Assembly: GCA_021199475.1 (NCBI GenBank) | Contig: JAJQHZ010000117.1 | Span: 1 to 53,108 of the forward strand | Length of the DNA stretch: 53,108 bases | Reading direction: 5' to 3' | Source of the DNA: Lachnospiraceae bacterium | GTDB taxonomy: Bacteria > Bacillota > Clostridia > Lachnospirales > Lachnospiraceae | Notes under the pieces: generated by a model | Told to the model about the DNA's origin: nothing | Databases searched by the model: none | What the model saw: the letters and a program-made list of their open reading frames with translations, nothing else | Made by a program: the position numbers and the translations under genes | Shown here: positions 1-53,108 of the stretch, one piece after another | Numbering within the stretch: position 1 is the first letter of the stretch | Layout of the letters: every line of letters begins with the position of its first letter

Positions 1-72
1 AGAAAGGATACCCTCAGCACTATCTTTCAGATTAGAATCTATTCTTGCGTAAACAACACTAGTATTTGCCAT
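1..72 (-). CDS. RelB/DinJ-family antitoxin, N-terminal part
   Basis: The gene starts at ATG 72-70 and runs off the left edge, so only about 24 codons are visible. The product begins MANTSVVYARIDSNLKD, which has the look of the RelB/DinJ antitoxin N-terminus (a beta strand followed by 'RID..LK..AE', the ribbon-helix-helix DNA-binding part). A strong AGGAGG site lies 8 bases upstream and a perfect inverted repeat (107-132) sits in the promoter, as expected of an autoregulated toxin-antitoxin operon. The toxin gene, if present, would be outside the window. Identification rests on a short stretch and could be wrong at family level. Confidence 0.6.
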   Translation of the reverse strand, partial: MANTSVVYARIDSNLKDSAEGILS

Positions 73-106
73 AATACCGCCTCCTTTTTTCTTGATATTG
101 TACCAT

Positions 107-132
107 CAAATGCTTGCGATTGCAAGCATTTG
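107..132. promoter_or_regulatory. Inverted-repeat operator of the RelB-like gene
   Basis: CAAATGCTTGC at 107-117 and GCAAGCATTTG at 122-132 are perfect 11-bp arms around GATT. The site lies about 35 bp upstream of the antitoxin start codon. RelB-type antitoxins repress their own promoters through such palindromes, so this is the likely autoregulatory operator. Confidence 0.55.
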
Positions 133-199
133 TTTTAGTTGTATGACCCTGCCGATCGTGCAGACCATCGGCGGCGCAGCCGCCCTCATATGAAAATAC

Positions 200-525
200 C
201 TGTTTTTATGCCGTAAAACTCACTCTAATAGCTTATGCCGCGTCCGTGAGACCTCCCCGGGTACTCACACGTTCTTTCCCTCCATGTCCCCACCATCTTT
301 ACTGTGCAGGATTCCGTGCAGTTTTTGGACTTCGGCTTGTCTAGCAGTCTTATCCTCCTGTGTCAGCCTGAAATGGTTTCTGTGCGTTGGGGCAGAGGTT
401 TGCCTACACCTTCCTTCAGTCCTCTTAAACCTCGCGGCGAGAGCCTTGGTGTTCAGCTGTATCCTTCCCACTGCCGGGCGGATTCGGGACTTTCACCCGT
501 TAGAACGTGCGCTCGCCAGGCGCAC
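200..525 (-). mobile_element. Group II intron fragment (class C-like), 5' part without maturase
   Basis: Read on the minus strand from 525, the sequence starts GTGCGCCTGGCGAGCGCAC (a hairpin) followed by GTTCTAACGGGTGAAAGTCC, a pattern I recognise from the 5' ends of bacterial group II introns in gut Firmicutes. The intron begins 1-3 bases after the T-run of an intrinsic terminator hairpin (531-561). Insertion directly behind terminators is the known habit of class C introns. There is no reverse transcriptase and no recognisable domain V between here and the RelB-like gene, so this is a truncated remnant. The left boundary is uncertain. Confidence 0.55.
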
Positions 526-528
526 CAG

Positions 529-561
529 AAAAAGACTGCTATCCGAAGATAACAGTCCTTT
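529..561 (-). terminator. Intrinsic terminator behind the displaced rlmD 3' end
   Basis: On the minus strand GGACTGTTATC, loop TTCG, GATAGCAGTC, then TTTTT. It lies about 30 bp beyond the stop codon of the rlmD 3' fragment (592) and forms the insertion target of the group II intron. Confidence 0.7.
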
Positions 562-591
562 ACGGCAATGCCGGTTAATTTGGGGTTTTGG

Positions 592-918
592 TTAATTTTG
601 TATCATGCCGAAATGCTTAAATGCGGCTATGATTGCTTCCCGCTTCTCCGGCGGGCATATGAGAAATTTCGGATCGTCTGATTTCGGCTTGTTGTAATTC
701 TCCCGCTCAATGATTCCAAATTCCCGCTTGATCTGCGCCACATACAAACTCGTGACATTGAATCCGTAATTCTCGGATACCCACTTTTTAATCTCCGTGT
801 ATGTCGCGCTTGACGGAAGCATCTTCATGTAATCCCCGTTCTCCGGTTCATACTTCACATGGATATAACTCCCGCCGCCTTGGTAGCGCAAAGAGACTAC
901 CGTCTCGACGTGGCACGA
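592..918 (-). pseudogene. Displaced 3' end of rlmD (C-terminal tail domain)
   Basis: Reading from 918 gives SCHVETVVSLRYQGGG and continues to KHFGMIQN-stop. The first eight residues repeat the last family-conserved residues of the rlmD gene at 2901-4550 (NSCHVETVV). The remaining ~95 residues, with VSSLYVAQIKR-like and CPPEKREAIIAAFKHFGMI-like motifs, match the C-terminal extension that I know from clostridial RlmD/RumA-type 23S rRNA uracil methyltransferases. It has therefore been cut off from its gene by an element inserted between the two 23-bp repeats at 896-918 and 2929-2951. A start codon at 891 with no good ribosome-binding site could give a 99-residue peptide, but independent function is unlikely. 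Confidence 0.8.
896..918. repeat. 23-bp direct repeat, distal copy (att-like)
   Basis: Identical to 2929-2951; it begins ACTACCGTCTCG and ends GTGGCACGA. It encodes the residues SCHVETVV of RlmD on the minus strand. The pair brackets the 2-kb insert holding a recombinase remnant and so looks like attL/attR of an element integrated in rlmD. Confidence 0.75.
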
Positions 919-949
919 GAAAACGATATTGGTGTCACAGCATCTCTTC

Positions 950-2404
950 CTATTTCAGCACCTTCCAATAACCGGATTTTTTAGAACCAGCGCGCTCTAT
1001 ATACCCCAGTTTTTTCAATGTTGAAATTGCCGTGTATACCGTTGTTTTGCCGACTTTGATTTTTTCCATAAGGCGCTCCCTCGTAATATTGGGGTTATTC
1101 CGAATCTCCGCCAAAATACGCGCCTGTGTCTCTGTTAGCCCTGATTCCACAGATGTTTCATCAGTATTTTTATTGCTCACTTTATTGCTCGTTTTATTGC
1201 TCACCTTATCACCCATAACGTTGATCCAGTTGAACGGAATTGTTACAACGATGGAGTTCTCTCTGAACTCATATGCCCCTCTCCCATACCTCTGAGTAAT
1301 TCTTGGCACACCTCTGCCTGTCTTCTCACTTATATGAAGCTGAAGAAGAATCTCCGACAGCTTCTTATTCACAGGCACCGATTCGCCGGCAAAAAAGCCT
1401 TCCATCGTCTGTTCCGGAGCAAGAGAACCTCGCGAAAGGATTTCAATTCTGTCAGAATATACTGTTATCATTGGTTCATTACCGCTAACCCATTTATTGT
1501 GCACAAACGCATTAATCACAGCCTCGTGAAAAGCCTCATTTTCAAACAGAGGAACTTCCTTTCTCTCCACCACACGATCTCTTTCATCCGCCTGAATAAT
1601 ATTCAGAACATCTCCGTACCGAAGCACTTCGTCCAAGGAGTACAGCAAGCACTGATTTCCAAACTCTCTGACAGAATACATATTATCTGCTTTCGTCTTT
1701 CCAGAAAAAATTGCCACTCTTATCTGCATGTGCGAATCATCTGACAGCAGCTGTGCCAATATGTTATACTTCCCGTCCTCTGTATAAAACGAAAGATTTT
1801 TCTTAAAAGTATCTGGATTCAGCTTCAAGCCTTTTGCGCCATAATATATGAGCAATTTTTCAAAAGTCAGATCTTGATATTCCGATGGTGTGTTCTCTAT
1901 CGTCGGAAAGCCATGCCTTAAGACCTCGAACAAGAACGACTCTTTTTCAGGATACTTCCTCAAGTTTTCCTTGCTTGAGCCGATTCTGATATAACGTTCC
2001 CGCGCATAAGAAACAGGTACCGTCTTTGCCGCCGGTATTGTTAAAAGTACCAGCTTTTTATCATCGATAAACACATCTTCAAAAACAAAATTAACGTCCG
2101 GGCTCAGCTGTCTTGCCAGATAATGTTTTAGCGGCTCCTTCTTCACGTCCTGATTACAGTTAAAGCTTGTTCCTACGATTTCATGTGTTTTATCATCTAT
2201 ACCCCACACAAAATAAGCATACTTTCTTCCAGCTATGGCCGCGCTGTTTGACAAAGCCGATACATACTCGCCAAGTTCATCTGCCACAAACCAGTTTACT
2301 TTAAATTCAAACCATTCTCTCTCGGAATCATATTCTCGGAGTTCTTTTATAATATCGCTCGCCATATCCATAGTGTTTCCAGCCTCCACAAATTTAATGC
2401 TCAC
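950..2404 (-). CDS. AlbA_2 (Schlafen-like) / ATPase regulator with winged helix
   Basis: 484 residues if translation starts at GTG 2404; ATG codons 12 and 14 residues further in are alternatives. Residues ~20-140 resemble the AlbA_2 'putative DNA-binding' domain (REWFEFK, FVWGIDD.THEIVGT, YIRIGSS). Residues ~300-390 resemble the HATPase_c_4 region with EAVINAFVHNKW and EKTGRGVPRI. The C-terminus (~425-484) is a winged helix (ARILAEIRNNPNITRERLMEKI). Such proteins are common cargo of mobile elements and are often annotated as RecG-like or transcriptional regulators; the biochemical role is not established. Between ATPase and winged helix is a KVSNKTSNKVSNK linker whose DNA matches the palindrome over the gene's own promoter. 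It is the only intact gene of the insert that splits rlmD. Confidence 0.75.
   Translation of the reverse strand: MSIKFVEAGNTMDMASDIIKELREYDSEREWFEFKVNWFVADELGEYVSALSNSAAIAGRKYAYFVWGIDDKTHEIVGTSFNCNQDVKKEPLKHYLARQLSPDVNFVFEDVFIDDKKLVLLTIPAAKTVPVSYARERYIRIGSSKENLRKYPEKESFLFEVLRHGFPTIENTPSEYQDLTFEKLLIYYGAKGLKLNPDTFKKNLSFYTEDGKYNILAQLLSDDSHMQIRVAIFSGKTKADNMYSVREFGNQCLLYSLDEVLRYGDVLNIIQADERDRVVERKEVPLFENEAFHEAVINAFVHNKWVSGNEPMITVYSDRIEILSRGSLAPEQTMEGFFAGESVPVNKKLSEILLQLHISEKTGRGVPRITQRYGRGAYEFRENSIVVTIPFNWINVMGDKVSNKTSNKVSNKNTDETSVESGLTETQARILAEIRNNPNITRERLMEKIKVGKTTVYTAISTLKKLGYIERAGSKKSGYWKVLK
1168..1206 (-). repeat. 12-bp coding repeats matching the promoter palindrome
   Basis: Three near-copies of GTGAGCAATAAA in the gene strand encode VSNK-TSNK-VSNK. 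The 15-mer AGGTGAGCAATAAAA here also occurs in both arms of the palindrome at 2391-2458 upstream of the same gene. Confidence 0.8.
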
Positions 2405-2458
2405 TTTTATTGCTCACCTATTATAACACAGGTGAGCAATAAAAGTGAGCATTAAATT
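2391..2458. promoter_or_regulatory. 29-bp perfect inverted repeat over the start of the AlbA_2 gene
   Basis: Arms 2391-2419 and 2430-2458 are perfectly complementary around a 10-base AT-rich centre (ATTATAACAC). The gene-proximal arm contains the GTG start codon and an AGGTG that could serve as ribosome-binding site. It could act as an operator, as an mRNA hairpin hiding the start, or as an element end. Confidence 0.85.
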
Positions 2459-2484
2459 GGAATTTTTAAGTTTTTCTCGTATTT

Positions 2485-2930
2485 CTACATCGCCACTTCC
2501 GTCTCCAGCCCCGATTTAAACTCCACCGTGAAATGGTCGTCATAAACCATAATCTTCTCGATTAGCTTCCGGACAAGACCCTCGTCATATTCCGTAACCG
2601 TCATTCCCATTTCATCGAGCATTTTCTCCATCTCCTCCACCCGCTGGCGGCTTCCCCCCTCGCCGGGTGGCATCTCATCCTTCGGATGAGATATTCCTCG
2701 CCGGGTGGCATCTCATCCTTCGGATGAGATATTCCTCGTTGTTAGCATCTTCTAAAAGAAGCTCCTGCTTTTTTCTGCGAAGCTCCTCGATTTTATCCGC
2801 GATGTCATCGTAGGCCTGTCTCGCATTGGCCTTTTTCAGAAGTTTCTTCTGCAAATCGGCAAGCTCTGTCTCAACCTCTTCGATTTTGCTGGTGTTGCCG
2901 TCATTGTGTGTCGTTTCTTGACATCGATAC
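2485..2930 (-). pseudogene. Serine recombinase remnant, C-terminal coiled coil and tail
   Basis: On the minus strand the frame entering at about 2930 reads NDGNTSKIEEVETELADLQ, ANARQAYDDIADKIEELRR, then LLLEDANNEE. After a frame-disrupting duplication it resumes as VEEMEKMLDEMGMTVTEYDE, LVRKLIEKIMVYDDHFTVEF and FKSG-stop. This is the zinc-ribbon-distal coiled coil and C-terminal strand typical of large serine recombinases on clostridial mobile elements. The resolvase catalytic domain is gone, as it would precede the att-like repeat at 2929. Two 38-bp copies (2658-2733) break the frame, so no functional protein is made. Confidence 0.65.
2658..2738. repeat. 38-bp tandem duplication with an internal hairpin
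   Basis: CCTCGCCGGGTGGC followed by ATCTCATCCTTCGGATGAGA occurs twice, at 2658-2695 and 2696-2733, then a partial CCTCG. Each copy carries the hairpin ATCTCATCC-TTC-GGATGAGAT. The insert lies in the recombinase remnant and shifts its frame. Confidence 0.85.
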
Positions 2931-4550
2931 TACCGTCTCGACGTGGCACGAATTTGCGAACATGTCTGTCGGGCAGACCTTTTTCAGCTCGTACCCGCCC
3001 GCGCACAGGTATTTCAAATCCCGCGCGAGTGTTGCGGAGTCGCAGCTCACGTAAACGATTCTTTCCGGCCGGATTTTGAGCATGGTGTCGAGGACGCTCA
3101 TGTCACAGCCCTTGCGTGGCGGGTCGACGACGATGACGTCCGCATGAATCCCTTCTTTTTCGTATTTTTCAGGCAGGACTTCTTCGGCCTTGCCGACGAA
3201 AAATTCCGCATTTGTGATATGGTTCAGCTTCGCGTTCTGGCGGGCGTCCCGGATGGCGTCCGGTACGATTTCGACACCGTACACAGCGCGCGCTTTCTGT
3301 GCGAGGAAGAGCGAGATGGTGCCGATTCCGCAGTACAGATCCCAAACGGTCTCCTGCCCGGTCAATTCCGCATACTCGAGGGCTTTGGCGTAAAGCTTCT
3401 CCGTCTGGCGGGGATTGACCTGATAGAAGGAGAGCGGGGAAATGCAAAAGCGTACGTTTCCAATCGTGTCTTCTATGTATTCCTTTCCCCAGAGCAGCTT
3501 CAGCTGCCTGCCCATGATAACATTGGTGCGCTCGCGGTTGATATTCAGCATGATGCTGGTCATGCCGGGAATGACGCGAAGTGTCTGGACCAGTTGATTG
3601 CTTTTCGGTAAGGAATTTCCGTTTATCACGATGCAGACCATAATCTGTCCAGACCCTTGATTGTCCTGTCCGGGCGCCTGACTTTTCTGTACACCCAGTG
3701 CTTCTTTCCCCACCCGTATCATCACATGGCGCACGAGTCCGGTTCCTGTCTCCTCATCATAGGGCTCGATTCCATAGGTTTCCATATGGTTCAGCACAAT
3801 GTCTAGAATGGTCCGATTCACCTTCGCTCCGAGGAGACAGTCGCGGCAATCGATAACCGTGTGAGTACGGCCTGCATAAAAGCCTGCGATGAGCTTCCCA
3901 TTTTTGTCTCTGCCGATGGGATATTGTGCTTTATTACGGTAGCGGAATGGATTCTCCATCCCAATGATGGGTTCCATGGGCGGTTCCGCAAAGCCGCCGA
4001 TACGCTGCAGATTGCTGCGCACTTTCTGTTCTTTGAATCGAAGCTGTGCGTCGTATCTCATCTCCTGGATCTGGCACCCGCCACACGGACGAGCGACCGG
4101 ACAGGCAGCTTCCACCCGATCCGGGCTGGGTGTAAGAATGCGCAGGAGACGGGCATAGCCGTAGGTCTTTTTCATTTTCATGACCTTTACCTCTGCCACA
4201 TCTCCGATGATCGTATCCTTTACAAACAAAACCGGGCCCTGACGCTCGCTAATGTTCTTCGACGAGATTACCGGAGTTGCGGCATATCCCTGTTCCGGCT
4301 GGAGCTCCGAATTCCCGGCAGAGCTCTGTTCGACCTGAAGTACAGAATCCCCGGCAGAGCTTGATTCAGCCTGAAGTACAGAAATCTTGGCAGAGCTTGA
4401 TTCAGCCTGAAGTACAGAATTCCCGGCAGAGCTTTGTTCTGCATCGGCTTCCGTCAGAGAACTGCAAGAGTCCTTTTGAACATAACCCACTCCAAGACCT
4501 TCATTGCTGAAATCTTCAATTCTTACTGTGATAATGTCGTCTTTTTTCAT
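2901..4550 (-). CDS. rlmD: 23S rRNA (uracil-5)-methyltransferase, RlmD/RumA family, 3' end replaced
   Basis: 549 residues, cytoplasmic, expected to methylate a 23S rRNA uracil using SAM. An N-terminal TRAM-like region (residues 1-37 and 90-145) is followed by the iron-sulfur cysteines C150, C156, C159 (CPVARPCGGC) with a fourth in DCRDC. SAM-binding LYCGIGTISLFLA, DPPRKGCD and the catalytic-cysteine motif VYVSCDSATLARDL are all present. Two things are odd. Four 12-residue repeats (residues ~38-87) interrupt the TRAM region. After HVETVV the native C-terminal tail is replaced by SMSRNDTQ from the inserted element, the original tail lying at 592-918. The catalytic core is complete, so activity may persist. 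A paralogous RlmCD-type assignment cannot be excluded. Confidence 0.88.
   Translation of the reverse strand: MKKDDIITVRIEDFSNEGLGVGYVQKDSCSSLTEADAEQSSAGNSVLQAESSSAKISVLQAESSSAGDSVLQVEQSSAGNSELQPEQGYAATPVISSKNISERQGPVLFVKDTIIGDVAEVKVMKMKKTYGYARLLRILTPSPDRVEAACPVARPCGGCQIQEMRYDAQLRFKEQKVRSNLQRIGGFAEPPMEPIIGMENPFRYRNKAQYPIGRDKNGKLIAGFYAGRTHTVIDCRDCLLGAKVNRTILDIVLNHMETYGIEPYDEETGTGLVRHVMIRVGKEALGVQKSQAPGQDNQGSGQIMVCIVINGNSLPKSNQLVQTLRVIPGMTSIMLNINRERTNVIMGRQLKLLWGKEYIEDTIGNVRFCISPLSFYQVNPRQTEKLYAKALEYAELTGQETVWDLYCGIGTISLFLAQKARAVYGVEIVPDAIRDARQNAKLNHITNAEFFVGKAEEVLPEKYEKEGIHADVIVVDPPRKGCDMSVLDTMLKIRPERIVYVSCDSATLARDLKYLCAGGYELKKVCPTDMFANSCHVETVVSMSRNDTQ
2929..2951. repeat. 23-bp direct repeat, rlmD-proximal copy (att-like)
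   Basis: Identical to 896-918. It lies inside the rlmD reading frame and marks the junction between native rlmD and the inserted element. Confidence 0.75.
4298..4441 (-). repeat. 36-bp tandem repeats inside rlmD
   Basis: Four units start at 4298, 4334, 4370 and 4406, each containing CCTGAAGTACAGAA- and CCCGGCAGAGCT-like stretches. They encode SSAGNSVLQAES-type 12-residue repeats. The length is a multiple of three, so copy-number change would keep the frame. Confidence 0.9.
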
Positions 4551-4727
4551 ATATATCCTATATATTCTGTCTGCGGTTCCTGTCTATGCAACATTCCATA
4601 TCATAATCCCATATGCAGTTGCGCGCGAGTTCTTACGATATAGTCTGCCTGCACAATACCATTTATCTACGCGACGCTGTCTGTACGATACAATTTATCT
4701 GCTCATGCAGACCGCTGCCGAAATCTG

Positions 4728-5675
4728 TCAGAACTCCGATGTCTTCCTTAAGTTTGATTCAAACAGCCGGTTGTAGCCGAGCCACTGCGGGTTGTCTCCG
4801 GCATTTTTGAGGACTTCGCGCATGGTCTCGAGCTTGGCGTCGGTATCGTCCGCGTAATTCAGAGCCAGAGCTTCAGCCAATGCCGGTTTTTTGGGCGAGC
4901 CGTACTCAAGCTCACCGTGGTGAGCGAGGATGCAGTGCTGCAGCTCGCTCATCAGGCGTTTCGGAAAGCCTTTGATGTGGCGGCAGCCGAAGCCTACCAG
5001 CTCGCTTCCCATGACAATATGTCCAAGGAGCTGACCGTCGTCTGTGTAGTCGTTTTCCGGAAAATTGGAAATCTCCTTGAGCTTGCCTACGTCGTGAAAG
5101 ACGGCTGCGGTAAACAGCAGATCTTTTCTCAGATAAGGATATTGCTTCACGTAGAAGTCGCAGAGCTTTACCACGCCGAGGGTGTGCTCCAGCAGGCCGC
5201 CGACGAAGCTGTGATGGACGGTTTTTGCTGCTGAATGATTTTTAAACGCAGTGATAAACGCTTCGTTGTCTACAAAATACATCTGTATGAGCTTTTGCAG
5301 ATAGGGATTTTCGACCTGACGCATATAGCTCATCAGTTCCTCATACATCTGGTCAATATTTTTTTCACTGACCGGAAGATAATCCTCCGCCACATATTCG
5401 GATTCGTCTGCCTTGCGGGCGCGGCGGATGCTCATCTGAAGGGTTCCTTGAAAGTTCGAAATCTCACCGCTTACGCTGACATAATCGAGCACACCAAACT
5501 CTTCGATTCCGGAAGAATTCGGATCCCAGATTTTCGCGTCAATCGTGCCCGTTTTGTCCTGCAAAACGACATTTTCGTAGAGCTTCCCGTTTTTCGCAGT
5601 CGCAGACTGCTTGTATTTGCAAAGATATATTTCGTTAATCTTGTCTCCCTCGCGAAATGAATTAATGAATTTCAT
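4728..5675 (-). CDS. yhaM: 3'-5' exoribonuclease YhaM
   Basis: 315 residues. The N-terminal OB-fold (residues ~10-90, YENVVLQDKTGTIDAKIWD, VSVSGEISNFQGTLQMSI) binds nucleic acid. The HD domain (residues ~150-290) carries H..VHHSFVGGLLEHTLGV, AAVFHDVGKLKE with the HD metal pair, GHIVMG and CILAHHGELEYGSP. Length and motif order match YhaM, which trims RNA and DNA 3' ends with metal ions in Firmicutes. The start has a clear GGAGG site (AGGAGGAAAGATTACA before the ATG). It is transcribed towards rlmD, 177 bp away; that gap holds short GATAYA/TTTATCTGC-like repeats but no gene. Confidence 0.92.
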   Translation of the reverse strand: MKFINSFREGDKINEIYLCKYKQSATAKNGKLYENVVLQDKTGTIDAKIWDPNSSGIEEFGVLDYVSVSGEISNFQGTLQMSIRRARKADESEYVAEDYLPVSEKNIDQMYEELMSYMRQVENPYLQKLIQMYFVDNEAFITAFKNHSAAKTVHHSFVGGLLEHTLGVVKLCDFYVKQYPYLRKDLLFTAAVFHDVGKLKEISNFPENDYTDDGQLLGHIVMGSELVGFGCRHIKGFPKRLMSELQHCILAHHGELEYGSPKKPALAEALALNYADDTDAKLETMREVLKNAGDNPQWLGYNRLFESNLRKTSEF

Positions 5676-5810
5676 TGTAATCTTTCCTCCTCAAAATGGT
5701 GATCGCTCATCCTGACCCTGATCGGCAGGAAACTCCCTGTTTACTATTCTTATTCAATATCAAGCGTTCCTGGTTGTCCTTTTTATCCGGTCATCGAGCG
5801 TTCACGCTTG

Positions 5811-5898
5811 TTGCTTTTATATCTGTTACTTTTATATCTGCTGCTTTTATATCTGCTGCTTTTATATCTGCTGCTTTTATATCTGTAGCTCTTATACC
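5811..5898. repeat. 15-bp tandem repeats between comEB and yhaM
   Basis: Six units of CTGCTTTTATATCTG (starts 5811, 5826, 5841, 5856, 5871 and a degenerate one at 5886). The array ends in the last codons of comEB. Whether it is transcribed as part of a comEB-yhaM message or is just a slippage tract is unknown. Confidence 0.9.
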
Positions 5899-6380
5899 GT
5901 AATCGAAAGTTCCCGACCACTTCTCTGATAGCGGTAATACCGCACACCGGCGGCATCCATCATTCGTTTGGAAGCCAGAATGGCAGGTGTTCCATCGTAC
6001 TTATCGTCATCGTAGACGACCGTCTTGATTCCGGCCTGTATGATGGCCTTCGCACATTCGTTGCACGGAAACAGCGATACGTAGAGCTTTGCCCCGTCCA
6101 GGCTGCCTCCGCGATAATTAAGAATCGCATTCAGCTCGCTGTGTACCACATACGGGTATTTCGTGGATGCCTCCTCCCCTTCCCGTTCCCAGGGGAACTC
6201 ATCATCTGAGCAGCCTCTCGGGAAGCCATTGTAGCCCATCGAGAGGATTTTATTATCCTGACTGACAATGCAGGTCCCCACCTGCGAGTTCGGATCCTTT
6301 GACCGCATGCCGGCCAGCTTTGCCACTGCCATAAAATACTCATCCCAGGTAATATAATTCTCGCGTTTTCCCGCCATCAC
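5892..6380 (-). CDS. dCMP deaminase family protein (ComEB-like)
   Basis: 162 residues. Zinc-binding cytidine-deaminase motifs are intact: HSELNAIL (H and catalytic E) and PCNECAKAI (two Cys). The N-terminus ITWDEYFMAVAKLAGMRSKD and GYNGFPRGC are typical of the dCMP deaminase/ComEB group, which converts dCMP to dUMP for thymidylate synthesis or has a role linked to competence genes. The start is at 6380 or ATG 6377, behind GGGAGGATTGTG. The stop codon overlaps the last unit of the 15-bp repeats. Thymidine kinase and uridine kinase genes elsewhere in the window also serve pyrimidine salvage but are not linked to this gene. Confidence 0.9.
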   Translation of the reverse strand: MMAGKRENYITWDEYFMAVAKLAGMRSKDPNSQVGTCIVSQDNKILSMGYNGFPRGCSDDEFPWEREGEEASTKYPYVVHSELNAILNYRGGSLDGAKLYVSLFPCNECAKAIIQAGIKTVVYDDDKYDGTPAILASKRMMDAAGVRYYRYQRSGRELSITV

Positions 6381-6407
6381 AATCCTCCCGTCTGTACCTG
6401 TATTTTA

Positions 6408-6466
6408 TTACATATCCGCACCCGCAACGCCAGTGCGGATGCAGGCCGCGCCAATCGCAGAGAATG
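6408..6466 (-). repeat. Dispersed leader element, copy 1 (upstream of comEB)
   Basis: On the minus strand the sequence reads GCGATTGGCGCGGCCTGCAT then CCGCACTGGCGTTGCGGGTG, CGGATATG. A closely similar block lies at the same distance in front of the radical SAM gene (25838-25898), and a shorter match precedes the gene at 27864-28292. It contains GC-rich complementary arms (TGCGG/CCGCA). Confidence 0.5.
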
Positions 6467-6719
6467 TTCCGATTAGTTCAGCAAATCGAAAACGATACCC
6501 GTTCGCGAAGCGATTGTTTATTGTGTGGCTTTCATTCTACCATAAATCAACCGTTTTGGGGAGTAGTTTAAATAAAAAGCTCTTCATTTTGCACAGGAAA
6601 CCTGTTTCCATTTTTGCCCATGCTCTTTTAGGTATGGTGTCTCCGTACTTATAAAGTATGGCGCTGCCATTTTTACTTTTCTAAGGTGCGGTAATAACAT
6701 ACCTTCAGGAGGTGATACT
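6467..6719. other. Intergenic region before the XRE regulator
   Basis: No convincing gene. It should contain the rightward promoter of the XRE gene; the ribosome-binding site CAGGAGGTGATACT is at its right end. Short peptides in all frames look accidental. Confidence 0.4.
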
Positions 6720-7112
6720 ATGGAACTTTATACAAAGCAGTTTGGTCTTGTGCTCAAAAACGCACGCATGGATAAGAAGCTCACACAGGCAGAGCTGGCG
6801 GAAATTCTGGATATTTCGCTCTCTTATCTGAAGGATCTGGAGGGCTACCGCAACAATCCCAGTCTCGAAATGTTTGTACGGATCATGCGGTATTTTAATC
6901 TTTCCGCGGACATGGTTGTCTACCCGGAAAAAGAGGTTGACAACAGTACCCGCAGCCAGCTGGAACGGCTTCTGACTCAGTGTGACGACGGTCAGCTCCG
7001 TGTGCTGCTTGCGACTGCGGAGGCATTGCTTTCCCTGACCCCTGAAGGCAGTTCATCCGATTCCAGTGAGAATCACACGGATTCCGGAGAAACGCCTGCG
7101 AAGCCGGAATGA
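6720..7112 (+). CDS. XRE-family transcriptional regulator
   Basis: 130 residues, start fixed by CAGGAGGTGATACT upstream. Residues ~5-65 are a helix-turn-helix of the Cro/CI type (FGLVLKNARMDKKLTQAELA, LDISLSYLKDLEGYRNNPSL). The C-terminal half is a short helical region (ERLLTQCDDGQLRVLLATAE) that may dimerise, then a Ser/Pro/Glu-rich tail. It stands alone, 500 bp from the next gene, so the target is unknown; self-regulation is usual in this family. Confidence 0.88.
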   Translation: MELYTKQFGLVLKNARMDKKLTQAELAEILDISLSYLKDLEGYRNNPSLEMFVRIMRYFNLSADMVVYPEKEVDNSTRSQLERLLTQCDDGQLRVLLATAEALLSLTPEGSSSDSSENHTDSGETPAKPE

Positions 7113-7144
7113 TCGTTTTTGTTTCATGCAAATCGTTCTCTGAA

Positions 7145-7251
7145 ATTTCCGCAGGCGTGAAATTCAAGCCCTGACATTTCCGCAGATGTGAAATTCAAGC
7201 CCTGACATTTCCGCAAGTGTGAAATTCAACCCCTGAAATTTCCGCAGGCGT
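7145..7251. repeat. 31-bp tandem repeats downstream of the XRE gene
   Basis: Three full units (7145, 7176, 7207) and a partial fourth (7238) of ATTTCCGCAGGCGTGAAATT + CAAGCCCTGA-like sequence, with a few substitutions. They are contiguous, without spacers. Confidence 0.88.
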
Positions 7252-7612
7252 CAAGAGAGTCGCACGTCCGCAGGCACATGCACCAACCCGTATCGTAATT
7301 CGCAGTGTATTCCGCTCATTTGCTCATTATACACAGGCTTTTGCGATACGGGCTGTCCGTTTCGCGGCTCATTCTTAAGCCGGAGGTCCCGGGAGGGAAC
7401 GAGCCGTTTCCTTTTTCAAAGTTTTGGGACCAATTCCCGGAATGACACTTCAAATCATGTTTTTTATATGATACAATGAAAGCCGCACATGGGTGATTTG
7501 CTGCGCGGGAACAGATCGATGATAGAATCCGCGGCAGCCTAATCAGTGGGTGAGCCAACGGCTCGCGAACGGAGCCTGGCGATTATGAGAAAGTGAAAGG
7601 GGACCATTTATT
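7252..7612. other. Upstream region of the GH127 gene
   Basis: No gene seen. CCCGTATCGTAATTC at about 7290 recurs at about 11622, in the gap between the sulfonate-importer genes. GCTGCGCGG ... CCGCGGCAGC (about 7500-7537) could form a hairpin in the GH127 leader. A -10-like TATGATACAAT lies near 7466-7477. The GH127 start is preceded by GTGAAAGGGGACC. Confidence 0.35.
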
Positions 7613-9910
7613 ATGGACTGGTCAGAACACAGTTCCCCGCTCTCTTTGCGGGAAATTCAGATCACGGATACTTTTTGGAAAAATGAGATGGAGCTGGTAC
7701 GTACCGAGGTCATCCCGTATCAGTGGGCGGCGCTGAATGACCAGGTAGAAGGCGCGGCGCCGAGCTATTGCATGCGGAATTATAAGATTGCCGGAAAAAT
7801 GAACCGGGAGCGACGGGAGAAGGGTTCCTCTTTTGTGGAGCCAACGTTTACTCTCCGCGGATTTGAGACCCTGCCGGAGGATCCGGAGCATCCGGAGGAC
7901 CTGTTTTACGGGTTTGTCTTTCAGGACAGCGATTTTTCCAAATGGATCGAGGCGGTCGGCTACTCTTTGACACAGCATCCGGATCCGGCTCTGGAAACGC
8001 TCGCGGACGGAGCGATCGATATCGTCTGCGCCGCGCAGCAGGAGGACGGTTATCTGGACACCTGTTATATCATCGGCGGCAGGGACAAGACGTTCACAAA
8101 TCTCCGGGATCACCACGAGCTCTACTGCTTTGGGCACCTGGTTGAGGGGGCGGTGGCCTATTATCAGGCGACCGGAAAAGAGAAGCTGCTGAATGCGGCG
8201 AGACGGTATGCGGATTTTATCGCGGATACGTTTGGACCGGAAGAAGGAAAATGCAAGGGATATCCGGGACACGAGATTGCGGAGATGGCACTTGTGCGCC
8301 TCTATGAGGTGACCGGAGAACAGAAATACCTGAATCTGAGCCGCTTTTTCATCGATCAGAGAGGCACGCGGCCTTACTATTTTGACCGGGAGCACCCGGA
8401 GGCCATCCTGCCCGGGCACGAGGAGGATCTTCGCTATGAATACAATCAGGCGCATCTCCCGGTGCGGGAACAGAAAGAAGCAGTCGGACATGCGGTACGT
8501 GCCGTCTATCTGTATTCCGGCATGGCGGACGTCGCCCGTCTGACTCAAGATGAGGAGCTGTACCAGGCCTGTGAACGGCTCTGGGATGATATTGTCACGA
8601 AAAAAATGTATATCACCGGCGGCATCGGCAGTACCCATCTCGGCGAAGCCTTCTCGTTCGCCTATGATCTGCCCAATGACACCGCTTACGCGGAGACCTG
8701 CGCTTCCATCGGTCTTGTGTTTTTTGCCCGCCGGATGCTGGAAATCCACCCGCAGTCCAGATATGCGGACGTGATGGAGCGTGCGCTCTACAATGGCATC
8801 TTAAGCGGCATGGCGCTCGACGGCAAGAGCTTTTTCTACGTGAACCCGCTGGAGGTAAACCCGGAGGCCTTCCAAAAAGACGAGCGCAAATTCCACGTGA
8901 AGCCGGTCCGCCAGAAATGGTTTGGCTGCGCCTGCTGCCCGCCGAACCTTGCGCGGCTGCTCTCCTCTATCGCTTCCTATGCATACACAGAGTCAGAAAA
9001 TACGTTGTACCTGCATCTTTATATCGGTGCCAGGATTACCAAATCAGTGAACCTTTCGTCGCCAGGTGAGGCTTTCCCGGAAAACCGCAAAGCATCCCCG
9101 ACAAGCGATTCCTGTAAGGATAACCTCCGCGGCAATGATGTCTCAACTCAGAGCAATATCAGCCGCAAAAACGGGGAAACAGGCGAACCATCCGGCATAC
9201 ACGTTAGCATCGACTCCGCGTTCCCCTGGGACGGCGCGGTCTGCGTACGGGTACAGGCAAAGGGGACACCGTTCCGCCTTGCACTGCGAATGCCGGACTG
9301 GGCAATAGAAAGCATCTCCCCAGTGAGCAACGCCGAAGAAGGTTGTACAAACAACCAATTGGTATCCGAACAACCGAAACCGTTCTGCGCCGCTTCCGCG
9401 AATGAGTCTTTTGTCAGACAGCTGATTTCTGTCTGCAGCATTACCGGCCTTAACGATGCGCATGTAGAATTTCGCGATGGCTATCTCTACGTGGAAAAAA
9501 CCTGGGGCGACGAGGATGTGATTCGCCTTCATTTTCCGATGGATGTAAAACTGGCTGCACCGGATACCAAAATCCGTGAAGACATCGGAAAGGCAGCTGT
9601 GACCAGAGGCCCGATCGTCTATTGCCTGGAAGAGGCCGATAATGGCAGCGATCTGCATTTACTGACGCTTGACCCCTGCGCTGCGCCAGAGGTTGGCGAT
9701 ATCGACATCTGCGGTGAGCCGGCGAAGGCCATCTGCTGGCCGGGCGATCGGCAGAGACCGGATGACGCATCGTCAGCTTCCCTTTACCATCCGTGGAAAC
9801 GACCGGCAAAGGATTCCGTCTCCCTGAAATTCATTCCCTATTATATGTGGGCAAACCGTTCGGGCGCGGACGGCGGTGAGATGCAGGTGTGGACCCGGGT
9901 GGAGTCATAA
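7613..9910 (+). CDS. GH127-family beta-L-arabinofuranosidase (DUF1680)
   Basis: 765 residues without a signal peptide, so probably an intracellular glycosidase releasing beta-L-arabinofuranose from short glycans imported by the cell. Family marks: an (alpha/alpha)6-barrel region rich in Trp/Gly, GRDKTFTNLRDHHELYCFGH, EAFSFAYDLPNDTAYAETCA (the E-x-C zinc ligands) and the catalytic-cysteine motif WFGCACCPPNLARLL near residue 437. GH127 enzymes use this Zn-bound Cys as nucleophile. The C-terminal beta domain is longer than usual because of Ser/Asn-rich inserts at about residues 480-535 and 575-610. No sugar transporter or regulator is next to it. Confidence 0.88.
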   Translation: MDWSEHSSPLSLREIQITDTFWKNEMELVRTEVIPYQWAALNDQVEGAAPSYCMRNYKIAGKMNRERREKGSSFVEPTFTLRGFETLPEDPEHPEDLFYGFVFQDSDFSKWIEAVGYSLTQHPDPALETLADGAIDIVCAAQQEDGYLDTCYIIGGRDKTFTNLRDHHELYCFGHLVEGAVAYYQATGKEKLLNAARRYADFIADTFGPEEGKCKGYPGHEIAEMALVRLYEVTGEQKYLNLSRFFIDQRGTRPYYFDREHPEAILPGHEEDLRYEYNQAHLPVREQKEAVGHAVRAVYLYSGMADVARLTQDEELYQACERLWDDIVTKKMYITGGIGSTHLGEAFSFAYDLPNDTAYAETCASIGLVFFARRMLEIHPQSRYADVMERALYNGILSGMALDGKSFFYVNPLEVNPEAFQKDERKFHVKPVRQKWFGCACCPPNLARLLSSIASYAYTESENTLYLHLYIGARITKSVNLSSPGEAFPENRKASPTSDSCKDNLRGNDVSTQSNISRKNGETGEPSGIHVSIDSAFPWDGAVCVRVQAKGTPFRLALRMPDWAIESISPVSNAEEGCTNNQLVSEQPKPFCAASANESFVRQLISVCSITGLNDAHVEFRDGYLYVEKTWGDEDVIRLHFPMDVKLAAPDTKIREDIGKAAVTRGPIVYCLEEADNGSDLHLLTLDPCAAPEVGDIDICGEPAKAICWPGDRQRPDDASSASLYHPWKRPAKDSVSLKFIPYYMWANRSGADGGEMQVWTRVES

Positions 9911-10810
9911 CCCCCGGCTTTTGAGCACCCGCCGCTCCAGGGCGGAGAATACGCACCGGTCGATGAGAATTCCGATTACGATGATGGTCAGCATCACGGC
10001 CGTCACCTGGTTAATGTCTGCCATGTCACGGGCTGCCATCAGCGAATAGCCCAGTCCGACATAGGCGGACATTACTTCGCCGGACATCAGCGCCCTCCAG
10101 GCAAACGACCACGACTGCCGCAGTCCTGCCAGGAATCCCGGCAGCGCTGCCGGAAAAATGATATTCGTATACATCTGAACCGTCGTTGCTCCCATGGTCG
10201 CTGCGGACCTCCGGTAAATCGGGGGGATCGTGCTGATCGCGTTCTCGATTGCCAGCGCCACACTGAATGTGGAGCCAATCACGACTACAAACAATACCGC
10301 CGACTCCTTCAAACCAAACCAGAGGATTGCGAACGGCACCCAGCAGACGCTCGGGAGTGACTGAATTCCGTTCATCAGAGGCTTCAGGTTCCGGTTCAGA
10401 AATTTCGATGCAGAGATCAGCAGTCCCAGAGCGGTCCCAATCAGCAGCGAGAGCGCAAATCCGATCAGTACGCGCCTCAGGCTGTAGGTGGTCGCGTTGA
10501 ACAGCGTTCCATTTACAATCAGCTTTCTCAGACTTTTCACGACTCCGAGCGGGTTCGGCATCGCGTAGGATTTCCACCAGCCAAGCGGGCCGGTCCCGAG
10601 GGTGTAGATCGCCTGCCAGAGAAGAATCAGGAGGATGTAAAAGCAAATGCTCGTGACGATTTTTTTCACAATAGTTCCAGTCTCCCCTCTCCTGCCGGCT
10701 GCACCAGTCTTTTCTCCGCTCTGATTCATGTTCTTTTTATCACCGAAATCCACTGTAACACAATCATCCCGGCATCTGGCTCCATCAGCTGTCGTATTCT
10801 TCTTTTGCAA
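9905..10810 (-). CDS. ABC transporter permease, sulfonate/nitrate type (SsuC/TauC-like)
   Basis: 301 residues with about six membrane spans and the BPD_transp_1 signature (RSAATMGATTVQMYTNIIFPAALPGFLAGLRQSWSFAW region; the EAA-like loop is RRSAATMGA...PAALPG). The N-terminal ~40 residues are hydrophilic, so translation may begin at an internal Met (MNQSGEKT). The gene overlaps the ATPase gene by 26 bp and its end overlaps the GH127 stop by 6 bp in the convergent orientation. It forms the channel for the SsuA-like binding protein. Confidence 0.87.
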   Translation of the reverse strand: MQKKNTTADGARCRDDCVTVDFGDKKNMNQSGEKTGAAGRRGETGTIVKKIVTSICFYILLILLWQAIYTLGTGPLGWWKSYAMPNPLGVVKSLRKLIVNGTLFNATTYSLRRVLIGFALSLLIGTALGLLISASKFLNRNLKPLMNGIQSLPSVCWVPFAILWFGLKESAVLFVVVIGSTFSVALAIENAISTIPPIYRRSAATMGATTVQMYTNIIFPAALPGFLAGLRQSWSFAWRALMSGEVMSAYVGLGYSLMAARDMADINQVTAVMLTIIVIGILIDRCVFSALERRVLKSRGL

Positions 10811-11609
10811 GCTTCTCCACCTCCCTCTCCACGCAGGATAAGATCTGATGCCGGACGGTCAGGAACTCGGGCGAATCGATCTCTCTCGGCCGCGGCAGAT
10901 CGACCGGAAAAACCTCCTTGATGCAGCCCGGATTATCCGACAGAACGACGATCCGATCCGCCAGAAACACTGCTTCCTCCACGCTGTGCGTGACAAAAAG
11001 AATCGTTTTTTTCGTCTCCTCCCAGATCTGCTCCAGATCCGCGCGGAGCTTGTTCGTGGTCTGCTTATCCAGCGCTGAAAACGGCTCGTCCATCAAAAGC
11101 ACCGGACTGTTCAGGCACAGCGCCCGCGCGAGAGCCGTCCGCTGCTTCATCCCGCCTGAGATTTCATGAATCCGGTAGTCTCGGAATTCCCAGAGCCGCA
11201 CCAGCTTCAGATAATGCTCCGCGCGTCGCTCCTGCTCCTCCTTCGGCACCCCGGCAAGCTTCATCCCAAACTTGACATTCTCGCGGACATTCAGCCACGG
11301 ATAAAGTGCGTGCTCCTGAAACATCATCACGCGGTCCGCTCCCGCCCCCGCGATCGGCTTTCCATTTACCAGAATTTCTCCTGAGGTCGGCCGGTCCAGT
11401 CCCGCGACAATATTTAATAATGTAGATTTCCCGCAGCCGGACGGACCGACAATACAGACAAATTCCCCGTCCTCCACCGTCAGAGAAATATCCTTCAGCG
11501 TTTCCCTGACGGAATGATCAAAGCTGCGGCTGATATGCCTTAATTCCAGTGACAAAACTGATTCCATCCTTTCCACGTCATCGCTCTGACCCGTATCAGC
11601 CAGAGCCAA
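10785..11609 (-). CDS. ABC transporter ATPase, sulfonate/nitrate type (SsuB/TauB-like)
   Basis: The longest frame gives 274 residues starting at TTG; ATG 11567 (MESVLSL) is the more likely start and gives about 261. Walker A GPSGCGKST, Q-loop MMFQEHALYPWLNV, signature SGGMKQRTALARAL, Walker B VLLMDEPFSALD and the switch THSVEEAVFLADR are complete. It powers the importer with the permease and binding protein. A 120-bp gap separates it from ssuA-like; that gap holds CCCGTATCGTAATTCC, also seen upstream of the GH127 gene. Confidence 0.9.
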   Translation of the reverse strand: MALADTGQSDDVERMESVLSLELRHISRSFDHSVRETLKDISLTVEDGEFVCIVGPSGCGKSTLLNIVAGLDRPTSGEILVNGKPIAGAGADRVMMFQEHALYPWLNVRENVKFGMKLAGVPKEEQERRAEHYLKLVRLWEFRDYRIHEISGGMKQRTALARALCLNSPVLLMDEPFSALDKQTTNKLRADLEQIWEETKKTILFVTHSVEEAVFLADRIVVLSDNPGCIKEVFPVDLPRPREIDSPEFLTVRHQILSCVEREVEKLAKEEYDS

Positions 11610-11729
11610 CGCTTAATAGCCCGTATCGTAATTCCATGTGCATTCTGCTTGCCTGTTTCGCCGATAGCACGATGCTAAAATCCTCGACATAGCTAGCCGT
11701 TTTTCCCGATACCAGAGGTTCCCCCTGCA

Positions 11730-12848
11730 TCACCTGGCCGCCTGCAGCTCCTCCAGCATCGACAGATCCGTCAGCGAATCGCCCGGCATCTCACTGATGA
11801 ATTCCTCATCATACGCCGTTTGCGCAAACTGCAGCAGGGCGTCCTCATTCAGATCCACTGTGACCGTTGTCCGGGAAAATGAGCTTTCGATGACATCCTT
11901 GTCGTAAGCCGTGCCGGTCACGTTCTCAATCTCCTCAATCATCGCGTCAATCGATCCGTCCAGGTCCGCATTGATCGCGTCCGTCGTATCGATGTGCACC
12001 TGAAGGAAGGTCTCCACCACATCCGGGTGCTCTTCCATGAACTCCTTGCGAACGACCACCACCGCGACCGGATAATCACCGGAGAGATAAATATCCTGAT
12101 AATCCAGAAGCAGATCCACATTGTCAGACGCGGTCAGGATCGTGCCCCATGGCTCCGGAACCAGCGCCGCATCAACGCTACCCTGATCAAACATCGTCTG
12201 CAGGTTCGAATTGTCAACTGCGACGACCTCTACCGTCCCGCCGGACGAAACCGGTGCCAGGTCATTTTCCGAGAGCAGGTTCAGAAGGCACAGATGCTGC
12301 GTATTTCCTACCTGCGGAATCGCCACCGTTTTCCCATCCAGATCCGCCACGGACGAGATACCGGAATCCGAATTCATGATCAGCACCGCTCCCGCATCCG
12401 CCGCGTTCGCAATCACAACCACATCTCCATCCGATTTCACATTTCCATTGATGGCCGGGACCGGACCGATGTAGCCGATATCGATGGCCTCCGCAAACAA
12501 CGCTTCCACCTCAGAAGAGCCCGCCGTAAACGAGGTCCATGAAACCTCATAGCCGTCGCCTAGCGCCTCCTCCAGCGCGCCTTCATTTTTCATTACCAGC
12601 GCCTGCGAATGCGTAATATTCGGAAAATACGCCATTCTCACCTCAACGGTGTCATCGGCGGAAGCCGTGCCGGATACCGCTGCCGTAAGTGCCAGAGGCA
12701 GCAGCAGAGAATACGCGAATTGTTTCAGCACAGACCGCTTTCCATTTTGCAGTTTCATTTGCAAACGCTTCGAAAGATGCTTTTTCCTCTTATCCGAACC
12801 CTTATCCGGGTAATTATTTACGCAAACGTTTTCATCCGTCATTTTCAT
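11730..12848 (-). CDS. ABC transporter substrate-binding protein, SsuA/NMT1-like
   Basis: About 372 residues from ATG 12848, chosen because GGAGATAAATCC lies just upstream; the frame stays open further up without a better site. A long basic n-region (KRKKHLSKRLQMKLQNGKR) is followed by a hydrophobic signal segment and cleavage near ASA-DDTVEV. The mature part has EVRMAYFPNITHSQALVMKN, DIGYIGPVPAING and VAIPQVGNTQHLCLL, typical of aliphatic sulfonate/taurine/nitrate binders. No lipobox is seen, unusual for a Gram-positive binding protein. The gene is divergent from the LacI-type regulator, and an AAACGTTT operator-like site lies in its first codons. The substrate is not determined. Confidence 0.85.
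   Translation of the reverse strand: MKMTDENVCVNNYPDKGSDKRKKHLSKRLQMKLQNGKRSVLKQFAYSLLLPLALTAAVSGTASADDTVEVRMAYFPNITHSQALVMKNEGALEEALGDGYEVSWTSFTAGSSEVEALFAEAIDIGYIGPVPAINGNVKSDGDVVVIANAADAGAVLIMNSDSGISSVADLDGKTVAIPQVGNTQHLCLLNLLSENDLAPVSSGGTVEVVAVDNSNLQTMFDQGSVDAALVPEPWGTILTASDNVDLLLDYQDIYLSGDYPVAVVVVRKEFMEEHPDVVETFLQVHIDTTDAINADLDGSIDAMIEEIENVTGTAYDKDVIESSFSRTTVTVDLNEDALLQFAQTAYDEEFISEMPGDSLTDLSMLEELQAAR
12817..12836. promoter_or_regulatory. LacI-type operator-like site within the ssuA-like 5' end
   Basis: AAACGTTT core at 12824-12831 within GAAAACGTTTGCGTAA (minus strand). The same 16-bp block with one change occurs 114 bp away at 12929-12944 region. CG-centred AAACGTTT palindromes are typical LacI-family sites and a LacI-family gene is divergent here. 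Confidence 0.5.
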
Positions 12849-12869
12849 GGATTTATCTCCTTTCGTTCC

Positions 12870-12898
12870 TTGTATTATCCGGTTTTTCGGGTTATAAT
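12870..12898 (+). promoter_or_regulatory. Promoter of the LacI-family regulator
   Basis: TTGTAT at 12870-12875, 17 bases, TATAAT at 12893-12898. Transcription would start near 12905, leaving a ~165-base leader before the ATG at 13070. Confidence 0.55.
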
Positions 12899-12931
12899 AT
12901 ACTCCAGATTTCGAAATAAGAAAAGCAATTA

Positions 12932-12948
12932 TTACACAAACGTTTTCA
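12932..12948. promoter_or_regulatory. LacI-type operator-like site between the divergent genes
   Basis: CACAAACGTTTTCA with the AAACGTTT core at 12938-12945, just downstream of the predicted regulator start site and upstream of the ssuA-like promoter. The paired site is at 12824-12831. Both read GAAAACGTTTGyGTAA on the minus strand. Confidence 0.55.
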
Positions 12949-12952
12949 CACC

Positions 12953-13064
12953 CTGTGGTAAGGAGGGACCCGCTTGCGGGAGGATTCCTTACCACCTTCG
13001 CACCTGCCCATTGCCAGAGGCAATTTCATTGCAGGTGCTCCAGCCTCTGTGGTAAGGAGGGACC
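12953..13064 (+). promoter_or_regulatory. Leader of the LacI-type gene with alternative pairings around the Shine-Dalgarno site
   Basis: CTGTGGTAAGGAGGGACC occurs twice, at 12953-12970 and at 13047-13064, the second copy being the real ribosome-binding site of the gene at 13070. TCCTTACCAC at 12986-12995 is complementary over 10 bases to both copies (12955-12964 and 13049-13058). Between them GCACCTGC ... GCAGGTGC (about 13000-13038) with an inner ATTGCC/GGCAAT forms a second hairpin. The 10-mer can pair with the upstream decoy or with the real site, not both. Confidence 0.5.
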
Positions 13065-13069
13065 CCCCT

Positions 13070-14218
13070 ATGTCTTTAAAACAGATCGCCGAGATGACCG
13101 GCGTATCCATTTCAACTGTTTCAAGAGTGTTAAACAACCGGGAGTACAATTGTGCCTCAGAGGAGGTGAAAACCAGAATCTGGGCGGCGGCAAAAGAGCT
13201 TCAGTATGTACCCAATGAAAGTGCGCGCGCCCTCAAACGCGGCGCCGCCCATACAGACCCGGCGCCGCACAGAAGCTTTGCCGTCATTCTGGAGCGATTT
13301 GATTCTCTGGATGACGATCCTTTTTTCCGCGAACTGTTCCGCAGCGTCGAGCAGGAGGCCTTCGCCTGCGGCTGTACCATCTGCGACGTCTATACAGCGA
13401 CAGAGCTCACCGGCGGAGGTTTTCTCGAATCAGGCGCAATCCGTGCAGCAAAGGGAAGCATCTCAAAAGCCCCCGACGGCTATATCATTCTGGGGCGCAG
13501 CACATCACAGACACTGGAAAAGCTGAAAAAGCACAGCAAGCATATCGTCTCGATCAGCCGGAATCCGACCCAGTTTGAAATCGACGAAATCATCTGCGAC
13601 GGAAAAGCCGCAGCCGCCCGCGCGATGGAATTCCTGATTGCAAAGGGGTACCGCCGCATCGGATACATCGGAGACTGTTCCTACGAAGACCGCTATGTCG
13701 GCTACTGTGAAGCAATGATTCGAAACAGCCTGCCTCTGGATTATGCCATCATCCTTCCTACCGATCAGACCACCCAGAGCGGCTATGCCGCAATGAAAAA
13801 GCTACTGCAAAGCCATACTGCCGATGCGGTTCTGTGTGCCAACGATGCCACCGCCATCGGAGCCCTGCGGGCATGGAACGAACATGCCGACACTCAGGAA
13901 GCAGCAGCTTCTCTCCCGTCCTCACAGAGCGGGAACCAGTCCGTCAGCGGGCCGCAAATGCCCCGGAAAACCGATATACAAAAACCCACGCGCCCGCGAA
14001 CCGCAAAAGCCCAGGGCCAGGTGCCTGCGCTCATCTCCATCGATGATATCCATGCCGCGCAGGAGGTCACGCCCGCCCTGACTACCGTCCATATTCCCTA
14101 CGAGGACATGGGAAAAATGGCCGTAAAAGTGCTGCTGGACCGGATGCAGAGAGGCCACACGGAAAAAATCCGCGTCGAGTTCCCAAGCCGCCTCGTTGTG
14201 CGGGAGAGCTGCCGGTAG
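13070..14218 (+). CDS. LacI-family transcriptional regulator
   Basis: 382 residues from ATG 13070, chosen for GGTAAGGAGGG upstream and because the family N-terminus starts there (MSLKQIAEMTGVSISTVSRV). Helix-turn-helix at residues 3-25, hinge region to ~60, then a periplasmic-binding-like sensor domain (EIICDGKAAAARAMEFLIAKGYRRIGYIGD, ADAVLCANDATAIGALRAWNE, LTTVHIPYEDMGKMAVKVLLDRMQ). A Ser/Pro/Lys-rich insert of about 45 residues follows AWNEHAD and is absent from ordinary family members. It is divergent from the sulfonate-type importer, with two operator-like sites in the shared region, so it probably controls that operon and itself. Confidence 0.9.
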   Translation: MSLKQIAEMTGVSISTVSRVLNNREYNCASEEVKTRIWAAAKELQYVPNESARALKRGAAHTDPAPHRSFAVILERFDSLDDDPFFRELFRSVEQEAFACGCTICDVYTATELTGGGFLESGAIRAAKGSISKAPDGYIILGRSTSQTLEKLKKHSKHIVSISRNPTQFEIDEIICDGKAAAARAMEFLIAKGYRRIGYIGDCSYEDRYVGYCEAMIRNSLPLDYAIILPTDQTTQSGYAAMKKLLQSHTADAVLCANDATAIGALRAWNEHADTQEAAASLPSSQSGNQSVSGPQMPRKTDIQKPTRPRTAKAQGQVPALISIDDIHAAQEVTPALTTVHIPYEDMGKMAVKVLLDRMQRGHTEKIRVEFPSRLVVRESCR

Positions 14219-14310
14219 CCGACCGTCCGTCTGGAGTGTGATTACCTGTACGTTCTCTTTGCCTGTTCCGACGACAGCCCGATGGAACATACCTGACACA
14301 GCGAATGGGC

Positions 14311-15030
14311 CTACCGTAACCGGTCCATCCCCCTGCAAACGATCACCGCCACGCCCGTGCTCACCGCGGTCGCCACAATTCCGGGGGCAATGATCGCGGT
14401 CGGATTGACGCTTCCGTACTGGCTGCGGTAAGCGATGATGGTCATTGGGATAAGCTGGAGCGAGGAAATATTCAAAATCAGGAAATTACACATCTCGTTA
14501 CTGGCCGTGCCCCGGGGAGCGGCATCTCTGGAAAGCCGTCCCCGATTTGTCCTCCGGCCTTTCAAGCAGGATGCCTGCTTCTTTTTATACCATTGCTCCT
14601 TTACCTGCCCGGAAGCACCTGCGGCGGTTTCCGTTTCTTCCGTTCTCCTGGCGGTTCTCCGTTGCTCCTCCAGTGCTTCCAGCTCCTCCATTGCCTTCAG
14701 CCCATACACCGTCGATGCGCTGCCAAGCCCCAGAAGATTGCAGATACAATTTGTCGTAATGGATTCCAGCGCGGGATGTCCTTCCGGAATATTCGGAAAC
14801 AGGAACCGCATGACCGGGCGCAGCTTTCCCTCAATCGCCTGTATCAGCCCAGCATCTGACGCAATCTCCATCAGGCCGCTCCACAATGCCATCACGCCAA
14901 ACATGGTCACGCAAAGGGATACGCCTTCCTTTGCCGACGACAGCAGCGCTTCCGACACTGCATCCACCCGGCCGGTCAGAACGCCGTAACCAATCCCTGT
15001 CAGCAGCATCACGCCCCAGATTACATTCAT
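14311..15030 (-). CDS. spmA: Spore maturation protein A-like membrane protein
   Basis: About 240 residues from ATG 15030 (GGAGGAAGGAACGA upstream); the frame is open further up without a site. It matches SpmA/nucleoside-recognition-gate proteins: MNVIWGVMLLTGIGYGVLTG, SLCVTMFGVMALWSGLMEIA, ESITTNCICNLLGLGSASTVYGLKAMEEL and a C-terminal pair of membrane spans. SpmA acts with SpmB in spore cortex dehydration, but spmB is not adjacent. A hydrophilic Glu/Lys/Arg-rich insert of about 45 residues follows KAMEELEALEEQ and interrupts the usual fold between spans. It supports a spore-forming ancestry. Confidence 0.8.
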   Translation of the reverse strand: MNVIWGVMLLTGIGYGVLTGRVDAVSEALLSSAKEGVSLCVTMFGVMALWSGLMEIASDAGLIQAIEGKLRPVMRFLFPNIPEGHPALESITTNCICNLLGLGSASTVYGLKAMEELEALEEQRRTARRTEETETAAGASGQVKEQWYKKKQASCLKGRRTNRGRLSRDAAPRGTASNEMCNFLILNISSLQLIPMTIIAYRSQYGSVNPTAIIAPGIVATAVSTGVAVIVCRGMDRLR

Positions 15031-15301
15031 TTCGTTCCTTCCTCCGCACGACACATTTTTCATTTTTCCAAATCTGGTTTTCCTTCTTCCAAAACCAGGC
15101 AAGCGAAAAACAGCCATTAAAATCCTGGCCTTCTAACCTATGCCGGTTACTGCGAACAAATGCAGACCGCCTGCGGGAATAAACAGGCGGCCATAAATGC
15201 AGGCACACAAATTCAGCAACTCCGGAAAGATTTCCTTGACGCATTTCCCCGAAGCACGTAAAATTATGAGTATATTCATTCACCAGAGAAAGGATCTCAA
15301 A

Positions 15302-15915
15302 ATGGACTGTATCATCATCGGAATCGCCGGGGCACCGGCTCAGGAAAATCTACGTTTACGAACCGCTTAAAGGAATATTTTGCGGATGACATCGCGGTCA
15401 TTTACCACGACAACTATTACAAACGGCAGGACAATGTCCCGTTCGAGGTGCGCAAGATGGTAAACTACGACCATCCGGACGCGCTTGAGACCGATCTGAT
15501 GGTCCGGCATCTGGAGATGCTGAAAAATGGCGAGGCCGTTGACTGCCCGGTCTACGATTACAGCCAGCATAACCGTTCGGATCAAACCATTCACATTGAG
15601 CCGCGCCGGATCATTCTGGCGGAGGGGATCCTGCTGCTCGCCGACGAGCGGCTGCGCGATCTGTTTGACATCAAAATCTATGTGGAAGCCGATGCGGACG
15701 AGCGCATCCTGCGGCGGATTGTCCGGGATGTGAAAGAGCGCGGGCGCGACATCGACAGCATCGTCCAGCAGTATCTGACCACCGTCAAGCCCATGCACTA
15801 CATGTTTGTCGAGCCGACAAAAGCCACCGCTGATCTGGTGATCAACAGTGGCATGAATGATGTTGCCTTCGATATTGTAAAGACAAAGATTCAGCTGATG
15901 TTGGATACAAAGTGA
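15302..15915 (+). pseudogene. udk: Uridine kinase with one-base deletion in the P-loop
   Basis: ATG 15302 opens MDCIIIGIAG and then leaves frame; one extra G in the run at 15329-15332 would restore AGGTGSGKSTFTNRLKEYF and the rest of the protein (DDIAVIYHDNYYKRQDNVPF, RRIILAEGILLLADERLRDL, EADADERILRRIVRDVKERG). Everything else matches uridine/cytidine kinase, which phosphorylates uridine to UMP for salvage. In the given sequence the frame is closed and only a P-loop-less fragment from ATG 15448 could be made. Because the lesion is in a G homopolymer it may be a sequencing error or a slippage mutation. Confidence 0.85.
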
Positions 15916-15927
15916 ATGCGCCTGCCC

Positions 15928-16500
15928 TTAGGACATGGGTCTGAGCATTTTGCGGCGGTGGTGCTTCCGGCACAGCGCGGTGTAGTTATCGTTCGCGCCC
16001 AGCACCACCTGATCGCCTTCGGTAATCATCTCGCCATCCTCATTGAAACGGGCATTGCAGGTCGCTGCCTTCCCGCACCAGCAGACCGTCTTGATTTCCT
16101 CGATGACATCCGCCCAGGCGAGCAGCCACATGCTGCCCGGGAACAGATTCCGCTGGAAATCCGTACGCAGTCCATAGCAGATCACCGGCACAGTCAGGTC
16201 GTCCACGATGTGCACCAGAAATTCCACCTGCTCCTTTGTGCAGAACTGCGCCTCGTCCACTACCACGCAATCGTATTTCTGAATCTCCTCCTGCGTCATC
16301 TGTACCAGCTCTTCCACGTAGCTGCAATTCTGTTTCAGACCGATGCGCGATGAGATAACTCCCTCGCCATCGCGGTTGTCCAGCTGCGGCTTCACCAGCA
16401 GCGCACATTTTCCTCTCTCATAATAATTATACTGAACCATCAGTGCATTCGCTGTCTTGGAACTTCCCATCGCGCCATAGCGGAAATATAACTTTGCCAT
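15928..16500 (-). CDS. tdk: Thymidine kinase
   Basis: 190 residues. Walker A GAMGSSKTANAL, Walker B VVVDEAQF, and the zinc-ribbon cysteines CWCGKAATC and CRKHH. This is type II thymidine kinase, making dTMP from thymidine and ATP. The start follows GCAGGAGAGGGAAAAACA. It converges with udk, 12 bp between stops, so the two pyrimidine-salvage genes are neighbours on opposite strands. Confidence 0.95.
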   Translation of the reverse strand: MAKLYFRYGAMGSSKTANALMVQYNYYERGKCALLVKPQLDNRDGEGVISSRIGLKQNCSYVEELVQMTQEEIQKYDCVVVDEAQFCTKEQVEFLVHIVDDLTVPVICYGLRTDFQRNLFPGSMWLLAWADVIEEIKTVCWCGKAATCNARFNEDGEMITEGDQVVLGANDNYTALCRKHHRRKMLRPMS

Positions 16501-16533
16501 TGTTTTTCCCTCTCCTGCTTTTATTTACAATTT

Positions 16534-17724
16534 TTATTGCCTGTTTCCTTCTTCCAGTATCCCCAGCCGTTTGGCTTCTGTAAGCAGCTCTTCATTCCCC
16601 GCATTCATCGTTCCAAACTCCGGCACGCAGCTGATCACGCGGCGGCAGCCGCGCAAGAGCGCAAGCGCTTCCTGTACCGCTCCCTCGCTGACCGGCTCAA
16701 AGGCGCGCTCTGTGACGGTAACGGAGGCAAGGCTTTTGGCCACCTCATAGTCGATGTCATTTTCATGCAGGACGCCGGTGGCGAAGGGGATTCCTTCGCG
16801 CTGCAGCCGGCGATAGACCGGAATCGCGCTCCCGCCTCCGCCAATGACAAAGACCTCCGGTCTGCCTTTGACGCCATCCAGCTCGATACAGCCGAAGAGC
16901 GGATCGTAGCTGCCGGTCGTGATGCCGTAGAGCCCGCGAATGTATTCGGGGGTAAAGACCTCCTCCGGCGTTCCGGCGCGGTCGATGAATTCGCCGTGGA
17001 CACAGATCTCCTGATCCGAGACCTTCTGCGCGAGATCCAGTTCATGCAGGGACATGATGACCGCGACCTGATTCTGTGCTACAAGCTGTTTTAGAATGGA
17101 AAGAAGCTCCAGCTTGTGGCGGATGTCGAGGTAGGAGGTCGGCTCATCGAGAATGATAATCTCCGGCTCCTGGCAGATCGCCCGCGCGAGCATAATCCGC
17201 TGGCGCTGCCCGTCGCTGATTGCCTTAAAATCGCGGTCGCAAAGATCGAGCGCGTGGACGAGCGCCATCGCCTCATGCACCTTCACGCGGTCCTCCTCCG
17301 TCAGAATTCCGAGCGCGCCCGTATAAGGATAACGGCCGGTAGCCACGACGTCCTCGCAGGTCATCAGCTCGGACTGCATCCGCTCAGTGAGAACGACCGC
17401 CATTTTCTGAGACAGCTCTTTTCCGGACAGCTTTTGCAGCGTCTCATTTTCTAGGTACACCGTTCCGCAGATGGTCTTAAGCTGACGCGTGATGCTCTTG
17501 AGAATCGTTGATTTTCCGCCGCCGTTCGGACCGATCAGCGTCAGGATTTCTCCACGGTGCACGTGCATTTCAATTTCCTTAATTAAGGGCTTTCCGTCAT
17601 AACCAACTGTGAGCTGTTCCGTATGAAAATAATAGTGTGTGCGGTCCAAATCTCTTTCCGGGCACTGCTCCGGCTGATTTTTCATTATGTTCTCCTGTGT
17701 CATATTCCCCCGCATTATTTTCAT
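16534..17724 (-). CDS. FecE-type ABC ATPase with a fused C-terminal domain
   Basis: 396 residues at most; ATG 17715 (MRGNMTQ) has better spacing to AGAAAGGA. Residues ~35-270 are an iron-siderophore/cobalamin-type ATPase: Walker A GPNGGGKST, ISDGQRQRIMLARAI signature, IIILDEPTSYLD, SLHELDLA. Residues ~275-396 are an added Rossmann-like domain (EVFVIGGGGSAIPVYRRLQREGIPFATG, ESVTVTERAFEPVS-like) found in a subset of clostridial members; its role is unknown. It follows the FecCD permease by 58 bp. No binding-protein gene lies nearby. Confidence 0.87.
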   Translation of the reverse strand: MKIMRGNMTQENIMKNQPEQCPERDLDRTHYYFHTEQLTVGYDGKPLIKEIEMHVHRGEILTLIGPNGGGKSTILKSITRQLKTICGTVYLENETLQKLSGKELSQKMAVVLTERMQSELMTCEDVVATGRYPYTGALGILTEEDRVKVHEAMALVHALDLCDRDFKAISDGQRQRIMLARAICQEPEIIILDEPTSYLDIRHKLELLSILKQLVAQNQVAVIMSLHELDLAQKVSDQEICVHGEFIDRAGTPEEVFTPEYIRGLYGITTGSYDPLFGCIELDGVKGRPEVFVIGGGGSAIPVYRRLQREGIPFATGVLHENDIDYEVAKSLASVTVTERAFEPVSEGAVQEALALLRGCRRVISCVPEFGTMNAGNEELLTEAKRLGILEEGNRQ

Positions 17725-17782
17725 TCCTTTCTGCCCCTCTCACCTGGCGCTGGCATCTTACGGTAAATTTGTTTTCTCCATA

Positions 17783-18829
17783 TTATTCTGATTTTCGTCT
17801 CACCATAATATAGATAACCACCGGTGCCCCAAACACTGCGGTGACAGAGCTGATGGAGAGCTCCGTCGGGGAAAAAACCGTCCGGGCGATCAGGTCGCAG
17901 AACATACAAAACACCGCACCACCTAAAAAGCAGGCCGGAATCACCAGAATCGGTTTCGCCGTGTTCAGCAGACTTTTTACCAGATGCGGCACCGCAATCC
18001 CGACAAATGAGATCGGCCCCGCGAACGCGGTCACGCAGGCGGAAAGGATGCTCGAAAGCAAAATCAGCGCCACCCGAAACAGACGGATATTGACGCCGAG
18101 GTTCTGTGCGTAGACCTCGCCGAGCTGATAAGCCGCGATCGGCTTTGACAGAAAAAAGGTAATCAAAACAGTCACGCCGACCACAACCGCCATCACCGCC
18201 ACATTGCTCCAGGTCATTCCGGAAAAGCTGCCGAGCGACCAGTTATGCAAATTGACGATATTCGAATCATCGGCGAAGGTCACCACAAAATCGGTGATCG
18301 CGTTACAGATATAGCCAATCATCACGCCGCAGATGACCAGCATGGACATCCGCTTGACCTTGTGCGACACAAGCAGAACGAACCCCATCGAAATCATCGA
18401 GCCGATGAACGCGGCAATGATCATCATCCCGGATGTCATAGTTTTGGAAACAGAGAGGAAATAAACCATCGTCAGAGCTACAACCAGCTTGGAGCCGGAC
18501 GAAATGCCCAGCACAAACGGACCCGCGATCGGATTTCCAAAGAAGGTCTGCAGCAGAAATCCCGAGACAGAAAGCGCGCCGCCCAGGATGATAACGGAGA
18601 GAATGCGGGGCAGCCGAATCTGCCAGATGATATTGTAGGCAGTCTCATCGCCCGTCCCCCGAAACAAAATTCCGATGATTTCCGAAACGGACAACTCTAC
18701 GCTGCCCGAATTCACATTCCAGATGAAAAGAACTCCTGTCAGAAACAGCAGCACTGCAAAGGAAACAATGCAGCGAAAACGACGGCGAAGCATCGCATCG
18801 CTCTTTGATTCTGTCTGTTCCAGCATCAT
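17783..18829 (-). CDS. FecCD-family ABC permease
   Basis: About 348 residues, start chosen at ATG 18829 or 18826 behind AGGAGGG. About nine to ten membrane spans and family motifs: LRLPRILSVIILGGALSVSG-like segment (IRLPRILSVIILGGALSVSG), NPIAGPFVLGISSG, GPISFVGIAVPHLVKSL. Such permeases import ferric siderophores, haem or corrinoids with a FecE ATPase and a binding protein. The absence of the binding protein in this operon means it must be encoded elsewhere. A three-unit 42-bp repeat lies just upstream. Confidence 0.9.
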   Translation of the reverse strand: MMLEQTESKSDAMLRRRFRCIVSFAVLLFLTGVLFIWNVNSGSVELSVSEIIGILFRGTGDETAYNIIWQIRLPRILSVIILGGALSVSGFLLQTFFGNPIAGPFVLGISSGSKLVVALTMVYFLSVSKTMTSGMMIIAAFIGSMISMGFVLLVSHKVKRMSMLVICGVMIGYICNAITDFVVTFADDSNIVNLHNWSLGSFSGMTWSNVAVMAVVVGVTVLITFFLSKPIAAYQLGEVYAQNLGVNIRLFRVALILLSSILSACVTAFAGPISFVGIAVPHLVKSLLNTAKPILVIPACFLGGAVFCMFCDLIARTVFSPTELSISSVTAVFGAPVVIYIMVRRKSE

Positions 18830-18907
18830 CCATCCCTCCTTTTTCGTCATCAAAATCAATTTACTCATGGTATGTATCGAAATCACAGGGCTCAAACCGC
18901 ACCAGTC

Positions 18908-19033
18908 ATCCGGGCCATATGCATGATACTACGTTCGGGAGCATCGGTTATCCGGGCCATATGCATGATACTATGTTCGGGAGCATCTGTCATCCGGGCC
19001 ATATGCATTATACTATGGTTGGGAAGATTTGTC
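18908..19033. repeat. 42-bp tandem repeats upstream of the FecCD operon
   Basis: Three units start at 18908, 18950 and 18992, each ATCCGGGCCATATGCATGAT followed by ACTAYGTTCGGGAGCATC. The array lies 80-200 bp upstream of the permease start. The internal CATATG and ATGCAT are self-complementary. Function unknown; iterated regulator sites or a slippage tract are both possible. Confidence 0.88.
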
Positions 19034-19154
19034 ATCCAAATTCAGGAAAACCAGCTCTGCGGATTGAGCGCCTTTGGAACAGCTGGCCGCAGAATATCCC
19101 TGATCCGATGGCATGCCGCGCGGCCGTATATTTTTACAAAAAAATTAATAATTA

Positions 19155-19183
19155 TTGACAGAATAAATGCGCGGTGCTAGAAT
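19155..19183 (+). promoter_or_regulatory. Promoter of the amino-acid importer
   Basis: TTGACA at 19155-19160, exactly 17 bases, TAGAAT at 19178-19183. Predicted start near 19190, about 70 bases before the glnH-like ATG. Confidence 0.8.
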
Positions 19184-19198
19184 AGACAAAGTGACAAG

Positions 19199-19229
19199 GG
19201 CGTCAGCTTTCGTTAGCTGCGCCTTTTTT
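19199..19229 (+). terminator. Terminator hairpin in the leader of the amino-acid importer
   Basis: GGCG(T)CAGCT, loop TTCGTT, AGCTGCGCC, then TTTTTT. It begins only ~10 bases after the predicted transcription start and precedes the glnH-like gene, so it could act as an attenuator. Confidence 0.65.
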
Positions 19230-19260
19230 CATTATAATCAAAGAAAAGGAGTGTTCTAAC

Positions 19261-20103
19261 ATGAAGAAACAAGTAGCTTGTCTGCTCGCGGCGGCAATGG
19301 TCGCAGGCTGCATGACCGTTCCGGTGGCAGCAGAAGAAGAATCCAAAGTATGGGTGATTGCGACGGATACCGTGTTCAAGCCGTTCGAGTACACGAACGA
19401 TGACGGTGAGTTTGTTGGTATTGACGTAGACATTCTCGCAGCGATTGCAGAAGATCAGGGCTTTGAATATGAGCTGAATTCCCTCGGCTGGGATTCCGCG
19501 ATTGCGGCCTGCCAGGCTGGCCAGGCAGACGGCATGATCGCAGGCGCTTCCATCACGGATGAGCGCAAGGAGTCCGGCTGGACCTTCTCCGATGGATATT
19601 ACAATGCAACACAGTCTATGACGGTTGCGGCTGATTCCGAGATCGCAGGCTTTGAGGATCTTTCCGGCCAGACGGTTGGCGTAAAGACCGGTACACAGGG
19701 TGCTTCCTATGCAGAGAGCCTGCAGGAGGAGTACGGATTTGAGATTACTTATTATGAGGATTCACCGACGATGTATCAGGCCGTTCTCGGCGGACAGGTA
19801 GTAGCCTGCTTCGAGGATACGCCGATTATGGCTGCTTCCATTCAGGACGGCGATCTTGCTCTGACCATCCTGTATGATACCGAGAACGAAGGTTCGCCGT
19901 ATGGCTTTGCGATCTTCTCTGAGGACAGCCAGGAGCTGCTCGACATGTTCAATGCTGGTCTTGCTGACATCGTAGCGGACGGCACCTATGCAGAAATCAT
20001 CGCGAACTACCTTGGCGAGGACGCGGCAGCTACGGCAGAAGCCGCTATGCTTGGCGACGCAGAGGCTGAGACCGAAGCCGGGACAGAGGCCGTTACGGAG
20101 TAA
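19261..20103 (+). CDS. Polar amino-acid ABC transporter substrate-binding protein
   Basis: 280 residues. Signal peptide MKKQVACLLAAAMVAGC with a possible lipobox VAGC; a plain signal-peptidase I site at VAA-EEE is the alternative. The mature protein has VIATDTVFKPFEYTNDDGEF, DVDILAAIAEDQGF, MIAGASITDERKE, GQTVGVKTGTQGASYAE and the closing GTYAEIIANYLG, all typical of the His/Gln/Lys-Arg-Orn binders of family 3. The tail is rich in Glu/Ala/Thr. AAGGAG precedes the start. It is the first gene of a three-gene importer operon; the exact amino acid is not readable. Confidence 0.9.
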   Translation: MKKQVACLLAAAMVAGCMTVPVAAEEESKVWVIATDTVFKPFEYTNDDGEFVGIDVDILAAIAEDQGFEYELNSLGWDSAIAACQAGQADGMIAGASITDERKESGWTFSDGYYNATQSMTVAADSEIAGFEDLSGQTVGVKTGTQGASYAESLQEEYGFEITYYEDSPTMYQAVLGGQVVACFEDTPIMAASIQDGDLALTILYDTENEGSPYGFAIFSEDSQELLDMFNAGLADIVADGTYAEIIANYLGEDAAATAEAAMLGDAEAETEAGTEAVTE

Positions 20104-20238
20104 TTTTCCGGTGCATTTGCAGCAGCTGTCGTAGAGTGTTTTTCGCAGGACAGCCAGCTTATCCATTACGCGGAGATTCGGAGAATTTCCTGATACAAAA
20201 GGAAAGGTTACTGTAAAGCTCAATCGCAGTTGCCAGAA

Positions 20239-20281
20239 AAAGCTGCCGTCGGATCCGTCAGGGATTTTGCGGCAGCTTTCT
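20239..20281 (+). terminator. Hairpin between binding-protein and permease genes
   Basis: AAAGCTGCCG at 20239-20248 pairs with CGGCAGCTTT at 20270-20279; the following tract is only CTTAAA. A leaky terminator or mRNA-stabilising hairpin here would explain excess binding protein over permease, as in many importers. Confidence 0.55.
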
Positions 20282-20345
20282 TAAATCAGACAGGCAACCA
20301 ATGCGTTTGGGTTGGCTGCCGGTACAATCCAAAGGGAGTTTTTTT

Positions 20346-21023
20346 ATGGTAAAAATTATTACAAACTACGGGCCGCTTCTGCTGGCTGCGATGCAGCAGA
20401 CTGTGCTGCTCGCGCTGTGCGGTCTGTTTTTCGCCTGCATTCTGGGCATCTTTTTCGGTATCCTCGGCGTCACAAAAAACAAGGTCTGCCGCGCCGTCAA
20501 CCGGGTCTTTGTGGATGTCATCCGCGGCGTACCAATGATCGTCCTCGCCTATTTCATCTATTTCGGCGTGCCGGCGTTCATAAACGGCATCGTTTCCTCC
20601 AGCTCCAAATTTACGCTGAGCGCCCTGCAGGCCGGCACAATCTGCCTGGCACTGAACTGCGGCGCCTATATGTCTGAGATCATCCGGGCCGGGATCCAGT
20701 CTGTGGACAAGGGACAGATGGAGGCAGCAAGAAGCCTGGGGCTTCCCTGGTGGCGCGCGATGTACCGGGTCGTAATGCCGCAGGCCATCCGCACAATGAT
20801 TCCAAGTATCATCAACCAGTTCATCATCACGCTGAAGGATACCTCCATCCTGTCAATCATCGGTTTCCCGGAGCTGGTCAATACCGCCAAAAACGTGGTG
20901 GCAAATACCTTTATGTCCTTTCAGGTCTGGGCGATTGTCGCCGTCATGTACCTGATTGTCATTGAGATTCTGACCGTTATTTCAAGAATACTGGAGAGGA
21001 GGCTGAACCGTGGCAGAGAATAG
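20346..21023 (+). CDS. Polar amino-acid ABC transporter permease
   Basis: 225 residues from ATG 20346 (AAAGGGAG upstream); the frame is open above without a site. Family pattern: [80 protein letters not shown] (EAA loop) and [20 protein letters not shown]. About five membrane spans. Its end overlaps the ATPase start by 14 bp, so the two are translationally coupled. Confidence 0.92.
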
Positions 21024-21753
21024 AACTGTCAAAATTCATGTATCTCATCTGAAGAAAAATTTCAAAAAGCTGGAGGTTTTAAAGGATATCTCCACGGACA
21101 TCTACGAAGGTGAAGTCGTCGTGGTCATCGGCCCCTCCGGCAGCGGCAAGTCTACCTTCCTGCGCTGCATCAACAATCTTGAAGAAATCACCGGCGGAGA
21201 AATCACGGTCGACGGCATGAGCCTGACCGATAAGAAAACCGATATCAACAAGCTGCGTGAAAACATCGGCATGGTGTTCCAGCATTTCAATCTGTTTCCG
21301 CACATGGACGTCATGCGGAACCTGACGCTGGCTCCCGTGGACTTAAAAAAGGCGAGCAAGGAAGAAGCCGCTGAACGGGCGCGCAAAATGCTCGTCAAGG
21401 TCGGCATGGAGGACAAGGCGGATGCTTATCCGAACCAGCTCTCCGGCGGTCAGAAGCAGCGTGTCGCCATCGCCCGTGCCCTGTGCATGGAGCCGGATAT
21501 CATGCTCTTCGACGAGCCGACCAGCGCACTTGACCCCGAAATGGTCGGCGAGGTGCTGCAGGTCATGAAGCAGCTCGCAGCGGACGGCATGACCATGGTC
21601 ATCGTCACGCACGAGATGGGATTTGCCCGCGAGGTCGCAGACCGCGTCCTCTTTATGGACGGCGGCTACATCGTCGAGGAAGGCACTCCGCAGGAGGTGC
21701 TGCTGAACCCGAAAGAGCCGCGCACCATCGACTTCCTGAACAAAGTGCTGTAA
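21010..21753 (+). CDS. glnQ: Polar amino-acid ABC transporter ATPase (GlnQ-like)
   Basis: 247 residues starting at GTG 21010. Walker [11 protein letters not shown]-loop [11 protein letters not shown], signature [15 protein letters not shown], Walker [15 protein letters not shown], switch [13 protein letters not shown]. Standard length and C-terminus. It converges with hicB, 5 bp between stops. Confidence 0.93.
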
Positions 21754-21758
21754 AAATC

Positions 21759-22154
21759 TCATCCAATTCTCAATTCCGCTTTCAGGGCATCCTGCAAAAC
21801 GCCGGAAAAATTAATACCCTTGCGCTCTGCCAGATCATTCAGCCAGCCTGGTATCGTGAGGGTTTTCTTTACAGCCTTACTGTCATAGAATCTCCGATAC
21901 CAGTCCGTATCGCAGGCCACCAGTGAAACAAATTCGTTCGTCCCATGTGTCACATCATTTACTCTGGCAGGCGCTGGAATCTGTTTTTCTTCCTTTTCCA
22001 GCCAGTACAGCGTAAGACATAATACATCCTCTGCCATCGCAATTCCATCATTGATCGTTTCCGCGCTGGTATAGCAGCTTTCAAGATCCGGAAAGCGGAT
22101 ACTGTACCCGTTTTCTTCCTCTGTAAAAATTGCCGGATATGCATATTTCGCCAT
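21759..22154 (-). CDS. hicB: HicB-type antitoxin
   Basis: About 131 residues from ATG 22154 (GGAGGTTTTTAAG upstream). The N-terminal HicB fold is clear (YAYPAIFTEEENGYSIRFPD, followed by a GIAMAEDVLCLTLYWLEKE helix), and the C-terminal part (KKTLTIPGWLNDLAERKGIN, FSGVLQDALKAELRI) is a ribbon-helix-helix DNA-binding segment. It neutralises the HicA RNase and represses the operon. The toxin gene is 36 bp upstream. Confidence 0.9.
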   Translation of the reverse strand: MAKYAYPAIFTEEENGYSIRFPDLESCYTSAETINDGIAMAEDVLCLTLYWLEKEEKQIPAPARVNDVTHGTNEFVSLVACDTDWYRRFYDSKAVKKTLTIPGWLNDLAERKGINFSGVLQDALKAELRIG

Positions 22155-22189
22155 CTTAAAAACCTCCTTCATTTATTACGATCACTGTT

Positions 22190-22378
22190 TTACAGGCCCG
22201 CATCCTGTATAATTGACTTCAACGTTCCAGCAGGCACTTCTTCCGTTCTATGCCGACTGACCGGAAACGATTTTTCAGTCATCGGACTGTACCAGATACG
22301 ATGATTTGCACCCTCCCGCAGAATTTTGCATCCTGCCTTTTTTAGTTTTTTCTCTAACTCACTATATCTCATACCCAT
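22190..22378 (-). CDS. hicA: HicA-type mRNA interferase toxin
   Basis: 62 residues. The dsRNA-binding-like HicA fold with the conserved catalytic His is visible: SELEKKLKKAGCKILREGAN, NHRIWYSP, PVSRHRTEEVPAGTLKSI. It cleaves mRNA when the antitoxin is lost. First gene of the hicAB operon; start at 22378 or ATG 22372. Confidence 0.9.
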   Translation of the reverse strand: MGMRYSELEKKLKKAGCKILREGANHRIWYSPMTEKSFPVSRHRTEEVPAGTLKSIIQDAGL

Positions 22379-22398
22379 TCCTTCCCCTGTGCATTCTT

Positions 22399-22427
22399 AT
22401 TTTACACGTATTTTATACGTGTGTCAA
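22399..22427 (-). promoter_or_regulatory. hicAB promoter with operator in its spacer
   Basis: Minus strand TTGACA (22427-22422), 17-base spacer, TAAAAT (22404-22399). The spacer is filled by the inverted repeat ACACGTAT-TTT-ATACGTGT (22404-22422), a good candidate site for HicB autoregulation. Confidence 0.75.
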
Positions 22428-22517
22428 TATATTTCCCCTTTTCTCATCTCTTTTCATTCAGGGGCTTCACCGTACTCCATACACTGCCTATCCCCATGTT
22501 ATTCGCGCTATCTATTC

Positions 22518-23909
22518 TCATGTTCTTCGCGCTGCCTTTCCCCACATTTTTGCCTCGCTTTTGGCCATATCATCTGCCTCCGGATTCCCCGGATATGACA
22601 CCTGCGTCAGCTTCGCGCGCACATTCTCATTCAGCTTTCTCATAAGAGTCCCTGTATCTTCCGCCTCTTTCTCCGAAAATCCCTTCAGGCAGGCGCTCCG
22701 GCACTCCTCTGCCGCATGGTTGATCTCATCCAGATATTCGTTCGCCTTTTCGAGAACCTCAATCGTCAGTGCTCCCTCCTCATCGGTCTCAACATTCACC
22801 AGCTTTTCGCGTTTCAGCCTTGCAAGCGCCCGCGTCGCTTTCTGCACATTGATGCCGGTCAGCTCCGCAATCTCTTTGCGGCTCTCAAATTGGCAGATAT
22901 TCTCAAACAGCAGAAGAAGAAGCGCCTCGTCCAGCGTAATTTTTTTCAGCATCGCACCCAGGCCAAGATGATATTCCAGCAGCTTGCGAAAATAATACAT
23001 ATCCGCCAGAATGCCCCGCGTCCCATCAATCGACTGCCCGGCCAGCTTCAGCCGCTCCTCACCAAGCTTTGCGCTGCCCGGAACGACCGTCGGCATGACC
23101 AGCCCGTCCATGGCCGTGCTGATCAGGAACATGCGGACCTTCTGCTTCACCTCGGCATAATCTTCCTCATAGACATCCCGGTAAAAGGCATTGTAATAAT
23201 CAAACACCGAGCTTTTCATTTTCACCGTATTGCTGATGCTCGCGCCCTGCGAGACGAGGCTGTCCTTGCGCTTTTTATAATAATAAACCGGCACCTGAAT
23301 CGCAAAAATCACCTCCGCATACCGGATGTATTCCAGATTAAACAGAAAATCCTCGCACCAGTCGATCTCCTCATCCATGCGGATCTGATGCTCCTCGATA
23401 ATGGACCGGCGAAACAGCTTGTTCCAGAGCACTCCGTAATAATAATCCGCCGGGTTTTCAATCATATAGGAGGCAAACTCCCTGCGGTCCATCACATGAT
23501 CCGCGTCAATATCGCCTTTCTGCGAAAGCCGCTTTCCATTCACCCGGTAAAAATCTCCGATCACCAGATCGCAATTCTTCTCCACGGCAGGGCGCACCAG
23601 CAGCTTTGTCGAGTCCGGCGTCAGCCAGTCATCGCTGTCCGCAAACTGCACATACGTCCCCTGCGCAAGCTCCAGCCCCCGGTTCCGGCTCGCGGAAACG
23701 CCGGCATTCTCCTGATGAATGACACGAATCCGCGCGTCCTTTTTTTCATACTCATCCAGCAGCTGCGCCGTACCGTCGCTGCTCCCGTCGTCAATCAGCA
23801 GAATCTCCAGATTCTGATATTCCTGTTTCAAAATGCTGTCCACACAGCGTCCAATGTAATCCTCTGCATTATAAATTGGAACAATGATACTCACCAATGG
23901 CTGCTCCAT
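22518..23909 (-). CDS. Family 2 glycosyltransferase fused to a MarR-like winged helix
   Basis: 463 residues. Residues 1-~230 are a GT-A glycosyltransferase: PLVSIIVPIYNAEDYIGRCV, EILLIDDGSSDGT, ENAGVSASRNRGLELAQG and the FADSDDW metal motif at ~89-95, then MDEEIDWCEDFLFNLEYI. Residues ~315-430 have no place in a GT2: LDEALLLLLFENICQFESRK, EIAELTGINVQKATRALARL, KREKLVNVETDEEGALTIEV read as a MarR-type helix-turn-helix and wing. The gene is preceded by AGGAGGAGCT. It stands alone between hicAB and a radical SAM operon, so donor, acceptor and any DNA target are unknown. Confidence 0.82.
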   Translation of the reverse strand: MEQPLVSIIVPIYNAEDYIGRCVDSILKQEYQNLEILLIDDGSSDGTAQLLDEYEKKDARIRVIHQENAGVSASRNRGLELAQGTYVQFADSDDWLTPDSTKLLVRPAVEKNCDLVIGDFYRVNGKRLSQKGDIDADHVMDRREFASYMIENPADYYYGVLWNKLFRRSIIEEHQIRMDEEIDWCEDFLFNLEYIRYAEVIFAIQVPVYYYKKRKDSLVSQGASISNTVKMKSSVFDYYNAFYRDVYEEDYAEVKQKVRMFLISTAMDGLVMPTVVPGSAKLGEERLKLAGQSIDGTRGILADMYYFRKLLEYHLGLGAMLKKITLDEALLLLLFENICQFESRKEIAELTGINVQKATRALARLKREKLVNVETDEEGALTIEVLEKANEYLDEINHAAEECRSACLKGFSEKEAEDTGTLMRKLNENVRAKLTQVSYPGNPEADDMAKSEAKMWGKAARRT

Positions 23910-23936
23910 AGCTCCTCCTCATACCTTTCGATTTAA

Positions 23937-24300
23937 GCACGTTTCCCCTTCACCCAGATCGGCACCTGCATTCCTATATGTCGGCGGCGAACGCCTGATA
24001 AAAGTACAAACAACTGACCTTCCACGCCCATGCAGACTTTCTACAGGCAATTGATATACAAATGTTCTGTACAAAGATTACCTGCAAACCTTTTCCATGT
24101 CAATCAACCGTTTCTGAAAAAAATATTAAGTTTTTACGCAGCCCTGTGATCGAGTAGGAGGCGACCTGTCGGCTCCTACTCGTCTGCGCGAGCCGGGTGC
24201 GGCTTTAGCCGCAATACACCTTGCCCGGCTCTGCGCATAAAAACGCCCCGGCAAACGCTATCTGACATCTGCCGGGGTTCCAATAAGCAATATTTTTACA
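23937..24300. other. Structured intergenic region with three strong hairpins
   Basis: No coding frame is convincing. CGAGTAGGAG/CTCCTACTCG (24151-24182), AGCCGGG/CCCGGCT with the inner TGCGGCTTTAGCCGCA (24187-24236) and CCCCGGCA/TGCCGGGG (24246-24277) follow one another. The last is the terminator of the leftward radical SAM operon. The other two could be part of the glycosyltransferase leader or a small RNA; direction is unclear. Confidence 0.45.
24239..24277 (-). terminator. Terminator behind the radical SAM gene
   Basis: Minus strand CCCCGGCA ... TGCCGGGG with CGTTTTTA following the stem. It lies ~145 bp beyond the stop codon at 24422. Confidence 0.7.
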
Positions 24301-24421
24301 AAATAATTTGTATCACATGTCCATACTCGCTAAGCGATTTTATGTTGTGCGGATTTCATTGTATCGCTTTCGCGATGGATTTCACCATTTTCGCGAAGAT
24401 TTTTACACTACCGCAAATTTT

Positions 24422-25798
24422 TTACCGTTTCCTCGGCTTCGGATTCGTGCTCTGAGGATTGGCCGCCCAGATCTCGTCCGCCGTCGGTTTCCAGTTCTCG
24501 GCGTACGGTGTGGTCTTGTCGCAGAGATCATCCACGCTCTCCGGGCTCTGATAATCGGTGTTGACCGCGTTCGTCTCCTTCACCATCTTGCGCAGCGCCT
24601 CCGGATTCTCCAGCATCGGGCACGGACGCAGCATATTGTCATTGAACGGCTGATTGTCATGATAAGCCTGGAAAATCGGGCTCTTCAGCGCATCCTTCAG
24701 GGTCGTGTTCTTGATATTGCAGTTCGAGTAATGAATAAACACGCACGGCTCAACATCGCCTTTCGCGTTGATGTGCAGGTAATAGCGGCCTCCGGCCACG
24801 CAGCCGTGCACATACTCTGCGTCATTCTGGAAGTCCAGCGTAAACAGAGACTTTGTCTTGCGGTATTCGCGGATCTTGCTGTACATCAGCTTCCGCTGCT
24901 CCGGCGAAGGCAGAAGTGCCGCGGACGCGTCGTTTCCAACCGGCATATAATGGAAGAACCAGGCGAAGTACGCGCCGCTGTCTATCAGTGTGTCAAAATA
25001 CTCCTCGCTCGATACACTCTCCACATTTGCCGCTGTATAGCAGGTAGACACGCCAAACGGAAGACCGCGGTCCTTCAGAAGCTTCATGGAGTGCATGACC
25101 TTCTGATAAATGCCCTTGCCGCGGCGCCCGTCGTTGGCTTCCTCGGAACCTTCGACACTGAACGCCGGGATAAAGTTCTTCACGCGCAGAATCTCATCAC
25201 AGAATTCCTCGTCGAAAAGCGTACCATTTGTAAACGCCAGGAACTCACAGTCCGGATGCATCTCGCAGAGCTTAATGATATCCTTCTTGCGGACCGTCGG
25301 CTCACCGCCGGTGTATATGTACATGTACACGCCGATCTCCTTGCCCTGACGGATGATCGAATCAATCTCCTCCAGCGTCAGGTTCAGCTGATGGCCGTAC
25401 TCCGCAGCCCAGCAGCCGGTACACTGCAGATTGCACGCGCTTGTCGGATCCAGCAGGATCGCCCACGGTGAATTGCAGTTATTTTCCTTCATATTTTCTT
25501 CCTGAAGCAGGCTGCCCTTCAGGCTGGCGTTGATGATAAAATTCTGGAAAAAGGCTTTCCGCACGCCCGGATCCAGCTGATACATCCGCATCACCAGCTG
25601 ATACCAGTTGTTATCCTTATCCTTGATTGCGTTGCGGATCGCATTTCGCTGCCCTGCATACCAGTCCTTCGGCGTATATTTGTCCACCAGATCCATCAGC
25701 TTTGGAATATTCGTCTCCGGATCCTTCTCCAGATAGCCGAGTGCCTGCTTTGCCACGACCTCAATTGCGGTTGATTTTGCCTTATCTGTCAGTTTCAT
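24422..25798 (-). CDS. Radical SAM protein
   Basis: 458 residues. An N-terminal helical region of ~105 residues precedes the radical SAM core with the 4Fe-4S motif CNLQCTGC (C122, C126, C129), YIYTGGEPTVRK, FLAFTNGTLFDEEF and SVEGSEEANDGRRGKG. Cysteines in HGCVAGGRYYLHINAKGDVE, PCVFIHYSNCNI and LRPCPMLENP suggest a SPASM-like region with extra clusters. The C-terminus ends in NPQSTNPKPRKR. Specific reaction unknown. It is the last gene behind a TetR regulator and a DUF308 membrane protein, so may be induced by whatever TetR senses. Confidence 0.85.
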   Translation of the reverse strand: MKLTDKAKSTAIEVVAKQALGYLEKDPETNIPKLMDLVDKYTPKDWYAGQRNAIRNAIKDKDNNWYQLVMRMYQLDPGVRKAFFQNFIINASLKGSLLQEENMKENNCNSPWAILLDPTSACNLQCTGCWAAEYGHQLNLTLEEIDSIIRQGKEIGVYMYIYTGGEPTVRKKDIIKLCEMHPDCEFLAFTNGTLFDEEFCDEILRVKNFIPAFSVEGSEEANDGRRGKGIYQKVMHSMKLLKDRGLPFGVSTCYTAANVESVSSEEYFDTLIDSGAYFAWFFHYMPVGNDASAALLPSPEQRKLMYSKIREYRKTKSLFTLDFQNDAEYVHGCVAGGRYYLHINAKGDVEPCVFIHYSNCNIKNTTLKDALKSPIFQAYHDNQPFNDNMLRPCPMLENPEALRKMVKETNAVNTDYQSPESVDDLCDKTTPYAENWKPTADEIWAANPQSTNPKPRKR

Positions 25799-25837
25799 CG
25801 TTTTCCTCTCCTTTTTCTATCCTTTATTCCATTTCAT

Positions 25838-25898
25838 TTCATATCCGTACCTGCAAAGCAGGCGCGGGTGAAGGCCGCGTCAATCGCAAAGCGACTTT
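25838..25898 (-). repeat. Dispersed leader element, copy 2 (upstream of the radical SAM gene)
   Basis: Minus strand GCGATTGACGCGGCCTTCAC then CCGCGCCTGC, TTTGCAGGTACGGATATG. It matches copy 1 at 6408-6466 over about 55 positions with scattered changes, and both end about 40 bp before a start codon. It overlaps the last codons of the DUF308 gene. Confidence 0.5.
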
Positions 25899-26500
25899 TC
25901 TTTTGCACGGCTTCTATTCTTTATCATGCGTCCACCTTCCTGCCCCGAAAACCGATCCAGAATCTTAACCGTATAAACCGCAACACACAGATTCAGTACT
26001 CCCTCCAGCAGGACCGCAGTCCCTGTCAGCGTTCTGGTAATCCCCTCTCCATTATATGGATCAATGACCAGAATCATTCCAAACACACCCGTCAGAATCG
26101 CGACCAGAAGAATCTGCCCCCAGAGATGCAGACCGAATTTTTTCGCATCCAGCGACATCTGAATGCGCAGCAGCGCGTCCATCAGAATCACTAGCCCCAG
26201 AATCACATAGAGAAGCTGCGCATAATTCGAACCGCGAACCAGAATTAAAAGCCCCAGTGCGCACATCAGAATACCAAACGCAAAGTCATACTGGAACGCA
26301 AGGCAATAGAAATCCTTCGAAAAATAGCCAATCATCTTAATGATGCCATCTGCAATAAAAATAACCCCCAACAGACGAATCAGGATATCCGCTGAATAAT
26401 AATCCGGATTTATAAGCAGACAGACTCCAAACACACAAACCACAACGGCAATTGCAATGTATCCGTTGCGCGCGATTTTCAGTGTCCTCAGCGAGTCCAT
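25880..26500 (-). CDS. DUF308/HdeD-like membrane protein
   Basis: 206 residues, about six membrane spans in three pairs (IAIAVVVCVFGVCLLINPDY, ILIRLLGVIFIADGIIKMIG, LLYVILGLVILMDALLRIQM, ILLVAILTGVFGMILVIDPY). This is the DUF308 pattern of HdeD-like proteins, with a cytoplasmic basic tail. Role unknown; in enterobacteria HdeD is acid-stress linked, which cannot be assumed here. It sits between the TetR gene and the radical SAM gene in the same direction. Confidence 0.82.
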   Translation of the reverse strand: MDSLRTLKIARNGYIAIAVVVCVFGVCLLINPDYYSADILIRLLGVIFIADGIIKMIGYFSKDFYCLAFQYDFAFGILMCALGLLILVRGSNYAQLLYVILGLVILMDALLRIQMSLDAKKFGLHLWGQILLVAILTGVFGMILVIDPYNGEGITRTLTGTAVLLEGVLNLCVAVYTVKILDRFSGQEGGRMIKNRSRAKEKSLCD

Positions 26501-26660
26501 ACCTTCCCCTCCTTTCGACGCCTATTATATTCCCGACATTTTTCGAAAAAAACAGACAAAAAAAGCGCAATGTCCAAAAATCAGACACTGCCCCAAAATT
26601 GACCAAAAAAGCTCCCGCCATCGTACAGTCTGGCTGCCACATCCTGCAGCTGCGGCCGCT

Positions 26661-27314
26661 TCATCCAGCCACTCCAGGCACCTCTTCCGTCAGCTCCAGC
26701 ACGCGTTTCATACCGGAAGCCAGATCTTCCTTCATTCCGTGCTCCAGCCAGTCCAACAGTACTCCCTCCAGAATACACTTCTGGAAATTTCGCATCAGCC
26801 GCTGATCCTCCCCGGAAAGCTTCTGAATATCCACATAGCCCCTTGCCCGCAGGACATAATTCGAAACAATATATTCGCACAGCGTATCCAGATGATGCTG
26901 CAAAACCGCTCGGTCCATGTAGCGGTAGATGTGAAGAATCGCCCGCCGGTTCTCCTGAAGCAGCTCCACCACCTTCAGCAGGCCATCATAAATGTCTTCT
27001 GAGTCACCGTCCAAATGAAACGGGGAATACGTCTCCTGCACCACCTGCCCTGTATTTGATGGTCTACCTTCTTCCTTTCCCGAAACTGTCCGGGAATCTG
27101 CTTCCTGCTGCCCGGCCGCCTGCATGATCCGGTCCAACTCCCGTTTGAACGCATACTCCATCACATCCGTAATATCCCGGAAATGATAATAAAACGTATT
27201 TCGGTTAATCCCGCACCGCTCCACGATATCCTTCACCGTAATCTTCGTAAACGGCCGCTCATTCAGCAGCTCCATCACCGTCTGAATGATTATCTCCTTC
27301 GTCATTCCTGCCAT
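26661..27314 (-). CDS. TetR/AcrR-family transcriptional regulator
   Basis: 217 residues. The helix-turn-helix is at residues ~5-50 (EIIIQTVMELLNERPFTKIT, VKDIVERCGINRNTFYYHFR). The ligand domain is helical with a short Glu/Ser/Pro-rich insert (QEADSRTVSGKEEGRPS) and ends in a Gly/Val tail. Its start codon overlaps the stop of the preceding 117-residue gene by 13 bp, so they are co-transcribed. It probably controls the DUF308-radical SAM genes downstream. Confidence 0.9.
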   Translation of the reverse strand: MAGMTKEIIIQTVMELLNERPFTKITVKDIVERCGINRNTFYYHFRDITDVMEYAFKRELDRIMQAAGQQEADSRTVSGKEEGRPSNTGQVVQETYSPFHLDGDSEDIYDGLLKVVELLQENRRAILHIYRYMDRAVLQHHLDTLCEYIVSNYVLRARGYVDIQKLSGEDQRLMRNFQKCILEGVLLDWLEHGMKEDLASGMKRVLELTEEVPGVAG

Positions 27315-27655
27315 GAAAAATCCCCCCAGGATTCATTCAGCCACGCAATCGCTGCGTCGAGCCCTTCCTGTGAAAGTTCAAAGGACCGGGTCGTCTTCTG
27401 TTCCTCCGGTGTACATTCCCAGCAATATGGCTGCGGATAGGTCGCTGCCACGATCTGATTGTCCTTTACAAACATGTTATAACGCATCCCTTTATAGCTG
27501 CCGGTGAAATTCCTCTTTTTTAAAAAGCCGACAGAGATCTGACCGTCCAAAGTAAAATACTGATGTTCCATTTTCTCATTCGCACCCGCCGATTCTTTCC
27601 CTTTTTCTGCGACAGATTCCATACACACTTCGCTGCCGCAATCCGCAAAGAACAC
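27302..27655 (-). CDS. Small conserved-looking protein of unknown function
   Basis: Up to 117 residues; the first start is a GTG without a good ribosome-binding site and ATG 27571 (MEHQYFTLDGQ) is a plausible true start (about 89 residues). The core reads YFTLDGQISVGFLKKRNFTG, MRYNMFVKDNQIVAATYPQP and EEQKTTRSFELSQEGLDAAI, an alpha/beta pattern I have seen in small Lachnospiraceae proteins of no assigned role. It is coupled to the TetR gene. Confidence 0.6.
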   Translation of the reverse strand: MFFADCGSEVCMESVAEKGKESAGANEKMEHQYFTLDGQISVGFLKKRNFTGSYKGMRYNMFVKDNQIVAATYPQPYCWECTPEEQKTTRSFELSQEGLDAAIAWLNESWGDFSWQE

Positions 27656-27722
27656 GGCAGGGTCAAATACACTCGTATTGTAAATCTTCCGGGTTCGAAA
27701 ATCAATCAGAAAATCAAATACC

Positions 27723-27804
27723 GGTTTTCTGCAGAAGCTCAGATAAATGGTCTCTTCAGAAAACCAAATAAAGGGACCTCCTTACATTTCTGTAAGAGGC
27801 CCTT
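27723..27804 (-). terminator. Terminator and inverted repeat upstream of the 117-residue gene
   Basis: AAGGGACCTCCTTACA and TGTAAGAGGCCCTT (27771-27804) form a hairpin with TTTATTTGG following on the minus strand, ending the gene at 27864. Beside it GGTTTTCTG ... CAGAAAACC (27723-27764) is a second inverted repeat in the promoter region of the next operon. Confidence 0.55.
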
Positions 27805-27863
27805 CCTGCAACGCTCTTTTAACTATTTTTAACCGTCATTGAAAAACTATTTTTTAAAAACTG

Positions 27864-28292
27864 TCAGTTTTCTGCTATTAATGTCTCATCGATGCCGCCA
27901 AGCGGATGAATGCTGCAGGCATCCAGAGCCAGGCGAATGGCATCCCAAGTCGCAGGCAGAAGGCCAAACCAGGTGACCCGAATCTGATAAGAAAGGACCC
28001 CATTTCCACGGTCAGAAAACCAGATCATCCGCGCTTCCTGGTTGTTCTCTCTGATCTGCTCTACTACCTTTCTCCCAGACGAACCTGATGCCGCGGCAAC
28101 CATAATCAGATAAGGATTCTGCCTGACAAAGGAGAGGTAAGCGGCAAGCTGATCCCTGCCGATAAAGGAATGGGTCATCGCCCATTCACCGCGATCAAGC
28201 GTAGCTCTGCGCAAAAGCGCATCCAGCCCGGCCTGCTCCGGCGCTCCGGCGATATCCTGCTCGTTGTCTGCATAAATCACATACCGAACCAT
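27864..28292 (-). CDS. Receiver-like protein of unknown function
   Basis: 142 residues from ATG 28292, fixed by AGGAGGTGGGTGGC; the frame is open further up without a site. It reads MVRYVIYADNEQDIAGAPEQ, YLSFVRQNPYLIMVAAASGS, EARMIWFSDRGNGVLSYQIR, resembling the alternating strand-helix layout of a response-regulator N-terminal domain, with possible remnants of a LytTR-type protein. The phospho-acceptor Asp is not obvious and no kinase is nearby. Single gene with its own terminator. Confidence 0.55.
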   Translation of the reverse strand: MVRYVIYADNEQDIAGAPEQAGLDALLRRATLDRGEWAMTHSFIGRDQLAAYLSFVRQNPYLIMVAAASGSSGRKVVEQIRENNQEARMIWFSDRGNGVLSYQIRVTWFGLLPATWDAIRLALDACSIHPLGGIDETLIAEN

Positions 28293-28309
28293 GCCACCCA
28301 CCTCCTGTC

Positions 28310-28390
28310 CTGCATTGCTTTTTATGCAGGACGCAGGCCGCGCATCGCCGAACGGCGATTTTGCATGCGCGGCTCTCCGTTTCCTGTCCT
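28310..28390 (-). repeat. Dispersed leader element, partial copy 3
   Basis: Minus strand GCGATGCGCGGCCTGCGTCC matches the core of copies 1 and 2 (GCGATTGrCGCGGCCT). It sits in the leader of the gene at 27864-28292, flanked by GCGCGGCTC/GATTTTGC hairpin-forming sequence. Confidence 0.35.
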
Positions 28391-28490
28391 GCAATCTGCC
28401 TTTTACTTTACCCTGTTTCATGCAGAATTTCAATAGGTGCGTGCTAAACGGTCGTATTTTCAGTTAAACGGTCATTGCGGTTCTGCTGTG

Positions 28491-29753
28491 TCAGAACCGC
28501 CCCGCGCTCAGCCACTCGTCCACAAAATCATGCAGCGTCGCAACGGTGTCTCCGAATTCGCCTTCGTATTTCTCCAGATGCTTCGCGGGGGTAAACCGGT
28601 GGGTGGCTCCCTCAACGAACGCGATGGTCTTGTCCCTGCTCGCGGCCATGTCGTAGATGGTCTCGGATGCAAGGAATTCCCATCCGGCCGTCATTCCCAT
28701 GACCAGAGTCGGTGCCTTTACATGAGCCATATTTCCCGGCGGGCAGTTATAGGTGGAGTCCCACTCCACGCCCCACAGGTGATCCTCGTCAAAGCCATAT
28801 TCCGCAGAGGTCCGCACCGCATAGGAATTCAGGTACGTCTTTACCGAAAGGAACCGTGCGCCTTCCCAGAAGGAGTCGGTAAACGATACCGGATTTTCCG
28901 GTCCCCGGAGGCTGTGAATGATCTCCTCTGTCCGGGTGCCGTCCGGGTGGAGAAGCAGATGCGCACGTTTTGTGCGCGACATCAGCCGCGGATCCTGCGC
29001 GTAAAGCTTGTTGTTAAAAAATCCCTGCGCGCTTCCCGGTATAATCAGCGGCTCATCGTCCGTATAGTTCCCCTCACCGGCCTCGATCTTCATCAGGCGG
29101 GCCAGGGCATATTCTAATATGTAAATGTTTCGCGTGCTCTGGGCCTTCTGAAAATTCCGGATAAAATCATGAGAATAGGAGGAGCCTGCAGGGTCAAAGC
29201 CATTTGCCGGGTTGAAGAGGTTCAGGTCCTCGTTGATGAGCATTCCGCCATGCTCGTCCTCCACCGCCGGATCCAGGCTCAGAAGCTGCATCACCGCATT
29301 GCCCCAGTTGGAGTCCAACAGCATGACACCGTCCGCGGGCGGCAGCTCCTCCTCACTGGGATAGGGGAAAATTTTTTCCGGTCCCTGGAATACCTGCGGA
29401 CCGTTTTCCGCCACGGCCTGATATGCCGACATCAGAGTTCCGCCGCCGCTGTGCCCCATCAGGACAATTTTTTCCACCTGCGGAAGAGCGCGCAGATACT
29501 CCACCGCCGCTTTCACACTTCGCGTTTTGTCTGTCTGACTGAATATGATTCCTTCTTTGTTCATCACGTTCGCGTTCAGGACGGTATATCCCCGCTTGGC
29601 CAGCTCCGGACCGGTCACCCAGGTCAGATAATCCTCATCCGAATGCATGACCAGAACGGCAATTCTCTGCTTTTCATTTTTCTCTGCCGGCTCATATAAT
29701 ACCCCAGGAGAACGTTTTGCCACTTCCACGAACGTTGTCTTAAACTCTCCCAT
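28491..29753 (-). CDS. Alpha/beta hydrolase of the C-C hydrolase cluster
   Basis: 420 residues, cytoplasmic. Fold marks: RIAVLVMHSDEDYL, the nucleophile elbow GHSGGG (S102), DGVMLLDSNWGNAVMQLLSL with a candidate acid, and FVEGATHRF with the likely catalytic His near 385. The region DEPLIIPGSAQGFFNNKLYA to GARFLSVKTYLNSYAVR is a family-specific cap. It is the last gene of the long leftward cluster and has a paralogue (49466-50734) in the second block. Possible roles are ester or C-C bond cleavage acting before or after the neighbouring phloretin-hydrolase-like enzymes; the true substrate is unknown. Confidence 0.8.
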   Translation of the reverse strand: MGEFKTTFVEVAKRSPGVLYEPAEKNEKQRIAVLVMHSDEDYLTWVTGPELAKRGYTVLNANVMNKEGIIFSQTDKTRSVKAAVEYLRALPQVEKIVLMGHSGGGTLMSAYQAVAENGPQVFQGPEKIFPYPSEEELPPADGVMLLDSNWGNAVMQLLSLDPAVEDEHGGMLINEDLNLFNPANGFDPAGSSYSHDFIRNFQKAQSTRNIYILEYALARLMKIEAGEGNYTDDEPLIIPGSAQGFFNNKLYAQDPRLMSRTKRAHLLLHPDGTRTEEIIHSLRGPENPVSFTDSFWEGARFLSVKTYLNSYAVRTSAEYGFDEDHLWGVEWDSTYNCPPGNMAHVKAPTLVMGMTAGWEFLASETIYDMAASRDKTIAFVEGATHRFTPAKHLEKYEGEFGDTVATLHDFVDEWLSAGRF

Positions 29754-29819
29754 CTTACTTTCCCCCGTTTTAGGAACTGTCGAATGCTATTTCCTGTCGT
29801 CACTGGTTCCGAATGCTCA

Positions 29820-30683
29820 TCAGTCCTCATCCATCGGCAGGCCGCTGTAGGCCTCGTACAGATCCGGGAGGACATTGTACAGATGCTGCCGCTCGATGGT
29901 GTTGTGCGTCAGAACATTTTTCAGGTAGGTGTTATCCACCGGTGTACTCTCATCGCGGATGATCCTGCCATCCTTCGCGTAAAAGCCCATCCACTCACAG
30001 TTGATGCTCTCTCTGCCGCCAAGCGGGCACGGACGGCTGAAACGCAGCACCAGATGATGCCCCGGAGCGCCCTCGAATTCTTCCCAGCAAGCGTCCGGCC
30101 GGCAGTCCGCGTCGATCAGCTTCTGATAACGCTCCTCGGAAAGCCCGTAGTCGCGCAGGTCAATGTTGTGAGACACCGCCGGGATTCCCTTGCTCGGGTC
30201 GCCGCCCGCACCCAGATCCAGCGTCTCCAGAGACCACACGCCATCCTTATCGTCCACGCCGTTTACAAACCGATGATCCCAGTGATCCAGCGGATTCCAG
30301 ATTTTATAGCGCAGGCTTCCCTGTCCTTCCTTCATGCTTTTCGAATGCTGGTTGTACCATTTTCCGTACCAGCGTCTCCATTTGCCCTGCCAGGTCACCG
30401 GCGATACGGAATACTCGATGTAAAATCCATAGCCTCCCGGCATCATGGTATATCCATAGCAGACCTTCGGATATCCGGTCACCTGCAGATGATCCAGCCA
30501 GTGTTCAATCGGAATCGCGTCCTCCACCGCAATCGGTCCCGCGTCCAGAATCTGCTGCTGGACGGGGCTCGGCGGATAGAGCTTGTAATCGGTATAAAAA
30601 CGGGAAGACGGCATCGCCTTTTCTTCCTCTGTCAGCTCCGGTACCTTATAATAAGGCATACCGTCGTCAATGATCAGGCCCAT
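29820..30683 (-). CDS. DAPG/phloretin hydrolase-like C-C hydrolase (copy 1)
   Basis: 287 residues from ATG 30683 (AAAGGAGACAGAGGAAT upstream). It resembles the PhlG family, zinc enzymes that cut the bond between an acyl group and a phenolic ring (2,4-diacetylphloroglucinol hydrolase; phloretin hydrolase of Eubacterium ramulus). PhlG binds zinc with two His and two Glu. Here H260-x3-E264 (HNTIERQHLYNVLPDLY) fits the last pair, and WDH (H137) and ETLDLG (E153) are candidates for the others. The shared family frame includes LRYKIWNPLDHWDHRFVNG and RFSRPCPLGG. It is about 290 residues like its paralogue at 31731-32606. Five phased 11-bp repeats lie just upstream. Confidence 0.8.
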   Translation of the reverse strand: MGLIIDDGMPYYKVPELTEEEKAMPSSRFYTDYKLYPPSPVQQQILDAGPIAVEDAIPIEHWLDHLQVTGYPKVCYGYTMMPGGYGFYIEYSVSPVTWQGKWRRWYGKWYNQHSKSMKEGQGSLRYKIWNPLDHWDHRFVNGVDDKDGVWSLETLDLGAGGDPSKGIPAVSHNIDLRDYGLSEERYQKLIDADCRPDACWEEFEGAPGHHLVLRFSRPCPLGGRESINCEWMGFYAKDGRIIRDESTPVDNTYLKNVLTHNTIERQHLYNVLPDLYEAYSGLPMDED

Positions 30684-30704
30684 ATTCCTCTGTCTCCTTT
30701 CTCG

Positions 30705-30757
30705 TATCCATTTGTTATCCATTTAGTATCCATTTCGTATCTATGTATGATCCATTT
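30705..30757. repeat. Five 11-bp phased repeats before hydrolase copy 1
   Basis: TATCCATTT or close variants start at 30705, 30716, 30727, 30738 (degenerate) and 30749, exactly 11 bp apart. They fill the gap between the SDR stop and the ribosome-binding site of the hydrolase. Confidence 0.85.
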
Positions 30758-30778
30758 ATCTGATTCACAATCGATTGC

Positions 30779-31582
30779 TTACCCAACAATCAGTCCGCCA
30801 TTGACATCAATCCGCGCACCATTCACGAAGCTTGCCTCTTCGCTCGCCAGGAAGGTAAACGCACCGACAACGTCCTGCGGAACCATCATGCGGCCCACCG
30901 GAATTTGTGAGAGCATCTTTGCACGCTCTTCATCGCTAAGCATCGTCTCCTCCGGCACATCCTCCTCGCAATGGCCGATCAGAATACAGTTTGAGGTAAT
31001 TCCTTTTGGTCCCAGTTCCTTTGCCATCTCATAAGTCAGCGCCTCAAGACCCGCACGGGCAGCAGCGAAGGATGGATCAAGAAAATATCCGCCGTTTCTC
31101 GCATCCCATGTCGTAATGTTGATGATACGCGGCGCCTTGCTCTCCAGCAGATATGGCATTGCATTTTTCGCATTCACAAACGCGGATTCCACGACCTCCA
31201 TGGAGTGGCGCCAGATGGTTTTGTCTGTATGCTCAAAATCATAGCGGATATGGCCTCCTTTGGCATTTACAATCACATCCAGGCTGCCAAAATGTTCATA
31301 AACCAGGCGCATGATATCACTCATATGCTCATGCGTTTCATAAATTTCCGGCGCAGCAGCCATATTCTCTTCCCATTTCGCTTTCGGATTCTGCGCAAGT
31401 CCGATCACGTGATCGCGATACTTTGGATTAATTTTTTCTGCAATCGCCTTCTGCGCTTTTGTATGCAGCCCGCTCAGCATCGCTACGTTCATACCTGCTT
31501 CCAGAGCCGCGTTTACGATCGCCGAACCATTGTTTCCGGCGCCGCCGGTGATTGCCATGGTTCTTCCTTTTAATGTAAACAT
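30779..31582 (-). CDS. SDR-family protein lacking the YxxxK catalytic pair
   Basis: 267 residues of the classical short-chain dehydrogenase size. The cofactor loop is TGGAGNNGSAI; NAKGG takes the place of the usual NNAG, and INVNGG-like DVNGGLIVG ends the protein. The active-site block reads INITTWDARNGGYFLDPSFA then AARAGLEALTYEMAKELGPK: where Y-x3-K is expected there is F-x3-R, so both catalytic Tyr and Lys are replaced. It lies between the two C-C hydrolases in the same direction. It may bind a nicotinamide cofactor or substrate without classical proton relay, or catalyse a different step. Confidence 0.82.
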   Translation of the reverse strand: MFTLKGRTMAITGGAGNNGSAIVNAALEAGMNVAMLSGLHTKAQKAIAEKINPKYRDHVIGLAQNPKAKWEENMAAAPEIYETHEHMSDIMRLVYEHFGSLDVIVNAKGGHIRYDFEHTDKTIWRHSMEVVESAFVNAKNAMPYLLESKAPRIINITTWDARNGGYFLDPSFAAARAGLEALTYEMAKELGPKGITSNCILIGHCEEDVPEETMLSDEERAKMLSQIPVGRMMVPQDVVGAFTFLASEEASFVNGARIDVNGGLIVG

Positions 31583-31730
31583 ATCCTTATCTCCATCCTT
31601 TCTACTGTTTTCCAGGCCTGTCTCTCAAGATTCTGTTCCACAATGAACTCTTTTTATCTGGCACAGCACTTCACACTTGCAGCGAAGGTCATATGATAAC
31701 ACAGCTTGTAACCTCTGTTGAAAGACGGCA

Positions 31731-32606
31731 TCAGTCTGCATCCATCGGCTGGTCATGGTACTCTGCGTACAGATCCGGCAGGAAGGTGTACAGGTGCTCC
31801 CATTCGATTAGCGTGTGAATAACCACTTTCTTTAAATAAGCCTCATCCACCTTCGTGCTGTAGTCCCGGACAAGCTTGCCGTTGACCGGTCTCCAGCCGA
31901 TCCACTCGCGGCTCCTGGTCTCAATGCCGCCGGTCGGGCACGGACGGGAGTATGCCAGGCAGAGATGGGTCCCCGGCTCGTCAAAGGTCTCATAGGAGCC
32001 TTTTCCGGTCAGCTGACAGCCCGCATCCTTAAGCTCCTGCAGCCGCTCATCGGTCAGGCCGAAATCCTTCAGGTCAAACTGATGGCGGATGGTGTCATAC
32101 ATGCGGTCGCCCGCGCCCAGATCCAGACTCTCGGTCGTGTGAATGCCGTCCGAGCCGTCCTGCCAGTTTACATAATAATGGTCGAAGTGATCTGCGTAGT
32201 TCCAGATTTTATACCGCAGATTGCCGTGGCCCGGCACCATGCTCTTCGATTTCAGGTTCCTCCAGTTGCGGTACCACCGCTCCATCTCCGAAGAAATGTG
32301 AGGCGGACGCACACGGTAGGTCGCCACATAGCCGGAGCCGTCCTCGAACATACAGTAGCCCAGCTCTACTTTATCATAGCCATACGGCTTGAGCAAATCC
32401 ATGAAATTTTCCGGGCGGATGGCCTCTTCTACAGCCATCGGCTTCTGGATCACCTGCATCTCAACCGGCGACGGCATATGCAGCGGATAGTTGTAAAAAT
32501 ACTTTGCCAGCGGCATCTGCTCCTCCTCCGGGAACAGCTTCTGGCGGATTTTTACGATATTGTCGTCGTTTGTATCAATGATTTCTTTGTCTACTTCAAT
32601 AAACAT
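31731..32606 (-). CDS. DAPG/phloretin hydrolase-like C-C hydrolase (copy 2)
   Basis: 291 residues, paralogous to copy 1 across the whole length (LRYKIWNYADHFDHYYVNW, TTESLDLGAG, DLKDFGLTDERLQ, YSRPCPTGG, WIGWRPVNGKLVRDYSTKVD). Candidate zinc ligands: H143, E159 and the HxxxE pair H264/E268 (HTLIEWEHLYTFLPDLY). GGGAGAAAACG precedes the start. It is the first of the catabolic genes after the MATE gene. Two members in one operon suggest two substrates, two acyl positions, or a heteromer. The family assignment is from memory of PhlG-type motifs, the substrate is inference. Confidence 0.82.
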   Translation of the reverse strand: MFIEVDKEIIDTNDDNIVKIRQKLFPEEEQMPLAKYFYNYPLHMPSPVEMQVIQKPMAVEEAIRPENFMDLLKPYGYDKVELGYCMFEDGSGYVATYRVRPPHISSEMERWYRNWRNLKSKSMVPGHGNLRYKIWNYADHFDHYYVNWQDGSDGIHTTESLDLGAGDRMYDTIRHQFDLKDFGLTDERLQELKDAGCQLTGKGSYETFDEPGTHLCLAYSRPCPTGGIETRSREWIGWRPVNGKLVRDYSTKVDEAYLKKVVIHTLIEWEHLYTFLPDLYAEYHDQPMDAD

Positions 32607-32627
32607 CGTTTTCTCCCTTCTTGATAG

Positions 32628-32733
32628 CCAGTACTTCGTCTCCAGATTATCTCGCTATATGGAAGACGATGTACTGGATTTCCCCGGCCGGCAGGCAGGT
32701 ATCCGAACCAAAGCATCACTGCCTGACAGCCGG
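32628..32733. other. Two hairpins between the MATE gene and hydrolase copy 2
   Basis: CCAGTAC ... GTACTGG (32628-32677, with CGTCTTCCA-like inner pairing) and CCGGCAGGCAG ... CTGCCTgacaGCCGG (32687-32733). They lie inside the presumed operon and could be processing or stability elements. Confidence 0.5.
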
Positions 32734-32760
32734 TATTCCTTATCGTTCATAAAAACAGGG

Positions 32761-34167
32761 TCAATGGTGCCGATTGTTTGCCTTTACCTCAATCTTCCCT
32801 TCCTCCGCCAGCCGAATCGTCTTCAGTCCGTAGAAGAACAGAGGGATAATCACAATAAAGCTTAACAAGTCAGCCACCGCCTGCGTAGCGGCCACGCCTT
32901 CCACACCAAAGAGCCGCGGAAGGATAAGCAGTGCCGGATAGAAGCAATAGCCCTGCCGTGCAAAGTTTGCCAAAAGCGCCAGCGCCGCATTGCCGATACC
33001 GGCGAAGAACATATTTACCTGCGAGCTGAGCGAATGAGCAACCAGGCCGAAACACTGCAGCCTTACGCAGAGCATTCCGAGGCGGAGCACCTCCGCATCC
33101 GCTTCTGTGTTAAAGATCTTGATCAGCGGCCTTGCAAAGATAAAGATGATGATTCCCATCACAATTGAACCGCCGACGGCCATCGTACAGCCGATCGTAT
33201 AGCTTTTCTTTACGCGCTCCCAGACCTTCGCACCCCAGTTGAAGCCGACCACCGGCTGGTAGCCCTGCCCGAAGCCGAGGATAAACGCAAACGGGAATTC
33301 CATGATACGATTTGCTACCGAAATAGCAGCCAGAGAAGCGGTCGAATAGCTGCCCGCCACGCGGTTGATTGCTACGGAAGCAATGACCGTCAGAATCGAG
33401 CGGAAGAACGAGCTCGAGCCAATGGCTACCACTTCTTTTATATCATCCCACACCAGTTTAAACTTCCGGATTGAGATCTCCACAATCGTGGTCTTGCGGA
33501 TATACGGCATCAGCAAAATGATAAAGCTGATGGTTTTGGAAATGGCGGTCGCCATGGACGCACCGGCCACTCCAAGGTCAAACCCATAGATGAAAAGCGG
33601 ATCGAGGAAGCAGTTCAGAATACCGCCGAAGCCGATGCCGATCATTGAGTAGGTCGCACTGCCCTCACTTCGCAGACACATATTCAGGATAAAGCTGCCG
33701 ATCATAAACGGTGCCGCATAAAGTACATAGGTGCCGTACTGCATCGAATACGTCGCTCAGTCCTCCGTCGCGCCCAGCCAGTAGACCATATCACCGAGAA
33801 TCAGCTTGCCGACTACCATAAAAAGGATACCCAGTCCAAGACCGGTAAAAATGGAAGTAGACAACACCCGGTTCGCATGCTCATCATCCTTCGCGCCCAG
33901 AAGTCTGGCGATGTAGCTGCAGGCACCCGCGCCGATCAGGGAACCGATGACCGTGATCAGACGCTCCAGCGAGCTGTTCACGCCCACGGCCGCAGTCGCG
34001 TTCGTGCCCAGCGTGCTGACAAAATACGTATCTACCAGGTTATAAATCGTCGTAATCAGCTGAGCGGTAATGGTCGGCACTGCCATCCTCGGAAGCAGCG
34101 TCATGATATTCTCAGTCAGCATCATCTGCTTTTTGTTGTCTTTTGCATTGTTTGTTTCTTTTTTCAT
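32761..34167 (-). pseudogene. MATE-family exporter interrupted by an in-frame TGA
   Basis: ATG 34167 opens a MATE protein (LPRMAVPTITAQLITTIYNL, VDTYFVSTLGTNATAAVGVN, SLIGAGACSYIARLLGA). At 33759-33757 a TGA follows GATED, after which the same frame continues ATYSMQYGTYVLYAAPFMIG, NWGAKVWERVKKSYTIG and FGVEGVAATQAVADLLSFIV to the stop at 32761. Total length with the stop read through is about 468 residues, normal for MATE. No frameshift is needed, so one base change explains the break. It lies between an 81-residue gene and hydrolase copy 2, and would have exported a drug-like or phenolic compound. Without readthrough only the first four or so spans would be made. Confidence 0.85.
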
Positions 34168-34172
34168 AACTA

Positions 34173-34418
34173 TTATGCCTCGCTATCATTGATTTCCATT
34201 GCATACCATCGACTGCGTACCTTATCATAGGCTCCGATTCTCTCAGGAAATAAAACTCCGCCATACCGCATTTGTGCCCGCACAATTCCATGCGCTGTCT
34301 GGTCCATATGAATTTTCACCTTGCCGTCGATTTTTTCTGCCTCCGGTGAAGCGGCATTTATGATCCCCGGATCAAAAGGCCAGCGCTTTGATGCATATCC
34401 CTTTGTTTCCAGGTTCAT
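34173..34418 (-). CDS. 81-residue protein of unknown function
   Basis: It starts right after the stop of the membrane-protein gene (TAA-ATG) and ends 5 bp before the MATE start, so it is part of the operon. Sequence stretches: WPFDPGIINAASPEAEKIDG, KVKIHMDQTAHGIVRAQMRY and VLFPERIGAYDKVRSRWYAM; mostly beta-like, no signal peptide, no cysteine. I do not recognise a family. A small accessory or scaffold subunit is one guess. Tight spacing on both sides favours a real gene. Confidence 0.6.
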   Translation of the reverse strand: MNLETKGYASKRWPFDPGIINAASPEAEKIDGKVKIHMDQTAHGIVRAQMRYGGVLFPERIGAYDKVRSRWYAMEINDSEA

Positions 34419-35003
34419 TTACATCCGGATGAATTTCTTCGATCCGTCCTTTGCTGTCCGGTTCTCCTGCTTTTCAAACGGCAGTGCCCGGTAAAAAAAG
34501 GTGATCAGGAAGCAGCAGATTCCGGAGAGGAGGTACAGAAGCGGCACGACAATCATGCGGACGGAATACCCGTTCAGAACCATCAGCACGATGCACGAAA
34601 CCGCTGCCCCCAGCAGAAGAAGCGCATTCACAAGAGGTGCGACCCGCAGGATCGTATTCATCTGTCGAAAGCTCTGGTCCGTGTTCCGTTCCCCCGCCGC
34701 GGCAAAGCTGATAACGCCGAGCCACTGAAACAGGAACGCGGCCAGGGAGAGCCCGGAAAACAGAATCGGGAACGAACGGTAGTTCAGCTCGCAGTTCCAC
34801 AGAGCGGCTCCCGCAAAGGACGCGGTACCAAGCGCGCAGAGCAATACAAAGATTCGCTTGTAGCGCGCCAGCTCCTCCTTCGCCAGGCTGTAAACGTACC
34901 ACATGCCCACATAGGCATAGCGGACGCGAAAGCCGCGTTTGTTGTCACAGGGCTCCTCATATGCCATATAACCCTCTTCAAATGACTCCTGGAATGTTTT
35001 CAT
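34419..35003 (-). CDS. Four-span membrane protein of unknown function
   Basis: About 194 residues from ATG 35003 (GAAGGGATATCAGG upstream); the frame is open to 35171 without a better site. A hydrophilic N-terminus (FQESFEEGYMAYEEPCDNKR) is followed by four hydrophobic segments (IFVLLCALGTASFAGAALW, FSGLSLAAFLFQWLGVISFA, LVNALLLLGAAVSCIVLMVL, VPLLYLLSGICCFLITFFYR) and a basic tail. Not recognised. It lies between oppF and the 81-residue gene and is likely co-expressed with the importer. Confidence 0.7.
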   Translation of the reverse strand: MKTFQESFEEGYMAYEEPCDNKRGFRVRYAYVGMWYVYSLAKEELARYKRIFVLLCALGTASFAGAALWNCELNYRSFPILFSGLSLAAFLFQWLGVISFAAAGERNTDQSFRQMNTILRVAPLVNALLLLGAAVSCIVLMVLNGYSVRMIVVPLLYLLSGICCFLITFFYRALPFEKQENRTAKDGSKKFIRM

Positions 35004-35137
35004 CCTGATATCCCTTCTTATCTCATTGTCATTGCTTTTTTTCGATACTTTCATGCGCCGCATACCATGCAGGGATTCTTCTTTTCCCTTTCTTCTGACG
35101 GCCATGATTACGATCTTGTTTTTGCACACCCCATTGT

Positions 35138-36094
35138 TTACAGCTTGTTGATTTCCTTTACCTTGTTGCACACCACGAAATGTCCCGGCCGGGCCTCGCA
35201 GGTCTTCACCCCCTGCTTGCAGCTCTCATCCGCGTACGGGCAGCGGGAGGCGAACCGGCATCCCGGTCCCGGATTGATCGGGGATTTGATCTCGCCCTTC
35301 AGAACGATGCGCTCCTTGCGGTTATGAATGTCCGTCGTCGGTATTGCGGAAAGCAGCGCTTTGGTGTACGGATGCAGCGGATAGGCAAACAGCTCATTCC
35401 GGTCGCACATTTCCACCATCTGTCCCAGATACATGACGCAGATCTGGTTCGAAATATGCTTCACCACGGACATATCGTGCGTAATAAACAGGTAAGTCAG
35501 CCCCATATCCCGCTGCAGATCCATCAGCAGATTCAGAATCTGTGCCTGAATTGATACATCCAGCGCAGATACCGGCTCATCGCAGACAATGAACTTTGGG
35601 TTCAGTGCCAGCGCCCTGGCGATGCCGACTCTCTGGCGGCGGCCGCCGTCCAGCTCATGCGGGTAGGACATCCGCAGACGCTTCTCGATGCCGACGATGT
35701 CCATCAGCTCATGCGTCCGTTTTTTTATCTGTTCCTTATCAAAGCTGCCATCCAGCTTCAGCGGCTCCATGATAATGTCGGAAACCGTCTGGCGCGGGTC
35801 CAGCGAGGAGTACGGATCCTGAAAAATCATCTGTACATCCTTGCGGAACTGCTTCATATCTTTTTTATTCAGCTTCGTGACGTCCTTCCCGTCAAACAGG
35901 ATTTTTCCGCCCGTGCTCTCATTGAGATGGATCAGGGTTCTGCCCAGCGTGGATTTTCCACAGCCGGACTCACCGACCAGGCCTACCGTCTCGCCTTTTT
36001 CGATTTTGAGGGTAATTCCATCAACGGCATGAACCATTCCGGCGCCACTCTTAAAATATTTCTTTAAATCCTGTGTCTCCACTAATGCTGCCAT
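35138..36094 (-). CDS. oppF: Oligopeptide-type ABC transporter ATPase (OppF/DppF-like)
   Basis: 318 residues. Walker A GESGCGKST, Q-loop MIFQDPYSSLDPRQTV, Walker B KFIVCDEPVSALDVSIQAQI, switch THDMSVVKHI, and the C-terminal oligopeptide-type extension with CRFASRCPYADESC. The signature is LDGGRRQR instead of the usual LSGGQRQR, a notable but probably tolerated change. It is 3 bp from oppD. Works with oppABCD in import of peptides or other small molecules. Confidence 0.92.
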   Translation of the reverse strand: MAALVETQDLKKYFKSGAGMVHAVDGITLKIEKGETVGLVGESGCGKSTLGRTLIHLNESTGGKILFDGKDVTKLNKKDMKQFRKDVQMIFQDPYSSLDPRQTVSDIIMEPLKLDGSFDKEQIKKRTHELMDIVGIEKRLRMSYPHELDGGRRQRVGIARALALNPKFIVCDEPVSALDVSIQAQILNLLMDLQRDMGLTYLFITHDMSVVKHISNQICVMYLGQMVEMCDRNELFAYPLHPYTKALLSAIPTTDIHNRKERIVLKGEIKSPINPGPGCRFASRCPYADESCKQGVKTCEARPGHFVVCNKVKEINKL

Positions 36095-36097
36095 TGA

Positions 36098-37093
36098 TTA
36101 CACCTCCTCATTCGCTTTCCAGCAACGCACCAGATGTCCTTCGGTCATCTCAATCATCTGGTTGTCAAACTTTTTGCACCGCTCACATGCATGCGGGCAA
36201 CGCTCGAAGAAATCACAGTGGTCACGGACGACCGACGGATCCGGTGGAAGCCCCTCGATCGGGGAAAGCCGATCCACGTCCTTGTCCAGATCCGGAAGTG
36301 CGCCAAACAGACCGCAGGTATACGGGTGGGTCGGGTGATCATAAATGTCCTCCAGAGTGCCGCTTTCAATGATGCGGCCCGCATAAATCACAGCCACCTT
36401 GTCGCAGACCTCTGCCACCACACCCAGGTCATGCGTGATCAGAATCATCGCTGTTCCAAGCTTATTTCTCAGATCCCGGATCAGGTCCAGTACCTGCGCC
36501 TGGATCGTCACATCCAGCGCGGTCGTCGGCTCGTCCGCCAGCAGCATCTGCGGGGAACAGGCCAGCGCCAGCGCGATGACCACTCTCTGCTTCATGCCGC
36601 CGGAAAACTGATGCGGGTACTCGTCCGCGCGGTCCGCGCCGATGCCCACCATCTCCAGCATCTCAATCGCGCGCTGTCTCGCTTCTGCCTTCGAGCAGTT
36701 CTGGTGCATTTTATAGCCTTCCGCGATCTGCGACACAACCGTCTTTACCGGGTTCAAAGCCGTCATCGGATCCTGGAAAATCATGGAGATCGATTTGCCT
36801 CTTAATGCCTGCAGCTCCTTATCGTCCATGTCCAGAATTTCTTTTCCCTCGAACAGGATTTCTCCGTCGACACTCTCTACCGAATTTTCCGGCAGAATGC
36901 GCAGGATGGATTTTGCAATTGTCGTCTTTCCGGCTCCGGTCTCGCCTACCAGACCGAGCGTCTCTCCGGCATTCAGTTCCAGAGAAACGTCATTGACCGC
37001 ATGGATGATCGAACTGCCGGAATGATATTTTACGGTTAGATGTTTTAATTCAAAAAATTTTTTCGTCTCTGCCATCTCTTTCTCCCCCGTCAA
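36098..37093 (-). CDS. oppD: Oligopeptide-type ABC transporter ATPase (OppD/DppD-like)
   Basis: 331 residues; ATG 37093 or ATG 37078 (MAETKKFFELK) can start. Walker A GETGAGKTT, MIFQDPMTALNPVKTV, signature FSGGMKQRVVIALAL, MLLADEPTTALDVTIQAQVL, THDLGVVAEVCDK, and the C-terminal cysteines CDFFERCPHACERC expected for the subfamily. Overlaps the oppC stop by 4 bp, so translation is coupled. Confidence 0.93.
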   Translation of the reverse strand: MTGEKEMAETKKFFELKHLTVKYHSGSSIIHAVNDVSLELNAGETLGLVGETGAGKTTIAKSILRILPENSVESVDGEILFEGKEILDMDDKELQALRGKSISMIFQDPMTALNPVKTVVSQIAEGYKMHQNCSKAEARQRAIEMLEMVGIGADRADEYPHQFSGGMKQRVVIALALACSPQMLLADEPTTALDVTIQAQVLDLIRDLRNKLGTAMILITHDLGVVAEVCDKVAVIYAGRIIESGTLEDIYDHPTHPYTCGLFGALPDLDKDVDRLSPIEGLPPDPSVVRDHCDFFERCPHACERCKKFDNQMIEMTEGHLVRCWKANEEV

Positions 37094-38034
37094 TCTTTAA
37101 AGTTTGGATCCAGAGCATCCCGGAATGCGTCGCCAAGCATGTTGAAGCTCAATACGGTCAGCACGATGAAGAGGCCCGGAATGATTACCATGTACGGATA
37201 ATCACGGATGTAGTTACGGGTAGAGGCAAGCATCGCTCCCCACTCCGGCAGCGGCTCCTGCACGCCAAGTCCGAGGAAGCTTAAGGATGACGATGCCAGG
37301 CCATTTCGGCTGATGGTCATCGCGATTTCAACAATAATCGGGGAAATCGCATTTGGAACAATGTGCTGGCTGATAATTTTCCAGGTCGGACAGTTCACCG
37401 TCGTCGCCGATTCGATGTACTCCATACTGCGGATTCTCAGAATGTTCGCACGCATCAGACGGGCAAAGCCTGGAATCGAGGTAAGTCCGAGTGCAAGGAT
37501 ACATTTATCCACGCCTGTGCCAAATACCGCGCAGAATGCCATCGCAAGTACCAGAGACGGAAATGCCTGAAACAGATCCAGGAAACGCATAATGCAGGAA
37601 TCTACCACACCACCGAAATAACCGGCGATCGCACCCATTACAATTCCAATTACTGCGGAAAGCGCGGTCGAGAGAATACCGATGATCAATGTATATCTTG
37701 CTCCATACAAAACTCTGGAGAAAATGTCACGCCCCAGGTCATCGGTACCGAACCAGTGTTCCAGGGACGGCCAGGATTTCATCGCCACAAAATCGGTCGC
37801 CGAGTAAGAATATTTACAAACATAAGGGGATAATAATGACGCGATGACGATGGCGATAATAAATGTCATCCCGAACAGCGCGCCCTTGTTATGGGAAACG
37901 CTCGCCCACACATATTTCGCGGAACCCGGCTTAATGCTGGGGTCAATGTGATGATGATGCTTTCTCCCCTTTTTGCCATGCCCGTGGTGCCCGTCATGTC
38001 CGTCGTGATGTCTTTTTTTCAATTCGTCTGCCAT
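37090..38034 (-). CDS. oppC: Oligopeptide-type ABC permease (OppC-like) with His-rich N-terminus
   Basis: 314 residues. Six membrane spans with the family signature (AREYIESA-like RSMEYIESATTVNCPTWKII, HIVPNAISPIIVEIAMTISR) and GTDDLGRDIFSRVLYGARYT. The first ~30 residues (KKRHHDGHDGHHGHGKKGRK, then HHHH) contain about eleven His in a cytoplasmic tail, which is unusual for OppC and could bind zinc or nickel. The C-C hydrolases of the operon are expected to need zinc. Stop/start contacts with oppB and oppD are tight. Confidence 0.92.
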   Translation of the reverse strand: MADELKKRHHDGHDGHHGHGKKGRKHHHHIDPSIKPGSAKYVWASVSHNKGALFGMTFIIAIVIASLLSPYVCKYSYSATDFVAMKSWPSLEHWFGTDDLGRDIFSRVLYGARYTLIIGILSTALSAVIGIVMGAIAGYFGGVVDSCIMRFLDLFQAFPSLVLAMAFCAVFGTGVDKCILALGLTSIPGFARLMRANILRIRSMEYIESATTVNCPTWKIISQHIVPNAISPIIVEIAMTISRNGLASSSLSFLGLGVQEPLPEWGAMLASTRNYIRDYPYMVIIPGLFIVLTVLSFNMLGDAFRDALDPNFKD

Positions 38035-38991
38035 TTATTTCACCTTCTTCTTACTTGAGGAAACATACTGTGCTTTGATTCGCGGATCCGCGAACGCATA
38101 CAGCAGGTCTGTCAGCAACATAATCAGCGCAAAGGTAAACGCGATAAATACGATTCCGCCCGTGCAGGCATTGTAATCGCGGTTGTTGATGCTGTTTACC
38201 AGGTACTGTCCGATGCCGGGGATGGAGAACACCACCTCGATGATGGTCGCGCCGCCGAGCATGGAACCGAACCGCATGCCGATGACCGTCAGAATCGGAA
38301 TCAGCGCATTCGGAAGCGCGTGTCCGTAGATGACCGTTCGCTCCGGAAGTCCTTTCGAGCGCGCAGTCGTCACATAATCGGACTGAACGACCTCCAGCAT
38401 ACTCGCCCTCACCTGTCTGGTAAATCCGGCCAGACCACCGAGCGAGTTCGCGATCGTCGGCAAGATGAAATACCGGAAGGATTTCGCACCGGAGGATGGC
38501 AGCCACCCCAGCTGGAGCGAGAACAGCAGCACCAGCATCAGGGCCGTCCAGAAGCTCGGCATACAGTCAAAGAGCAGGGTGATAAACATTGAAATCCGGT
38601 CGCCTGCCGAGTTCGCATGTACCGCTGTGTAAATGCCCAGCGGCAGGCCTACCACAATGGTCAGCAAAATACTGTATATGGCGATTTGCGCCGTGTATGG
38701 GAATCGCTTCATCAGCTCCCACTTGATATCCGTTCCGTCCATCAGAGATTTTCCAAAATCAAATTTGGTGAAAATATTGACGATATATTCGCCCAGGCGT
38801 ACCAGAAACGGCCGGTCCAGACCCAGAGCCACTCGTTTCGCCTCAATTTCCGCCTCTGTATGTACGCCAGACCCAAGCGCGATCTGCGCTGGGTCACCCG
38901 GAACGAAGTTCATCAGAGTAAACATGATAATGCCGACCGCGATCAGCGTGGGGATCATTATCAATAATCGTTTTACCACATACTTTATCAT
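38035..38991 (-). CDS. oppB: Oligopeptide-type ABC permease (OppB-like)
   Basis: About 318 residues from ATG 38991 (AAGGAAAGGAAAAAGTTC upstream). Family marks: MIKYVVKRLLIMIPTLIAVG, MNFVPGDPA, GLDRPFLVRLGEYI, LLFDCMPSFWTALMLVLLFS, QVRASMLEVVQSDYVTTARS and GKGLPE-like KGLPERTVIYGHALPNALIP. Six membrane spans; forms the channel with OppC. The gap to oppA is 509 bp, so oppB-F may also have an internal start or be processed separately. Confidence 0.93.
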   Translation of the reverse strand: MIKYVVKRLLIMIPTLIAVGIIMFTLMNFVPGDPAQIALGSGVHTEAEIEAKRVALGLDRPFLVRLGEYIVNIFTKFDFGKSLMDGTDIKWELMKRFPYTAQIAIYSILLTIVVGLPLGIYTAVHANSAGDRISMFITLLFDCMPSFWTALMLVLLFSLQLGWLPSSGAKSFRYFILPTIANSLGGLAGFTRQVRASMLEVVQSDYVTTARSKGLPERTVIYGHALPNALIPILTVIGMRFGSMLGGATIIEVVFSIPGIGQYLVNSINNRDYNACTGGIVFIAFTFALIMLLTDLLYAFADPRIKAQYVSSSKKKVK

Positions 38992-39033
38992 GAACTTTTT
39001 CCTTTCCTTTTTTCTGACGTGCGGTACCTCCAC

Positions 39034-39500
39034 CGTTCGTCCGGCTCTTTCGTTTCCACCCGAAAAAGAAATTCGAGAATGTTCCTTTTCGGATAAAAGC
39101 GGTTCTGGAGATCAAAGTTTGCCCGAAAAAGACAGAATTACCGCGTATCCGTTCAAAAATGGCACCGCATCCACTTTCAGAAGCCGCTCCTGCGGATTCC
39201 GGCGCCCGGTTTTCGGTTCTCTGGCACCTGCCGCCGTTTTATCGGTCACAGGTAAGGAAAACCGCTGCGCATCTGATGCAGTGCCATCTTCTCCGTCCCT
39301 GCAGGTTACAGATCCTGCGGCCTGCCCTTCTGCAGGGATGTATGATTCACAATTCAATTAAGGCTTGTATCATTCCGGCCACTCCTGCCTGTATCCTCAC
39401 CCCGGCAGTCCCTATCGGAATACCATATGCATGACGCACACGCTCTTCCGATACGATCAGCGGGGTATCAGGCAGGCAGAGTGCCGGGAGTCATTTCCGT
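39034..39500. other. Region between oppA and oppB
   Basis: No gene is convincing; short frames in all directions have no ribosome-binding site. CTGCCTG-ATCC...CCCG at 39388-39404 and CGGGG-TATCAGGCAGGCAG at 39460-39480 form a long imperfect hairpin a few bases beyond the oppA stop, a likely processing or partial termination point. The rest holds AGGAGATCAAAG-like and GC-rich stretches without clear order. Confidence 0.4.
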
Positions 39501-41093
39501 TCAGCCTACGGAGGTGTAATCCTCTGTGAAGGTCATCGCGTTCGGTACCGGATTCAGATTCTGCAGGCAGATGTCAGTCAGGCCGGATGTCGTAACGATG
39601 GAACGAACCTCTGTGTATACGCCGATGATGTACGCCTGCTCGATGATATACTCATGGAACGCGTTCATATTCTCTTCACTTCTGTCAGCCATCGCCGCTG
39701 CGAGGAGCTCCTGAAGGGTCTCATCCTCTACGAAGCACTGGTTCGTCTCACCGCCGAACAGATCGTTCCAGTAGGTGGTCGTGAAATCGGAAATCGAGTT
39801 GGAATACTCAGAAATATCCCATGCAGTCGGGTCGCTCTGTACTGCCTGTCTTGCCGCACGATCCTGGCTGTCAATCGTCAGGTTGATGTTTGCCTCTGCC
39901 AGCATTGCCTGAAGAGCTACATACGGAGTCTGCGGAGCCTGGGAGGTATTCAGAAGGCTGACCTCAAGCGGGTTGCTCTCATCATAACCGGCTGCTGCAA
40001 GGTACTCTTTCGCAAGTTCCAGATCCTGCTCGAAATAAGACTCCTCATCCCATGCGTCTACATAGTCCGTTGCAAGGTTCGGGGCAACATCATGGCTCAG
40101 AACGACTTCGCCTGCGGAAAGGGACATGTTATAAGCGTCGAATGCATATGCAACACCGAGACGGACATTGACATCCGCGCACGGATTTCCTTCGCTGCAG
40201 TTAAAGATCAGATACTGCGTCATACCGTTCAGGTACTTGGTAATGTTGTAGTCTTCGTTTCCTTCAAAAAGGCTCACTTCGTCAGAGGAAACCTCTGCCA
40301 TATCTACTTCGCTGTTCTCCAGAGCGATCGTTCTGGAAGAAGCCTCTGTGATGCAGCGGATCTCAATCTCTTTTACATTCTGGAATTCCACATCCGACTT
40401 GTCCTCAGTCTTCCAGTAGTCATCCTTCGCCTCAAGTGTCACACCAGAGCCGGCTGTCATATCCGTTACAATGTAAGCGCCGGTCGTCGCCGGATTGGAG
40501 TTAATCTCATCCTCAGAAGCACTCTCATACCATGCTTCGCTGGCGATTGAGCAGGAGGTCAAAACGGCCTCGATCGCACCTTCTGAAGTATCTGAAAGCG
40601 TGATGGTCAATGTGTAGTCGCCGGTCACTTCTGAACCGCCATAGTACAGAGAAATCTCAGATACATACCCAAGCTCTGCCAGCTTGTCATAGCTGTAAAC
40701 CACGTCCGAAGCGGTGATCGCATTGCCCTGGCTGTCAACGATGTTGTCATAGATTTCAACATCATAGGTTGCATCATCAACCTTTGTCACGGACTTCGCC
40801 GCAACCATCTGCAGCTCATCGTTCTCCAGCATTGCGCCGATGAACGGGCGATAGCACAGATGCGCCCAGATCGTGTTCTCCGTCCAGTCACGGACTGAAG
40901 AATCATTGCCCCACGGACCAATCGTAAATGAGTCATCATCCACTGCGATGACTACCTTGTCCGCCTGGGTCTCCGCCTCTACCGGAACTGCAGAATCCAG
41001 CTGTACATCAGACTCCTCCGCGAACGCCGGCGTGCACATTCCGAGTGCCATCGCCGAGGTCATCAGTAACGCGATTAAAGTTTTTTTCTTCAT
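39501..41093 (-). CDS. oppA: Oligopeptide-type ABC transporter substrate-binding protein (OppA/DppA-like)
   Basis: About 530 residues from ATG 41093, preferred because GGAGG lies 9 bases upstream (it abuts the other ATG at 41102). The signal peptide KKKTLIALLMTSAMALGMCT ends at AFA-EESD; no proper lipobox. The mature part follows SBP family 5: WTENTIWAHLCYRPF, NAITASDVVYSYDKLAELGY, CSEGNPCADVNVRLGVAYAF, LELAKEYLAAAGYDESNPLE. The fold binds peptides but family members also carry glycosides, nickel chelates or other small molecules. The promoter carries the shared LysR-type element. Confidence 0.9.
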   Translation of the reverse strand: MKKKTLIALLMTSAMALGMCTPAFAEESDVQLDSAVPVEAETQADKVVIAVDDDSFTIGPWGNDSSVRDWTENTIWAHLCYRPFIGAMLENDELQMVAAKSVTKVDDATYDVEIYDNIVDSQGNAITASDVVYSYDKLAELGYVSEISLYYGGSEVTGDYTLTITLSDTSEGAIEAVLTSCSIASEAWYESASEDEINSNPATTGAYIVTDMTAGSGVTLEAKDDYWKTEDKSDVEFQNVKEIEIRCITEASSRTIALENSEVDMAEVSSDEVSLFEGNEDYNITKYLNGMTQYLIFNCSEGNPCADVNVRLGVAYAFDAYNMSLSAGEVVLSHDVAPNLATDYVDAWDEESYFEQDLELAKEYLAAAGYDESNPLEVSLLNTSQAPQTPYVALQAMLAEANINLTIDSQDRAARQAVQSDPTAWDISEYSNSISDFTTTYWNDLFGGETNQCFVEDETLQELLAAAMADRSEENMNAFHEYIIEQAYIIGVYTEVRSIVTTSGLTDICLQNLNPVPNAMTFTEDYTSVG

Positions 41094-41138
41094 CGTTTTC
41101 ATCCTCCATTTTTGGTTGGGTTTATATGTTGTGACTGT

Positions 41139-41195
41139 ATTGTACAAAATAACGGGATTCCAATCAATTCCGTTTCCATTTTCATGATTTCCAAA
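41139..41195 (-). promoter_or_regulatory. Shared regulon promoter A (oppA operon)
   Basis: Minus strand: TTTGGAAA (41195-41188), 17 bases, GAATTGATT (41170-41162, containing the -35 TTGATT), 17 bases, TACAAT (41144-41139). The same arrangement occurs at promoters B (48362-48418) and C (50800-50856). Within the first block TTGGAAAnnnnGA satisfies the LysR T-N11-A rule. Confidence 0.8.
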
Positions 41196-41258
41196 TTGTA
41201 AATTATACAAGGAAATGTTTTCTTTTATTGTTTTTTTGTCAATAATACACAAAACCAC

Positions 41259-41609
41259 AGGAAACCACTATTTGCATCCCTCATTCCACTCCCAGACATT
41301 GCAGAACACACACCCGGGCCTGCAATGGTTTTGAGCATACAAAAAACGGCTGTTTTCCCTGATTCTCACAGCCGTTCTTTCTTTCCTTTTGAAAAATGTG
41401 ACGAAAATGCCAGAATGATAGAATCGAAATTGGAAATTATGCGCATACAGGCGTAATCATGAGACCGAAAAAAGACAGACCGTGAAAAATCGATTCTTCA
41501 TGGTCTGCCAGGGGATTCCTTATAACTCCGGCCTTATGGCTCGTTGCTTTGCGGAGATCGGGGATCAAACATCACGATCGCTTTCCGGCCAAACGAAATA
41601 ACCGCCCGC
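41259..41609. other. Intergenic region between lysR1 and oppA
   Basis: No gene. AACGGCTGT ... ACAGCCGTT (41345-41376) with a TTTTTTG tract on the minus strand is the lysR1 terminator. CATTGCAG ... CTGCAATG (41297-41327) is a second hairpin. Confidence 0.5.
41345..41376 (-). terminator. Terminator behind lysR1
   Basis: Stem AACGGCTGT/ACAGCCGTT with TTTTTTGT following on the minus strand and TCTTTCTTT on the plus strand, so possibly bidirectional. It separates lysR1 from the oppA promoter. Confidence 0.75.
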
Positions 41610-42509
41610 TTACGCGCCGCCCTCGGTGTCAATCTTTTCAATCATAAAATGCAGGAAGTTGGTCGCCGCCGGGCAGGAAAGCTTTCTTCTATATAATAAG
41701 TAGATGTAGGAGCGCACGATTGGAAAAATATCCACCACCGCACAGGTATTCTGCGCCTCCGCGGGAATGTGAAGCCGGTTCAGCACAGCCACACCGCCTC
41801 CGTTGCGCACATACTGCACCATCGTTGAAGTAAACTGCGACTCCATCGCAATCTCCGGCGTAAAGCTCCTGCTCTCGCACAGCTCCTGAAACTTCTGCGT
41901 CTCCTCATGCGGAATGCTCGTGACGCTCGCGTGCAGGATAAAACGCTCCCCTTCCAGTTCTTCAAGCGTCACGCTCTTTTGCTTCGCAAATGGATGATCC
42001 AACGGCAGCACCACCGCCAGATGATCCGTCTTGTAAACCATTTTGTTAAAATCCTCATCCACCGCCTCATTCCCTCCCAGAAACGCAAAATCGCATTTTC
42101 GCGTCTTCAGCAGATTCAGCGGCTGGTAGGTCTCAATCACCTTCATGCTCCGGTCTTCATGAGAATTGGTAAACTCCGCAATCAAATCAATCAGCCCATA
42201 CTGCCCCAGCACCGGCGCATAGGCGATGGAAAACGTCTTTTTCCGGTCATTCGACAGATCCCGGAGCGCAGCGATCGCGTCCTGGCTCGTCCCAATCATC
42301 TGTTTCGCATAGGGGTACAGCGCTTTCCCGAATTCATTGGTTTTGATCGACCGAACGGAGCGGTCAAAGAGCGTTATCCCCAGCTCCGATTCCAGCTTCT
42401 GTATGTGTTTCGTCAGCGCTGACTGGGAAATATTCATTTCAAACGCCGTTTCCTGAAAGCTGTTTGTCTCCACAAGAGATACAAATTCTGATAAAATATT
42501 AATGTCCAA
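41610..42509 (-). CDS. LysR-family regulator 1
   Basis: 299 residues. Winged helix at 1-60 (FVSLVETNSFQETAFEMNIS, QSALTKHIQKLESELGITLF). The effector domain has FSIAYAPVLGQYGLIDLIAE, KVIETYQPLNLLKTRKCDFA and HLAVVLPLDHPFAKQKSVTL. It is clearly paralogous to the regulator at 48463-49362. It lies upstream of oppA in the same direction, separated by a terminator, and is the best candidate for the protein that binds the TTTGGAAA element at promoters A, B and C. The start follows CCAGGAGGGATGGAG. Confidence 0.92.
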   Translation of the reverse strand: MDINILSEFVSLVETNSFQETAFEMNISQSALTKHIQKLESELGITLFDRSVRSIKTNEFGKALYPYAKQMIGTSQDAIAALRDLSNDRKKTFSIAYAPVLGQYGLIDLIAEFTNSHEDRSMKVIETYQPLNLLKTRKCDFAFLGGNEAVDEDFNKMVYKTDHLAVVLPLDHPFAKQKSVTLEELEGERFILHASVTSIPHEETQKFQELCESRSFTPEIAMESQFTSTMVQYVRNGGGVAVLNRLHIPAEAQNTCAVVDIFPIVRSYIYLLYRRKLSCPAATNFLHFMIEKIDTEGGA

Positions 42510-42781
42510 TCTCCATCCCTCCTGGTGATTTTTTGTTCAAAAAGAAATCCTGCGCCCTCCGCAAAGCGTTTTATCAGGATTGCCGAACAGTTTCTTCTAT
42601 TTTCTTCCGTTTCTGGGTATTATAACATAGATTTACGGATTTTTAAATGGGATTTTGTCTACTTTGTTCATGAAATATGTGCATAAAAAGAAAGAGCGAT
42701 GATGCCGCTCCTTCCTTCTCTCTGTGTCAGTTCTGTTTGTTTTCTTTTTCCTCCTTTGCATATACCATTTCCAATTTCCTC

Positions 42782-43858
42782 TCATTTCAGCTTATCTGTC
42801 CTTTCAAAGCTCTGCCACAGCTCCTTCGCCCGCTTTGTATCACTCCCGCTTTCTTCCCCGGAACCATAGCGCACACCCAGGTACAGATCGCGAAGCTCCT
42901 CCGCTTTCGTTTTCTCCCAATACTGCACTGAAAAATCGCGGACCTCACGGCTGGTCACGGGATGCTCCGTATCCAGTCCTTTTTTCACGCAGAGTGCCAG
43001 ACATTTCCTATAATAATAGCGCACCCCTCGCTCACCGCCAAAGAGTCCGCCTCTCTTCGAGCTTCGCCGCTGATCCTGCTCCTGCGTGCGGGTCAGCGTA
43101 CCGGCCGCCTTTTTATCCCATCTTCCGGCGTTCCCGGACAGCTTCCGATAGAGATAATACAGCACCGCCGCCGCAAGGAGGACCAGAAACAGGGATCCGA
43201 GCACCTTCAGAAACAGCGGTACCTGGGTATCGCTCACCTCCTCCAGCCCCAGGGAGTTTTCGAACGTCAGCTCCAGCGCCTCCTGCTCCTGGCTTGCTGC
43301 GGAGCCGGAAAACAGTCTGGACAGGAACGAGACCAGCGCGGACAAAAGATATGCAACAATCCGGATCACCCACTCCAGCAGCGGCAGAATCAGCTGAAAA
43401 TAAGCCTTTTTTAGAAGAAACACCACACCGTTGCGAAGCGTTTCCGATGCGAACACCGCCGCAGCCAGAAGCGTGCCAAGCAGATATGCACCGTTGATTC
43501 CAAAAAATCTGCCCCTGCCTTCTGCCTCCGACACCCGGCTGACCCGGAGGAAAAATATGCCAAATAACAAAAAAAGAAAAACATATCTCCCGCAGATCCG
43601 CTGCCATGCGGTCGGTCCCAGAAGCAAAAGTTCAAAAAGGCTGATTCCCAGCAGAACCTTTGCCTCAAATAAAACCATGCCTTCCACGTCTGATAAGAAA
43701 TTTCGCCGGTTCCGCCAGAGGATCAGGTAAGCCGCCCACACAAAAGGCACCGCCGTCAGAGTCACTGCGGCCGCATCCGGAACGCTCTCAATGACCGGCA
43801 TCATAAATGCCAGATACCAGATACCGTCCACCAGAGCTTTTGTTATGATCAGAGCCAT
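42782..43858 (-). CDS. DUF4129-containing membrane protein
   Basis: 358 residues. The N-terminal ~190 residues hold about six membrane spans, followed by a cytoplasmic or outside segment and another span (VPLFLKVLGSLFLVLLAAAV), then a C-terminal domain RYYYRKCLALCVKKGLDTEH, PVTSREVRDFSVQYW, ELRDLYLGVRYG. The last block is the DUF4129 pattern that accompanies transglutaminase-like proteins. Third gene of the MoxR-DUF58 operon. The usual transglutaminase-like partner is not here. Confidence 0.75.
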   Translation of the reverse strand: MALIITKALVDGIWYLAFMMPVIESVPDAAAVTLTAVPFVWAAYLILWRNRRNFLSDVEGMVLFEAKVLLGISLFELLLLGPTAWQRICGRYVFLFLLFGIFFLRVSRVSEAEGRGRFFGINGAYLLGTLLAAAVFASETLRNGVVFLLKKAYFQLILPLLEWVIRIVAYLLSALVSFLSRLFSGSAASQEQEALELTFENSLGLEEVSDTQVPLFLKVLGSLFLVLLAAAVLYYLYRKLSGNAGRWDKKAAGTLTRTQEQDQRRSSKRGGLFGGERGVRYYYRKCLALCVKKGLDTEHPVTSREVRDFSVQYWEKTKAEELRDLYLGVRYGSGEESGSDTKRAKELWQSFERTDKLK

Positions 43859-43921
43859 TCCTTCCCGCCTCCATTCCGGCCATCCATGCAGCCACTTTCT
43901 GCCTTCCCTGTTCGGAGACAG

Positions 43922-45049
43922 TCATAAATTATCTTTTATTTCTGCAGGCATAAACTCCTCTGCGCAAAGCACCAGCACCGCCCTCCCGGACAGCTTCTCC
44001 AGGCGTGCCGCCGCTTCCCGCAAGCAGTCATCCTCCACCGGTGTCACCAGCACCTGGCTTCTGCCGCGCTGTACGTTTCTTATCTCCCGTTCCAGAAAAT
44101 GCTCCATCCGCTCCCGCGGTATATAACTCATCCGCCCGAGTCCTTCCAGTACTGTCTCCAGATGGCCGGCGCCCAGCCCGTTTCCGACCTGCTTCCAGTC
44201 GCCCATCGCGCCGGAAATCACTCCGTTTGTCCGGAAATCATAGGAAATCTTCTTCTTTTCGAGATGCTCGCAGACACTGCGGACGATGGAAAAGCACGTC
44301 TCCAGAAGTTCGTCCCGATTCTTGCTTTTTATCTCATCACAGTCTACGTTCAAAAGAACGGTACACGAATATTCGGTGGTATGTTCAAACTGCTTCACCA
44401 ACAGACGGCCATATTTTGCGCTCTGCGTCCAGCTGATCGACCGGAACGGCTCCCTCCCGGTATAATCCCGGAATCCAATGATATTGATCGGATCGTCCAT
44501 CAGACTTTTCTGAATCTGGTGTTCCCCGAAATACCCTCCGAGCAATTCAGACATCTGTAAGGATTCCACCCGTCTTGGCTTAACGACGATCTCACAGAAC
44601 TCCGGATATGACTGCGTCACCGAACGGATTCCCAGAAAATCTCCCGCATCCACGGATACGCCCTGAAAAAAATAACGCCCACGCCTCCCCAGCATGACCT
44701 CACGAGACATATGTACCTTCTGAAACCGGCCCAGATAAATCGTCGAAATCAGCCAGGAATACCACTTTCCTGACACCGGCCCGCCTCCATCTGCAAACAA
44801 AAGTCCCTCCGGAATATTTTCCCGCAGGCGCAGATAGGGCACCAGCATCCGCTTTCCATTTCGAACCGTCATAGACCAGGAAAACGCCTCTTCCGGCTCC
44901 ACTACACTCCGGTTTAAGGCCGTCTCAAACGACACTTCGTCCAGCACATGCTTCAGTGTATATTTTTCCGCAAAATACAGCACAATGGCAAACGCCACAA
45001 TTAGCAGAATCATAGAATCGATCTGTTCCTTTCGCGAATCCATGTACAT
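43922..45049 (-). CDS. DUF58-domain protein
   Basis: 375 residues. N-terminal membrane segment (MILLIVAFAIVLYFAEKYTL) then a beta-rich domain and the DUF58 core: IIGFRDYTGREPFRSISWTQ, SAKYGRLLVKQFEHTTEYSC and VLLNVDCDEIKSKNRDELLE, a von Willebrand A-like fold. DUF58 proteins pair with MoxR ATPases. Second gene of the operon, 110 bp after moxR. Confidence 0.88.
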   Translation of the reverse strand: MYMDSRKEQIDSMILLIVAFAIVLYFAEKYTLKHVLDEVSFETALNRSVVEPEEAFSWSMTVRNGKRMLVPYLRLRENIPEGLLFADGGGPVSGKWYSWLISTIYLGRFQKVHMSREVMLGRRGRYFFQGVSVDAGDFLGIRSVTQSYPEFCEIVVKPRRVESLQMSELLGGYFGEHQIQKSLMDDPINIIGFRDYTGREPFRSISWTQSAKYGRLLVKQFEHTTEYSCTVLLNVDCDEIKSKNRDELLETCFSIVRSVCEHLEKKKISYDFRTNGVISGAMGDWKQVGNGLGAGHLETVLEGLGRMSYIPRERMEHFLEREIRNVQRGRSQVLVTPVEDDCLREAAARLEKLSGRAVLVLCAEEFMPAEIKDNL

Positions 45050-45159
45050 TCACAAATCAGTCATTTGCAAACACATATCTCTTTTTTGCATCTGCATTTT
45101 CATTCGCAATCATCTGGAAATTTCCTGGATATGATTACGAACATAAGCGATCTGAATAA

Positions 45160-46116
45160 TCAGGCCTCCAGCGGCACCGGGATCCCATCCATCATCTCTT
45201 TCAGATAGTTCCTGGCGTCCTCAAAGCTCTCCGCGCCGCGCAATATGATCCGGTGACTCAGCACATACGGTGCTACCAGAATCACATCCTCCGGAATCAC
45301 AAAATCCCTCCCCGCGCAGGCCGCCGTGACCTGCGACGCCTTATAAAGCGCAATCGCCCCACGGGTCGAAACACCCGTGACAAACCGGCTTTCTTTTCTG
45401 GTCTTCTCTACAATATCCATCATATATCCAAGAACATCCTCGTGCACCTTCACCTTCGGAAACTCTGCCTTCATCTTGCGAAGCTCCTCCATAGAAAATA
45501 CCGGTTTCAGACCTTCCAGCCGCACAGCCGACGGCTCCCTGGAAATCACAGCCATCTCCTGCTCCCTCGTCATATAACCCAGGCTGAGTTTCATAAAGAA
45601 GCGGTCCATCTGCGCCTCCGGAAGCGGAAACGTGCCATAGGATTCGACCGGGTTCTGCGTCGCCATGACAAAGAACGGCTCCCCCATCGGGTATGTCACT
45701 CCATCCACCGTAATCTGTCCCTCCTCCATCGCTTCCAGAAGGCTTGACTGCGTGCGTGGCGTCGCCCGGTTAATCTCATCCGCCAGCACCATATTTGTAA
45801 AAAGCGGCCCCGGCCGGAACTCAAAATCCGCCTTCTTCTGATTATAAAAATTAATCCCCGTCAAATCCGACGGCAGCAGATCCGGCGTAAACTGAATCCG
45901 TTTAAACCCGCTGCCCACCGTCTTCGCAAACGCCCGCAGCAGCATCGTCTTGCCGGTTCCCGGCACATCCTCCAGAAGTACATGTCCTGAGCACAGAAAC
46001 GCCGTGAAAATCAGGCGAATCTTATCTTCTTTCCCCACAATCACCTGCGAGCAGTTCTCTACCACCTGCTCCGTTTTTTCCTGAAAAAGAGTACAATCCA
46101 TATCCAAATCTCCCAC
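45160..46116 (-). CDS. MoxR-family AAA+ ATPase
   Basis: 318 residues, cytoplasmic chaperone-like ATPase. Walker A EDVPGTGKTMLLRAF, Walker B MVLADEINRATPRTQSSLLE, sensor 1 MATQNPVE.YGTFPLPEAQ, and arginine finger area in DRFFMKLSLGYMTREQEM, then VSTRGAIALYKASQ. It acts with the DUF58 and DUF4129 proteins downstream, probably in cell-envelope or metal-cofactor maturation. The leader contains a terminator hairpin 30 bp before the start codon. Confidence 0.93.
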   Translation of the reverse strand: MGDLDMDCTLFQEKTEQVVENCSQVIVGKEDKIRLIFTAFLCSGHVLLEDVPGTGKTMLLRAFAKTVGSGFKRIQFTPDLLPSDLTGINFYNQKKADFEFRPGPLFTNMVLADEINRATPRTQSSLLEAMEEGQITVDGVTYPMGEPFFVMATQNPVESYGTFPLPEAQMDRFFMKLSLGYMTREQEMAVISREPSAVRLEGLKPVFSMEELRKMKAEFPKVKVHEDVLGYMMDIVEKTRKESRFVTGVSTRGAIALYKASQVTAACAGRDFVIPEDVILVAPYVLSHRIILRGAESFEDARNYLKEMMDGIPVPLEA

Positions 46117-46144
46117 AAAAACAAACGATTGAAAAAGTAAAAGA

Positions 46145-46169
46145 GCCCCCGAATGATTGTGCTCCGGGG
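46145..46169 (-). terminator. Terminator hairpin in the moxR leader
   Basis: Minus strand CCCCCGG...CGGGGG then CTCTTTTACTTTTT, ending ~20 bp before the moxR start codon. A promoter lies further upstream, so this could attenuate moxR or end readthrough from the 604-residue gene. Confidence 0.55.
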
Positions 46170-46207
46170 GGGATAGTCAGCTTCCGCTACTTTTATATGT
46201 ATATTTT

Positions 46208-46236
46208 ATTATAATAATCCTTTTCTGAGAACGCAA
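46208..46236 (-). promoter_or_regulatory. Promoter of the moxR operon
   Basis: Minus strand TTGCGT (46236-46231), 17 bases, TATAAT (46213-46208). Start near 46201. Confidence 0.6.
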
Positions 46237-46312
46237 GCTGTTTTTGATGATTAGAACAAATTTCGTTTTTACAGTCAATTACAGGAATCGCCTTTTGCTA
46301 TGTCTGCACGTG

Positions 46313-46353
46313 TAATAATGTCCTGAAGACAAATTCGCTTCAGGACATTATTA
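46313..46353. terminator. Perfect 16-bp inverted repeat behind the 604-residue gene
   Basis: TAATAATGTCCTGAAG and CTTCAGGACATTATTA around 9 bases. The AT-rich stem base can act as terminator for the leftward gene ending at 46510. Confidence 0.65.
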
Positions 46354-46418
46354 GGAAGATATGCAAATGATAACCATGAATTAACTATGTTCGTCTGTTG
46401 CCCAGCATGCTTTTTCTA

Positions 46419-46514
46419 TCATAAATCAAATACTTCCTGCAGCCACTGATCAACATAGTTATGTTCCAAAGCGGCAACATCACCATATTTTTCCTCATCA
46501 TTAATTCTATCACC
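46419..46514 (-). pseudogene. C-terminal scrap of a third alpha/beta hydrolase
   Basis: In a frame shifted by one from the 604-residue gene, the minus strand reads GDRINDEEKYGDVAALEHNY, VDQWLQEVFDL, stop. The end of the alpha/beta hydrolase at 28491-29753 is EKYEGEFGDTVATLHDFVDE, WLSAGRF. Shared spacing of EKY, GD.VA.L and YVD.WL points to a remnant of a third paralogue. The stretch is short, so chance similarity is possible. Confidence 0.45.
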
Positions 46515-48324
46515 CTGCAAAGGTGAAATCCGGATCCAGCAACTCGTCATTTGATGCAGAATAAATAACCTCAACTGCGAATTCGCCATCTTCGTCATAA
46601 TCCGGGCCGCTTACCAGATACCAGTACTCGCCATCGTAGAATGGGATACAGCCAAGCTCCCACAATTCCGCACCGGCCGAATACATATATTCGCCATCCT
46701 CATTTAACAGGAAATCATTCACATATTTGCCTACCAGAGAAGTATAGCCATCGTTCATTGTACTGCCCATGTAGTCCTCTGTCGCGGAATCTATTTCTTT
46801 GCCATAGGTTTCCAGCGCATATTCGCCAATCTTTCTGCTGGTGGTCGGTCCCTGACACCCCTCATGATTCTTTGCTTTGTAATTGGCGAGAACCTGAGCA
46901 TCCATTTTATTCCAGATAGTTGCACCTACAGTATCATAGCCGATTTTCTGAACACTGATATTTGTATTGCCGGCAACACCGGCCTCATTCCAGATCTGCA
47001 CCCATTCCTTCAGCAAATCAAAAGCGGTCTGATCCATTTCATAAGGATCATATTCTTTCAGAGCAGACAGGCAGTTTACCAGACCATCTACATCCACTTT
47101 TGCGACCAGCTCTTCCTGCCATGCGTCAAAGGCATCCCTGACAAGATCAATAATGGCTTCTTCGTTTTCGGAATACCATTCCGGAGTATCGCCCAGAATA
47201 ACCGGTGTCAATTCCTCACTTGAGGCTGTGAAATAATCATCTGCGTTCAAATTTATCTGAACAACATCTTCTGCAGCCAGACCGTATTCCGTGAGCAGGG
47301 AATCACAATAATCCATTCCCAGCTTCCAGTAAACATTAAGTTCCTCGTCCACAACAACCGCAAATGCATCGCCGGTATCGCTGACATTAGCAGTACCCAG
47401 AATTGCCGCAGTAGTGCCAATGTCTGCTTTTTCAACACCCTCTTCCGTCAGATCATTGATTTCTTTTGCAGAATAGAGGTTTCCGCCAGACTCAGTATAC
47501 AGGAAACCCGCCTTCAGGAGAGCAGCTCCTGCTGTGAACGGGTAATCTGTATCGGTACCAAAATAGCCTTCCCATGTATCAATGTTAAAAGCACTTCCAA
47601 TAAACGCAGCAATCAGATCTACCTGTGAGTGACCCGCAAGGTTTTCACCGCCCTGCGTCCACACCTGATTGTAAATATAATTCCAGGCATCCAGTTCAAT
47701 CGACATACCAATCGCTGCCTGAACCGTAGTCGGAACCGCATTCCGCACATAACATGTCATCCAGTGGTTGTCCGTTTCCGCCCACGCATCCAGATAGTTC
47801 TGGATTTCCTCGGTGACATCCTCCTCCGCCACATCAAAGCCAATGGGTGTCTCAAAACTAAACAGAACATCAAGATCGATCAATGCATACGCCTCTTCCT
47901 TCCACTCTTCGAATGCAGAAGTGATGGCCGCGGAAGACTCATCCGTAAACCATTCCGGGTATTCCTCGGCAATGACATAAATCGTCCATTCACGCTCATC
48001 CGGGTACAGATAAGGATGATCGTCATCACCGATTGATTCCGGCAGGACCTCAACCCTGACATAATCCAGACCCTCTGCAGCGACATCTGCTGCCCATGTA
48101 GACGTCGTTGATACGCCAAGCTCCCAATAGACCTCGTTGTTCTCATCAATGACGCAGGCAAAATCAACACCATTTTTCAAAGTTGCATCCAATGCGACAG
48201 CCAGGGCTCCGTCCTCAGCAGCACCGATTTCTTCTGTGACAACTTCCTCTTCCGCCAGAACCGGCATCGACTGCAAGCCAACGATACAAATCAGGCCTGC
48301 AAGCAGTAAACGTTTTCTTTTCAT
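46510..48324 (-). CDS. Secreted acidic protein of two related halves, unknown function
   Basis: 604 residues. Signal peptide KRKRLLLAGLICIVGLQSMP, cleavage near VLA-EEE, no lipobox. The mature protein is strongly acidic. Residues ~55-150 (FACVIDENNEVYWELG, PEWFTDESSAAITSAFEEWK) recur at ~320-410 (FAVVVDEELNVYWKLG, TPEWYSENEEAIIDLVRDAF), and an AGA.L...G motif with a Tyr-rich strand ends each half, so it arose by internal duplication. No family recognised. GGAGGTAAAAACA precedes the start. Its promoter (B) has the same element as oppA's, so it is probably an extracellular partner of the importer, for example a binding or scavenging protein. Confidence 0.8.
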   Translation of the reverse strand: MKRKRLLLAGLICIVGLQSMPVLAEEEVVTEEIGAAEDGALAVALDATLKNGVDFACVIDENNEVYWELGVSTTSTWAADVAAEGLDYVRVEVLPESIGDDDHPYLYPDEREWTIYVIAEEYPEWFTDESSAAITSAFEEWKEEAYALIDLDVLFSFETPIGFDVAEEDVTEEIQNYLDAWAETDNHWMTCYVRNAVPTTVQAAIGMSIELDAWNYIYNQVWTQGGENLAGHSQVDLIAAFIGSAFNIDTWEGYFGTDTDYPFTAGAALLKAGFLYTESGGNLYSAKEINDLTEEGVEKADIGTTAAILGTANVSDTGDAFAVVVDEELNVYWKLGMDYCDSLLTEYGLAAEDVVQINLNADDYFTASSEELTPVILGDTPEWYSENEEAIIDLVRDAFDAWQEELVAKVDVDGLVNCLSALKEYDPYEMDQTAFDLLKEWVQIWNEAGVAGNTNISVQKIGYDTVGATIWNKMDAQVLANYKAKNHEGCQGPTTSRKIGEYALETYGKEIDSATEDYMGSTMNDGYTSLVGKYVNDFLLNEDGEYMYSAGAELWELGCIPFYDGEYWYLVSGPDYDEDGEFAVEVIYSASNDELLDPDFTFAG

Positions 48325-48361
48325 TGTTTTTACCTCCTGAAGTGATTAAAATGATGAATGC

Positions 48362-48418
48362 ATTGTACAAAATGTACATAAAACAATCAATTCCAATTCA
48401 TATTTCTCGCTTTCCAAA
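48362..48418 (-). promoter_or_regulatory. Shared regulon promoter B (604-residue gene)
   Basis: Minus strand: TTTGGAAA (48418-48411), 17 bases, GAATTGATT (48393-48385), 17 bases, TACAAT (48367-48362). The -10 context TTTTGTACAAT is identical to promoter A. Confidence 0.8.
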
Positions 48419-48462
48419 AATGAAATTGCACTGTTGTAAGTTCTGCCTCGCATTGATTTTCG

Positions 48463-49362
48463 TCAATTTGACTGATTGATCTGTTCGATCATATAATGTA
48501 GGAACTGCGCCTCTGATGTGAGAGACAGCTTCTGCGGATATACAAGGTAAATATAAGAATAAACATGCGGATACAGATCCACTACAACCACATCTGGCAC
48601 ATCTTTTGGAATGTGCATTCGGTTCAGGATGCCAATCCCCCTCCCGGCATTCACATAACGGACGATACTTGACGTATACTGTGATTCCGCAACAATATTC
48701 GGCGAAAAGCCTTTGCTGTCACATAGTTCTAAAAAGTGTCTGGTCTCATCATGCTTAAAATCAGTTTCACTTGAATGCAGGATAAATCTCTCCTTATATA
48801 ATTGTTCCAGGCAGACGCTCTCCCTGTCGGAAAGAGGATGGTCTTTTGGCAACACAACTGCCAGATTATCTCTTTTATAAATCATCTTGTTATAATTATT
48901 AAAATCTTTAAGATCCAGCTTACTTTCTGCTGCAAATGCAAAACCACATTTTTTCTGTCTCAAAAGCTCCGTTGGCTGATAGCTTTCAATCGTGACAGGG
49001 TTATACTCTGGATGCTTCTTCGCAAAAGATGTGATGATATCAATAATTCCGTACTGCCCCAGGACAGGGCTGTAAGCGATAACAAGCTCTGCTCTTTTTT
49101 GCTTTGAGAGGGAGTTCACCGTCTCAATCCCTTCCCGGTAAAGCCGTATAATATCCTTTGCATAGGGGTAAAATCCTTTGCTATATTCGTTTGTTTTCAC
49201 AACTCTTCCCGTGCGGTCAAACATAGACTGCTTCATCTCTTCTTCTAATTTGTGAATGTGTTTCGTCAATGTGGACTGAGACACGTTCATAGCTGCCGCT
49301 GTCTCCTGAAAGCTGCACGTCTCATAAAGTGAAACAAATTCCTCCAGCAAGCTGATGTCCAT
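48463..49362 (-). CDS. LysR-family regulator 2
   Basis: 299 residues, same length as regulator 1 and paralogous throughout (SFQETAAAMNVSQSTLTKHI, VIAYSPVLGQYGIIDIITSF, TIESYQPTELLRQKKCGFAF, LAVVLPKDHPL, RMHIPKDVPD). Codon use is more AT-rich than regulator 1, suggesting separate acquisition or divergence. It lies between the broken hydrolase and the 604-residue gene, both of which carry the shared promoter element. Either or both LysR proteins may bind it. Confidence 0.92.
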   Translation of the reverse strand: MDISLLEEFVSLYETCSFQETAAAMNVSQSTLTKHIHKLEEEMKQSMFDRTGRVVKTNEYSKGFYPYAKDIIRLYREGIETVNSLSKQKRAELVIAYSPVLGQYGIIDIITSFAKKHPEYNPVTIESYQPTELLRQKKCGFAFAAESKLDLKDFNNYNKMIYKRDNLAVVLPKDHPLSDRESVCLEQLYKERFILHSSETDFKHDETRHFLELCDSKGFSPNIVAESQYTSSIVRYVNAGRGIGILNRMHIPKDVPDVVVVDLYPHVYSYIYLVYPQKLSLTSEAQFLHYMIEQINQSN

Positions 49363-49465
49363 CTATATTACCCCCTATAAATCGCTCTGGCTTTCAGTTC
49401 CCATATATTTCCACCAGAGTAATTCCAAAAACGTTCCTGTCGAAAAAACGTCTATTCTCATCATT

Positions 49466-50734
49466 TTATAGAAATCTTCCACTCTCCCAAAGCCATTCAT
49501 CTATATAATCATACATTATCTTCAGCGATTCCCTGTCTGGACCTTTCGCACTTTCAAAACTCCCTGCCAGTGAATCGTTATTTGCCCTGCCTTCCACAAA
49601 CGCAACCGACTTATCACTGCTCGCACTCATAGTATAAATCAATTCTGATGCGAGGAGCTCACGATTTTCCGTCATTCCTACAATCAATGTCGGGACTCTT
49701 ACATATGCCACATTCCCAGGAACACAATTGTAGGTGGATTCCCATTCAATCCCCCATAGATGCGTCTCATCATAGCCATAATCTCTTTTCGTCCGAATCG
49801 CATAAGAATCCAGATATGTCATAACAGAAAGGAAACGGGCTCCCTTCCAGAACGAATGCGTATGTGATTCATTATTTTCCAGTTCGCGCCGGGAACAAAT
49901 AATCTCAATTGTCCGCCTGCCATTCACGTGCAGAAGAAGATACGGCTTCTCCGTTCGGGACAGCAATCGGACATCCTGAGTAAACAGCTTATTATTGCAG
50001 ATCCCCTGAGCCGCGCCCGGTATAATCAACGGCTCATCATCCCGGTAGTTTCCCTTTCCATTCTTTAAGAACAGACTGCGGTTCAATGCAAAGTCCAACA
50101 GATAATTGTTTCTGTCCGTCTGTGCTTTCTAAAACTTTTCTATAAATTCTTTTGAATAAGCAGAGCCTTCTTTTCGAAAACCATTCGCCGGGTTAAACAT
50201 ATTCAGATCTTCATTGATAATGATTCCGCTGTTTTCATCCTCCACTGCCGGATCCAGACTTAACAGCTGCATCACCGAGTTTCCCCAGTGAGTATTCAAA
50301 AAAAGCACCCCATCCGCGGGGGGCAGCTTCTCCTTTCCCGGATATGGAACAATCATATCCTCTGTCTGAAAAATGGAAGAGCCATTTTCAGCAATCGCCT
50401 GATATGCGGACATCAGGTTTCCTCCGCCGCTGTGTCCCAGCAAAACAATTTTCTCCACATATGAAAGACAGCGGAGAAATTCCACTGCGGCCTTTACGCA
50501 CAATATTTTCTCAGCCAGACTATAAATGATTCCTCCTTTGCTTCGTACGTTCGCGCAAAGTACCGTATAACCACGCCCGGCCAGTTCAGTTCCTCCAGGA
50601 AATGACAGGTAATCTTCATCTGAATGCATGATCAAAACTGCAATTCTCTGTCTTTCATTTTTTTCTGCAGGTTCATAGAGCGCTCCCGGAGTACGCTGTG
50701 CGAGATTCACAAATGATGTTTTAACTGACTCCAC
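49466..50734 (-). pseudogene. Paralogous alpha/beta hydrolase broken by one amber codon
   Basis: Start at GTG 50734 (AGGAGGTTGAAA upstream), paralogous to the hydrolase at 28491-29753. The N-terminal part has RIAVLIMHSDEDYLSF, the GHSGGG elbow, and LFLNTHWGNSVMQLLSLDPA. At 50131-50129 a TAG follows FIEKF; the intact paralogue has Gln in the corresponding place (RNFQKAQSTRN versus EKF-stop-KAQTDRN). The frame then continues KAQTDRNNYLLDFALNRSLF to the stop at 49466 without shift, so a CAG to TAG change would suffice. The C-terminal half contains the expected FVEGRANNDS region, where the catalytic His seems absent (GATHRF in the paralogue). Confidence 0.85.
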
Positions 50735-50799
50735 TCTTTCAACCTCCTGTCTGCGCGGCCTGACCAGCATTTACCTTCCGTTTATCTTTCTTTTGTATC

Positions 50800-50856
50800 A
50801 TATTACACACCGAATCCATTCAAATCAATTCAACTTCATCGTTCAGAATTTCCAAA
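50800..50856 (-). promoter_or_regulatory. Shared regulon promoter C (broken hydrolase)
   Basis: Minus strand: TTTGGAAA (50856-50849), 17 bases, GAATTGATT (50831-50823), 17 bases, TAATAT (50805-50800). Confidence 0.75.
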
Positions 50857-50963
50857 ACGGAAAGTGAAACAGCAAAATAATTATCCACTTTTCACCAATT
50901 CATCCTGTAATTCATGTCAAAATATGTTCAAAGCAATCGATCCCGTCTTCCGTCGTAGTACTA

Positions 50964-52250
50964 GTACAATGTTTTTAAAATAACTCGACTTTATTTACAT
51001 CTTGTGGTATAATACTTTTATCCAATATCAGGAGGAGCATACCATGGGTAGAAAAGTCGAAAAAATAACTCTTACATCCGAAGAACGAGAGTATCTCGAA
51101 CTGCAAACGCGAGCACGAACAATTCAGGCTCAAACAGTTTGCAGGGCAAGAATATTGCTTCTTCGATCAGAGGGTACTGCTATAAATGAAATAGCAGATA
51201 AGGTCGGTCTTAACCGATGCAGTGTTATTCTTTGTCTTAAAAAATTCAAAGAAGGCGGTATCGAAAATGCTCTCTTTGATGCCCCCGGTCGTGGCCGCAA
51301 TGCGGAGATTACAGATGATGAAAAAGCCTGGATTATTAATATTGCGTGTCAGAAGCCGACCGATTTTGGCTATGCTGCTGAAACATGGACATATGCAAAG
51401 CTGACCTCACACATTAATAAAACTGCGGAATCAGCTGGGTATACAAGGCTTTCAACGATACATAAAAGCACGGTTCATACCATTCTGGATGCAGCCGAGA
51501 TCAAGCCTTTTCGCATTAAGTATTACTGTGAGAAACGCGATCCCGATTTTGACGAGAAAATGCATAATGTCTTACTTGCTTATAAGCAGCTTTCTTTTCA
51601 GCTTGATGAAGGCGGCAACCTGCTGCTTCCAGAAGAAAGTGAGGAGACCGTCCATGTACTTTCCTATGATGAAAAGCCAGGTATTCAGGCAATTGCTACA
51701 ACATCAGAAGACCTCCTTCCTGATGAAAAACATGGCTGTAGATCCAGAGACTATGAGTATAAGAGGCTTGGCACTCTGTCACTTTTGGCCGGGATTGATT
51801 TTCAAACGGGAGAAGCAATACCTCTCGTCAGCGCAACACACAACAGCAAAGACTATATAGAATTCTTGAAGCTGCTTGATGATAAATATCCAAAGGGCGA
51901 TAAAATACGACTTGTGCTTGATAATTTAAAGGTTCATACCTCAGAAGAAACCAGAAAATATCTTGCAACTGTACCAAGCAGGTTCGAATTCGTATTTACG
52001 CCTAAACATGGATCATGGCTTAATATGGTAGAAGGCTTTTTCAGCAAGATGACCAAACAAATGCTTCGCGGAATCCGGGTTAAATCCAAAGAAGAACTAA
52101 AGGAGCGGATCTATTTATACTTTGATGAGATCAATCAGGAGCCTGTTGTGTACCATTGGAAATATAACCTGGACGATATCGATGTATCAGAGGAAGTCAT
52201 AGTGGATACGCTCCCGCTGAAAAAGTCGAGTTAAATATCGAACGTTATAC
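50964..52250 (+). mobile_element. IS630-family insertion sequence, complete
   Basis: Imperfect ~29-bp terminal inverted repeats: GTACAATGTTTTTAAAATAA followed by CTCGACTTT at the left (50964-50992) and the reverse complement GTATAACGTTCGATATTTAA + CTCGACTTT at the right (52250-52222). TA occurs directly outside both ends (50962-50963, 52251-52252), the target duplication of the family. One transposase gene inside. It inserted about 100 bp upstream of promoter C. Confidence 0.85.
51044..52234 (+). CDS. IS630-family transposase
   Basis: 396 residues from ATG 51044 (AGGAGGAGCATACC upstream). The N-terminal helix-turn-helix region (INEIADKVGLNRCSVILCLK, PGRGRNAEITDDEK) is followed by the DDE catalytic domain: SYDEKPGIQAI, LVLDNLKVHTSEETRKYL and FTPKHGSWLNMVEGFFSKM, giving the D, D and E residues. 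The frame is intact, so the element may be active. Confidence 0.95.
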   Translation: MGRKVEKITLTSEEREYLELQTRARTIQAQTVCRARILLLRSEGTAINEIADKVGLNRCSVILCLKKFKEGGIENALFDAPGRGRNAEITDDEKAWIINIACQKPTDFGYAAETWTYAKLTSHINKTAESAGYTRLSTIHKSTVHTILDAAEIKPFRIKYYCEKRDPDFDEKMHNVLLAYKQLSFQLDEGGNLLLPEESEETVHVLSYDEKPGIQAIATTSEDLLPDEKHGCRSRDYEYKRLGTLSLLAGIDFQTGEAIPLVSATHNSKDYIEFLKLLDDKYPKGDKIRLVLDNLKVHTSEETRKYLATVPSRFEFVFTPKHGSWLNMVEGFFSKMTKQMLRGIRVKSKEELKERIYLYFDEINQEPVVYHWKYNLDDIDVSEEVIVDTLPLKKSS

Positions 52251-52336
52251 TAGGAAAATTCCGACGTTTCTTGATTAGTCTCCACTAACTCTTTTTGCTG
52301 AAATGCCCGAAACCCTCTTAATTACTGGAAAAATTT

Positions 52337-52359
52337 ATGCCCATTGTGGGCATTTTTTT
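52337..52359 (+). terminator. Intrinsic terminator after the IS630 element
   Basis: ATGCCCATTGTGGGCATTTTTTT: short stem ATGCCC/GGGCAT with a T run. It ends rightward transcription before the next transposase. Confidence 0.75.
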
Positions 52360-52491
52360 ATTGAAAAATTTTTTATAGTATGATATAATAATGGTACTTC
52401 ATGGTACTCTGTAATCAGTTAATCTGCGGACTGTTTTTTGCAGCAAAAACAGTTACAGCGCGGACTGCACACCTTGTCTGGAGGGGGATTT

Positions 52492-53108
52492 ATGGCATAT
52501 TTTTTAAGACAGGAAAAAAAGAAAAAGGGACTTTATCTTCAAATGTATGATTCTTTCTGGGACAAAGAGAAGAAAGAGTCGCGCACAAAAAGCGTCATGG
52601 CATTCGGCTATGTCGAGGACCTTATCTCCGATGAAATCCCGGATCCGGTTGCTTACTATAAGGATTATGTAAAACAGAAAAACGAAGAACGCGCGGCAAC
52701 TCTGGCGGAGGAAACCCGTCCGCGTGCTTTTTCCACCCCTGTAGAAAAACATGTCGGCCACTTTCTCCTCCACACTCTTTTAGATGAGCTTGATGTCAAA
52801 AAAACCATCGACATACTTGCATCACAAATGCGCTTTCAGTTTAGTATTTACGATATGATGGCACAGCTTATTTATGCCAGGATCCTTTATCCATGCTCCA
52901 AATCCAAAACAGTTTCCGCTGTTTTTCCGCATCTTTACAACAATGTATCAATTTCGGAAGACCAGGTTTATGACGGCTGTGCTTTTATCGGGGAATCTTA
53001 CAAAAAATACATTGAACTTTTCAACCACTGCTACGAGCAGTACTACAAGAGGAATTTCGGAAAAGTTTTCTTTGACTGCACCAATTATTACTTCGAGATC
53101 GACCTGCC
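52492..53108 (+). CDS. IS1634-family transposase, N-terminal part
   Basis: ATG 52492 behind GGAGGGGGATTT; open to the window edge (about 205 codons). Product begins MAYFLRQEKKKKGLYLQMYD and continues KSVMAFGYVEDLISDEIPDP, ILYPCSKSKTVSAVF and VFFDCTNYYFEIDL, the first catalytic Asp block of IS1634-type transposases (also called IS4-like Tpase). The rest, including terminal repeats, lies outside. Confidence 0.85.
   Translation, partial: MAYFLRQEKKKKGLYLQMYDSFWDKEKKESRTKSVMAFGYVEDLISDEIPDPVAYYKDYVKQKNEERAATLAEETRPRAFSTPVEKHVGHFLLHTLLDELDVKKTIDILASQMRFQFSIYDMMAQLIYARILYPCSKSKTVSAVFPHLYNNVSISEDQVYDGCAFIGESYKKYIELFNHCYEQYYKRNFGKVFFDCTNYYFEIDL

Follow-up and report, generated by a model that had tools for sequence, protein, structure and literature searches.

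The locus considered here raises the question of what compound is handled where an oligopeptide-type importer lies beside two PhlG-like hydrolases, a MATE exporter, an SDR-fold protein and a large alpha/beta hydrolase (ABH). The original prediction was an operon for uptake and C-C hydrolysis of acylphenol-like compounds. The whole contig of a Lachnospiraceae bacterium carrying these genes (53,108 nucleotides, JAJQHZ010000117.1), hereafter the window, was investigated together with related and control loci. All genes named in the prediction were present on the minus strand between positions 28491 and 42509 (Table 1), but the layout differed from it in two respects: a stop codon (in-frame TGA, 33757-33759) interrupts the reading frame of the MATE exporter in the window, and an extra gene for a probable membrane protein, perhaps together with an 81-codon ORF (34173-34418), lies between OppF and MATE. 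A Pfam search with this small hydrophobic protein gave no match, and homologues were found in 15 loci, the window included.

Table 1. Features of the cassette and of its second copy (positions in the window).
Feature	Position	Strand	Profile match or sequence character
LysR-type regulator	41610..42509	-	PF00126 and PF03466
OppA, family 5 solute-binding protein	39501..41093	-	PF00496 (SBP_bac_5), 170.7 bits; N-terminus signal-like
OppB permease	38035..39033	-	NCBIfam Opp2B, 305.9 bits (cut-off 350)
OppC permease	37090..38034	-	NCBIfam Opp4C, 292.7 bits (cut-off 350)
OppD ATPase	36098..37093	-	NCBIfam OppD, 351.8 bits (cut-off 575)
OppF ATPase	35138..36094	-	PF00005 (ABC_tran) and PF08352 (oligo_HPY)
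Small, probably membrane-bound protein (hydrophobic stretches)	34419..35171	-	
MATE exporter gene, interrupted	32761..34167	-	PF01554 on both halves
PhlG1, PhlG-family hydrolase, divergent subfamily	31731..32606	-	PF18089, 77.2 bits (cut-off 22.7)
SDR-fold protein without catalytic Tyr and Lys	30779..31582	-	PF13561, 103.2 bits
PhlG2, second PhlG-family hydrolase	29820..30683	-	PF18089, 26.3 bits (cut-off 22.7)
ABH, large alpha/beta hydrolase, 420 aa	28491..29753	-	
Second, partly decayed cassette copy: LysR2 and ABH with in-frame stop	48463..50770	-	

Two start sites were revised. The probable start of OppA was set to 41093 (ORF 39501-41258) and that of PhlG2 to 30683 (ORF 29820-30722), the latter on the basis of a ribosome-binding site and of its relatives. 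If OppB is assumed to start at 38991 and the revised starts are used for OppA and PhlG2, the intergenic gaps of the cassette range from -34 to 516 bp. Counts of terminator-like and promoter-like sites gave no clear signal of a single transcript: the 15 terminator-like sites were near the shuffled mean (12.1, sd 3.1), and the 22 promoter-like sites were two standard deviations above theirs (13.8, sd 4.0). In the second copy of the cassette, LysR2 is 51.5% identical to LysR, and the two pieces of ABH, the frame of which is broken by a TAG, are 57% and 69% identical to the intact protein.

Both hydrolases proved to be PhlG-like, as had been predicted, each exceeding the curated cut-off of PF18089. 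They are 45-46% identical to each other, and the model of PhlG1 showed the phloretin hydrolase/PhlG fold, with fold matches to 5xe5 and 3hwp. The NCBIfam PhlG equivalog model, which has a cut-off of 600 bits, gave PhlG1 a score of 29.9, and the NCBIfam profile search listed no family for PhlG2. A tree restricted to ORFs of 260-480 aa, calculated without 5xe5, 3hwp, the E. ramulus sequences, any L050-like protein and both proteins of the Frondihabitans locus L084, separated 110 subfamily proteins from 22 canonical phloretin-hydrolase-type proteins with a support of 100; the canonical set derived from 21 of 22 loci, L144 having been removed by the length filter. No match was obtained when plasmid records were searched with PhlG1.

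Active-site columns were counted over the same 110 subfamily proteins and compared with the metal site of PhlG, which we take to consist of H129, E160, H270 and E274 (the letters agree with the 3hwp sequence). Three of the four ligand columns are kept, as His140 (110/110), His264 (110/110) and Glu268 (109/110), but the column of the canonical fourth ligand, a Glu, is occupied by Leu (Leu161) in all 110 proteins, so that the expected metal site was recovered only in part. Two residues ahead of Leu161, Glu159 is found in 106/110 proteins and missing in 4/110; it may stand in for the lost ligand. The canonical His columns 116 and 219 are also lost, Phe/Tyr 234 is replaced by Glu, and His143, Glu206 and His214 are gained. 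Tyr132, which aligns with PhlG Tyr121, is kept in 109/110. One further protein (L050) is about 30% identical to both the subfamily and the canonical group and was placed in neither. Since it retains the Leu/Glu159 pattern in a structure alignment but has none of His143, Glu206, His214 and Glu234, it may be an intermediate between the two groups. Orthology of the pair to phloretin hydrolase was rejected on the tree, the equivalog score and the active-site columns.

The SDR, assigned by its PF13561 match, was found to be as atypical as predicted: among 35 proteins none had Tyr at the catalytic Tyr column of the YxxxK motif, and the Lys column was occupied by Arg in 32 and by Lys in three. Because both Tyr and Lys are absent, a redox role of this protein is not assured. 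The model of ABH resembled esterases, feruloyl esterases among them, and a sequence search for solved structures gave no close relative (best E 0.0013, best stretch 76 residues).

The importer genes form one run with the layout of an Opp/Dpp-type system, comprising a family-5 binding protein, two permeases and two ATPases. As to whether peptide or nickel is the cargo, the best NCBIfam models for the importer, such as Opp5A_nikA (80.2 bits, cut-off 600) and Opp2B (Table 1), remained below their cut-offs. The stop codon in MATE reflects either a real lesion or an assembly error. It was rejected as a general feature of the exporter, the relatives in L043, L045 and L049 having single MATE ORFs of 456-468 aa.

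To examine linkage, 76 loci of relatives (not independent of one another, with close relatives among them) were compared with 22 canonical PF18089 loci. The joining of an importer to PhlG-type hydrolases recurred, with OppB or OppC present in 34/76 loci; SDR was found in 31/76, ABH in 29/76, MATE in 26/76 and two PhlG genes in 33/76 (PhlG2 of L084 counted by hand). Two PhlG genes, SDR, ABH and Opp occurred all together in 14/76 loci, in varying gene order, and LysR homologues (at least 37% identity and at least 130 bits) in 12/76. At the thresholds used for the 76 loci, Opp permease, SDR, ABH and MATE were found in 0/22 canonical loci, and no homologue of OppA, OppB, OppC or ABH gave a hit above 60 bits at E 1e-8. 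Hits that did pass 60 bits in the canonical loci were four distant OppF-like ABC ATPases (31-36% identity), three MATE proteins (24-26%), four LysR proteins and one SDR (25%, 64 bits). OppB/OppC were absent from the fetched flanks in 42/76 loci, and the 43 loci in which PhlG1 was less than 65% identical or absent had SDR in four cases and ABH in six, indicating that not every relative lies in this cassette. Some contigs stop near the gene, so that part of these absences are contig ends.

The linkage is conserved in Clostridia, Treponema and Frondihabitans. The enzyme set is present in both Hungatella hathewayi DSM 13479 and Frondihabitans sp. PhB188; in the Frondihabitans locus MFS_2, ABH, SDR, PhlG2 (59% identical to PhlG2 of the window) and PhlG1 follow each other in a row. 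Gut compartments of roe deer, goat or sheep are named in 12/76 record titles. The cassette has probably been shared horizontally.

Whether the cassette feeds known phloroglucinol breakdown was investigated in the genomes. The BKACE and Cyclase families gave no match in the window's own genome (96.7% complete), and coupling to that pathway was therefore rejected for this genome; BKACE was likewise found in none of six genomes of the genus. A comparison of 25 genomes was made, leaving aside G012, whose match was subfamily-like but partial, and four genomes with canonical-type scores (G067, G264, G274 and G336). Of the 16 tested that have canonical proteins, BKACE was found in 13 and Cyclase in 12; among the nine with the subfamily, BKACE occurred in two (G092, G340) and Cyclase in four (G027, G092, G210, G340). 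The contrast between the two groups is thus not absolute.

These results bear on a reading along the lines of the original prediction, in which acylphenols or dihydrochalcones would be taken up and cleaved. The pair would act on substrates resembling phloretin or on acylphloroglucinols, and the phenol would be exported. The family, the fold, the three conserved ligand columns and Tyr132 agree with this reading. The position of the pair in the tree, the low equivalog score, the remodelled active site and the missing BKACE and Cyclase genes argue against it, and the predicted substrate was not upheld; acylphenol is one candidate substrate, not an established one, and we consider the reading possible though rather unlikely. 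If the phenol were exported uncleaved, the absence of BKACE and Cyclase would not conflict with this reading.

Alternatively, the SDR might make a 1,3-dicarbonyl from a non-aromatic or glycoside-like (sugar-, cyclitol- or lactone-like) compound, which the PhlG pair would then cleave. The newly acquired His and Glu residues of the subfamily are consistent with this, as are several neighbours: MFS_2, of a sugar-transporter family, adjoins PhlG1 or ABH in L064, L081 and L084, SBP_bac_8/SBP_bac_1 proteins adjoin relatives in L128 and L132, and two neighbour clusters have tested members that are a 7-bladed lactonase (16 loci, member in L109) and a BD-FAE esterase (9 loci, member in L104). Transporter families are, however, poor guides to substrates, and the lactonase and BD-FAE neighbours lie outside loci with a cassette of the window type; we consider this explanation doubtful.

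We regard it as improbable that the hydrolases and MATE serve to remove a plant antimicrobial, with a separate peptide importer adjacent by chance: MATE genes recur among the relatives, and the fetched stretch of the Hungatella locus L064 contains MATE and MFS_2 without any Opp gene, but OppB/OppC are kept beside the hydrolases in 34 loci, and in the window it is MATE that is interrupted while the rest is open. With nine SBP_bac_5 genes in the 3.8 Mb genome (ten matches, two of them in one gene), a neighbour of this family within 10 kb is estimated to occur by chance about 5% of the time. Finally, Opp, MATE, SDR and LysR all belong to gene families that are common, but an accidental neighbourhood of unrelated metabolic genes is hardly credible, and chance adjacency was rejected, given the recurrent linkage in the 76 loci in Clostridia, Treponema and Frondihabitans and its absence from the 22 controls.

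The explanation that we favour, with some reservation, is a regulated and probably mobile cassette for uptake and deacylation of a compound, perhaps of plant origin, in which a carbonyl adjoins an enol- or phenol-type carbon. LysR would sense the compound, which would be taken in by the Opp-type ABC importer or, in some other hosts, by the MFS_2 transporter. The SDR-fold protein, in which the usual Tyr/Lys relay is lacking, might prepare it by hydride transfer. PhlG1 and PhlG2, presumably holding a metal via His140, His264, Glu268 and probably Glu159, would split the C-C bond between the carbonyl and the enol- or phenol-type carbon, by analogy with PhlG; ABH would hydrolyse either the acyl part set free in this way or an ester, and MATE, where intact, would export a residue.

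A more far-reaching version of this uptake-and-deacylation cassette can be offered tentatively. The pair would then be a distinct PhlG subfamily with rebuilt metal and proton-transfer residues (Leu161 in place of the canonical ligand Glu, with Glu159, His143, Glu206, His214 and Glu234 gained) and a substrate outside the known PhlG range, acting with a redox-atypical SDR, a new alpha/beta hydrolase family and exchangeable importers in an undescribed pathway that had spread among gut and plant Clostridia, Spirochaetes and Actinobacteria. Literature searches found no published account of such a breakdown route, and the PhlG-family literature among the matches listed consisted mostly of Pseudomonas papers and false hits. 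To our knowledge, few PhlG-type C-C bond hydrolases have been characterised. The coupling of a conserved group with a rebuilt site to an importer and a further pair of enzymes suggests a class of compounds that gut bacteria degrade. Such genes should not be scored as phloretin hydrolases in flavonoid surveys.

Among known systems, phloretin hydrolase (Eubacterium ramulus type; Mycobacterium abscessus 5xe5/5xey) is one of the closest. The pair, 24-27% identical to two canonical gut proteins, differs from it by its place in the tree, by Leu in the fourth ligand column and by linkage to Opp, SDR and ABH, not seen in the 22 canonical loci. From the DAPG hydrolase PhlG (3hwp) it is set apart by the equivalog score of PhlG1 and by Glu234 at what we take to be the equivalent of PhlG Tyr229. 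The importer has the same make-up as OppABCDF oligopeptide/dipeptide importers, but OppA, OppB, OppC and OppD fall below the listed NCBIfam cut-offs, and the genes are recurrently linked to hydrolases. The phloroglucinol degradation cluster of Clostridium scatologenes (PMC10470551) differs in that no BKACE or Cyclase member was found in the window's genome and the SDR of the cassette lacks the catalytic Tyr and Lys. It resembles the cassette in that degradative genes of anaerobes are accompanied by a regulator, a transporter and an SDR.

The gene list and coordinates of the original prediction were borne out, and all genes were found on the minus strand of the window, a single contig of a 3.8 Mb genome that is 96.7% complete. 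From OppB onward, intergenic gaps ranged from -34 to 251 bp, and OppA was flanked on both sides by gaps of about 510 bp (assuming an OppB start at 38991). Because of an in-frame TGA, the MATE exporter gene probably does not yield a single protein in the assembly as given; in the relatives L043, L045 and L049 the MATE ORFs were unbroken. A small ORF preceding MATE was matched by tblastn only in L089, in two pieces, when the 76 related loci were searched. The 604-residue protein had no Pfam match; homologues occurred in 6 of these loci, the L059 copy (73% identical) lying just upstream of OppA. The region holding LysR2 (51.5% to the cassette LysR) and a second copy of the large alpha/beta hydrolase (ABH) is a degenerate second copy of some of the cassette genes. 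This ABH copy showed an in-frame TAG and an altered stretch at the invariant His.

Features of the window and of related loci (L-numbers)
Feature	Position	Strand	Remark
LysR, OppA, OppB, OppC, OppD, OppF, small probable membrane protein, MATE, PhlG1, SDR, PhlG2, ABH	42509 to 28491	minus	in this order
In-frame TGA of MATE	33757-33759
81-codon ORF	34173-34418		between membrane protein gene and MATE
604-residue protein	46510-48324		signal-like N-terminus
Decayed duplicate	48463-50770		LysR2 and ABH copy
DDE_3 transposase	51002-52234		adjoins duplicate; IS630-like
L050 protein	1406-2362		PF18089
L063 PhlG copy	18081-19034		third PhlG gene of locus
L109 arrangement	4264-7736		PhlG relative and neighbours

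Linkage was counted in 76 distinct related loci, derived from the best 80 of 99 stretches confirmed in a contig scan with a 17-member alignment of both hydrolases and their relatives. At set thresholds, homologues of OppB were present in 33 loci, OppC in 32 (either of the two in 34), SDR in 31, ABH in 29 and MATE in 26; at least two PhlG genes were found in 33 loci (the L084 gene being added by hand), and two PhlG genes, SDR, ABH and Opp occurred all together in 14. In 22 loci surrounding canonical, phloretin-hydrolase-type PF18089 genes from this same family of bacteria, no homologue of OppA, OppB, OppC or ABH exceeded 60 bits, and matches above this threshold included a distant OppF-like ABC ATPase in four loci (31-36%), a weak SDR in one (25%, 64 bits), MATE in three (24-26%) and LysR in four. 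Fisher tests gave values of 2e-5 to 4e-4, which overstate the significance of the linkage because related species were entered separately. The linkage was strongest in the 33 loci with a PhlG1 at least 65% identical to that of the window (SDR 27, ABH 23, MATE 22, OppB 17); in the remaining 43 it was weak apart from Opp (SDR 4, ABH 6, MATE 4, OppB 16). The gene set is a real, recurrent uptake-and-hydrolysis cassette with a distinct PhlG subfamily; its chemistry is likely of the PhlG class, which does not fix the substrate itself.

Subfamily and canonical proteins were separated with an SH-aLRT support of 100 in a tree that included neither solved-structure sequences nor L050-like proteins. The PhlG residues H129, E160, H270, E274, Y121 and Y229 agree in letter with the sequence of the PhlG structure 3hwp. 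Among the 110 proteins of the subfamily and the 22 canonical ones, His140 and His264 never varied, and Glu268 was conserved in 109/110 (one gap) and 22/22, respectively. The fourth ligand column, however, was Glu in all 22 canonical proteins and Leu in all 110 subfamily members. Two residues upstream, Glu159 was present in 106 of the 110; in the model it ends strand 155-159, which follows the strand beginning at His140, suggesting that it could replace the lost ligand. The subfamily also gained His143, Glu206 and His214 (110 each) and Glu234 (109), and lost His at columns 116 (22/22 canonical) and 219 (21/22) and Phe/Tyr at 234 (22/22). The L050 protein, with roughly 30% identity to either group, had Leu161 and Glu159 but none of the four gained residues, so that one set of changes may have preceded the other. 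PhlG copies of L063, L121 and L122 formed their own branch of three (support 100).

Distant relatives had other hydrolases as neighbours. One neighbour cluster, in 16 loci, was a 7-bladed lactonase in the tested member (L109), another, in 11 loci, was ceramidase-like in its tested members (L130 above the cut-off, L109 and L092 under it), as was a separately chosen ORF of L128 (above the cut-off), and a third, in 9 loci, was a BD-FAE esterase in the member tested (L104). Judged from these tested members, deacylation looks like a common theme. PhlG relatives stood beside ceramidase-like, BD-FAE-like or lactonase genes in L109, L092, L128 and L130, possibly a second cassette type. Two actinobacterial relatives adjoined SBP_bac_8-type binding proteins. 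Eight loci (L060, L061, L068, L069, L070, L076, L081 and L083) shared a gene cluster in the same stretches as PhlG, of which the tested member (L068) was nitrogenase-like (Oxidored_nitro); in seven of them a NifH-like cluster was also present.

Named records among the 76 loci included Hungatella hathewayi DSM 13479, Pseudoflavonifractor sp. 60, Faecalicatena orotica and the actinobacterium Frondihabitans sp. PhB188; MAGs titled Treponema and Propionibacteriaceae also occurred, and 12 record titles named gut compartments of roe deer, goat or sheep. Not every named record held the whole cassette: Faecalicatena orotica had Opp and PhlG1, and SDR and ABH were not found in its fetched stretch. Gene order and transporter differed between hosts, an MFS_2 gene lying inside the cluster of Hungatella, Pseudoflavonifractor and Frondihabitans. 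In the last, MFS_2, ABH, SDR, PhlG2 and PhlG1 were consecutive, and PhlG2 was 59% identical to PhlG2 and 47% to PhlG1 of the window. That the same enzymes recur in varying order and in scattered hosts suggests that the cassette was transferred horizontally; single MAG occurrences could stem from a misbinned contig.

An acylphenol substrate, as originally predicted, is possible if its phenol is exported. Phloroglucinol breakdown was traced by PF04199 (Cyclase) and PF05853 (BKACE), both broad families, so that a match alone is no proof of the pathway. Neither was found in the window's genome. In six tested genomes of the same genus with the subfamily, BKACE was found in none and Cyclase in one; across all nine tested with the subfamily the counts were two and four, the Hungatella-like G092 being in both. 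Tested genomes with canonical proteins had BKACE in 13/16 and Cyclase in 12/16. These counts indicate that canonical enzymes tend to accompany phloroglucinol use, whereas the subfamily, in the window's genus, tends not to.
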